From the NCBI GenBank assembly GCA_902795215.1, contig CADBKG010000013.1:1-36705 (forward strand): a DNA stretch of 36,705 nucleotides, read 5' to 3'. Numbering within the stretch: the stretch's first letter is position 1; every line of letters starts with the position of its first letter. This DNA is from an uncultured Erysipelotrichaceae bacterium (GTDB lineage: Bacteria; Bacillota_I; Bacilli_A; RF39; UBA660). The notes under the pieces are model-generated. The model was not told the origin of the DNA, did no database searches, and saw nothing but the letters and a program-made list of their open reading frames with translations. Below are positions 1 through 36,705 of this stretch, one piece after another. The position numbers and the translations under genes were made by a program.

Positions 1-29
1 GACTTGAATTGAATATGTTATAAAATTAC

Positions 30-58
30 AAACAAAAACGAGAATATTTTTCCCGTTA
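30..58 (-). terminator. Possible second terminator of the pduL-dus-xre operon
   Basis: On the minus strand an 8-bp stem (AACGGGAA with TTCTCGTT, one G-U pair) around a 5-base loop runs into TTTTTG. It lies about 80 bases past the xre stop and could back up the terminator at that stop. It could also serve something outside the window. Confidence 0.45.
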
Positions 59-119
59 ATGTTTAAAAAATTTTGAGACATTTTCCTAAATTATTGACAG
101 CATTTTTTTGCTATTTCAA

Positions 120-142
120 TAAAAAAAGTTCTATAGAACTTA
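120..142 (-). terminator. Intrinsic terminator at the xre stop
   Basis: Positions 126-141 form a perfect inverted repeat (AAGTTC, loop TATA, GAACTT). On the minus strand it is followed by a run of seven T. The TAA stop of the xre gene (140-142) is part of the hairpin. The stem is short and AT-rich, so efficiency may be modest. Confidence 0.6.
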
Positions 143-409
143 TTTTGTATCATTATTATTAATATATTCAACAATATCTTCAATATGACAATCAAATTCA
201 TTACATAATTTAGCAATTACACCTAAGTCTACTCTTGATAATTCTCCTTTTATTAATCTTTGCATACTATTAAAATCAATATTCTTTTTTTCTATTACAG
301 AATTCTTTGATACTTGTTTTTCATCTAGAATAGAGTTAAGTTTAAAAAGGTAATAGCCATCTTCATAATCTACTTTATAGATTTTTTCAAGTTTACTCTT
401 TTTAGTCAT
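140..409 (-). CDS. XRE/YozG-type helix-turn-helix regulator
   Basis: A small DNA-binding protein of 89 aa, likely a transcriptional regulator of unknown target. The C-terminal two thirds (about residues 20-85) read as a Cro/C1-type helix-turn-helix of the YozG subtype (HTH_26): a helix with LNSILDEKQVSKNSVIEKK, then FNSMQRLIKGE, then the typical LGVIAKLCNEFDCHIEDIVEYI tail segment. The ATG at 409 was chosen because GGAGG sits 8 bases before it. A longer reading starting at 472 would overlap dus and has no ribosome site. It is the last gene of the pduL-dus-xre unit, 53 bases after dus. The family is clear but the role is not. Confidence 0.82.
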   Translation of the reverse strand: MTKKSKLEKIYKVDYEDGYYLFKLNSILDEKQVSKNSVIEKKNIDFNSMQRLIKGELSRVDLGVIAKLCNEFDCHIEDIVEYINNNDTK

Positions 410-462
410 ATCACTTGCCTCCAAAGAAATTTTAGCAAATAAATATGCCTTTATATAGTTGA

Positions 463-1443
463 TTACGAGCAAGTATCGAGATAGGAATCTAGAATGTCAA
501 ATATTTCTTTTGGGTTGGTTGCTTTGCATATTTTATTCTTAACTACGTTAGCGTTAGGTTCACCTTTCAAGTACCATATAGCATGACTTCTTATTTCAAG
601 TAGAGCTTCTTTTTCACTTTTAGTTTCTTTAAGTAAAGTAAAATGTCTTTTAAGCATATTAACTTTATCTATTCTAGTTGGATATGTTTTAATAAAGCCT
701 TCATCCATATATTCAATTATTTGTTTGATAAGCCATGGATTACCAAGTACTCCCCTACCTATCATAACAGCATCACACCCAGTATAATCAAGCATATGTT
801 TAAAAGCTTCTGGAGTTGTTACATCTCCATTACCTATAACCGGTATATTAACATTTTCTTTTACTTTTTTAATTATATCTAAATCCGCTTTACCAGAATA
901 TCCATCTGCCCTTGTTCTACCATGAACAGTAATGGCACTTGCCCCTGCTTTTTCTATTATTTTTGCAACTTCTACTGCATTAATAGAGTTTTTATCCCAA
1001 CCACTTCTTATTTTAACTGTAACAGGTACACTAACTGCCTCTACAACTTCTTTAACTATTTCATATATTTTATCTAGATCTTTTAGTAATGCACTTCCCG
1101 CTTGAGCACGAACAGCCACTTTAGGTACCGGACATCCCATATTTATATCTATAATATCGGGATGCATTGTTTTTTCAATAATTTTAGCAGCTTCTACAAA
1201 TGATGTTTTATCACTACCAAAAATCTGTTGAGCAATAGGTCTTTCTTCTTCACTCATAAGAAGCAAATCAAATGTTTTTTTATTGTTATAGTATATAGCT
1301 TTATCACTAACCATTTCAGCATATACTAGACCTGCGCCCATTTCTTTAATAATCTTTCTATATGCAGAATTACTGATGCTTGCCATTGGAGCAAGTACTA
1401 TCTGATTATCTATTTCTATATTTTTAATCTTCCATTTTTTCAT
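463..1443 (-). CDS. dus: tRNA-dihydrouridine synthase, DusB-like
   Basis: A flavin enzyme that reduces uridine in tRNA D-loops to dihydrouridine in the cytoplasm. At 326 aa it has full family length. Visible marks are VLAPMASISN near the start (FMN barrel strand 1), DINMGCPVPKV at about 99-109 with the catalytic Cys104, VTVKIRSGW, the ITVHGRTR motif and GNGDV followed by MIGRGVLGNPW (FMN phosphate binding). The spacing after the catalytic Cys (KVAVRAQAGSALL) is one residue longer than in Bacillus Dus1, which may be a subfamily trait. Its start overlaps the end of pduL by 20 bases, so the two are translationally coupled. Family assignment is secure; the exact modified uridine is not. Confidence 0.95.
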   Translation of the reverse strand: MKKWKIKNIEIDNQIVLAPMASISNSAYRKIIKEMGAGLVYAEMVSDKAIYYNNKKTFDLLLMSEEERPIAQQIFGSDKTSFVEAAKIIEKTMHPDIIDINMGCPVPKVAVRAQAGSALLKDLDKIYEIVKEVVEAVSVPVTVKIRSGWDKNSINAVEVAKIIEKAGASAITVHGRTRADGYSGKADLDIIKKVKENVNIPVIGNGDVTTPEAFKHMLDYTGCDAVMIGRGVLGNPWLIKQIIEYMDEGFIKTYPTRIDKVNMLKRHFTLLKETKSEKEALLEIRSHAIWYLKGEPNANVVKNKICKATNPKEIFDILDSYLDTCS

Positions 1444-1984
1444 ATTCTACTTCATCGCCTGTTTCAAGATTATACTCCAATGCTTCATCTTTATCAATAT
1501 GCATTTCATAGTATCCATTAGCGCTTACTTTTATATTAGCCTCAAAATCTTTATTTCCAGCGTGTACTAGAACTTTATCCTCATCTTTAAAACCTAATTT
1601 ATTTGCAAGTTCATCATTCATATGTATGTGTCTTTCTGCACGTATAACACCAGAATCTAAGACAACACTTTTATCTTGATTAATTACTTTTATACCAGGA
1701 GTATTATCTACCTTTCCACTTTTTCTAGTTGGAGCATCTATCCCAAGATAGTCAAGGTCACTTCCAAGTAATTCAACTTGATTATAATTTCTAAGTGGTC
1801 CTACAACTCTAACATGTTCTATTTTTTTCCCATTATATTCTAAATCAACAGTATAAATAGAAGCATATTCTCCAACTTGATTTAATGCTCTTTTAATTTC
1901 AAATGGTGCATCTCCAAATAATTTTTCATAAGTTTCTTTTGTAAAATGTACATGTCTATTGCTTATAGCAACACTAACCTTCAT
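1424..1984 (-). CDS. pduL: Phosphate propanoyltransferase, PduL family
   Basis: A PduL-type phosphotransacylase that interconverts acyl-CoA (acetyl or propanoyl) and acyl phosphate. With acetate kinase this would give ATP. The zinc-ligand and active-site motifs are all visible: SNRHVH near the N-terminus, VVGPLRNYNQVEL, ERHIHMND and MHIDKDEAL. The length is 186 aa, close to the family norm of about 200-210. The ATG at 1984 was chosen because GAGGTGA precedes it by 5-6 bases. The GTG at 1993 would overlap that ribosome site. No encapsulation peptide or microcompartment gene is nearby, so this looks like the free metabolic form. It is the first gene of a unit with dus and xre. Confidence 0.93.
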   Translation of the reverse strand: MKVSVAISNRHVHFTKETYEKLFGDAPFEIKRALNQVGEYASIYTVDLEYNGKKIEHVRVVGPLRNYNQVELLGSDLDYLGIDAPTRKSGKVDNTPGIKVINQDKSVVLDSGVIRAERHIHMNDELANKLGFKDEDKVLVHAGNKDFEANIKVSANGYYEMHIDKDEALEYNLETGDEVEYEKMED

Positions 1985-2114
1985 ATAACTCACCTCAATA
2001 TAATTGTATCATAATTTTATATTTTGTATATGCAACTTTAAAAAAATTGTGACATTTTTTAAAAATTATACATATAATATAGTGTAATACATAAATACCC
2101 TTTCTAAATATTCT

Positions 2115-2146
2115 AAACTAAAAAGCAGTTACATTTGTAACTGCTT
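2115..2146 (-). terminator. Intrinsic terminator of the exported-protein gene
   Basis: AAGCAGTTAC and GTAACTGCTT (2123-2132 and 2137-2146) form a perfect 10-bp stem with a 4-base loop, followed by a T-rich stretch on the minus strand. The stem overlaps the TAA stop at 2145-2147. Confidence 0.88.
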
Positions 2147-2657
2147 AATAACTTTCTACTTGTAATAGATAGTTGAAATTATCTTTATATTCACCATCAT
2201 AGTAGAATTTAATGTTGTATTTTTCTTGTTCATTAGGTTTTAAGAAAACACTTTTTGTATTAATAATATAGTAGTTGTTAGTAACTTTAATATCTTTTTT
2301 AGCATTTGATAAACCATCAACAGATATAACAAGTTTTTCAACATCTATATTTGATTTTCTTTCGATGTATACTTTTATAACTGCATTCATACTAACTTCA
2401 TTTGGATTTTGAATAGTTATATTTCCATCTTCTATTAAGTTAGCATTTGATAAAAGCATAATATTATCTGTTTCTTCATTTCTTTCGTAATTAACAATCG
2501 CTTCTTTATTTCCAGCTGCATAGTATTTAGCAAGGGAAGCACTACTTTGTAAATTATTACTTTTTAAACCGACATAACAATTTGCAACTAAAACTAGTAC
2601 AACTATCATTTCTAATATATATTTGGCGATACTTTTGTTAATATTACCCCTTTTCAT
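2145..2657 (-). CDS. Small exported or membrane-anchored protein, TasA-like topology
   Basis: A 170-aa protein of unknown function. It starts with basic residues (MKRGNINKSIAKY), then one hydrophobic helix at about 13-30 (ILEMIVVLVLVANCYVG), then an extracellular beta-rich domain. The start at 2657 has AAGGGGG 7 bases upstream. An ATG at 2714 lies in the promoter and was rejected. The second half (NPNEVSMNAVIKVYIERK, then FLKPNEQEKYNIKFYYDGEY) resembles the beta-sandwich of SipW-dependent exported proteins coded further along this window. That link is inferred from topology and pattern only. Unlike those genes it stands alone, with its own promoter and terminator. Confidence 0.72.
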   Translation of the reverse strand: MKRGNINKSIAKYILEMIVVLVLVANCYVGLKSNNLQSSASLAKYYAAGNKEAIVNYERNEETDNIMLLSNANLIEDGNITIQNPNEVSMNAVIKVYIERKSNIDVEKLVISVDGLSNAKKDIKVTNNYYIINTKSVFLKPNEQEKYNIKFYYDGEYKDNFNYLLQVESY

Positions 2658-2685
2658 CCAATATACCCCCTTAAATTTGATTGTT

Positions 2686-2714
2686 ATAATACTACTAAAT
2701 AGTTGTTTTGTCAA
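2686..2714 (-). promoter_or_regulatory. Promoter of the small exported protein gene
   Basis: On the minus strand there is a consensus TTGACA (2709-2714), a 17-base gap and TATTAT (2686-2691). Transcription would start near 2679, just upstream of the AAGGGGG ribosome site. A small inverted repeat (AGTTG/CAACT) surrounds the -35 box. Confidence 0.78.
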
Positions 2715-2754
2715 CTAAAACTTCATATTTTTACCTTTTTTTCCTAAAAAAGAC

Positions 2755-2783
2755 TTGAAAAATAATTAAAAATATATTATACT
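2755..2783 (+). promoter_or_regulatory. Promoter of the tRNA-Leu/tRNA-Pro pair
   Basis: TTGAAA (2755-2760), a 17-base spacer and TATACT (2778-2783) on the plus strand, about 30 bases before tRNA-Leu. Spacing and hexamers fit a housekeeping sigma factor. Confidence 0.75.
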
Positions 2784-2814
2784 CAAATAGTCTTATTTAT
2801 TAAGACAGTGCCTT

Positions 2815-2903
2815 GCCTTCGTGGCGGAATTGGTAGACGCACAGGACTTAAAATCCTGCGGGTGTTAAAGCCCATATCGGTTCAAGTCCGATCGGAGGCA
2901 CCA
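2815..2903 (+). tRNA. tRNA-Leu (anticodon TAA)
   Basis: Complete cloverleaf with acceptor GCCTTCG/CGGAGGC, anticodon stem CAGGA/TCCTG with loop CTTAAAA, a long variable arm as expected for Leu, a TTCAAGT T-loop and an encoded CCA. It reads UUA codons. tRNA-Pro follows after three bases, so the two are cotranscribed. Confidence 0.97.
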
Positions 2904-2906
2904 CTT

Positions 2907-2983
2907 CGAGAAGTAGCACAGCTTGGTAGTGCACCACGCTTGGGACGTGGGGGTCGCAGGTTCGAATCCTGTCTTCTCGACCA
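2907..2983 (+). tRNA. tRNA-Pro (anticodon TGG)
   Basis: Acceptor CGAGAAG/CTTCTCG, anticodon stem CCACG/CGTGG with loop CTTGGGA, T-loop TTCGAAT and an encoded CCA. A run of T directly after the CCA probably helps end transcription, with no separate hairpin visible. Confidence 0.97.
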
Positions 2984-3035
2984 TTTTTTTTTGCAATAAA
3001 ACTATTTAATAATATCTTTTTTAATTTTACATAAA

Positions 3036-4649
3036 TCATGCTGGAAAAGTAGCAACCCTAACAGCGGTTGTTTTTTTCTCTCCTACATATCCAATATCTT
3101 CCTCTAGTGGAATTATATATACATCAATAAGCATAGCTTTTAAAGGAATTTTATCTTTAATTTTTTCTAAAACTATATCGTATAAATCATAATAATTAGT
3201 TGTTTCATTAAATGTGGCATTTCCTATATGAGCATCATTTTCATCTAGTTTATCAAGCATATGTTTAATAACTTTATCTTTACTATAGTCTTTTAATAAA
3301 GAAAAATAATATGAACCAATCATTCCAGGATCGTCTGTTAAACCAAGTTTAAAACATGCAAAATCTCTAATTCTTTGATTTTGTGCAGCTTCAAACACTC
3401 CGGTTTTATAAGACTTATTTAAATAATATAATGCTGCTTCATAATCTAGTTCTCTTAAAGCGATATTTATTAAACCTTGATATGCAAAAGCTTTTGTCCT
3501 ATTGTCTGACTTTAATAATTTTTCATATTTTTCCTTAGCAATTTCATAATCTTCTTTAAACACATCTATTCTTGCAATTTCTAATTCTACAAACTTATTT
3601 GATTCTTCATCATCTATACTATTAAAATATTTAAGTGCTTCTTCATAGTTGCAATTATATATTTCTAGTCTTCCAAGTTCGAAAAATGCAAAGTTTCTAG
3701 ATCTTTTATCCATATTAGTTAGTTCTAAAAAGTCTTGTTTAGCTTCGTAATATTTTCCCTCTCTTGTTTTAATTCTTCCAAGGTTTAATAAAGCTTGAGA
3801 TCTAGAAACATAATCTATTTGTTTTAATTCTTCAAAGTATTTAGTAGCTGCTTCATAGTTATTGTTGTTATATTCAATCATACCAAGTTCCAGTAAACCA
3901 ATACTTTTAGACTTTGGTTGTTCTTTTAATAACTCTTTATAATATTCTTTAGCTTTTTCTATATTTCCATCAAGTTTTTCTAATCTTCCTAATTGTCCAA
4001 GAACATAACTTCTAGCCATTTTATCTAATAATGGCACTAAAAGACTTCTTGCCACTGCATAATTACCTTTTTCTATGGCTATTTTACCTAATTCAAAATC
4101 AGCAGTTATATTATATCTATCGATATTATATGTATATAATCTTTTTAATAGTTTCTCTGCTTCATCATAATTCTGCATTTCTATTTCAAATCTACCATAT
4201 TCCGCAATAATAATAGGCATCTTTTTTTGATTATCAAATAAGAGCAGTTCTTTAAAGTGGTTTCTAGCACTATCAAATTGTCTGAGCTTTACTTCGCATT
4301 TAGCTATTTCAAGTAAAGAATGTATTTCTCCATCTTTTCCTAAAAGTCTTTCAAAATATGTTTTAGCTATATCATAATTATGTTTTTTATATTCTATTCT
4401 ACCCAAATCAAAAATAGCAAGGTTTTCGTTTTTGGATACACCACTTTCAATCACTTCCTTAAATAAAGTTTCAGCTTCATCAAGAAATGATGGAGTATGC
4501 ATTAAGTCTTTAGCTAAATAAAATTTTACTATATGATTTGATGGATCTTTTTTTAATATTTGTCTATAAATAGTTATTGCTTCATCATATTTTCTGTCTT
4601 TATCTAAAGATTTCGCTTTTTGGAATTCATTAAAAATATCATCACTCAC
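3036..4649 (-). CDS. Tetratricopeptide-repeat protein
   Basis: A cytoplasmic 537-aa scaffold built almost entirely of TPR units. Roughly a dozen repeats of about 34 residues carry the usual pattern (for example YEAATKYFEELKQID, YYEAKQDFLELTNMD, YDEAEKLLKRLYTYN). There is no signal peptide or membrane helix. The last 80 residues (after about 455) leave the repeat pattern and may form a small globular end. Translation appears to start at the GTG at 4649, with GGGGG 8 bases before it; no better ATG exists. It is a single-gene unit with a consensus promoter. TPR proteins mediate protein contacts, but the partner cannot be read from the context. Confidence 0.88.
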   Translation of the reverse strand: MSDDIFNEFQKAKSLDKDRKYDEAITIYRQILKKDPSNHIVKFYLAKDLMHTPSFLDEAETLFKEVIESGVSKNENLAIFDLGRIEYKKHNYDIAKTYFERLLGKDGEIHSLLEIAKCEVKLRQFDSARNHFKELLLFDNQKKMPIIIAEYGRFEIEMQNYDEAEKLLKRLYTYNIDRYNITADFELGKIAIEKGNYAVARSLLVPLLDKMARSYVLGQLGRLEKLDGNIEKAKEYYKELLKEQPKSKSIGLLELGMIEYNNNNYEAATKYFEELKQIDYVSRSQALLNLGRIKTREGKYYEAKQDFLELTNMDKRSRNFAFFELGRLEIYNCNYEEALKYFNSIDDEESNKFVELEIARIDVFKEDYEIAKEKYEKLLKSDNRTKAFAYQGLINIALRELDYEAALYYLNKSYKTGVFEAAQNQRIRDFACFKLGLTDDPGMIGSYYFSLLKDYSKDKVIKHMLDKLDENDAHIGNATFNETTNYYDLYDIVLEKIKDKIPLKAMLIDVYIIPLEEDIGYVGEKKTTAVRVATFPA

Positions 4650-4676
4650 TTTTATTTCCCCCTTAATTGAGTTGGT

Positions 4677-4705
4677 ATAATAACAAAAAAGTTATAAATT
4701 GTCAA
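4677..4705 (-). promoter_or_regulatory. Promoter of the TPR protein gene
   Basis: Minus strand TTGACA (4700-4705), a 17-base spacer and TATTAT (4677-4682), about 28 bases ahead of the GTG start. The same hexamer pair and spacing occur at 2686-2714. Confidence 0.78.
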
Positions 4706-4717
4706 ATTTTAACATCA

Positions 4718-4740
4718 AAAAAAACAACCCTAAGGTTGTG
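4718..4740 (-). terminator. Terminator of the five-tRNA operon
   Basis: ACAACC and GGTTGT (4724-4729, 4734-4739) form a stem followed on the minus strand by a run of eight T. It lies 11 bases past the CCA of tRNA-Lys. The A/T flanks could make it work on both strands. Confidence 0.85.
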
Positions 4741-4750
4741 TTTTTTAAAA

Positions 4751-4826
4751 TGGTGACCCGGGAGGGGTTCGAACCCTCGACCCTTTGATTAAAAGTCAAA
4801 TGCTCTACCGACTGAGCTACCGGATC
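4751..4826 (-). tRNA. tRNA-Lys (anticodon TTT)
   Basis: Last gene of the tRNA operon. Acceptor GATCCGG/CCGGGTC (one T-G pair), D-arm GCTC/GAGC, anticodon stem TTTGA/TCAAA with loop CTTTTAA, T-arm GAGGG/CCCTC and encoded CCA. Confidence 0.97.
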
Positions 4827-4827
4827 A

Positions 4828-4903
4828 TGGTTGCCTTGGGTGGACTCGAACCACCGAAATGTCAGAGTCAAAGTCTGATGCCTTACCACTTGGCTACAAG
4901 GCA
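4828..4903 (-). tRNA. tRNA-Gln (anticodon TTG)
   Basis: Acceptor TGCCTTG/CAAGGCA, D-arm GCC/GGC, anticodon loop CTTTGAC giving TTG, and encoded CCA. It starts with T, as is usual for Gln tRNAs. A second Gln isoacceptor with anticodon CTG lies at 14956. Confidence 0.96.
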
Positions 4904-4910
4904 ATTAAAG

Positions 4911-4994
4911 TGGTGGAGGGTCATGGATTTGAACCATGGAACCCGAAGGAACAGATTTACAGTCTGCCGCGTTTGACCACTTCGCTAACCCTCC
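4911..4994 (-). tRNA. tRNA-Tyr (anticodon GTA)
   Basis: Acceptor GGAGGGT with ACCCTCC, anticodon loop CTGTAAA giving GTA, a long variable arm with a TTCCTTCGGGTT core as expected for bacterial Tyr, and encoded CCA. Confidence 0.97.
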
Positions 4995-5004
4995 AACATA
5001 AAAA

Positions 5005-5080
5005 TGGTGCCGACAGAGGGAGTCGAACCCCCAACCTACTGATTACAAGTCAGTTGCGCTGCCAGTTACGCTATGTCGGC
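5005..5080 (-). tRNA. tRNA-Thr (anticodon TGT)
   Basis: Acceptor GCCGACA/TGTCGGC, anticodon stem CTGA/TCAG with loop CTTGTAA giving TGT, and encoded CCA. Second gene of the operon. Confidence 0.97.
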
Positions 5081-5087
5081 AAAAAAA

Positions 5088-5164
5088 TGGTGGGCGCTAC
5101 AGGACTCGAACCTGTGACCCCTTGCTTGTAAGGCAAGTGCTCTAACCAACTGAGCTAAGCGCCC
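5088..5164 (-). tRNA. tRNA-Val (anticodon TAC)
   Basis: Acceptor GGGCGCT/AGCGCCC, anticodon stem TTGC/GCAA with loop CTTACAA giving TAC, T-arm ACAGG/CCTGT and encoded CCA. First gene of the operon. Confidence 0.97.
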
Positions 5165-5185
5165 TTCAAAATTTAGGACAAGTTA

Positions 5186-5215
5186 ACTATAACACTCAAA
5201 TATACCTAATGTCAA
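5186..5215 (-). promoter_or_regulatory. Promoter of the five-tRNA operon
   Basis: Minus strand TTGACA (5210-5215), an 18-base spacer and TATAGT (5186-5191) with a TG one base before the -10 box, 21 bases ahead of tRNA-Val. This is a strong stable-RNA type promoter. Confidence 0.85.
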
Positions 5216-5280
5216 GGAAATTTTTGCAAATTTTACTGGTTTTACTGATTATATGTCATATTTTTTAAAAATATGTAAAT

Positions 5281-5631
5281 TTAATTACTATTTATTTCTT
5301 GTAACTTATCATCTATCCAAATTGGAAGCTTTTCTTTAAGTTTAGAAAAACCATTTGGACTTTCCATTACTCTTCCTTTTGAACTTAATATTCTATAATT
5401 TATAGATTTAATTGATAATTTCATTTGATTCTTATCATTATCTATATCCACTATTTTGGCATATATTGTTTCATTGGGAAAAGCAAAATTTCTTACGTTA
5501 GATACATATCTATCACTAATTTCTGTAATATGTATCATACCATTATATTTATCATCAACTTTAACAAAAATACCATAATTTTCTATACTAGTTACAGTGA
5601 CTTTAATAATTTCCCCGACGTGATAATCCAT
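5281..5631 (-). CDS. S1-domain RNA-binding protein, YugI/CvfD-like
   Basis: A 116-aa protein with one S1 OB-fold RNA-binding domain at about residues 3-72: HVGEIIKVTVTSIENYGIFVKV, then GMIHITEIS, then GNETIYAKIVDID-like text and a KLSIKSI end strand. The size and a short basic tail match the YugI/general stress protein 13/CvfD family, which associates with ribosomes and tunes gene expression. The ATG at 5631 was chosen: GAGG lies 9 bases before it, while the longer frame starting at 5682 begins in the promoter's -35 box. It is divergent from nfuA, with the two promoters back to back. A weak AT-only palindrome (5256-5276) follows the gene. Confidence 0.85.
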   Translation of the reverse strand: MDYHVGEIIKVTVTSIENYGIFVKVDDKYNGMIHITEISDRYVSNVRNFAFPNETIYAKIVDIDNDKNQMKLSIKSINYRILSSKGRVMESPNGFSKLKEKLPIWIDDKLQEINSN

Positions 5632-5653
5632 CTTTAATCGCCTCGCATGACAC

Positions 5654-5682
5654 ATTATAACATAATTATGATGATTGCGCAA
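5654..5682 (-). promoter_or_regulatory. Promoter of the S1-domain gene
   Basis: Minus strand TTGCGC (5677-5682), a 17-base spacer and perfect TATAAT (5654-5659). Its -35 box lies 2 bases from the -35 box of the divergent nfuA promoter. Confidence 0.75.
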
Positions 5683-5684
5683 AT

Positions 5685-5713
5685 TTGCAAAAATCTACTT
5701 ATTTTGATATACT
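5685..5713 (+). promoter_or_regulatory. Promoter of nfuA
   Basis: Plus strand TTGCAA (5685-5690), a 17-base spacer and TATACT (5708-5713), 16 bases before the nfuA ATG. The 10-bp perfect palindrome GCAAATTTGC (5679-5688) spans both -35 boxes of this divergent pair. Confidence 0.7.
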
Positions 5714-5729
5714 CTTTTTGGTGATTTTT

Positions 5730-5969
5730 ATGAGTAAAGACGAAAAAATTATAAAAGAAACTATTGAAGAATTAAGACCGTTTTTAAATATGGACGGTGG
5801 AGATATAGAATTTTTAAAATATGATAAAAAAGAAAAAATAGTTTATGTTAAAATGTTTGGAAATTGTATAAACTGTATGTCCCAAGATCAAACACTAGAA
5901 CTTGGATTGCTTGAAGCAATAAAAGAAAAAGTTAAGGATGTTAAAAAAATAGTGAATTCACCTATTTAA
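5730..5969 (+). CDS. nfuA: NifU C-terminal-type iron-sulfur scaffold (Nfu)
   Basis: An 80-aa protein that carries and hands on Fe-S clusters. It is the NifU C-terminal domain alone: FLNMDGGDIEFLKY at about 18-31, and the cluster-binding CINC (CxxC) at about 49-52 followed by QTLELGLLEAIKEKV. The second ligand motif normally reads CxGCP; here the residues after the second Cys are MSQDQ, a small departure. The ATG at 5730 is preceded by GGTGAT 5 bases upstream; the in-frame reading from 5685 lies in promoter DNA. It is equivalent to Bacillus YutI, which sits in the same neighbourhood as yutD, yutH and yunB. The 3' end overlaps the convergent YutH-like gene by 12 bases. Confidence 0.92.
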   Translation: MSKDEKIIKETIEELRPFLNMDGGDIEFLKYDKKEKIVYVKMFGNCINCMSQDQTLELGLLEAIKEKVKDVKKIVNSPI

Positions 5970-6854
5970 CCAATCAATCGCTGTTATGGCGGTTTTTTTA
6001 TTGATTAAAATATAAACTTCTTTAAGAAATTCTTCATATTCACTAGCTTTGTCAAGTATATCAAGTAATTTTGATTCATTCATATTATTTTCTAATATGT
6101 AACCTACTAAATCAAAGTAATAAGTAGGAAACAACAATCTTGCGTATAATAAACTATATTCTATATCACTAAGAGTATTTAATTCAATAACACTTTTTAA
6201 CTCGTCTAGTACATTAATACCTTTAAAAAATGATGCTTTTATATATTCTGCTATATCTCTTATTCTATAGTCAATAACTATATTTAAAGGATTATAATAA
6301 TCCTTGCTATAATTGGGATAATATATTCTTTTTGTCGATATTACTAATTTTTCGTTATTAGTGTTTATAAGATTAAAATAATGAATTGCATTTTCTGCAA
6401 GACCTATATAATAATTATAACTATTCTTAATTATTTTATAATTTAAACCAAGTTCATTTATTTGATATTCTAAATAATCTACTTTTGATGACCATAACTC
6501 TTCATAATTTGTTCTGTTTAAAACTTTATAGTTTTGAACAACTTTTTGATTATAAATAATATCCCTTAAATCTATTTCTTTATGTAAGGGATACTCTGTT
6601 TTTAAAAGTACGTATCCTTGATTTTTAACTTCTGATATATAGTTTCCAAATTTATTAATAATCATTTTATGATAGTTGTTTTTATATGACATTAACAATT
6701 CATTGATAGCTATAACTTCTTTGTATGGCCGTATTATTTTAGTAAGGAAATATAAGTTATAATCTATATAAAAACTATAACTTGTATTATTACAACTTAT
6801 GTCACTTATGTTTATTCCATAAAAATATAATAGTATGTTCTTTATATCTTTCAT
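5958..6854 (-). CDS. YutH/CotS-like protein (kinase-like fold, spore-coat family)
   Basis: A 298-aa cytoplasmic protein that resembles the CotS/YutH group, kinase-fold proteins linked to the spore coat in Bacillus. The pattern read is an N-terminal YFYGINISDI segment, a central W..KVDYLEYQINELG with SYNYYIGLAENAIHYFN, an IDYRIRDIAEYIK stretch where the kinase catalytic loop would lie, and a late LLYARLLFPTYYFDLVGY. No intact HxDxxxxN kinase motif is visible, so it may be catalytically inactive. There is no proper ribosome site: TATAAT ends 5 bases before the ATG, so the mRNA may be leaderless. The assignment is by pattern and by the neighbours nfuA, yutD and yunB, hence moderate. Confidence 0.65.
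   Translation of the reverse strand: MKDIKNILLYFYGINISDISCNNTSYSFYIDYNLYFLTKIIRPYKEVIAINELLMSYKNNYHKMIINKFGNYISEVKNQGYVLLKTEYPLHKEIDLRDIIYNQKVVQNYKVLNRTNYEELWSSKVDYLEYQINELGLNYKIIKNSYNYYIGLAENAIHYFNLINTNNEKLVISTKRIYYPNYSKDYYNPLNIVIDYRIRDIAEYIKASFFKGINVLDELKSVIELNTLSDIEYSLLYARLLFPTYYFDLVGYILENNMNESKLLDILDKASEYEEFLKEVYILINKKTAITAIDWLNR
5976..5999 (+). terminator. nfuA terminator inside the opposing gene
   Basis: On the plus strand AATCGC and GCGGTT (one T-G pair) form a 6-bp stem with a 7-base loop, followed by a run of T. It lies wholly within the last codons of the convergent YutH-like gene, so one stretch codes for that protein's ITAIDWLN end and also ends the nfuA transcript. Confidence 0.75.
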
Positions 6855-6865
6855 ACTTCATTATA

Positions 6866-6893
6866 TGAAAAAAGAACCAATTTCTTGATTCTT
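6866..6893 (-). terminator. Terminator of the DUF1292-like gene
   Basis: Minus strand AAGAATC/GGTTCTT (7 pairs, one U-G) with an 8-base loop and six T. It touches the TAA stop at 6893-6895. The T run leads directly into the TATAAT that would serve the YutH-like gene. Confidence 0.8.
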
Positions 6894-8182
6894 TATGCTG
6901 CTTGAGGAGTATCAAACCAATTTGTTTCTCCAGAATCTGTTGCAGTTGCCTCTGGCACTACAGGTGTAACAGGTTCAATTGGAGCGGCTTCTGGGATAAG
7001 TGCATCAGGAGCTGCAGGAGCTTCTGGTGTAGGATTTTCTGCTGCTACTGGAGCTGGTTCCACAGGTGTTTCCGGCATTACAGGTGCATCACTACTCATT
7101 CCCATATCTTGTGCAACAGCTTCTGCATGCTGTGCATTTGCCATATCATTTAATTTCATCGTATCTTCTATTCTGTTTACTGCATCAATTTCCATTTGTT
7201 CAAGTTGATCAATAAACTCTCTCATTTGATTATATTTTTCTTTAATAAACTCTATTGAATTTCCTGCATTAGCTTCATTGTTATCTGGAGTTTCGTTAGG
7301 TGTAATAGGTGCTGGAGACTCAAAAGCATTATCTGTATTAACTGGTAGTGGTTCAACTGTATCACTTGCTGGTGTTTCCATAGGTGCAGGTGTTTCAAAA
7401 ATGTTTGGTACATCTGCTGGAGGTTCTGCTATAGCAGGAGCCGGTTCTTCTGGTACTGCTGGAGCTTCAGGTGCTGCTTCCATTGTTGGAGCTAAAGCAT
7501 CTGGCGCAGGCACTACCTCAGCTGGTTCCGCTGGAACTTCTGGTGCTATAGGTGCAACCGCATCAACAGGTGCAGGTTCAGCATTTAAATCACTAACAGA
7601 AGGAATATTTATATCAGGTGATATATTAGCTTCAACAGGAGCTTCAGGCACTACTGGAGGAACTGGTTTATCAGCTTCAACTTCAGGTGGTACTGGAGCT
7701 TCAGGTGCTTGTGAAGCTACTGGCTCTTCAGGTACTACAGGAGCTTCTGGCATAACCACTGGTGCATCAGAAGCTGCAGGAGCTTCGGGATTAGTAGTTC
7801 CTTCTTGATAATTATTAGAATAATATAAACTAACTTGTTTATTTATATAATCATAACTAATAGGCATATTAGTAGCTTTAAATCCTATGATAGAATAACT
7901 ATCTTTAGGTGCTAAATATTCAGCCGTACTTGCATCTCCTTTAATAACTGATCTCATGTGAGAATTAGCTTTATCCCATTCTTCATCAGATAAAGGAGTA
8001 TCAAGCATAGGATTATTCTGCTTTTCCTTAGCATAATAAATCTTAACAGTTTGATCACTTGATCCAGGTTCATTCATTGTATAAAAAAGGCCATAATCAT
8101 TGCCATTTTTTAAATAAGCAATTAATGATGCTGTTTGACTATTGCCATCTTCTCCTACTATTGTTACGTTTTTCATATTCAT
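6893..8182 (-). CDS. Protein with DUF1292-like head and long Pro/Ala/Glu-rich tail
   Basis: A 429-aa protein in two parts. Residues 1-125 fold-like: KNVTIVGEDGNSQTASLIAY, then NDYGLFYTMNEP, then a DEEWDKANSHMRSVI helix, which matches the DUF1292/YrzB layout. From about 130 to the end, most of the chain is Pro, Ala, Glu and Val in loose PEAPVVPEEP-type repeats and should be disordered. A short helical island at about 310-350 (EFIKEKYNQMREFIDQLEQMEIDAVNR) could be a coiled coil. GAGGG precedes the ATG by 6 bases; an ATG two codons on is also possible. There is no signal peptide. The function is unknown; the tail may be a spacer or a docking region. Confidence 0.7.
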   Translation of the reverse strand: MNMKNVTIVGEDGNSQTASLIAYLKNGNDYGLFYTMNEPGSSDQTVKIYYAKEKQNNPMLDTPLSDEEWDKANSHMRSVIKGDASTAEYLAPKDSYSIIGFKATNMPISYDYINKQVSLYYSNNYQEGTTNPEAPAASDAPVVMPEAPVVPEEPVASQAPEAPVPPEVEADKPVPPVVPEAPVEANISPDINIPSVSDLNAEPAPVDAVAPIAPEVPAEPAEVVPAPDALAPTMEAAPEAPAVPEEPAPAIAEPPADVPNIFETPAPMETPASDTVEPLPVNTDNAFESPAPITPNETPDNNEANAGNSIEFIKEKYNQMREFIDQLEQMEIDAVNRIEDTMKLNDMANAQHAEAVAQDMGMSSDAPVMPETPVEPAPVAAENPTPEAPAAPDALIPEAAPIEPVTPVVPEATATDSGETNWFDTPQAA

Positions 8183-8208
8183 AATAATCCCTCTTATCCT
8201 ATTTTATA

Positions 8209-8214
8209 ATTATA
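8209..8214 (-). promoter_or_regulatory. -10 box before the DUF1292-like gene
   Basis: TATAAT on the minus strand, 26 bases before the ATG, with no convincing -35 box at 16-18 bases. It is a probable separate promoter after yutD. Confidence 0.45.
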
Positions 8215-8234
8215 CTAAAATTTTATCACATTAT

Positions 8235-8519
8235 TTATTTCTTATCAACATTTATTTTTTTTAGAACAAAATATTTGCAACCATACGCACAATACTTTTC
8301 TATATATTCATCTAATAAAGAAATATCATTTAATTTTTTATAATTTTTGTTGCCTTTTTCATTAAATCCTTTTAATCTTAACTTTCCGTAGGCCCAATCA
8401 CCAACTATATAATCGTAATCTACAAAATAATCTGTAAATTTTTCTGTTAGTGCTTCTAAATCATATCCATTTCTTGAATCTTTTATAAGTTCATATTTGT
8501 TATTTTCTAATTCTATCAT
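8235..8519 (-). CDS. yutD: YutD family protein
   Basis: A conserved 94-aa cytoplasmic protein of unknown biochemistry found across Bacilli. The family signature is intact: YELIKDSRNGYDLEALTEKF, DYDYIVGDWAYGKLRLKGF at about 34-52, and the C-terminal YCAYGCKYFVLKK with two Cys. AGGGGG lies 5 bases before the ATG. It follows the unknown C-terminally anchored protein by only 9 bases, so the two form an operon. In Bacillus yutD lies near yutH, yutI (nfuA) and yunB, all of which have counterparts here. Confidence 0.93.
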   Translation of the reverse strand: MIELENNKYELIKDSRNGYDLEALTEKFTDYFVDYDYIVGDWAYGKLRLKGFNEKGNKNYKKLNDISLLDEYIEKYCAYGCKYFVLKKINVDKK

Positions 8520-8528
8520 TATTTCCCC

Positions 8529-9302
8529 CTACATATGTAAAAATAAATATATTAACCCAATTGAAATCTCAGTTGCGATAATAGCTATTATTAAAAGTGC
8601 ATCAACTGCCCCACTGCCACTAGTTAAAACAGAATTAATTCTAAATTTTTGTTTTATAGCATTTGGAACTTTATCGACTTCTATTTTGTTTTTTATATAA
8701 TCGTTTAATTTATTTATCATACGATAATCCATATCTTTAACATCATCGTATGATACCCCAAACCTTGCATAAGTAAATTCATCTAAAAGATTTGGTTTTT
8801 CTTCTTCTAAAATTATATCTTCACTAAAATTTCTCTTTTCGTTTTTATAATATTTTAACACTTTATTAGGATCATTACTATAATTAAATGTATATTTTTT
8901 AATTTCTTGATCGTTTAAGAATATACTTTCAAAACCTGCTATTTGTGCATCTGTAATACTTTCAAAAACTGTTTTATACTTTAACATCTTTATTAAATCA
9001 GTTTGTATATTAGATAGTATTTCTGTTTTTTGTATAGGATTAGTCATAAGAGATTTTTTAAATCCTTCATATGCTATTAAATTATCCATAAAGTCTTCAT
9101 ATACAGATTGATTTAATTTATATTTTTTAATTATTTTTTCAAACATATTTGTTTGTTTTTGAATATAGGCTTCGATTAAACTTTGGCCATAAATGGCATA
9201 CAAACACGCAATAACATAGTCTTCAAATATGTTATTTTTTGTTTTATTTATAAAATCATTAAAACCTATAGTAAGAAATTCATTTATAAATATCTCGTTC
9301 AT
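8529..9302 (-). CDS. Unknown protein with a C-terminal membrane anchor
   Basis: No family recognised. It is 257 aa: a mostly helical, charged N-terminal region (about 1-200) rich in Lys, Asn and Ile, then one hydrophobic helix at the very end (ALLIIAIIATEISIGLIYLFLHM), so the body should face the cytoplasm with a tail anchor. The segment FTYARFGVSYDDVKDMDYRMINKLNDYIK looks ordered and may be its conserved core. AGGAGG stands 8 bases before the ATG, but ribosome site and start codon lie in a perfect hairpin (see the separate entry at 9300). It is cotranscribed with yutD. Confidence 0.6.
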   Translation of the reverse strand: MNEIFINEFLTIGFNDFINKTKNNIFEDYVIACLYAIYGQSLIEAYIQKQTNMFEKIIKKYKLNQSVYEDFMDNLIAYEGFKKSLMTNPIQKTEILSNIQTDLIKMLKYKTVFESITDAQIAGFESIFLNDQEIKKYTFNYSNDPNKVLKYYKNEKRNFSEDIILEEEKPNLLDEFTYARFGVSYDDVKDMDYRMINKLNDYIKNKIEVDKVPNAIKQKFRINSVLTSGSGAVDALLIIAIIATEISIGLIYLFLHM

Positions 9303-9322
9303 ACTAGAAGCCTCCTAGTATG
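9300..9322 (-). promoter_or_regulatory. Hairpin enclosing the ribosome site and start codon
   Basis: On the minus strand CATACTAG and CTAGTATG form a perfect 8-bp inverted repeat around the 7-base loop GAGGCTT. The AGGAGG ribosome site spans stem and loop, and the start ATG at 9302 is the end of the 3' arm. The -10 box TATAAT (9323-9328) adjoins it, so the transcript start decides how much of the stem is made. Confidence 0.55.
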
Positions 9323-9337
9323 ATTATAACACATTTT

Positions 9338-10009
9338 TTATTTTATTGGTATATTAATTAACTTACTTTTGGAATTTATTGTTCCATCGTAGAAATTAGG
9401 AACTTTTCCATTTATTATTTTACTTGCGATTAAAGATGAGTAAGATATATCTTCACTATCCTTATTAAATGGCATATTAACCTCTATTTTTAGGTCTATA
9501 TCAATATATATTTCTACCATTGCACTATTAATACCATATTCTGTTATTTTGGTTCTAACATTTCCAAGCGCACTACCAACCATATTTATAACAACTGGCA
9601 CTTTTGGCCCTAAATTAGAATAAATAATACTATCAGTAATAAATCCAATTGGAACATATAAAATATAACCATCTTTACTATTGTTTATATCTTTATCTAT
9701 ATTATCTATAATTTTTGATAATAAATCATTACATTTTTTCATATCAAAAGATACTTCTAATATTTCATCGTTAGAATTTTTAATTACCTTTATTAAATTA
9801 TTACTGTTTTCACTGACTTCAGCTTTGCTATATGCTTTTTTAAATATTTCATGGTTATTATTTTTTATTATTGTTTTGGAATAGTTTAATACCTTATTAG
9901 ATATTTTATTACTTATATAAAGAGATATTAAAAAGGATATAATAATACTAAATATTATAATAAATTTATAATTAAAGTAGAATCCTTTTTTAAACTTTAC
10001 TTTTTTCAT
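9338..10009 (-). CDS. yunB: Sporulation protein YunB
   Basis: A 223-aa membrane-anchored protein of the YunB family, needed in Bacillus for normal spore formation under the mother-cell sigma E. Basic residues and one membrane helix at about 15-32 (FIIIFSIIISFLISLYI) precede the extracytoplasmic domain, which carries the family pattern: YILYVPIGFITDSIIYSNLGPKVPV, then GSALGNVRTKITEYGINSAMVEIYI, and GKVPNFYDG near the end. There is no ribosome site; TATAAT ends 6 bases before the ATG, so it may be leaderless. With the YutH-like gene it shows that this lineage sporulates or descends from spore formers. Confidence 0.85.
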   Translation of the reverse strand: MKKVKFKKGFYFNYKFIIIFSIIISFLISLYISNKISNKVLNYSKTIIKNNNHEIFKKAYSKAEVSENSNNLIKVIKNSNDEILEVSFDMKKCNDLLSKIIDNIDKDINNSKDGYILYVPIGFITDSIIYSNLGPKVPVVINMVGSALGNVRTKITEYGINSAMVEIYIDIDLKIEVNMPFNKDSEDISYSSLIASKIINGKVPNFYDGTINSKSKLINIPIK

Positions 10010-10023
10010 TACTATATTATATG

Positions 10024-10047
10024 AAAAAAGAACTATTTAAATAGTCC
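10024..10047 (-). terminator. Terminator between the acidic membrane protein and yunB
   Basis: The perfect palindrome ACTATTTAAATAGT (10032-10045) is extended by G/C pairs and followed on the minus strand by six T. The TAG stop of the upstream gene (10033-10035) is inside the 3' arm. As at 6866, T6 leads into CATATAAT for the next gene. Confidence 0.75.
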
Positions 10048-10971
10048 TAATTTAAAGTATTTATCAACAAAATATACTATAACTGCAATAACTAGTAATA
10101 TTATAATACCTACAAGTATTTTTATAATAATATTTCCTAGTTTAAATCCTTTTTCAGAATCATCAGAGCCGTCATCGTAATCACTTTTCTTAATTTTGTA
10201 TTGGCCAGTATAGAAAGTATTCTCTTGTGTTAAATTAAGTGTATTAGTAGTGGTATCTTCTATTGGTTCTGCACTTTCTACTTCCTCTTTTGTTAGAGGC
10301 TTCTCTAACTCTTCTTCAATTTCATTTCTGGCAATTTTTATGGTTTTTTCTAATTCGTCTTTTAAAGAAGGTTTGTCTTCTGGTTCATATGTAATTTGTT
10401 CATCATCTTCAGGAATTGGTTCTAATACTTCTGTTGCATCATCACTTAAAAGATCACTCATCAAATCTTTTTCTTCTATAGCCTTTGTTGCATTATCCTC
10501 AACAGTTTTTATGAGGTTCATCAGTGTTGCTTCTTCTCTAGTTAGGGAATCATCTATTTCAGGATCTTCTTTTCTATTTAAATCAAGATCTTTTAAAATA
10601 TCATATTGTGTATCTCTTAATTTTTTAAATCTATCTTTTTCATAATCAGACTCTCTATTTTTTCTTGCCTCATCAAGAATCTTTTTTAAATCATATTCTT
10701 TTGTATCTACAATATTTTTTTCTTCTGATAATGTTTCTTCCATATCAACATCTTCTTCATGATTTTTAGAATAATGAACATTTAAGTATTCTTTTAATTT
10801 ATCTAAATCCATGTTTGTAGTATCTGTATCAATTACAGATATATTGGTAGTTAAATCTATGTTTTCTAAATCTTCCTCTGTAGTACCTTCATAAGCATTT
10901 TTATTTTTATTGAGTCTACTCTCTTCAAGTGGAGGATTATTTTTATAATATCTATCCATTCTAGATTTCAT
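10033..10971 (-). CDS. Acidic cytoplasmic protein with a C-terminal membrane anchor
   Basis: No family recognised. About 312 aa. Residues 1-250 are highly charged, mainly Asp, Glu and Lys, with predicted helical or disordered stretches (for example KKILDEARKNRESDYEKDRFKK). One hydrophobic helix at about 285-305 (IIIKILVGIIILLVIAVIVYFV) ends the chain. The ATG at 10971 has GGTGA 5 bases upstream. An ATG four codons earlier, at 10983, has no ribosome site but lies close to the -10 box. It could be a divisome or envelope scaffold by its shape, but that is only a guess. Confidence 0.6.
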   Translation of the reverse strand: MKSRMDRYYKNNPPLEESRLNKNKNAYEGTTEEDLENIDLTTNISVIDTDTTNMDLDKLKEYLNVHYSKNHEEDVDMEETLSEEKNIVDTKEYDLKKILDEARKNRESDYEKDRFKKLRDTQYDILKDLDLNRKEDPEIDDSLTREEATLMNLIKTVEDNATKAIEEKDLMSDLLSDDATEVLEPIPEDDEQITYEPEDKPSLKDELEKTIKIARNEIEEELEKPLTKEEVESAEPIEDTTTNTLNLTQENTFYTGQYKIKKSDYDDGSDDSEKGFKLGNIIIKILVGIIILLVIAVIVYFVDKYFKLGLFK

Positions 10972-10993
10972 ATACTTCACCATATTAATTTTA

Positions 10994-11021
10994 TCACAAT
11001 TTTTTAAATTAGCAAATATAA
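10994..11021 (-). promoter_or_regulatory. Promoter of the acidic membrane protein gene
   Basis: Minus strand TTGCTA, a 16-base spacer ending in TGTGA, then TAAAAT just before the coding start. Positions are approximate. It is divergent from the ferredoxin promoter, and both -35 boxes read from the same AAGCAAG/CTTGCTT region. Confidence 0.5.
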
Positions 11022-11023
11022 AC

Positions 11024-11053
11024 TTGCTTTTTCTTTAAAATCTATTTTATAAT
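11024..11053 (+). promoter_or_regulatory. Promoter of the ferredoxin gene
   Basis: Plus strand TTGCTT (11024-11029), an 18-base spacer and TATAAT (11048-11053), 16 bases before the ATG. Confidence 0.65.
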
Positions 11054-11069
11054 ATTATTGGAGGTTATT

Positions 11070-11297
11070 ATGAAAGTAATTGAAGTAGATCAAAGCAAAT
11101 GTATTGGATGTGGCGCTTGTATGGCACTTGATGAACAAGATTTTGAATTTAATGACGACGGTTTATCTAAAGCAAAAGTAGATGTGGTTGATGAGCCATC
11201 AGAAGAATTATTAAGTGCTGTAGAATCTTGCCCTGCTGGTGCAATTATTTTAGAAGACATACAAGAAGAAGTTCCTAAAGGAGAATCAGAGGAATAA
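11070..11297 (+). CDS. fer: Ferredoxin with one [4Fe-4S] cluster
   Basis: A small electron carrier of 75 aa. CIGCGAC at residues 11-17 gives three ligands and SCPAG near residue 54 the fourth, matching single-cluster Bacillus-type ferredoxins (CxxCxxC...CP). The acidic tail (EDIQEEVPKGESEE) is typical. The ATG at 11070 has GGAGG 5 bases before it; a TTG at 11058 upstream is unneeded. It stands alone on the plus strand between minus-strand genes, with its own promoter and a terminator shared with trmL. Confidence 0.95.
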   Translation: MKVIEVDQSKCIGCGACMALDEQDFEFNDDGLSKAKVDVVDEPSEELLSAVESCPAGAIILEDIQEEVPKGESEE

Positions 11298-11308
11298 AAA
11301 GCAGCATA

Positions 11309-11338
11309 AAAAAACGAAGAATTTATTCTTCATTTTTT
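11309..11338. terminator. Bidirectional terminator between ferredoxin and trmL
   Basis: GAAGAA/TTCTTC (11316-11321, 11326-11331) with loop TTTA is flanked by a run of A on the left and of T on the right. It can end the ferredoxin transcript on the plus strand and the trmL transcript on the minus strand. The trmL stop codon is in the loop. Confidence 0.85.
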
Positions 11339-11853
11339 TTGCCTTCAATTTCAATGAAATTTTTATCTTTATGAGGTTCATCAAATAATAAATCTCTATA
11401 ATCTTGTTGTCTTAATGCTTCATATACCATGATAGCAACTGTATTTGATAGATTTAAAGCTCTTACATTGCTAGTCATAGGCATCCTCATACATTTATCT
11501 AAGTACGGATAAAGAATTTTTGGTGGAATACCTGTTGATTCTTTTCCAAATATAAAGAAGTAATCCCTATCTTTATCACTATAATCAAAACTAGTATGAG
11601 GTTTATGACCATATCTTGTTAAAAAATAAAAATCTCCATCTTTATTTTTTTCAAAAAAATCATCTATATTTTCATATACAGTGTAATCACATTTATCTAT
11701 ATAGTTAACTCCACTTCTTTTAATATATTTTTCATCTAAACTAAACCCAAGGGGTTTAATTAAATGAAGTTTGGAATTAGTTGCAACACATGTACGCATA
11801 ATATTACCAGTGTTCCCTGGTATTTCTGGTTCAAATAATACTATATTTATCAT
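11323..11853 (-). CDS. trmL: tRNA (cytidine/uridine-34 2'-O)-methyltransferase TrmL
   Basis: A SPOUT-class enzyme that methylates the ribose at wobble position 34 of leucine tRNAs with S-adenosylmethionine. At 176 aa it is slightly longer than the usual 155-160. All three knot motifs are present: LFEPEIPGNTGNIMRT at 6-21, FIFGKESTGIP near 99-109 and the C-terminal MRMPMTSNVRALNLSNTVA with the cofactor loop. AGGTGA stands 4 bases before the ATG. That ribosome site directly follows the T run of the upstream gene's terminator and no separate promoter is seen, so trmL may depend on read-through. A UUA-reading tRNA-Leu, a possible substrate type, is coded at 2815. Confidence 0.95.
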   Translation of the reverse strand: MINIVLFEPEIPGNTGNIMRTCVATNSKLHLIKPLGFSLDEKYIKRSGVNYIDKCDYTVYENIDDFFEKNKDGDFYFLTRYGHKPHTSFDYSDKDRDYFFIFGKESTGIPPKILYPYLDKCMRMPMTSNVRALNLSNTVAIMVYEALRQQDYRDLLFDEPHKDKNFIEIEGKKNEE

Positions 11854-11861
11854 AAATTCAC

Positions 11862-11882
11862 CTAAAAAAGGGTTAAACCCTT
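11862..11882 (-). terminator. Terminator between the thioredoxin-like gene and trmL
   Basis: AAGGG/CCCTT (11868-11872, 11878-11882) with loop TTTAA, followed by TTTTTT on the minus strand. It overlaps the upstream TAA stop and its T run adjoins the trmL ribosome site. The short stem suggests partial termination. Confidence 0.65.
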
Positions 11883-12411
11883 AATTACTTTCTAATAATT
11901 CATAACTATCTAGTAGATTTAATACACTATCATTATTAATCATTTCTTTATCTGTACTAGATAAAACTTTAACTAGCTTTCCATCTTTATAATAAAGAAG
12001 TGCTGGCAAAGCTTTAATGTTATTCTTTCCTTTTAAAGAAAACTTTTTATTTAACATATCTATGTAATTGTCTTCTAATTTAATATCTGTTGCATCTAAT
12101 AAATAGAAATTATTTTGAAGATTGTTATCAATTATGGTTTTATGTAATTTCTTTTCAAAAGTATATACATCCTTTGACTCGGTATATGTGATATATACAA
12201 ATGAATCGCTAGCAAGTTCTGTTGTGGCACTATCTAAATCATCTATGGACATAGTATTAACTACCTTTTCAAGCGGACTAGTAGTATATATAAAGTTTTG
12301 CCTTGATTTATAGGTTTTAAGTCCTAATAATGCCAGCAATATTACAAGTATCATAAGTAGGCAATAATTAATCACTTTTCTTATCCTATCAGTTTTTTTA
12401 ACTTTAGGCAT
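11881..12411 (-). CDS. Membrane-anchored thioredoxin-like protein without CxxC
   Basis: A 176-aa protein with one N-terminal membrane helix at about 16-33 (VINYCLLMILVILLALLGL) and an external domain that reads as a thioredoxin fold: DSFVYITYTESKDVYTFEKKLHKTI where the active-site strand and helix would be, then LPALLYYKDGKLVKVLSS, which contains the cis-Pro-like strand. The CxxC is replaced by SKDV, so it cannot act as a dithiol oxidoreductase. It resembles bacteriocin-accessory or DUF6568-type proteins, but that is tentative. The ATG at 12411 has AAGG 7 bases before it; an ATG two codons earlier is too close. Confidence 0.68.
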   Translation of the reverse strand: MPKVKKTDRIRKVINYCLLMILVILLALLGLKTYKSRQNFIYTTSPLEKVVNTMSIDDLDSATTELASDSFVYITYTESKDVYTFEKKLHKTIIDNNLQNNFYLLDATDIKLEDNYIDMLNKKFSLKGKNNIKALPALLYYKDGKLVKVLSSTDKEMINNDSVLNLLDSYELLESN

Positions 12412-12434
12412 AATCATACCTTCTTTCTAATTAA

Positions 12435-12463
12435 ATTTTATCATAAAAAAACTCTTGTGTAAA
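12435..12463 (-). promoter_or_regulatory. Promoter of the thioredoxin-like gene
   Basis: Minus strand TTTACA (12458-12463), a 17-base spacer ending in TGA and TAAAAT (12435-12440), 23 bases before the start codon. Confidence 0.68.
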
Positions 12464-12507
12464 TTAAGATTTACTATATATTATGACATTATACGACAAA
12501 TTATTTC

Positions 12508-12535
12508 AAAAAAAAGTTTGACATAAGGTCAAACT
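12508..12535 (-). terminator. asnS terminator
   Basis: AGTTTGAC/GTCAAACT (12515-12522, 12528-12535) form a perfect 8-bp stem with a 5-base loop and a run of T on the minus strand. The 5' arm overlaps the TAA stop of asnS. Confidence 0.9.
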
Positions 12536-13904
12536 AATATTCACAATTTCCTGGGGTTCTTGGGAATGGTATAACATCTCTAATATTTTCCATACCTGTT
12601 AGGTACATAATAAGTCTTTCAAAACCAAGACCAAATCCAGAATGATAACAACTACCATATTTTCTTAAGTTTAAATACCAATCTATTGTATCTTTATCTA
12701 CACCAAATTTTTCTATTCTTTCATCTAGTATATCTAAATTAGTTTCTCTTTGTGAACCACCCATTAATTCTCCAGCGCCTGGGACTTCTAAATCGACAGC
12801 AGCAACTGTTTTACCATCGTCATTTAATTTCATGTACCAAGCTTTAATATCTTTAGGCCAATTTGTTATAAATACTGGTCCATTAAAATGCTCTGTAATA
12901 TATTTTTCGTGCTCTTTTGCAATGTCATCTTCATAAGATGGTTTGAATTCCCATTTGTTGCCTGATTCAAGTAATAAATCAACAGCTTCTTTATGAGTAA
13001 TTCTTACAAATTTTGATTTAACTATTTTTTCAAGTTTTTCTTTTAAGCCTTTTTCAACAAAAGAATCAAAGAATTCAATTTCATCAGAGCACTTTTTAAG
13101 AACATCTTTAACTACATATTTAAGCATATCCTCTTCTATATCCATAAGTCCATTTATATCACAAAATGCAATTTCTGGTTCTATCATCCAAAATTCATTC
13201 GCATGTACTTTAGTATTAGAGTTTTCAGTTCTAAATGTTGGCCCAAATGTATATATCTTTTTAAATGCCATTGCATATGCTTCACCATGTAATTGACCAG
13301 AACCTGTAATAAATGTTTCTTTTCCAAATAGATCTTTAGAAAAATCAACTTTCTTATCTTCGCCCTTAGGTAAATTATTAAAATCAAGAGTTGTTACTTT
13401 AAACATTTGGTCTGATCCTTCACAATCACTAGTTGTTAAAAGTGGAGTATGAACATATGTATAGTTGTTTTCTTGAAAGTAGTTATGAATAGCCTGGGCA
13501 GCGACACTTCTTACTCTAAACACAGCTTGGAATGTTCTAGTTCTATTTCTTAAATACATTTGAGTTCTTAAAAATTCCATTGTATGTCTTTTTGGTTGTA
13601 TTGGATAATCCTCTGGGCAATCACCTATTAAAATAATCTTTTCAGCTTTTAATTCCATTTTTTGCTTACCAGGGCTTTCAACCAAAGTTCCTTTAACTTT
13701 TAAGCTTGCCCCAACGTGATAATGAGTAATCTCATCAAAATCTTTTAGTTCTTTATCATATACAACTTGTAAACTTTTTAAGCAAGTTCCATCATAAAAA
13801 TCTATAAAACCGAATTCTTTTTGAGGTCTATGATTTCTAATCCAGCCTTCAACCTCAATTTTATCACCTATTTTTTTCTTTTTAAATACATCGATTAAAT
13901 CCAT
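12534..13904 (-). CDS. asnS: Asparagine--tRNA ligase
   Basis: A class IIb aminoacyl-tRNA synthetase that charges tRNA-Asn. At 456 aa it has the usual length. An N-terminal OB-fold anticodon domain (about 1-105, with VEGWIRNHRPQKEFGFIDF) is followed by the catalytic core with motif 2 at FRTENSNTKVHANEFWMIEPE and motif 3 at GFGLGFERLIMYLTG. The absence of an aspartyl-type insert, and the upstream T-box with an AAC specifier, support Asn over Asp. GAGGG precedes the ATG by 5 bases. It is a single-gene unit controlled by uncharged tRNA-Asn. Confidence 0.97.
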   Translation of the reverse strand: MDLIDVFKKKKIGDKIEVEGWIRNHRPQKEFGFIDFYDGTCLKSLQVVYDKELKDFDEITHYHVGASLKVKGTLVESPGKQKMELKAEKIILIGDCPEDYPIQPKRHTMEFLRTQMYLRNRTRTFQAVFRVRSVAAQAIHNYFQENNYTYVHTPLLTTSDCEGSDQMFKVTTLDFNNLPKGEDKKVDFSKDLFGKETFITGSGQLHGEAYAMAFKKIYTFGPTFRTENSNTKVHANEFWMIEPEIAFCDINGLMDIEEDMLKYVVKDVLKKCSDEIEFFDSFVEKGLKEKLEKIVKSKFVRITHKEAVDLLLESGNKWEFKPSYEDDIAKEHEKYITEHFNGPVFITNWPKDIKAWYMKLNDDGKTVAAVDLEVPGAGELMGGSQRETNLDILDERIEKFGVDKDTIDWYLNLRKYGSCYHSGFGLGFERLIMYLTGMENIRDVIPFPRTPGNCEY

Positions 13905-13921
13905 ATTATCCCTCTTTCTAA

Positions 13922-14128
13922 TAAAAAAAGTACCAAATGTTTGTAAGGACGATTTACTCGCGGTGCCACCTTACTTTACCATAGGTACTCTCATTTTTTT
14001 CTTATCGCGAAATTACGCTTAAGGTTAATAATTAATTGTTTCATATAACTTATTACTAGTCTTTTCCAGCGCCAAGACCTCTCTTTAAGCAATAACTTAG
14101 TCATACTTTGATTAATTCCTTAAGAACT
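13922..14128 (-). promoter_or_regulatory. T-box riboswitch for asparagine (asnS leader)
   Basis: The leader senses uncharged tRNA-Asn and lets transcription enter asnS. The T-box proper (AAGGTGGCACCGCGAGT, about 13951-13967) holds TGGC; its C would pair with the G discriminator expected of tRNA-Asn. The stem I base is CTTAAGG paired with CCTTAAG, and AGAGAGG with GGCGCTGG marks the apical region. The specifier loop TATGAAACA gives AAC at 14038-14040. The terminator pairs AGTACC with GGTACT and GTAAGG with CCTTAC, followed by seven T (13922-13928). Confidence 0.95.
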
Positions 14129-14134
14129 AACTAT

Positions 14135-14163
14135 ATTTTAGTTTATTTTTTTCTAGTAGTCAA
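14135..14163 (-). promoter_or_regulatory. Promoter of the asnS T-box leader
   Basis: Minus strand TTGACT (14158-14163), a 17-base spacer and TAAAAT (14135-14140). Transcription would start near 14128, just before stem I. Confidence 0.75.
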
Positions 14164-14174
14164 GATGTATATTT

Positions 14175-14864
14175 TTATTTTGAATTACTCATATGGTCTT
14201 TATTAGTTTGTACATAATTATCTTGACCAAAAGAAACATTTAATTTTTCAAACTCGGACATAGATGGTAAATTATTAGGTATTTCAATAATATTTTTATC
14301 ATAATCATAGTCAAGTTTTAATTTATTTTCATGGGTATAAACTAAAGTTGACATAACATAATATTCTGTTATTGAATAAATAATCTGTCCATCTGGTGTA
14401 CATATACTTTTTGTTTGCTTTGTACATAAATCTACCCTTTTGTCTTGAATTTCTTTTAAACTATCAGAAGAATATTTTTTCCCAGATAAAAGAGATATTT
14501 CTTCGACAAATTTATCAACGCTTAAATACTTTGCTTCTATATGTAATTTATAACCAGATACAGTATCGGATTCTAAATGAACTGTATTTAAATCGTTACC
14601 ATCTAGTTTTCCGTTTTTATCAACATCTTTTAATTCATAATCTATTTTTGTTAATTTGTCTAATACTCTATATCCTTTATCTGACTGATATATTTGGATA
14701 TAATCATCTTCATAATAATAATTTTCTTTTACATCATGAACCATATTAACAAAAAAATGTCTATTAGCACCAAGCGCAATCACACCTGCTAATACTACCC
14801 CTGCTGTTATAGTAACTTCTAAAGGATGATTTTTCATGTCTTCAAAAAAATTATAATCTTTCAT
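14175..14864 (-). CDS. Membrane-anchored protein with an EF-hand-like loop
   Basis: No family recognised. It is 229 aa with one membrane helix at about 17-33 (VTITAGVVLAGVIALGA) close to the N-terminus, then an external domain. The stretch DVDKNGKLDGNDL at about 80-92 has the Asp-x-Asp-x-Asn-Gly spacing of a calcium-binding EF-hand or dockerin loop, but only one copy is present. Two Cys lie close together (DLCTKQTKSICTPDG) and may form a disulfide outside the cell. GGGGG lies 8 bases before the ATG at 14864; the longer reading begins with a TTG too near the ribosome site. It is a single gene with its own promoter. Confidence 0.65.
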   Translation of the reverse strand: MKDYNFFEDMKNHPLEVTITAGVVLAGVIALGANRHFFVNMVHDVKENYYYEDDYIQIYQSDKGYRVLDKLTKIDYELKDVDKNGKLDGNDLNTVHLESDTVSGYKLHIEAKYLSVDKFVEEISLLSGKKYSSDSLKEIQDKRVDLCTKQTKSICTPDGQIIYSITEYYVMSTLVYTHENKLKLDYDYDKNIIEIPNNLPSMSEFEKLNVSFGQDNYVQTNKDHMSNSK

Positions 14865-14893
14865 ATGCAATTCCCCCTTAAAAGATGATTTAT

Positions 14894-14921
14894 ATTATAC
14901 ATACAAATCTTAAAAATGCAA
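14894..14921 (-). promoter_or_regulatory. Promoter of the EF-hand-loop membrane protein
   Basis: Minus strand TTGCAT (14916-14921), a 16-base spacer and TATAAT (14894-14899), preceded by TATG, which adds extended -10 character. Confidence 0.7.
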
Positions 14922-14930
14922 ATTTTTTTC

Positions 14931-14960
14931 AAATAAAAACCACTATTTTATTAAGTGGTT
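14931..14960 (-). terminator. Terminator of the tRNA-Glu/tRNA-Gln pair
   Basis: AACCACT/AGTGGTT (7 pairs, 9-base loop) followed by TTTATTTG on the minus strand. The 5' arm includes the CCA end of tRNA-Gln (14956-14958), so the tRNA 3' end is freed from the hairpin during processing. Confidence 0.78.
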
Positions 14961-15031
14961 GCCCCTACAGGATTCGAACCTGTGAAATAATAGATTCAGA
15001 GTCTACCGCCTTACCACTTGGCTAAGGGGCA
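14956..15031 (-). tRNA. tRNA-Gln (anticodon CTG)
   Basis: Acceptor TGCCCCT/AGGGGCA, D-arm GCC/GGC, anticodon stem GTAGA/TCTAT with loop CTCTGAA giving CTG, and encoded CCA. It is a second Gln isoacceptor for CAG codons besides the TTG gene at 4828, which is a little unusual in so AT-rich a genome. Confidence 0.95.
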
Positions 15032-15036
15032 ATAAA

Positions 15037-15112
15037 TGGTGATCCGTATGGGATTTGAACCCATGAATGTAGCCTTGAGAGGGCTATGTGTTAACCGCTT
15101 CACCAACGGACC
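15037..15112 (-). tRNA. tRNA-Glu (anticodon CTC)
   Basis: Acceptor GGTCCGT/ACGGATC (one G-T pair), anticodon stem TAGCC/GGCTA with loop CTCTCAA giving CTC, D-loop as in bacterial Glu tRNAs and encoded CCA. It reads GAG; a TTC isoacceptor must lie elsewhere. Confidence 0.95.
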
Positions 15113-15132
15113 AATTGCTTAAATGCATATAT

Positions 15133-15161
15133 ATTTTATCACAAATAAAAAAGATATGCAA
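15133..15161 (-). promoter_or_regulatory. tRNA-Glu/Gln promoter nested in a terminator
   Basis: Minus strand TTGCAT (15156-15161), a 17-base spacer ending in TGTGA and TAAAAT (15133-15138), 21 bases before tRNA-Glu. The -35 box falls in the loop and 3' arm of the preceding gene's terminator. Confidence 0.68.
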
Positions 15162-15173
15162 TTGGCATATCTT
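15144..15173 (-). terminator. Terminator of the AAA/SipW operon
   Basis: AAGATATGC/GCATATCTT (9 pairs, 5-base loop) then a T run on the minus strand. It overlaps the TAA stop of the last gene of the operon at 15172-15174. Confidence 0.9.
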
Positions 15174-15930
15174 ATGGGTTTTGAGGTTGATTGCTAGTAT
15201 CATCAAGTTGTTTTACTTCAAGATCCATATTTATAACAAGTGAGTTCTCTCCACCTGATGCTTTAAATCTAGCGCTTTTTTCTCCCCAATATGTATCAGC
15301 ATCGTTGCCTTCCATGTATAAACCACTTGCAACAAGAGAATCATAATTAGCGCTTGTAGCGACAGTCATAACGTAATCATTACCGTTTTTAACATAATAT
15401 GTATATCCACTTTGATATTCATACAAACCATTAATCTTAACATATGAATTTGTTGGTTCATAAGGCCATGTAAGCGATATATCAAATGTTGCAGTACTTC
15501 CTTCTGAAATAGTTTCAGTAGAACTTGCAAGAGTTAATACATAAGGGGTTTCATTTTGAATCATAGATAATACTTCATCTGCAGTTGGACTAGTGCTATC
15601 TGTATACTCTACTCCAAAAAGAGTTACCTTTTTAATAGTATATTCAAAGTGAGCATCTACCCCACTTCTATTTCTTACAGTATATGTTTTAGTAAAATCA
15701 GGCATTCCTGGTTTCATATCTGTTATTTCAAGTGTAATAGCTTCAACTATGTTATTATTATCCATAAATGTTACGTCCCAGCTTACTACACTCGCCCTTA
15801 AATCTGTATTAACTTTTGATATATAAATAAACCATGCTAAGGTATTTAATCCAAACAAAAAGACAAGCAATAAAATGCTTTTTAAGCGTATTTTATTTCG
15901 TCTTGATAACCTTTTTTTATTGCTTGCCAT
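15172..15930 (-). CDS. TasA/camelysin-like exported protein (probable SipW substrate)
   Basis: A 252-aa protein with a strongly basic start (MASNKKRLSRRNKIRLK), one hydrophobic segment at about 18-37 (ILLLVFLFGLNTLAWFIYIS) and a long beta-rich external domain, the layout of SipW-processed TasA/camelysin matrix proteins. Typical traits are LRASVVSWDVTFMD just past the helix, ITDMKPGMPDFTKTYTVRNRSGVDAHFEY (the camelysin-type strand pair) and a low-complexity end (DDTSNQPQNP). It ends the five-gene AAA/SipW operon, 5 bases after the signal peptidase, which makes it the likely substrate. AAAGGA lies 9 bases before the ATG. Confidence 0.8.
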   Translation of the reverse strand: MASNKKRLSRRNKIRLKSILLLVFLFGLNTLAWFIYISKVNTDLRASVVSWDVTFMDNNNIVEAITLEITDMKPGMPDFTKTYTVRNRSGVDAHFEYTIKKVTLFGVEYTDSTSPTADEVLSMIQNETPYVLTLASSTETISEGSTATFDISLTWPYEPTNSYVKINGLYEYQSGYTYYVKNGNDYVMTVATSANYDSLVASGLYMEGNDADTYWGEKSARFKASGGENSLVINMDLEVKQLDDTSNQPQNP

Positions 15931-15935
15931 TTATT

Positions 15936-16499
15936 TTATTCCTTTCTTTTAAGTTTTGGTATTTTACTTTGCTCTTCTTTTTCTTTTTGTCTTTCAAGTA
16001 TATTATCTGCAATATCTAAAAAGATAGTTACAACAAGTGGAACAAATACAAAGAAGAAGAACGTTATTTTATTATTCACTAGTCTTGTTAAGAAAGAATA
16101 TATCTTAAACTTATATTCTACTTTACCAAGTATTCTATCTTTTGTAATAGGATTATCACTTATCTCGTTGGCGTCTCCCTTGGTTGTTATTTCTCCTGTT
16201 TCATCATTTATATTTACTATTCTATGGGTTACAGTATAATTAGTATTTGCATAAGTTATAACATCGCCAACTCTTAAATTATCAGGATTAGTTTCCTTTA
16301 TTAGAATTACATCATACACTTTATAAGCTGGATCCATTGAACCTGTTCTAATAGTGTAAATTCTATATCCTTTAATTCCGTTTTGACTTATTCTTTCTAC
16401 TACTGCAAACACAAGATAAATAACTAAAAGTATATAAAATATAGTTCTAATTATTCCAAATACTGTCTTAAATATTTTGTTTTCAAAGAGTTTTTTCAT
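15936..16499 (-). CDS. sipW: Signal peptidase I, SipW (ER) type
   Basis: A membrane serine protease that cuts signal peptides of exported proteins. It is 187 aa: an N-terminal helix (about 15-35), the catalytic domain with IRTGSMDPAY (Ser54) and VTHRIV (His92 where ordinary bacterial enzymes have Lys), KGDANEISD with the conserved Asp109, and a C-terminal helix (about 140-165) with a basic tail. The Ser-His pair marks the SipW class, which handles TasA-type substrates. Its ATG overlaps the stop of the DUF2357-like gene (ATGA), and a TasA-like gene follows at once. A second SipW of different length is coded at 30302. Confidence 0.93.
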   Translation of the reverse strand: MKKLFENKIFKTVFGIIRTIFYILLVIYLVFAVVERISQNGIKGYRIYTIRTGSMDPAYKVYDVILIKETNPDNLRVGDVITYANTNYTVTHRIVNINDETGEITTKGDANEISDNPITKDRILGKVEYKFKIYSFLTRLVNNKITFFFFVFVPLVVTIFLDIADNILERQKEKEEQSKIPKLKRKE

Positions 16500-17593
16500 T
16501 GGTCACCCCTTAATATATTGATTGAATCACTAAAATATGAATTTAAATTACCAAGTTTTCTGTTAAATATTTCTGCAATTTTTTTGTTCCTTTCTTGTGT
16601 TTTAACTTGTGTTTCTTCAAACTCTTTTTTAAATACTGCTTTCATTTTAGAAGCTAGTAATTTATCATCTATATCAAGTATATCTTCTATTACTTTTGAT
16701 ATAGCCATATTAATCATTTTCTTTTCACTATCAATAGTTCCTTCACTATTTATATCATTAAGTGCAAGATATTGAATCAAGAATGCATCATCAAATTTTG
16801 TTTTAATTTCACCTTGATCCATATAATCATTATTACTAGTTTCTCTTCTTACATCATCCTTATCATAACTTTGTAAGTAATTCCATAAGTCATTCGCTTT
16901 TTGAAAATTAGGATTTTTTCTAATAGCATTAGTCTTTTTAATTGGAGATCTAACTTCTGGTGTATGCATTCTCTCTAGTGTTACATACATTTCAGAATTT
17001 CTAAATCCATCCAAAGCATTTTTAATACCCCTTAACCTATCTTCGATAGAACCTTTTGATTTATCTAAATTTTCATCATTGCTACTTATATTTTTAGAAG
17101 AAAAACTAACAGATATAGTAGTGTTATCATTACCTATTTTAGCACTTGCTTCATATGTTGCATTTTTAATATCTTTTAAATATGCACCACCAAGCAAGTT
17201 CTCTTTATGCATATCGTAAAAGTTAGACATATTTTTTATTAAAGTATAAACAAATCTATTTTCGTATACGTCTAAACTTTCTTCTTTATTAATATTTAAT
17301 ACTTTCGCAGGTTTTACATCATTTGTTTTAAGGTCGATATCCTGTATTAAATTTGTATGTTGAGTTAAATATATAATACTTTCTACTGTTACTTTTTTTG
17401 ACTTTTCAACAGGCACAACCTCTTCTTCATTTACAATAAATTTTTTTGGATTTCTTAAAATATTGTCAATATATGGAATTGTTTCTTCAAACATTTCAAG
17501 CCATGTATAATCTAGTACTTTACTATCATAATTTGTCTTAATATGTAAAGAAGATTCAAGCCCTTTTGTAAATATATCTCTTTTATCATCCAT
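16496..17593 (-). CDS. DUF2357-like partner of the McrB-like ATPase
   Basis: A 365-aa soluble protein. The stretch EESLDVYENRFVYTLIKNM (about 104-122) matches the core of DUF2357, found in proteins coded beside McrB-type AAA+ ATPases, where it is usually fused to a PD-(D/E)XK nuclease. Here the C-terminal half is helical and charged (from about 265), and I see no D...ExK motif, so the nuclease seems to be absent. The gene is 3 bases after the ATPase gene and overlaps sipW by 4, so all are translated together. The likely role is as a McrC-like regulator or adaptor for the ATPase; this is inference. Confidence 0.68.
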   Translation of the reverse strand: MDDKRDIFTKGLESSLHIKTNYDSKVLDYTWLEMFEETIPYIDNILRNPKKFIVNEEEVVPVEKSKKVTVESIIYLTQHTNLIQDIDLKTNDVKPAKVLNINKEESLDVYENRFVYTLIKNMSNFYDMHKENLLGGAYLKDIKNATYEASAKIGNDNTTISVSFSSKNISSNDENLDKSKGSIEDRLRGIKNALDGFRNSEMYVTLERMHTPEVRSPIKKTNAIRKNPNFQKANDLWNYLQSYDKDDVRRETSNNDYMDQGEIKTKFDDAFLIQYLALNDINSEGTIDSEKKMINMAISKVIEDILDIDDKLLASKMKAVFKKEFEETQVKTQERNKKIAEIFNRKLGNLNSYFSDSINILRGDQ

Positions 17594-17596
17594 ATA

Positions 17597-19156
17597 CTAC
17601 ACCATCTTTTTCATTCTAAGAAGGTACTCTTTACATTCTTTAAAGTTTTCTTTTCCAAATTCTTGGTCTAAGAATTTAACAAAACCATCTATTTCATCAC
17701 GAATATAAGCAAGATTTAATTGTTCAAATTTTCTTAAAATCTTTCTTGCTATAAAGTAATCTATACCATCTACTTCTTTTCCACCACATGCTATATACGC
17801 TGCGACAAATTCATTCATCTGCTTTACAATACGATTACCAAAAGCTATTCTGAAATGTTTAATAACATAGTCATCCATACGATTGATTTTCTCTTGGTTT
17901 TCATCTGATATTCGATTATTCTTTTTAGCATCTTCATATAAGCTTTCAAGGTAAGAAGAATTTATATCAAGCGCTTCTGTATCTACAGGTTTAAATACTT
18001 GTCCTTTATCGTTAATATCTATAGGCATAGCACGGTCGTATACCTTATCTGTAACTGCGAATGTTGAATCATCGTTGTTAATTGTTCCTATATACCACAT
18101 ATTGCCAGGAATTTGTAATTTTCCATCAGTTAGTTTCACTGGGTCAGTATCCCAATGACTTGAAACAAGTTCGATAATCCATTCATCACGGCTTGGCATT
18201 TCAAGGATTGATAACATCTCTGCAAAATAGTATTCCACACGAGCGATATTCATTTCATCTAGTACCGTTACATAAACATCATCAGTATATCCAGCTTCAT
18301 ATAAACCTTTTAGTACTTCTGTTTCATTAAATTTCTTAGTGAATTCATTGAAGTATCCAAATAGTTCTGTTCTATCTCTCCATGATGGTTGAACGGAAGC
18401 TATTATTGCATCGTGTTTTATAAATTTACCCCAAGCATAAGCAAGTGAAGTTTTACCAGTACCAGAGATACCTTGTAAGATGATTAATCTTGTACATGCG
18501 AATGATGAAATAAATATTCTAATCATTTCTTCAGTATAATATAGTCCTAATTTAGATGCTGCAAAATTTCTAAATGTTGTAACAAGTTCTGGTAAAGTAA
18601 AGCTGTTACCATAATTTTGAATTTTATAATTAGCAAACTCTATATCAACATCATGTAACTTAGTAAATCTAACGTTATCAAGATTCATATTTTCTAGGTC
18701 TTCACCAGTTTCTTCTATAGCTTCTACTTCAGTAGAATTAGCATTTTGAAGCATACTACTTCCATCCCCAGGTTTTAATCCTAGATTAGAAACTTTCATT
18801 GCAAGTAATTTTTCTTTTTCTAAAACTAATGTATTAACTTGTTTATTTAAAACTGCTATTTCATTAAGCATGCTTTCTTGTTCAACAAGTGTTTTTCTAA
18901 ATCTAATATATTTTTTTACTAAAAATACAATTAAAAGAATAACAAGTGCAAGCAAAACAAGTACTACAAGGGCAGTTATTATAGCTAGTACATAACCAGA
19001 AACTGTAAATTCTCTTTTATAGAAGTTAAATACTTTTAAGTACTCTGGAAAATTAAACATCATTATAAATCCAGAAACTATACCTTTTAATATAGTTACA
19101 ACTCCCTTAATAAATACACCAATAAATTCATATAAGAAATTCATAAATGTTCCCAT
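17597..19156 (-). CDS. Membrane-anchored McrB-like AAA+ ATPase
   Basis: A 519-aa protein. Residues 8-35 are hydrophobic and may lie in or on the membrane; a strong helix spans about 54-80 (LAIITALVVLVLLALVILLI); a coiled coil follows at about 85-120; the AAA+ module starts near 185. It has Walker A GISGTGKTS (229-237), Walker B with the McrB signature VTVLDEMNIARVEYYF (296-311) and the sensor/arginine region GTINNDDSTFAVTDKVYDR (357-375). McrB-type ATPases work as ring motors with a partner, here presumably the DUF2357-like protein. Usual McrB proteins are soluble with DNA-binding heads; this one has membrane helices instead. AGGAGGTG stands 5 bases before the ATG. All genes around it concern the cell surface. 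Confidence 0.88.
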   Translation of the reverse strand: MGTFMNFLYEFIGVFIKGVVTILKGIVSGFIMMFNFPEYLKVFNFYKREFTVSGYVLAIITALVVLVLLALVILLIVFLVKKYIRFRKTLVEQESMLNEIAVLNKQVNTLVLEKEKLLAMKVSNLGLKPGDGSSMLQNANSTEVEAIEETGEDLENMNLDNVRFTKLHDVDIEFANYKIQNYGNSFTLPELVTTFRNFAASKLGLYYTEEMIRIFISSFACTRLIILQGISGTGKTSLAYAWGKFIKHDAIIASVQPSWRDRTELFGYFNEFTKKFNETEVLKGLYEAGYTDDVYVTVLDEMNIARVEYYFAEMLSILEMPSRDEWIIELVSSHWDTDPVKLTDGKLQIPGNMWYIGTINNDDSTFAVTDKVYDRAMPIDINDKGQVFKPVDTEALDINSSYLESLYEDAKKNNRISDENQEKINRMDDYVIKHFRIAFGNRIVKQMNEFVAAYIACGGKEVDGIDYFIARKILRKFEQLNLAYIRDEIDGFVKFLDQEFGKENFKECKEYLLRMKKMV

Positions 19157-19158
19157 GC

Positions 19159-20238
19159 TTACACCTCCTTCTTACTTATTTTAAATTCACTATACATTAT
19201 TTCTTTTCCTTCTAGAGTATAATTTTTTAATTGTTTCTTTTGATCTTCTCTTATATTATCAAGTATTATATAATCAAAAGTTTTATCTACTATAAAACTA
19301 TCTAGTCTAGTATTTACTTCTTTAATTCTTGATACATCTAAGAGGCACGCATATTTGTAATTTTTAATCTCTTTTATAGAAGTTCTATTTGTATTGTAAT
19401 CATTAAATCTTAGTGTAAAAATAATATACTTTCTAGATACAGGATTATCTACATATTTTTTTATATCCTCAATTATATATTTGTTTAAATACTCTGTTTT
19501 AAGTTCTAAAAAGTAGTAATCTCCTTCTCTTTTTCTAAGTAATCTTCTAAGTATAATACTATTAATAATATTTAATTCTAATTTTAGTTTTTCTCTATAT
19601 ACTTCTTTAGAATTAATAACTTTATCAAGAACTATTTTTTTATGCTTCTCAAGTTCTCTAAAATGCGCTTTCATTTTAACTTTGCATCTATTTTCATATT
19701 TTTGATAATATTTAAACCTTAATCTTACACTATCAGTTTCTAGGGATTTTAAGTATTTTTTAGTGTTTTCTTCAACCTTTTTAACTTCCCTAATTAGTTT
19801 ATTAACATTGTCTTTAGGAATCTTTATTATATTACTTTTTGCTTCTATTATTTTTTTTATTATTTCTTCATAATCTTTTATAAGTTCACATTTAGAATAA
19901 TCTTGTAAGTCCGCAATAATTGCAATGGTAATAAAGGTATGAGCAAGTGATATTGATCTTTTAATATTATTATTTATTTTTCCTTTTTTTTCTTCTTTAT
20001 AAATAAGTTCATAGTATTTTCCTTTTAATTCTTTAGATATATCACTTGTACTTGTTTCAAAATAAGGTTTATATTCTATTGTTTCAAAGCTTTCTAAATA
20101 GTATGAGTCTACATATACATTTGCATACTCAGATAGATAGTAATCTTTGTTTTCCATAGTAAAACCTTCACTTAAAAGAGAAGCATATTTAATGATAAAT
20201 TCTTTTTTTATATCAAAAAATTCCTTTACTATGTCCAT
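19159..20238 (-). CDS. Unknown protein leading the AAA/SipW operon
   Basis: No family recognised. It is 359 aa with no signal peptide; a single moderately hydrophobic stretch (SLAHTFITIAIIADL, about 97-111) is too short and mixed to call a membrane helix. The middle (about 120-235) is lysine-rich and helical, likely a coiled coil. The C-terminal third looks like an alternating strand-helix domain (YYFLELKTEYL, KYIIFTLRFND, KYACLLDVSRIK, FDYIILDNI). GAGGT stands 6 bases before the ATG. Only 2 bases separate it from the AAA+ gene, so it is very probably a third component of that system. Confidence 0.6.
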   Translation of the reverse strand: MDIVKEFFDIKKEFIIKYASLLSEGFTMENKDYYLSEYANVYVDSYYLESFETIEYKPYFETSTSDISKELKGKYYELIYKEEKKGKINNNIKRSISLAHTFITIAIIADLQDYSKCELIKDYEEIIKKIIEAKSNIIKIPKDNVNKLIREVKKVEENTKKYLKSLETDSVRLRFKYYQKYENRCKVKMKAHFRELEKHKKIVLDKVINSKEVYREKLKLELNIINSIILRRLLRKREGDYYFLELKTEYLNKYIIEDIKKYVDNPVSRKYIIFTLRFNDYNTNRTSIKEIKNYKYACLLDVSRIKEVNTRLDSFIVDKTFDYIILDNIREDQKKQLKNYTLEGKEIMYSEFKISKKEV

Positions 20239-20266
20239 ACTAATACCTCTTTATTATCCTTATAAA

Positions 20267-20296
20267 ATTATATCATATTATGTAGAATTTTAGCAA
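20267..20296 (-). promoter_or_regulatory. Promoter of the AAA/SipW operon
   Basis: Minus strand TTGCTA (20291-20296), an 18-base spacer ending in TGA and TATAAT (20267-20272; extended -10). It lies directly after the terminator of the glycine-rich protein gene. Confidence 0.75.
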
Positions 20297-20302
20297 GCAT
20301 AG

Positions 20303-20340
20303 AAAAGCCCCTCTTTCCTATATTAGGAAGGAAGGGTTTT
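20303..20340 (-). terminator. Terminator of the glycine-rich protein gene
   Basis: A 13-bp stem (one G-U pair, one mismatch) between CCCTTCCTTCCTA and TAGGAAAGAGGGG with loop ATA, followed by CTTTTCT on the minus strand. The TAA stop (20323-20325) is at the hairpin apex. Confidence 0.82.
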
Positions 20341-21765
20341 ACCTATCCATTGTATTTTGATAGCACCACCCGTTGAAGAAGGATTCAAGTTAGTTAATTT
20401 GCTGGTTATACTTGATGGAAGATTAGAGTATGTTACACCACTTGCAATAAAGGATGAACCTCCTCCGCCACCACCAGCGCCAGCGTTTGTTATTGCGTTA
20501 GCAACGTATCCGCCGCCACCTCCGTAGTAGCCAGCGCCTCCGCCTCCACCACGTTTATCGGCATTTCCACCAGTTAACAATGATCCCGATGTTGCGGAGC
20601 TTCCTCCTGCAGCACCACCAGTTGTCGATCCTCCACGGCCATAAGCTGAACCAGAAACTGCAGTACCATTACCACCGGAAAATACGGTTCCAGCAGTAAT
20701 AGTCGTTTTTGTAGAAGACATAGTTCCACCAGTTCCACCTTCACCACCGGCTTGAGTGCTTAGTGTTTGTCCTCTGGCAGAACTTCCTCCGCCTCCACCA
20801 GCGATTATTTTTACTATTCCATTATTAATATTAGTTTGATTTATAGCGGTTCCTCCAACAGCGAATGCGGAATATCCACCTCCGCCACCTCTGTGACCTG
20901 ACATTCCTGATGAACCAGTTTCACCACCAGTACCTCCGCCATTGGCACCTCCTGGAGCAAGCCCTCTATCTTGGCCTCCATTACCGCCAGCAGTAGAGTA
21001 TACTTTTGTGTTATATGGAATATAAACAACTCCATATACATATCCATTTGGGCCACCATTAGTATTATCATCATCACCAACACCACCATGGCCACCCCAG
21101 GCTTCTACTAAATAATATCCAGGGTGCCAATTTGTTGTTGTATATGTTCTTGCAGTAGTATTAGAAGTATTTGCAATAGATCCTGTTATCCATGGTCTTT
21201 CATTTAATGTTATAGTTTTTGTTGTATCCTCTGCAGTCATAACATAAGTTTCTTCATAATCATTATATGTTCCACTTGTTTCAGTATAATAATATTCAGG
21301 ATCGGAGACTGTTATTGTTACAGTTTTGCCTTTTCTTATTCCTGTTGAAAGTGGTACTGTTCCAGTTGCAATTACTGTATCACCATTTTTGATAGTCGCA
21401 ACTGCATTTTCTGCGTTTGAAGTTACTGTTAATACACCATTTCTATCATAGTAAAGATTACATATAGTAGAAAAATTAATTAAAGCATAAATCGACAAAT
21501 CATCATTTTGACCAATAACTCCTCTAGAACATTCCTGATTAGTTTTTTCAACATTTAAATAATATCCTTCACTAGGTAAAGTTCTGCCCTCTTGTGGTTG
21601 ATATACGCCATCTTCATCTTTAATATAAAACTTATATACCGTTCTTTGAACTTCAAAATTAGCTTTATGATTTTTTATAAGTTGTTCTACCATTAAACTT
21701 GTTGATAAAAAGGCTAAAACCGCAAATACTATAAATTCAACTTTTTTAAGTTTCTTATTCTTCAT
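20323..21765 (-). CDS. Secreted glycine-rich protein (ALK-type Gly-rich domain)
   Basis: A 480-aa exported protein. A basic start and one helix at about 9-26 act as signal or anchor. Residues 35-190 form beta-rich domains, including VYKFYIKDEDGVYQPQEGRTLPSEGYYL and a PEGA-like AVATIKNGDTVIATGTVPLS. From about 190 to the end lies a glycine-rich domain: GYYLVEAWGGHGG, then GGGGGYSAFAVGG, GGGGGAGYYGGGGGY and AGGGGGGSSFIASG, the pattern of the Gly_rich/ALK family. Its codon and base use are much more GC-rich than the surroundings because of GGN codons. AGGGAG stands 4 bases before the ATG. It follows the lectin-like gene by 9 bases, as the last gene of that unit. Confidence 0.82.
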   Translation of the reverse strand: MKNKKLKKVEFIVFAVLAFLSTSLMVEQLIKNHKANFEVQRTVYKFYIKDEDGVYQPQEGRTLPSEGYYLNVEKTNQECSRGVIGQNDDLSIYALINFSTICNLYYDRNGVLTVTSNAENAVATIKNGDTVIATGTVPLSTGIRKGKTVTITVSDPEYYYTETSGTYNDYEETYVMTAEDTTKTITLNERPWITGSIANTSNTTARTYTTTNWHPGYYLVEAWGGHGGVGDDDNTNGGPNGYVYGVVYIPYNTKVYSTAGGNGGQDRGLAPGGANGGGTGGETGSSGMSGHRGGGGGYSAFAVGGTAINQTNINNGIVKIIAGGGGGSSARGQTLSTQAGGEGGTGGTMSSTKTTITAGTVFSGGNGTAVSGSAYGRGGSTTGGAAGGSSATSGSLLTGGNADKRGGGGGAGYYGGGGGYVANAITNAGAGGGGGGSSFIASGVTYSNLPSSITSKLTNLNPSSTGGAIKIQWIGKTLPS

Positions 21766-21774
21766 ATTTGCTCC

Positions 21775-23076
21775 CTAATGAACCACAAATGGATTTGAAC
21801 TTGTTCCTGTACCTGTTAATGTGGCAACTGCTTCCTGTGAAATGTTTATAACAGGAACGACTTTTATTCCTTCGTCATCAGTAACATCCTCATAACCCAA
21901 TTCTCCAGTATAATTAACTACACCAAGTGTAGCATCAATATCATTTTTGTCATATTTAAAAGGCGTACCAGTCCAATAATAAGTATTTTTATATAAATAT
22001 GACTTATTATTATTGTTATTATAATTTAATCCTCCCATTACAACTTCATCTAATGTTATTAAGCCTATTCTTTTTGATAAAGAACTATTTCCAACGTTTG
22101 AATCATTAAGCGTGAATCTATCATTTTTTTGTACACATGTTACTTCAGGTGATTTATTAATATAATTTCTTTTATAAGCTGAATAATAAGTTGTTTCCTT
22201 TTTTATTCCCAAACCATCACCTTCTTGTATGCTTCTATCATAACAAAACTCTGTATCCGAAATATATTTTTCAACAGTAGTACCGCTTAAATTATTTGTA
22301 TACCAATTTTCTAAAAAAGTTTTAATACCACTTGAATTACTATTAGCATGTGTTGCTTCATATGTGGAACTATTTGGTGAACCATACATATAACCAACAT
22401 ATGCGTTATCATCATCATTTTGATTGACTGGTATTTCCCCAAGTGTTTCTATTGCAGTCGCACTTGTTCCAGCATATAAAAGTCTTAAACTTTCATCACC
22501 ATTTATTCTAACTATTCTCCAATACAAATCTTGATTACTAGAATTCTTTCCAAATTGGATATAATTGGTTGTTGCAGCACCTCTCCAGTAATAGCTTGTG
22601 CCATAATCATCTTGCGTGGAATATAATCCTTCATCAGTAGTAGCGACTTGACTAAAGTCTGGCGTTCCAGAATTAACTTGAATACTAGGATTTAACGCTT
22701 GAAGCAATTGTAGAGTAGTAGCAGTCGATGCGCTTTCACTTAAATCAAATTTAAGAGTGCATGTATCCGTACCACCAGTAAATGTAATTGCTTTAGCTTC
22801 GTTTTGAGTTATAACTCCTCCATTTTCGCATTCATAACTTGATAAAACATAACCATTTTTAGGGAATGTGCTACCATTATATTCAACGTAGTTAGAAGAA
22901 CCTTCTGATTCTTGTACTAGTATTTTATAATCTGCTTTTTCAAGTATTGTTTCCTTTTTTTGAGCAAACAAAAGAATATTTATTACTGCCGTAATAAAGA
23001 AAATAGCTTTAAAGTATTTAGTATATTTAGTTATATCTATCTTCTCTTTTGTCTTCAAAATATACGCCTTCCCCAT
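21775..23076 (-). CDS. Surface protein with a DUF6273-like C-terminal domain
   Basis: A 433-aa exported protein. A basic start is followed by one membrane helix (about 23-40) and a 60-residue beta module (YKILVQESEGSSNYVEYNGSTFPKNGYVLSSYECENGG). From about 160 comes a domain with YYWRGAATTNYIQFG, LYWRIVRINGDESLRLLYAG, AYVGYMYG, FLENWYTNNLS, DTEFCYDRS, RIGLITLDEVVMGG, a Tyr-Trp-Thr-Gly motif, and VVPVINISQ before the closing TGTGTSSNPFVV. The same order of motifs recurs in the VWA protein at 33537. It resembles DUF6273/formylglycine-enzyme-like folds, tentatively. TATAAT ends 7 bases before the ATG with no ribosome site; a TTG six codons on has a purine-rich stretch before it and is an alternative start. 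Confidence 0.72.
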   Translation of the reverse strand: MGKAYILKTKEKIDITKYTKYFKAIFFITAVINILLFAQKKETILEKADYKILVQESEGSSNYVEYNGSTFPKNGYVLSSYECENGGVITQNEAKAITFTGGTDTCTLKFDLSESASTATTLQLLQALNPSIQVNSGTPDFSQVATTDEGLYSTQDDYGTSYYWRGAATTNYIQFGKNSSNQDLYWRIVRINGDESLRLLYAGTSATAIETLGEIPVNQNDDDNAYVGYMYGSPNSSTYEATHANSNSSGIKTFLENWYTNNLSGTTVEKYISDTEFCYDRSIQEGDGLGIKKETTYYSAYKRNYINKSPEVTCVQKNDRFTLNDSNVGNSSLSKRIGLITLDEVVMGGLNYNNNNNKSYLYKNTYYWTGTPFKYDKNDIDATLGVVNYTGELGYEDVTDDEGIKVVPVINISQEAVATLTGTGTSSNPFVVH

Positions 23077-23083
23077 TATATTT

Positions 23084-23089
23084 ATTATA
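23084..23089 (-). promoter_or_regulatory. Extended -10 box of the surface-protein gene
   Basis: TGATATAAT on the minus strand (TGN plus a perfect -10 box), 7 bases before the ATG at 23076. No good -35 is visible, but extended -10 promoters can do without one. The spacing implies a leaderless mRNA. Confidence 0.5.
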
Positions 23090-23147
23090 TCATTGTAAAT
23101 GGGGTAAAACTATCAACAAGGAAGGTTGAATTGTTGCAATTTAATGA

Positions 23148-24080
23148 CTAGCTTGCCCCATCAACAGATACACTTATAATGCTAGTTCCACTTTTTCCAT
23201 CATAAGAATAATCCTGCGAAGTATCGGCTTTATAAAAAATTATTTTTTTAGTAGAAGAAGCGGTTATTGGTATAGTTATTTTTTTAACATAGTTATGTGA
23301 TTCAATAACTTCTGTAGATTCACTTGCTTTATTATCAAGATACAAATTATTTGTCATATCAATTCTAAGTAAATTTGGATCATATGTAAGCGTTACTATA
23401 GCACTTTTACATTTCTTTTTATTTGCATCTGATAAATTATTATATTCATCAATACTTACATGGTCTCCAACGGATTTTCCGTCAAAAGCCTCTGTAACCT
23501 CATAAAATGTAAAAGCATTTTTAAGTTCCAATGTTAAATATTTGGAATTAGGGCTATCATCTATGATATATGAAAATGAATAAGTAACAACGTGTAAAAT
23601 ATAAGTTGTTTTAAGTGTTTTTTCATATGGCGAAGTGCTGCTTGCGTTAATGGTTATAGTTGCAGTATCGCCACTTCCAATATTTCCATTAGGTAAAACA
23701 GTAATTGTAAAACTATCAGCATTTGTTTCCTTTGAAATATTACCTGTTTGCTTATTTGTGGAGCATGTCACATTACTAGAACAATTAAAACTTGTATTGT
23801 AATTAATATCGGCTTCTGTTTTTATAAATTTGTTTTTCTTAGAGCTCAAATCAAGAGTTATTTCATAAGCATTAACTCCATCCCAATTAGAAATATTATG
23901 GCTTGTTCCTAGAGTACTCATTGTAGTCGAAGTAAAATAAAAACCTTTCGCTTCTAAGATATGATTTCTAGTGTAATCATACACATATCTTGCAAGAGAA
24001 ATAACTACTCCAAAAGTAATAATTAATACTGCCGAAAACAAAATTAAAGTTTTTTTATCTTTTAAATTCATCTTTTTCAT
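23148..24080 (-). CDS. TasA-like exported protein, third gene of the unit
   Basis: A 310-aa protein with a basic start (MKKMNLKDKK), a membrane or signal helix at about 10-29 (TLILFSAVLIITFGVVISLA) followed by RYVYDYTRN, as in the SipW-type substrates here that have an ARY motif after the helix. The rest is beta-rich with repeated ITVLPNGNIGSGDTATITINASS-like strands, and two Cys (NCSSNVTC) that could bridge. AGGTGA lies 3-4 bases before the ATG. It follows the previous gene by 7 bases. A weak stem (CAACAA/TTGTTG) lies after the stop, but I do not call it a terminator. Confidence 0.72.
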   Translation of the reverse strand: MKKMNLKDKKTLILFSAVLIITFGVVISLARYVYDYTRNHILEAKGFYFTSTTMSTLGTSHNISNWDGVNAYEITLDLSSKKNKFIKTEADINYNTSFNCSSNVTCSTNKQTGNISKETNADSFTITVLPNGNIGSGDTATITINASSTSPYEKTLKTTYILHVVTYSFSYIIDDSPNSKYLTLELKNAFTFYEVTEAFDGKSVGDHVSIDEYNNLSDANKKKCKSAIVTLTYDPNLLRIDMTNNLYLDNKASESTEVIESHNYVKKITIPITASSTKKIIFYKADTSQDYSYDGKSGTSIISVSVDGAS

Positions 24081-24087
24081 AATTCAC

Positions 24088-24726
24088 CTATATTACTTGT
24101 TTAGAGTTAACTATAACAGTTACACTTTCTATTTTATTTGCATATTCAAGATTGTTTTTATAAGCTTCTGGAAAGTTTACAACTAAATAATATGAATCTG
24201 TGGTTTTAGTATTATATTTAAATAAAGACGGTGTGTTTAAAGTAAATACATTATACCAAGCATTACTTTCATCTTGTTTTACCTCTTTACTAGTAAGTAG
24301 ATTTGTTCCAGGATTTTCATTTTTATATAATTTATAATTTAACGGAAGGTTGGTAGTTGTAACAATTTTCATAGTATATTCCAAATCCACATTTGAAGTT
24401 TTATTATCTTTAAAATTTGCCACTGTAAAAAGATATGTGTACTCTTCACTTGATGGTAAGATTCCTTCTATATCCATATCAAATTTATATTCCCCTTCAT
24501 CAAGAATATATAAGGCTGCAACTACATCTAATTTCATAGCTTTTTTAGAATAATATCTTGCATAAGAAGCACTTATTAACTTAATCCCTAAAATAAGTCC
24601 AGTAATTATTAGACATGACAAAACTAAGAATCTAGCCTTATATTTTTTATCTTTTACAGTAAGATTCCTTTTTATTTCTCTAATATTATGTCCTAAAATT
24701 TTAAATTTTTCTTTTAATTTTAACAT
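24088..24726 (-). CDS. TasA-like exported protein, second gene of the unit
   Basis: A 212-aa protein. A long basic cytoplasmic start (about 30 residues, with IREIKRNLTVKDKKYKAR) precedes one helix at about 33-50 (LVLSCLIITGLILGIKLI), followed by SASYARYYSKKAMKLDVVAALY, a probable SipW-type cleavage region. The external part has the camelysin-type pattern YTYLFTVANFKDNKTSNVDLEYTMKI and a closing SVTVIVNSKQ strand. AGGAGA stands 6 bases before the ATG. The upstream stop is 1 base away, so the two are translationally coupled. No signal peptidase is coded in this unit; those at 15936 or 30302 would have to act on it. Confidence 0.75.
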   Translation of the reverse strand: MLKLKEKFKILGHNIREIKRNLTVKDKKYKARFLVLSCLIITGLILGIKLISASYARYYSKKAMKLDVVAALYILDEGEYKFDMDIEGILPSSEEYTYLFTVANFKDNKTSNVDLEYTMKIVTTTNLPLNYKLYKNENPGTNLLTSKEVKQDESNAWYNVFTLNTPSLFKYNTKTTDSYYLVVNFPEAYKNNLEYANKIESVTVIVNSKQVI

Positions 24727-24727
24727 A

Positions 24728-25336
24728 TTATTCTCCTACATATGGAACTATGCTTTCACCATTATATTGAATTGCTTCAAACTCTAAATTAATTAAACTT
24801 GCTTTTATACTCTCTGTTCCAACAAGTGAATCAAAATCATTATTACTTTCATCATTAATCCATTCAAGTTCTATTTTAACATTTTCTTTTTTATTACTTC
24901 TTATTTTATTCAAAGTAAATAATCCTGTATAAGTATTAGGGCCTGTTTTAGTTAAATCTCCATCGCTTGAACTAACATTTGTAACATTTAATACAGCGTT
25001 AGAATTAGTATTTTTATCTTCATATGTAATATTATATAAAAATGCCACATCTGTACCATTTGGATCAATTGTAATTGTTGCTTCACCTTTCATGCCTGGC
25101 GCTACTACTCCAGAAGCCGTATGTTCATTTGATTCAAACATTACATTATCTATTAATATCTCTTTTGTTTGAATGCTTCCTAAATTTGTATTATTAACAA
25201 GGATATTCCACTTTCCAATAGGTATTCTTGCATTAGCTTTTACATCACTTTCAAGCAAGGCAAAGCTTTTACTTATGAAAAAAATTAAAGCAAAAACTAT
25301 AAATAAAGAAATTAATACTTTATCAATCTTTTTCAT
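24728..25336 (-). CDS. TasA/camelysin-like exported protein, first gene of the unit
   Basis: A 202-aa protein with a clear signal-like start (MKKIDKVLISLFIVFALIFFISKSFALLES) and a TasA-like beta domain: ARIPIGKWNILVNN, GVVAPGMKGEATITIDPNGTDVAFLYNI (the usual camelysin strand pair) and VKIELEWINDES. The ATG at 25336 has GAGGTG 4-5 bases before it; the GTG four codons upstream overlaps that site. It leads a three-gene unit with 1- and 7-base gaps. TATAAT boxes lie just upstream, without a good -35 box. Confidence 0.78.
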   Translation of the reverse strand: MKKIDKVLISLFIVFALIFFISKSFALLESDVKANARIPIGKWNILVNNTNLGSIQTKEILIDNVMFESNEHTASGVVAPGMKGEATITIDPNGTDVAFLYNITYEDKNTNSNAVLNVTNVSSSDGDLTKTGPNTYTGLFTLNKIRSNKKENVKIELEWINDESNNDFDSLVGTESIKASLINLEFEAIQYNGESIVPYVGE

Positions 25337-25390
25337 ATAGCACCTCACTTATTATAATACCTCTAGTATAATATTACCATAAATTAAAGA

Positions 25391-25413
25391 AAATAAAAAG
25401 GCTTAAAGCCTTT
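25391..25413 (-). terminator. Terminator of the 118-aa protein gene
   Basis: AAAGGC/GCCTTT (25397-25402, 25408-25413) with loop TTTAA, followed by TTATTTTC on the minus strand. It overlaps the TAA stop (25412-25414). Confidence 0.8.
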
Positions 25414-25768
25414 AAATCCATCTAGTAACAGGTACCCTTCTAATTGCAATTAAATCATATTTATCAAAGAAATTAATTATAGCAGTAACTATACTTTCTA
25501 AGATATTTTCTCCTCTTTGTACCTTAACTTTTGTTATATCTTGTTTTATTTCTTTTCTAAATACAAAATCATTTATGTATCTAAACATAACTCTATCTAA
25601 TTTTTCTATTTTTTTTATATTTTCAGAATTATTAATATCCACACTAAAAATATATTTTTGATATATATCAAGTAATTTTTCAGAAATTATATCATCACTA
25701 TAATATTCAAAATTAATTATTGTATAAAAATGTGGACAATGTTTTAATATTTCTTTATTTTTATCCAT
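25412..25768 (-). CDS. Unknown 118-aa protein
   Basis: No family recognised. A small soluble protein with no signal peptide, helical by appearance. Features that may be conserved are HCPHFYTIINFEYYSDD near the start, LDRVMFRYINDFVFRK in the middle and the ending IAIRRVPVTRWI. AGGTGA stands 5-7 bases before the ATG. It has a strong promoter and its own terminator, so it is a real single-gene unit. It lies between the surface-protein genes and the GDPD gene, and the context gives no clear role. Confidence 0.62.
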   Translation of the reverse strand: MDKNKEILKHCPHFYTIINFEYYSDDIISEKLLDIYQKYIFSVDINNSENIKKIEKLDRVMFRYINDFVFRKEIKQDITKVKVQRGENILESIVTAIINFFDKYDLIAIRRVPVTRWI

Positions 25769-25792
25769 TTACTATCACCTTATGCTAATAAC

Positions 25793-25821
25793 ATTATATA
25801 GCATATAGGCAAATATTGCAA
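25793..25821 (-). promoter_or_regulatory. Promoter of the 118-aa protein gene
   Basis: Minus strand TTGCAA (25816-25821), a 17-base spacer and perfect TATAAT (25793-25798), 24 bases before the ATG. Confidence 0.78.
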
Positions 25822-25826
25822 GTTAT

Positions 25827-26384
25827 TTAGGCCTTTTTAATCTCATATGTGTATTCTGCTGCAGTTTTTTCAAGTGTATTATAGTTATCATCATCATATA
25901 TAACAATGTATGAATCTTTTAAACAAACTGCTTTTTCTCCAAATGAAGTCATAAATGAAATATTTTTATCTACTCTTACTAGTTTCCTTGGGATATCCTC
26001 ATATGCATATGTATTATCGTCTAATTTAATCATTTTAGATAAATAATTAGGATCTATAATATATTCTTCTTTAGATAAGCTATTTATATTTTTTGCTATA
26101 TAATCACAAACTAGTTCCCCTGATTCAGTTTTTTTCAATCTTACATAGTTTACTTCTTCATGAAGTATATAATTTCTATCATTATAATCAGTTAATAATC
26201 TGGTTTTTATTTTTTCGCCTTTTTTACCTTTTCTTACCTTAATAGGAGCAACTTTTTTCCCAATATAAATATCTTTAGAATTTCTTATATAAGCCTTTAA
26301 AGCATCTTTATCCAAAAATTCACAAGATACTACTATATCTTTATATGTATCTTCATCTAAACTTTTAAGTAATACATAATCCAT
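25827..26384 (-). CDS. Unknown 185-aa protein
   Basis: No family recognised. It is soluble, with no signal peptide or membrane helix, and mixed alpha/beta: a first part MDYVLLKSLDEDTYKDIVVSC, a very basic stretch KKVAPIKVRKGKKGEKIKTR (about 43-62) that could bind nucleic acid or phosphate, and a C-terminal beta-rich half. The ATG at 26384 was chosen because GGTGA lies 5 bases before it; the longer reading from 26405 has no ribosome site and would overlap the GDPD gene. It follows that gene by 17 bases and is probably cotranscribed with it. Confidence 0.6.
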   Translation of the reverse strand: MDYVLLKSLDEDTYKDIVVSCEFLDKDALKAYIRNSKDIYIGKKVAPIKVRKGKKGEKIKTRLLTDYNDRNYILHEEVNYVRLKKTESGELVCDYIAKNINSLSKEEYIIDPNYLSKMIKLDDNTYAYEDIPRKLVRVDKNISFMTSFGEKAVCLKDSYIVIYDDDNYNTLEKTAAEYTYEIKKA

Positions 26385-26401
26385 AGACTTCACCAACATT
26401 A

Positions 26402-27031
26402 TCATAACATATTATTATCTATAATATAGTAAATACATTTATTATTTGACACATATTTTATCTTTTTATTAATACCATATATAAATATTTTAATGTTTCT
26501 TTTTAGATAATAGTTCTCTATATTTTTTGTCATAATATCATCTAAAAGACATACACAATAATAATTATAGTTTTCACTTGAATTTAAAACATAATTTAAA
26601 ATGCCATATTTATAATTAGGATATCGCTCTTTGAGTTTTTCTATTCTTGATTTATTAAAACTTATAAATATCGTCTTATCATCTATATATTTTTCTATTG
26701 GTTTTAAATCTATATCCTCTTTTAGTTCTATTACTTTAATAAAATCATATCTTTTTAGTACTGTTTTAAGGAGTGGTATCTTTGCAGGCTTTTCTTTAGT
26801 ACCAAAATTATATTTTAATAACTCTTTATATGTTTTATTTTTTATTAAGCCTTGCCCATTTGATACCCTATTAATAAATGCATCGTGACAAATAACGTAC
26901 TTTTTATCTTTTGTAACTCTCACATCACACTCGATACCCTTATATCCAAAATTGTAGGCCATATCAAAAGATTCTATAGTATTTTCTTTATAAATATTAT
27001 TTTTATATCCTCTATGTGCTATTAAGTTCAT
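26402..27031 (-). CDS. Glycerophosphodiester phosphodiesterase
   Basis: A GDPD-family enzyme that hydrolyses glycerophosphodiesters to glycerol 3-phosphate and an alcohol. At 209 aa it is slightly short for the family. Catalytic elements are visible: LIAHRGYKN (His6, Arg7), KENTIESFDMAYNFGYKGIECDVRVTKD (metal-binding Glu/Asp) and VICHDAFINR (second catalytic His, about 49). FIKVIELKED gives a later metal ligand. No signal peptide is present, so it acts in the cytoplasm. The region before the ATG has no ribosome site, only AT-rich sequence with TATA-like boxes. The last third is very rich in Asn, Tyr and Ile. Confidence 0.9.
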   Translation of the reverse strand: MNLIAHRGYKNNIYKENTIESFDMAYNFGYKGIECDVRVTKDKKYVICHDAFINRVSNGQGLIKNKTYKELLKYNFGTKEKPAKIPLLKTVLKRYDFIKVIELKEDIDLKPIEKYIDDKTIFISFNKSRIEKLKERYPNYKYGILNYVLNSSENYNYYCVCLLDDIMTKNIENYYLKRNIKIFIYGINKKIKYVSNNKCIYYIIDNNML

Positions 27032-27081
27032 AATTATTTATATTAATATACATTTAAAAAAATACCATTAAGCAAATTATT

Positions 27082-28005
27082 TTATAATACTAGAACTTCA
27101 TTGTTTTTTTCTATATTATAAATATCATCTTTTATTTTTAATATTTCTTTTTCAGAAAGCCCCGTAGATGAAATAATTAATTCTATTGGTAGATTAATAT
27201 TAAGCATGTTCCGTATTATTTCATATCTTCCTTGATTTTTTCCTTCTTTGATTCCTTTCTTGATTCCTTTTTTCTCTCCAACTACTATTCCTTCCTTTTT
27301 CCCAAGCTGTCTTTCGGTTTTTATAATGTGATTTATATTATCTACGTTAGCATGATAATTCTCCCAAAATTCTTCTGCTTTTTCTTCTTCGCATAACTTT
27401 CTCATTTTTTCTATAAATGCTGGTACATCTTCTTTTGTTAACACTTTCATTACCTCTCTTTCTACCTTATTTATGTCTTTTTCCAATAGTATCACACTCC
27501 AACTAATTATTTTCTTTGTTCTCTCGTCAGCTTCATCATAACATAATTCTTTTATTGCTGGTAAAAAAAACTCAAAAATAACGGAATTTTGTAAATACTT
27601 AGTATTCACACTATCTTTTGGAACTATCTCTTCTATCTCTTTATCTCTTTTTTCATAATTATTTAAATTAAGTTGGATTACTTTCTTTTTTACCTTTTCT
27701 TTTTTGGAATCATAATTTTCATAATAACTCTTCCCTGCATATGCAAAACTTTTCTCATTTCTCTTCCGGTTATTAGCTTCTACATTTATTACCATGTCTG
27801 GGAGTGACACATACAAGTCAAACTCCACATATGGATTACTATATATCTCTATAGGTCTTTTTCTTACCTTTATTTTCATATTATCTCTTAAATACTCATA
27901 ATCAATACCTAAAAAATCTGATAAAAATCTTGCAGTTACATTTTTATTTTTAGAGTCATTAAATATACTTGTAAATATTCTATCGTTCATTAGGTTGTAT
28001 AACAC
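27082..28005 (-). CDS. Rpn/PD-(D/E)XK family nuclease (transposase-like)
   Basis: A protein of the Rpn/PDDEXK transposase-nuclease group, enzymes that promote recombination or act in selfish or defensive ways. It is 307 aa. The N-terminus LYNLMNDRIFTSIFNDSKNK and ARFLSDFLGIDYEYL match the family. The putative active site is EFDLYVSLPDMVINVEANNR (Asp...Glu-x-Asn; the usual third residue is Gln or Lys). The middle contains SVILLEKD and the late KKEGIVVGEKKGIKKGIKEG is the typical charged repeat. The GTG at 28005 was chosen because AGGAGG stands 7 bases before it; the longer reading would overlap the upstream gene. It follows the KilA-N gene by 16 bases. Confidence 0.82.
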   Translation of the reverse strand: MLYNLMNDRIFTSIFNDSKNKNVTARFLSDFLGIDYEYLRDNMKIKVRKRPIEIYSNPYVEFDLYVSLPDMVINVEANNRKRNEKSFAYAGKSYYENYDSKKEKVKKKVIQLNLNNYEKRDKEIEEIVPKDSVNTKYLQNSVIFEFFLPAIKELCYDEADERTKKIISWSVILLEKDINKVEREVMKVLTKEDVPAFIEKMRKLCEEEKAEEFWENYHANVDNINHIIKTERQLGKKEGIVVGEKKGIKKGIKEGKNQGRYEIIRNMLNINLPIELIISSTGLSEKEILKIKDDIYNIEKNNEVLVL

Positions 28006-28021
28006 TTTATCACCTCCTTTA

Positions 28022-28870
28022 CTATTTTTCATTGCTTTCTATTTTTTCGATATCCATAATATGTTTGTTGTCCGTTAATATATTTAATTCTCTCCTTGCA
28101 AAACAGTTTAATTTTTCAAGTCTTTTATTCTGTGGTATTCCATTGTCAATCATACTTGCATTTAATATTTCTAAATTACTTAATACTATTAAATGAAGAA
28201 TATCTGTATAATCTCTGATATTTCCTATTAATTTTGGATTTGATTCTCTCCACTCTTTTGCGGTCATACCAAATAATGCAACATTTATAACATCAGCTTC
28301 ATCAGCATAAACAAATTGTTTTTGTTTTTCTGTTAATTTAGGTACAATGTTTTGTTTAATACTATCTGTATGTATTTTATAATTTGTTTTTGATAACATT
28401 CTTCGAACTGACCATTCTATTTTACTGTGATAACTTTCATCTTGCTTTAGTCTCTCAAATTCTTTGATTAAATAAAGTTTGAAAGCCGGATCAATCCAAG
28501 AAGCAAATTCTAACGCAATATCAGGATGTGCAAATGTACCACTATTATATTTTCCTCTTTTACTTACAAATCCTATAGCATTTGTCCTATTTATCCACCT
28601 TGATGGACTCATTGTAAATGATTGCTCGCTAGAACTCTTTTTAAACTCGCGAGATTCCGCTAGTTTAAATTCTTCATTAAATAATTCTTCCCATAGCGAA
28701 TAATAATCAAAAGAGCTTTTGTTGCTCATCCATTTGATTATTACATCTCCAGGATTATCAGGATTTTTATATCTTGCTAAATCTGTCAAACATATATAAT
28801 CTTCATTATCTACCCTCATTATCCTAATTTCATTTTCGTTAATGTTTAAAACCGTTGTGACACTTTTCAC
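28022..28870 (-). CDS. KilA-N domain protein
   Basis: A 282-aa DNA-binding protein. KilA-N is a phage- and virus-type domain at about residues 20-135 here: ICLTDLARYKNPDNPGDVIIKWMSNK, then WINRTNAIGFVSKRGKYNSGTFAHPDIALEFASWIDPAFKLYLIKEF, which is the core signature. The C-terminal half (from about 160, FVYADEADVINVALFGMTAKEWR) is typical of stand-alone chromosomal KilA-N proteins. The GTG at 28870 was chosen because AGGAGG lies 6 bases before it. It is the first gene of a two-gene accessory unit with the Rpn nuclease. Its role is unknown; phage-derived regulation or defence is possible. Confidence 0.87.
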   Translation of the reverse strand: MKSVTTVLNINENEIRIMRVDNEDYICLTDLARYKNPDNPGDVIIKWMSNKSSFDYYSLWEELFNEEFKLAESREFKKSSSEQSFTMSPSRWINRTNAIGFVSKRGKYNSGTFAHPDIALEFASWIDPAFKLYLIKEFERLKQDESYHSKIEWSVRRMLSKTNYKIHTDSIKQNIVPKLTEKQKQFVYADEADVINVALFGMTAKEWRESNPKLIGNIRDYTDILHLIVLSNLEILNASMIDNGIPQNKRLEKLNCFARRELNILTDNKHIMDIEKIESNEK

Positions 28871-28963
28871 TAGTAACCTCCTTTCTAATTTTAAATTTTT
28901 GTGTTTCTTTTTTCCAACCCCTCTATTATTATTATTCAAGATAGATTTCATTTTTCTTAATTT

Positions 28964-28992
28964 TTTTTAAAAAAAAGTTTCTATTTTGTCAA
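28964..28992 (-). promoter_or_regulatory. Promoter of the KilA-N/Rpn unit
   Basis: Minus strand TTGACA (28987-28992), a 17-base spacer and TAAAAA (28964-28969). It gives a leader of about 90 bases before the GTG. The -35 is consensus and the -10 is weak. Confidence 0.55.
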
Positions 28993-29030
28993 AGATTAAT
29001 TTTCTGCTTACCAATAATAATTTATTGCAT

Positions 29031-29053
29031 AAAAAAACTCTCATTTCTGAGAG
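29031..29053 (-). terminator. Terminator of the surface operon
   Basis: CTCTCA/TGAGAG (29048-29053, 29038-29043) with a GAAA loop, followed by seven T on the minus strand. The TGA stop of the last gene is part of the 3' arm. A GAAA tetraloop adds stability. Confidence 0.9.
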
Positions 29054-29688
29054 CTTGTTTGTTTTCTTTTATGAAGTAATAGAATAATTGCAACGCCAAC
29101 AATAATTAACGCACTTAATATTATAAAAGTATAGCTGTTTTTAGAAGTTATAGGCACTTTTATAATTTCTTTTACTTCATCATTATATTCAGCATAAAAT
29201 GTCCAATCAACTAAAGAATATTCATCATTTTCAGTATTATCATAATCAGTGTCTAAAGTAGTAACCACTTTTAATGTATATGTATGTTTTGCACTAACCA
29301 TTCCGATTTTAGCAGCTTCACTTAGATTAACACCAGTATTATTATAATCAACGCCAGAAGCAATACCATCATATATAAGATTATTATCTAAATATATTTG
29401 CATCTTAAGCTTTGAAAGCAGCTCTCTTGCTTCTTCGGCATCACTTTTTGGTTTAAGTTTTAAATATAAAGTATAATCTGTATTAGTTCCGTTTTCTATA
29501 ACCAAAGTATCTTCATTAACACTTCCTGGAACTAAATCAAGATGTTTCATAAATGAATTATCATTTATAGCAGAATCATAATATAATCTTCCATTAGTTT
29601 CCGTAAAGTAAAGTTTATTATTATCTGCATATACAAAACTTAACCAAAATAATGAAATAAATAATAATATATTGAATATTCTTTTCAT
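29041..29688 (-). CDS. Surface protein with signal peptide and degenerate sortase-type tail
   Basis: A 215-aa protein. A signal peptide (MKRIFNILLFISLFWLSFVYA, cleavage after about 21) leads into a beta-rich domain with camelysin-like traits (LVPGSVNEDTLVIENGTNTDYTLYLKL). The end has VPITS, then a hydrophobic helix (about 186-205, IILSALIIVGVAIILLL) and a basic HKRKQ tail: the layout of an LPxTG cell-wall sorting signal, but with VPITS instead of LPxTG. It may be a membrane anchor or suit a divergent sortase. GGAGG stands 5 bases before the ATG. It is the last gene of the operon starting at 33434. Confidence 0.78.
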   Translation of the reverse strand: MKRIFNILLFISLFWLSFVYADNNKLYFTETNGRLYYDSAINDNSFMKHLDLVPGSVNEDTLVIENGTNTDYTLYLKLKPKSDAEEARELLSKLKMQIYLDNNLIYDGIASGVDYNNTGVNLSEAAKIGMVSAKHTYTLKVVTTLDTDYDNTENDEYSLVDWTFYAEYNDEVKEIIKVPITSKNSYTFIILSALIIVGVAIILLLHKRKQTSSQK

Positions 29689-29700
29689 TGTTTCCTCCTA

Positions 29701-30321
29701 TTAGCTTATACTAACACTTGTTGACCAAGCTTCTTGATAAGCATCAAACTGAACAGTTTCTACTTTAATAGTTAAAGTATATGTTCCTCCTGCATAACCA
29801 CCTGCTTGAGTTGTACATGTTACAGTAGTACCAGCAGCATTTGATTCACATGACTGATTGGCACTTAAAGTAACATTTTCATTGAATGTAACAGATTTAA
29901 TAAATGATGTAGTGCTTTGATTTTTAGTAAGTTTAGTTTTATAGTAATAGTAATTACCATCTTTAGTCCATTTACTGTTTAAATCATCAGCATAATTTAT
30001 TACTGCAGCAGTTACTCCATTTGTTGTAAGTGCAAGTGGATTATTTGATGCATCTTTCCATTCTTCTGTATAAGAAACTCTAACTGCAACATCTACATCA
30101 CCGGTATTCTTTGCAATAACAGTTTTATCAGTAGTAGTACCTGGAGTCCAATTTTCAGGACTTACAAAAGTTTCTGTAATTTCAGTACTATAAGGTTTAG
30201 TTTTAAACTGATTACTGAAAGTTGCTTCGCTTGTAAAATAAGCTATTGTACCTCCAACAAGCCCAACAAGAAGCGCTAATGCAATTGCAATTAGTGGTTT
30301 ATTATTCTTTTTTTGTTCCAT
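29701..30321 (-). CDS. BsaA-like SipW-dependent exported protein
   Basis: A 206-aa protein of the SipW-dependent/BsaA matrix type. A basic start and helix (about 8-26, PLIAIALALLVGLVGGTIA) run into AYFTSEATFSNQFKTKPYSTEITETFVSPENWTPG, a very characteristic opening, followed by KTVIAKNTGDVDVAVRVSYTEEW. Two Cys late in the chain (SCESNAAGTTVTC) may form a disulfide. GGAGA precedes the ATG. The gene overlaps the end of sipW by 20 bases, so enzyme and likely substrate are made together. Confidence 0.88.
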   Translation of the reverse strand: MEQKKNNKPLIAIALALLVGLVGGTIAYFTSEATFSNQFKTKPYSTEITETFVSPENWTPGTTTDKTVIAKNTGDVDVAVRVSYTEEWKDASNNPLALTTNGVTAAVINYADDLNSKWTKDGNYYYYKTKLTKNQSTTSFIKSVTFNENVTLSANQSCESNAAGTTVTCTTQAGGYAGGTYTLTIKVETVQFDAYQEAWSTSVSIS

Positions 30322-30811
30322 TTTGATCTCCTTTCTTTTTTTCTATATCTAAAGTATTACTAAATAAATACTCTGATATCAAAATTATAGCAACTATTAA
30401 TATTAAATAAACATTCTCATTTGCAAATTTAACATAATATCCTACATAAGGGATAGATATAGAATCTTTTCCAACTATTTGTTCATAGTTAATTAGTAGT
30501 GGATCAGCAACTTCATTAGCATCACCCTTAGTTTCATATTTTCCATTTTCTATTTTGTTTATTCTATGGGAAACATATTCCTTTTTTGTATCTGTTTTGA
30601 AAGTTATAATATCTCCCTCTTTTAAATCAGATTCACTAACTTTATGATAATAAATAACGCTGCCTGTTTTTATACTTGGTTCCATAGACCCAGAAAGTAC
30701 TACAAGTGGATTATATCCCATTACCATTGGTAAACATATAAGAGCATATATTCCAACCAAAATATAACAAAGATTAGCTAGAACATGAACTATTTTTTTT
30801 AAGATGCCCAC
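30302..30811 (-). CDS. sipW: Signal peptidase I, SipW (ER) type, second copy
   Basis: A 169-aa membrane protease with helices at both ends (about 10-32 and 132-150). Catalytic VLSGSMEPSI (Ser42), VSHRI (His82 in place of Lys) and KGDANEVAD (Asp97) put it in the Ser-His SipW class. It is shorter than the copy at 15936 and differs clearly in sequence, so the two are old paralogues and may have separate substrates. It starts with GTG at 30811 after a GGGGCGG stretch and overlaps the preceding gene by 13 bases. BsaA-like genes lie directly on both sides. Confidence 0.93.
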   Translation of the reverse strand: MGILKKIVHVLANLCYILVGIYALICLPMVMGYNPLVVLSGSMEPSIKTGSVIYYHKVSESDLKEGDIITFKTDTKKEYVSHRINKIENGKYETKGDANEVADPLLINYEQIVGKDSISIPYVGYYVKFANENVYLILIVAIILISEYLFSNTLDIEKKKGDQNGTKKE

Positions 30812-31395
30812 GTTACCGCCCCGTTATTTATTGTCGCTGTTTTACCCCAAACATTATTTATAGCTTTAGAGTCTGCTTGAACAGCTTCATAATTAACATC
30901 TAATTCATAATTGTATGTATGATATTCATTACTATAAACTGATCCATTAACTAAAGATTCATTGAGAGCAATACTATTTAATATAGTAACTGCTTTTTGA
31001 GAATCTAGAGTCTTTTTATAATAATACCAACCATCATCTTTTAATTCAAAATCATTATTAAAATCACTTGTATAATTTTTTGTAACAACACTTTGACCAT
31101 TTATAGTATTACTAAGTGTTTTAGTAGTACCTTCCACTACCTTGCTCCAATTTTCTGTAAAATTAACTCTAATAACTACAGGAGTATTAGTAGCTTCTTC
31201 GTTTTTTATAGTAACCTTTTTAGTACCAAACTGATTATGAAAATCTTCTTCTAGCTTAATATTATATGTCATAGTTTTAAATCTATTTGGTAAACTAACT
31301 TCTTCAAGATAGTATGCAAATGTTCTTCCAACAACAAATATTGATAATATAGCAAGTAAATATATAAGAGGTTTATTTTTCTTTAATTTTTTCAT
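30799..31395 (-). CDS. BsaA-like SipW-dependent exported protein
   Basis: A 198-aa relative of the protein at 29701. It has a basic start, a helix at about 9-26 (PLIYLLAILSIFVVGRTFA), then AYYLEEVSLPNRFKTMTYNIKLEEDF, aligned with the opening of that protein, then VTIKNEEATNTPVVIRVNFTENW and a GWYYYKKTLDSQKAVTILNSI stretch that matches NYYYYKTKLTKNQSTTSFIKSV. The two are clear paralogues on each side of a SipW gene, like the tapA-sipW-tasA order in Bacillus. Its ATG overlaps the stop of the adhesin gene (TAATG), with GGAGG just before. Confidence 0.87.
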   Translation of the reverse strand: MKKLKKNKPLIYLLAILSIFVVGRTFAYYLEEVSLPNRFKTMTYNIKLEEDFHNQFGTKKVTIKNEEATNTPVVIRVNFTENWSKVVEGTTKTLSNTINGQSVVTKNYTSDFNNDFELKDDGWYYYKKTLDSQKAVTILNSIALNESLVNGSVYSNEYHTYNYELDVNYEAVQADSKAINNVWGKTATINNGAVTWAS

Positions 31396-33434
31396 TAGTT
31401 ACCTCCTAATACAGTATTTTTTGCTCTTCCATAAGAATGGAAGAATCCTTTTCTTACAAAACTATGTTCAAACTCTATTTTATAATTAGTTCCTTGAACA
31501 ACATTTAAGTTAGAACCATTTGATGATATACCAGTTACACTATTAATTTTATATTCTTCTGGAATAACTTCTTTTATTTTGTATGTTCCAGGTTCTACAA
31601 ACACATATTTACATTCATCTTTCTTAAGGTTCATCCATGTATCATATGAATTGTTGTTAATATTAACATCAAATGAATTGTCGGCATATGAACCAGTAAT
31701 TGTATTACATATTTCTACTTTTGATTTTAAATTCGAACTAACACTAGCTTCATATGTACCTTCCTTTAATGAGTAATCATTATCAGCTATTGCACCTTTA
31801 ATTGCAAAAGTCATATTAACTTTATTAGTATCAGTTTCTTTAACTTTATATACACCCTCTAAAGTAATACTTTGTCCAGCAGCAAGCGAGCCAATAACGG
31901 CTATCTTATCCGTTGGCACTTCATATCCATCTTTTGGTGTGAAACCAAAATCTTCAAGTTCACCTTTAACATATACTTCTCTTATAGGATAACTTGCAGT
32001 GTTTGTAACAGTTACTTTATATTTAATAAAATCTCTTGGTTCAAAGTATGTTTTATTGTCATCAACTACTGCAGTAATTGTTGGTTCAAAAGTACCAGCC
32101 TCTCTTTTCCATTCACCATATATAGTTACATCTTCTTCAGGCATTTCAAATTCATCTTCATGATACCAACCTAGGAATTTATAACCCGCTGGTTCTGTAA
32201 CTTCATCAAGAGTCACAGTTTGTCCAGGTTTATATGTTTTTTCTGCAGGTAATAAACTTTCTGAATTTGGAGGAAGAATTGTATCATAAAATTTATAAGT
32301 TATTTTATATGTTACTTCTTCAAATGTACCCCTTAAAGTTACATTACTATCAGGCATTATAAATGAATCATCTGTTATTTCAACATCATCACTTGTCCAA
32401 CCAAGGAATCTATATCCATCAATTATGTCGCCTTCGCTTAGTGAATCAACAGAAACACTAGATTTTTTTGGATAACTTTTAGTTTTAGGCTTAATATAAC
32501 CTTCTGGAGCAACTCCATCTATTTCATAAACAACTTCATTTGTAGAATCAGCTGTAAAATGACCTTTAAATATAACGTTTTGTTCAGGCATTAAGAAGGT
32601 TCCATTTTCTACTGTTGCATCTTCTGTGGTCCATCCACTAAAAGTATAGCCAGTAAGAGAAGCATCATTAGCAACTCCTACATTTGCACCTTTTACATAA
32701 TTTGATGATAGAGGCACGCTTGGTGCACCTTCAGGTATATCACCTTCATACTCATAACTTACTGTAAATGTTTCTATATCACTAGATCCAATAAATGCAT
32801 GTACGGTATTAGAATTAACTGATAATTCATTTTCAGTAGCATTTGCAAAGTTATAAAAATCTCTTCTTTTTTCAACTTCATCAGTTTCAGGATCATCAAT
32901 TGTTGCAGGTGTTTTTGTAATAATTCCTACAGTTAAATAACAACCTGCTTTTAAATTAGTAACCTTAAAATTAACTGTTCTATCTGCAGTAGTATAATGA
33001 AGCCCATGATAAACATATTCTGTATGTGCTTGATTCCAGCCTACTGTATCTCCAGTATCATCAATAACTTTACCAAGGCATGTAGTATCATCACTTCTTT
33101 TAACTGCACCTATACTACCATTGTCAGTTTCAACGAATCCTTGGAATTCAAGACCATTTGGTATTTTATCACTTATAGTCATTATCCCACTTTTAACTTC
33201 TGCAGTTGTTTCATCGCTAGACCTAACTCCGTTAACATCTACACCATCATAATTTACTTTTAAATAGTAAGTTAATAGTGAGTTTCTTTCTACTTCAACA
33301 TCGTTATCAAGTATATCAGCCTTGCTACTTCCAAACGTGGCTCTAATAATTAAAGCCGCTATTGCAATTGCAAAAACTGACAAAGCAATAATAACAGATT
33401 TATTAGTTTTTAGTTTATTTTTAGATGTTACCAT
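31395..33434 (-). CDS. SHIRT-repeat surface adhesin
   Basis: A 679-aa exported protein. One N-terminal helix (about 13-31) is followed by a DUF11-like region to about 215 (KIPNGLEFQGF, LKAGCYLTVGI). Three SHIRT/InlB-like repeats follow at about 222-293, 298-371 and 376-443, each with a GY.F.GW motif and a closing MP...V...G.F/W strand. Next is a DUF11-type module (about 450-545, DFIKYKVTVTNTASYPIREV) and a C-terminal SpaA-like domain (about 575-665, VEPGTYKIKEVIPEEYKI). No LPxTG is present. SHIRT repeats make rod-like stalks in Gram-positive adhesins. TAGGTG lies 5 bases before the ATG. First gene of the operon. Confidence 0.85.
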   Translation of the reverse strand: MVTSKNKLKTNKSVIIALSVFAIAIAALIIRATFGSSKADILDNDVEVERNSLLTYYLKVNYDGVDVNGVRSSDETTAEVKSGIMTISDKIPNGLEFQGFVETDNGSIGAVKRSDDTTCLGKVIDDTGDTVGWNQAHTEYVYHGLHYTTADRTVNFKVTNLKAGCYLTVGIITKTPATIDDPETDEVEKRRDFYNFANATENELSVNSNTVHAFIGSSDIETFTVSYEYEGDIPEGAPSVPLSSNYVKGANVGVANDASLTGYTFSGWTTEDATVENGTFLMPEQNVIFKGHFTADSTNEVVYEIDGVAPEGYIKPKTKSYPKKSSVSVDSLSEGDIIDGYRFLGWTSDDVEITDDSFIMPDSNVTLRGTFEEVTYKITYKFYDTILPPNSESLLPAEKTYKPGQTVTLDEVTEPAGYKFLGWYHEDEFEMPEEDVTIYGEWKREAGTFEPTITAVVDDNKTYFEPRDFIKYKVTVTNTASYPIREVYVKGELEDFGFTPKDGYEVPTDKIAVIGSLAAGQSITLEGVYKVKETDTNKVNMTFAIKGAIADNDYSLKEGTYEASVSSNLKSKVEICNTITGSYADNSFDVNINNNSYDTWMNLKKDECKYVFVEPGTYKIKEVIPEEYKINSVTGISSNGSNLNVVQGTNYKIEFEHSFVRKGFFHSYGRAKNTVLGGN

Positions 33435-33536
33435 AAGCGCACCTACCTTATCTATTTAATTTTACCACAAGCATTACAGAAAATCTATACATTTTAGTTC
33501 ATTTGTAACTATAAATTTAAAGAAACTTTAGTCATA

Positions 33537-36705
<3,169 letters not shown>

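What the first reader, a model, noticed from the sequence alone, without database searches (positions are those of the whole stretch)
15172..20238. Membrane McrB-like AAA+ ATPase in an operon with SipW and a TasA-like protein
Five genes in one tight unit (gaps of 2, 3, -4 and 5 bases) join an unknown 359-aa protein, a McrB-signature ATPase with membrane helices, a DUF2357-like protein with no visible nuclease motif, a Ser-His signal peptidase and a TasA-like substrate. McrB/DUF2357 pairs are known as type IV restriction systems, in which the partner cuts DNA. Here the nuclease is missing, the ATPase is tied to the membrane, and the companions work at the cell surface. The simplest reading is an AAA+ motor re-used for assembly, secretion or quality control of an extracellular fibre. 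A membrane-based defence system is the alternative. I know of no described system with this composition.
Basis: partly seen in the sequence, partly recalled or inferred. Interest (0 to 1): 0.85.

Follow-up and report, generated by a model that had tools for sequence, protein, structure and literature searches.

The report
Membrane McrB-like motor for surface fibres
A gut bacterium carries a membrane-anchored motor related to a DNA-defence enzyme, but the motor is wired to the enzyme that releases surface-fibre proteins and to a degenerate relative of a bacterial signalling domain, so a defence machine appears to have been rebuilt to control what is put on the cell surface.

Summary
Five tightly packed genes encode a 359-aa protein (X), a membrane McrB-like AAA+ NTPase, a DUF2357 protein with no visible nuclease, an ER/archaeal-type signal peptidase (SipW-like) and a SipW-type substrate. 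The kind is not undescribed: Bell et al. 2024 (eLife) named it CoCoPALM in one paragraph and left it uncharacterised.

New here:
(1) The SipW link is near-universal: SipW lies within four genes of the ATPase in 77 of 80 named loci.
(2) The unit is the core of a larger operon, about 15172-25348, with three more exported proteins upstream.
(3) X folds as a helical part plus a degenerate EAL domain (pLDDT 92; VIA Z up to 14.5; all 50 listed rows EAL), although sequence searches miss it.
(4) X is fused behind SipW in 16 loci, placing it in the cytosol beside the peptidase.
(5) Loci without X often carry EAL or GGDEF-EAL genes on the same strand (28 of 60); X loci never do (0 of 76).

Best reading: a McrB-derived membrane machine controlling SipW-dependent fibre export or assembly, with an EAL-fold regulatory subunit. 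Defence is unlikely but not excluded. Nothing is shown by experiment. Known kind, new variant.

The parts
19159..20238 (-). X protein, 359 aa: helical N-terminal part plus degenerate EAL-fold domain (residues about 168-359)
   Evidence: ORF; AlphaFold2 pLDDT 92.2, pTM 0.88; VIA Z 14.5 to 4rnf over 182 residues, rmsd 3.4 A, all 50 listed rows EAL or EAL-like; no Pfam match
17597..19156 (-). membrane McrB-like AAA+ NTPase, 519 aa: N-terminal membrane segment and coiled coil, Walker A GISGTGKT, NxD motif NNDD
   Evidence: (PDB hits are McrB, E 3.2e-6, apart from one weak designed coiled coil)
16496..17593 (-). DUF2357 (McrC N-terminal-like) protein, 365 aa, no nuclease domain seen
   Evidence: Pfam E 8.7e-13; model: helical after residue 262; alignment A3
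15936..16499 (-). ER/archaeal-type signal peptidase I (SipW-like), Ser-His
   Evidence: TIGR02228 83.8 bits over cut-off; Ser and His conserved in relatives
15172..15930 (-). putative SipW substrate, 252 aa, N..AWF signal and W.V.F / PGM motif
   Evidence: alignment A4, 20 loci, invariant N29 A32 W33 W51 F55 P74 M76
23148..24080 (-). exported protein p310, upstream partner of the conserved operon
   Evidence: orthologues directly upstream of X in relatives, 51% mean column identity over 20 loci
24088..24726 (-). exported protein p212, upstream partner of the operon
   Evidence: same position and size in relatives; not aligned
24728..25348 (-). exported protein p206, SipW-type signal, upstream partner of the operon
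   Evidence: alignment A6, 12 loci
20323..21765 (-). glycine-rich surface protein (ALK_LTK_GRD domain), local addition between p310 and X
   Evidence: Pfam E 3.1e-16; not in this position in the relatives drawn
21775..23076 (-). exported 433-aa protein, local addition between p310 and X
   Evidence: no Pfam match
20267..20296 (-). promoter-like site before X (TTGCTA-18-TATAAT, extended -10)
   Evidence: number of such sites in the region is at chance level
15151..15173 (-). terminator-like hairpin with T run after the substrate gene
   Evidence: number found (4) is near the shuffled mean (2.8)

Best explanation
The locus is a compact CoCoPALM-type system: a McrB-derived NTPase ring held at the cytosolic face of the membrane by its N-terminal membrane/coiled-coil segment, with the nuclease-free DUF2357 protein as its activating stalk, working with a SipW-type signal peptidase on co-encoded exported proteins that probably build a surface fibre. 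X, a degenerate EAL-fold protein, is the adaptor or regulator that couples the cytosolic motor to the peptidase; in a sister group it is covalently fused to it. Most likely the motor's nucleotide cycle, controlled through X, gates or drives maturation or assembly of the fibre subunits. Shown by computation: gene content, conservation, the SipW link, the X fold, the SipW-X fusion and EAL genes in sister operons. Inferred: ring, stalk role, cytosolic placement, direct contact of X with SipW and the ATPase, and fibre formation. Not shown: what the motor moves and which nucleotide it uses.
For: SipW on the same strand within four genes of the ATPase in 77 of 80 named loci and 18 of 22 family loci; DUF2357 next in 77 of 80 and 22 of 22. 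The window genome has only 9 SipW-type hits in 1.34 Mb. SipW-X fusions in 16 loci, with two membrane segments around the Ser-His domain in 15 and X after them; those in the tree form one clade, SH-aLRT 100. X is EAL-fold. EAL or GGDEF-EAL genes, all on the ATPase strand, in 28 of 60 full-length non-X loci and 0 of 76 X loci; in nine genomes 15 of 50 EAL places lie within 8 kb of an ATPase, 1.06 expected. Exported-protein genes flank nearly every locus. NxD motif in 80 of 80 named loci.
Against: No experiment. The substrate does not match TasA/CalY models, so 'fibre' is inferred from SipW and signals. PADLOC calls the ATPase a defence candidate (PDC-M26A, E 5.1e-38). Four family loci and the tandem ATPase group (18 ATPases) lack SipW nearby. 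The X-EAL link is structural; the sequence profile comparison is weak (probability 7%; a first setting found none). The DUF2357 model is modest (pTM 0.55).
Confidence: 0.62

Rival explanations
1. Membrane-based anti-phage defence. The McrB-like motor senses infection and the membrane/peptidase components act as the effector, so the surface proteins are incidental or are the sensor.
For: McrB/DUF2357 ancestry; PADLOC PDC-M26A E 5.1e-38 on the ATPase; patchy presence, 25 of 98 same-family genomes; a KilA-N gene 28025-28951 that is also a PADLOC candidate (PDC-S22, E 1.1e-111) lies about 3 kb upstream of the operon.
Against: Conserved neighbours are SipW, exported proteins and, in sister operons, EAL genes. 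No full-length match in 50,697 phage or 72,556 plasmid records. No nuclease family in the operon. In the window 9 of the 10 flanking genes scanned match no PADLOC model at E 0.001.
Confidence: 0.13
2. A quality-control or membrane-extraction AAA+ machine that pulls misfolded or unprocessed SipW substrates out of the membrane rather than building fibres.
For: AAA+ fold with membrane anchor and coiled coil; substrates have hydrophobic N-terminal segments; SipW lies next to the machine.
Against: No cytosolic protease partner in the operon. McrB relatives are not known unfoldases (recalled). The presence of EAL regulators fits regulation better than housekeeping.
Confidence: 0.15
3. Neighbours by shared regulation only: a cell-surface regulon in which the McrB/DUF2357 pair has an independent job.
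For: SipW is multi-copy in these genomes (9 hits in the window genome); the tandem group lacks SipW.
Against: Fixed order with overlapping genes, SipW-X fusions, and the association across Bacilli and Clostridia.
Confidence: 0.1

Closest known systems
[quoted passage not shown] 2024, PMC11090510
   Same: NxD-motif McrB-like domain fused to a membrane/coiled-coil segment, DUF2357 partner, signal peptidase genes alongside; read as passages
   Different: The DUF2357 protein here lacks the long coiled coil (365 aa against 501-963 aa in Clostridial and other relatives); an EAL-fold protein X is present, fused to SipW in one group. The main text of the paper does not contain EAL, c-di-GMP, SipW or TasA; its supplements were not available.
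McrBC type IV restriction
   Same: AAA+ domain and DUF2357 partner; the naturally occurring PDB relatives found for the ATPase are all McrB (6hz4, E 3.2e-6)
   Different: membrane anchor, NxD instead of NxxD, no nuclease domain seen, secretion neighbours
tapA-sipW-tasA / sipW-tasA-calY fibre operons of Bacillus (recalled; papers seen only in search listings, and one outline)
   Same: SipW-type peptidase beside its exported substrates
   Different: no AAA+ motor, DUF2357 or EAL-fold partner in the Bacillus operons (recalled); the substrates here do not match TasA/CalY models
LapD/LapG and FimX (degenerate EAL proteins; recalled)
   Same: catalytically dead EAL domain regulating a surface structure, in LapD through a protease; FimX EAL is the best Foldseek match to X
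   Different: different peptidase, topology and organism; c-di-GMP binding by X is unproven and the known motif residues are lost

Membership tests
CoCoPALM | NxD GTPase motif followed by D or E | tested here: met
   NNDD in the window; NxD followed by D/E in 80 of 80 named and 22 of 22 family loci
CoCoPALM | NTPase fused to an FtsB-like transmembrane and coiled-coil domain | tested here: inconclusive
   membrane segment in 80 of 80; FtsL-type models only weakly matched (E 0.25 and 0.035); FtsB homology itself not shown
CoCoPALM | signal peptidase family protein in the neighbourhood | tested here: met
   SipW two genes away in the window; within four genes in 77 of 80 named loci
CoCoPALM | coiled coil fused to the McrC homologue ('usually') | tested here: not met
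   window DUF2357 protein is 365 aa with a single long C-terminal helix; relatives of 501-963 aa have the coiled coil where read. Stated as usual in the paper, not obligatory
CoCoPALM | listed in the authors' supplementary census | not testable with these tools
   supplementary files could not be read
McrBC type IV restriction system | PD-(D/E)xK nuclease in the DUF2357 protein | tested here: inconclusive
   no Pfam nuclease; model helical after residue 262, no strand-rich C-terminal domain, but pTM only 0.55; leans strongly to absent
CoCoNuT | another nuclease gene in the operon when the McrC nuclease is missing | tested here: not met
   no nuclease family among the ten operon genes; X is EAL-fold
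SipW/ER-type signal peptidase I | family model and Ser-His residues | tested here: met
   TIGR02228 83.8 bits, cut-off 51.85; Ser and His conserved. The Bacillus SipW equivalog model is below its cut-off (68.6 against 190)
TasA/CalY (camelysin) fibre subunit | match to the family model | tested here: inconclusive
   252-aa substrate: none in Pfam, NCBIfam or PDB; signal and PGM motif conserved
EAL domain | EAL fold | tested here: met
   Z 14.5-11.5 over 164-186 residues, all 50 listed rows EAL or EAL-like
EAL phosphodiesterase | conserved catalytic residues / Pfam EAL | tested here: not met
   1 of 49 members matches Pfam EAL, E 0.011; alignment A2 has no invariant column
c-di-GMP receptor | binds c-di-GMP | not testable with these tools
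   the window genome has no EAL hit and one GGDEF protein with a DGNEF motif

The most novel reading that the evidence does not exclude
CoCoPALM systems are second-messenger-controlled surface-organelle machines: a restriction-derived AAA+ motor whose EAL-domain subunit reads (or once read) c-di-GMP and thereby switches SipW-dependent fibre assembly. In the Bacilli branch of the window the EAL subunit has lost the motif, become a scaffold, and in one lineage been welded onto the peptidase itself.
Probability: 0.33. Interest if true: 0.87.

Novelty: new variant of a known kind. Interest (0 to 1): 0.72.

Why it matters
It would show a type IV restriction engine taken over for building or controlling the cell surface, and would give the named but uncharacterised CoCoPALM systems a concrete, testable composition: motor, stalk, peptidase, substrates and EAL-fold regulator. 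It also suggests a new output for c-di-GMP-type regulation in Gram-positive gut bacteria and a second job for SipW-type peptidases as docking sites.

Tried and rejected
PD-(D/E)xK fold in X: rejected, the C-terminal domain of X is EAL-fold. PD-(D/E)xK in the DUF2357 protein: not seen; the PDB searches of that model gave no match worth trusting (best VIA Z 5.9, on a lone helix), and McrC itself was not listed, so the comparison is uninformative. A PDB profile search with the DUF2357 alignment returned one designed stem mimic, judged chance.

TasA/CalY homology of the substrates by NCBIfam and PDB: nothing. Sequence homology of X to EAL by profile comparison: none at first, then a weak, collinear match (best piece probability 7%, E 0.005 for one comparison); the claim therefore rests on structure.

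c-di-GMP supply in the window genome: 92 of 98 family genomes have a GGDEF hit, but G083, same genus and with the system, has none; 12 of the 15 GGDEF stretches fetched from relatives carry xGNEF motifs like the window's, two carry GGDEF/GGEEF, one gave no motif. I had first taken the 680-aa protein for the c-di-AMP enzyme GdpP from its length; reading it showed a long N-terminal part, a membrane segment and a GGDEF domain, so that guess was dropped. Presence of GGDEF does not track the ATPase.

Promoter and terminator scans are at chance level. Mobile origin: no full-length relative in phages or plasmids. Counts mix three locus sets (L031-L056, L057-L136, L166-L225) with some genomes in two sets; duplicates were removed only for the tree (172 to 106 sequences at 84% identity). 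ATPases under 380 aa or 60 bits were left out, which drops broken copies and contig ends such as L043, L049 and L055. The tree used the quick method without the mixture model and warned of long branches meeting among the remote rows; only inner starred clades are used. The nine genomes are those I found with matches in both; I copied their places by hand.
Full report
WHAT IS THERE. The five ORFs are intact, on the minus strand, with the stated gaps. The ATPase is McrB-like: Walker A GISGTGKT, LDEMN, and the McrB-family signature in its short NxD form, NNDD; its naturally occurring PDB relatives by profile are all McrB, and NCBIfam gives McrB PRK11331 at E 8.6e-8, far under that model's cut-off. 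Its N-terminus has a membrane segment followed by a stretch that looks like a coiled coil by eye. The next gene is DUF2357 (E 8.7e-13), the domain of McrC that activates McrB (Bell et al., passage). SipW passes TIGR02228. The last gene has a Lys-rich, hydrophobic N-terminus with N..AWF and a W.V.F...PGM motif, invariant or nearly so in 20 loci, like SipW-type signals (recalled), but no family model recognises it.

HOW FAR IT EXTENDS. In the nearest relatives the order is p206, p212, p310 (exported proteins), X, ATPase, DUF2357, SipW, substrate. The window has all of them between 25348 and 15172, with two further exported proteins (20323-23076) inserted between p310 and X. p310 is conserved at 51% mean column identity over 20 loci. 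p212 was judged by place and size only.

CONSERVATION OF CONTEXT. The ATPase is in 25 of 98 same-family genomes. A genome-contig scan gave at least 546 relatives, 80 kept, from Bacilli and Clostridia records, nearly all MAGs. In these 80 loci, SipW is on the same strand within four genes in 77, within two in 72; DUF2357 is the next gene in 77; the membrane segment is in 80; NxD followed by D or E in 80. Of the three without SipW, L108 has one five genes away, and L092/L094 carry a 2,565-2,586-aa exported protein instead. In family loci 18 of 22 have SipW; the four others, and L054, which does have SipW, carry an exported protein with calcium-type DxDxDG repeats. In the phylum sample SipW is near 32 of 39 ATPases over 500 bits, 0 of 11 at 400-500, 6 of 8 at 250-400 and 0 of 13 under 250. 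The 18 ATPases of the tandem group (ATPase-DUF2357-ATPase) have none and lie beside 650-2,200-aa exported proteins. So the SipW link belongs to the membrane family, not to McrB relatives at large. On the tree the label needs 8 changes against 27.7 for shuffled labels. The window genome has 9 SipW-type hits in 1.34 Mb, so such proximity is not background.

WHAT X IS. X evolves fast (13-24% identity to the window over 48 relatives) while the ATPase keeps 52-72%. AlphaFold2 gives pLDDT 92.2 and pTM 0.88. Residues 168-359 match EAL domains: VIA Z 14.5 (4rnf, rmsd 3.4, 182 aligned), 11.5 at rank 50, and every listed row is EAL or EAL-like. Foldseek's first match is FimX EAL, E 3.8e-4. Pfam EAL matches 1 of 49 members at E 0.011, and no column of the alignment is invariant, so the catalytic residues of an EAL phosphodiesterase are not kept. 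A profile comparison aligns X with EAL collinearly but weakly. The N-terminal helical part (1-165) was hardly tested by the fold search.

FUSION. In 16 loci SipW and X are one protein of 646-811 aa: a first membrane segment, Ser and His residues, a second membrane segment (15 of 16 by hydropathy), a linker, then X. As the catalytic domain of this peptidase type faces outside (recalled), X should lie in the cytosol, where the AAA+ domain is expected. The fusions kept in the tree form one clade, SH-aLRT 100; the X-bearing loci plus L092 form one clade of 37 rows, 99, with DUF2357 proteins of 356-410 aa where complete (L121 has a 183-aa contig-end fragment, L105 none).

EAL GENES IN SISTER OPERONS. 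Outside the X clade, full-length loci carry EAL genes within seven genes in 12 of 29 named and 16 of 31 phylum-sample loci; counting only loci with at least five genes in view upstream, 12 of 20 and 13 of 22. X loci: 0 of 76. All 39 EAL proteins found were on the ATPase strand. Several are GGDEF-EAL proteins by Pfam, others are stand-alone EAL; the clostridial ones have altered EAL motifs. In nine genomes 15 of 50 EAL places lie within 8 kb of an ATPase, 1.06 expected (Poisson 7e-13; related genomes are not independent). The exclusion between X and EAL genes follows the tree, so it is one or few events; with the shared fold it suggests that X took the place of an EAL regulator. Tandem (0 of 18), 600-aa (0 of 7) and remote (0 of 13) groups have no EAL neighbour.

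MECHANISM. Proposed: the NTPase forms a ring at the membrane, activated by the DUF2357 stalk as in McrBC; an EAL-fold subunit regulates it and links it to SipW; its output is timed maturation or assembly of exported subunits. In sister operons the regulator may read c-di-GMP. In the window c-di-GMP reading is unlikely: no EAL hit in the genome and its one GGDEF protein has DGNEF. Ring, stalk, placement and fibre are inferences.

COMPARISON. Bell et al. 2024 (PMC11090510; passages and term searches read, not the whole text, no supplements) name CoCoPALM for NxD McrB proteins with an FtsB-like membrane/coiled-coil domain and signal peptidases, usually with coiled coils on both proteins, and defer them to a later paper. 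In the library searched, only that article and its preprint hold the term in this sense (the other eight are unrelated), and no follow-up appeared. The papers that hold McrB and EAL domain together (24, eight listed) look unrelated by title. This locus fits CoCoPALM on two tested features, lacks the McrC coiled coil, and adds X, the fusion and the EAL link.

VERDICT. A real, conserved system of a named but uncharacterised kind, in a new compact variant. The surface-machine reading is favoured; defence is a minority reading, kept alive by McrB ancestry and the PADLOC match.

Noticed in passing
SipW-X fusion proteins, e.g. L040, L045, L098: The cytosolic linker between SipW and X carries one to three copies of a short motif, [DE]-x-[DEG]-K-T-x-x-[FY]-R, in 12 of 16 fusions and in no other protein of the loci scanned; a possible docking or phosphorylation site.
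   Followed up: partly
window 29041-36602: A second SipW cluster: camelysin-like protein (Pfam PF12389 E 1.3e-4, just under its cut-off), SipW, a further exported protein, InlB-repeat protein and a 1,021-aa VWA protein.
   Followed up: partly
window 28025-28951: KilA-N protein matching PADLOC candidate PDC-S22 at E 1.1e-111, next to a 316-aa protein without Pfam match.
   Followed up: no
L186-L194: Tandem ATPase-DUF2357-ATPase operons beside exported proteins of 650-2,200 aa, without SipW: a sister kind.
   Followed up: partly
L044, L050, L051, L052, L054: The SipW/substrate pair after DUF2357 is replaced by a protein with calcium-type DxDxDG repeats and, in most, an N-terminal part before its membrane segment.
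   Followed up: partly
L228-L240 and L226 (G000:C1): A GGDEF protein of about 680 aa with an xGNEF motif in 13 of the 16 stretches read (L226, L228-L242), conserved across the family although probably not a cyclase.
   Followed up: partly
L107 and L133, DUF2357 genes: Clostridial DUF2357 proteins with long coiled coils end in a small domain that resembles the end of DegV-type proteins (recalled, not tested).
   Followed up: no
L043 (G037:C72): ATPase interrupted by a TGA stop in an otherwise normal operon; the same genome has a second, intact ATPase of the calcium-repeat type.
   Followed up: no
L099, L107, L128, L167: The cytosolic tail of the SipW next to the ATPase carries a recurring E-E-Y-[LM]-like motif, seen by eye.
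   Followed up: no
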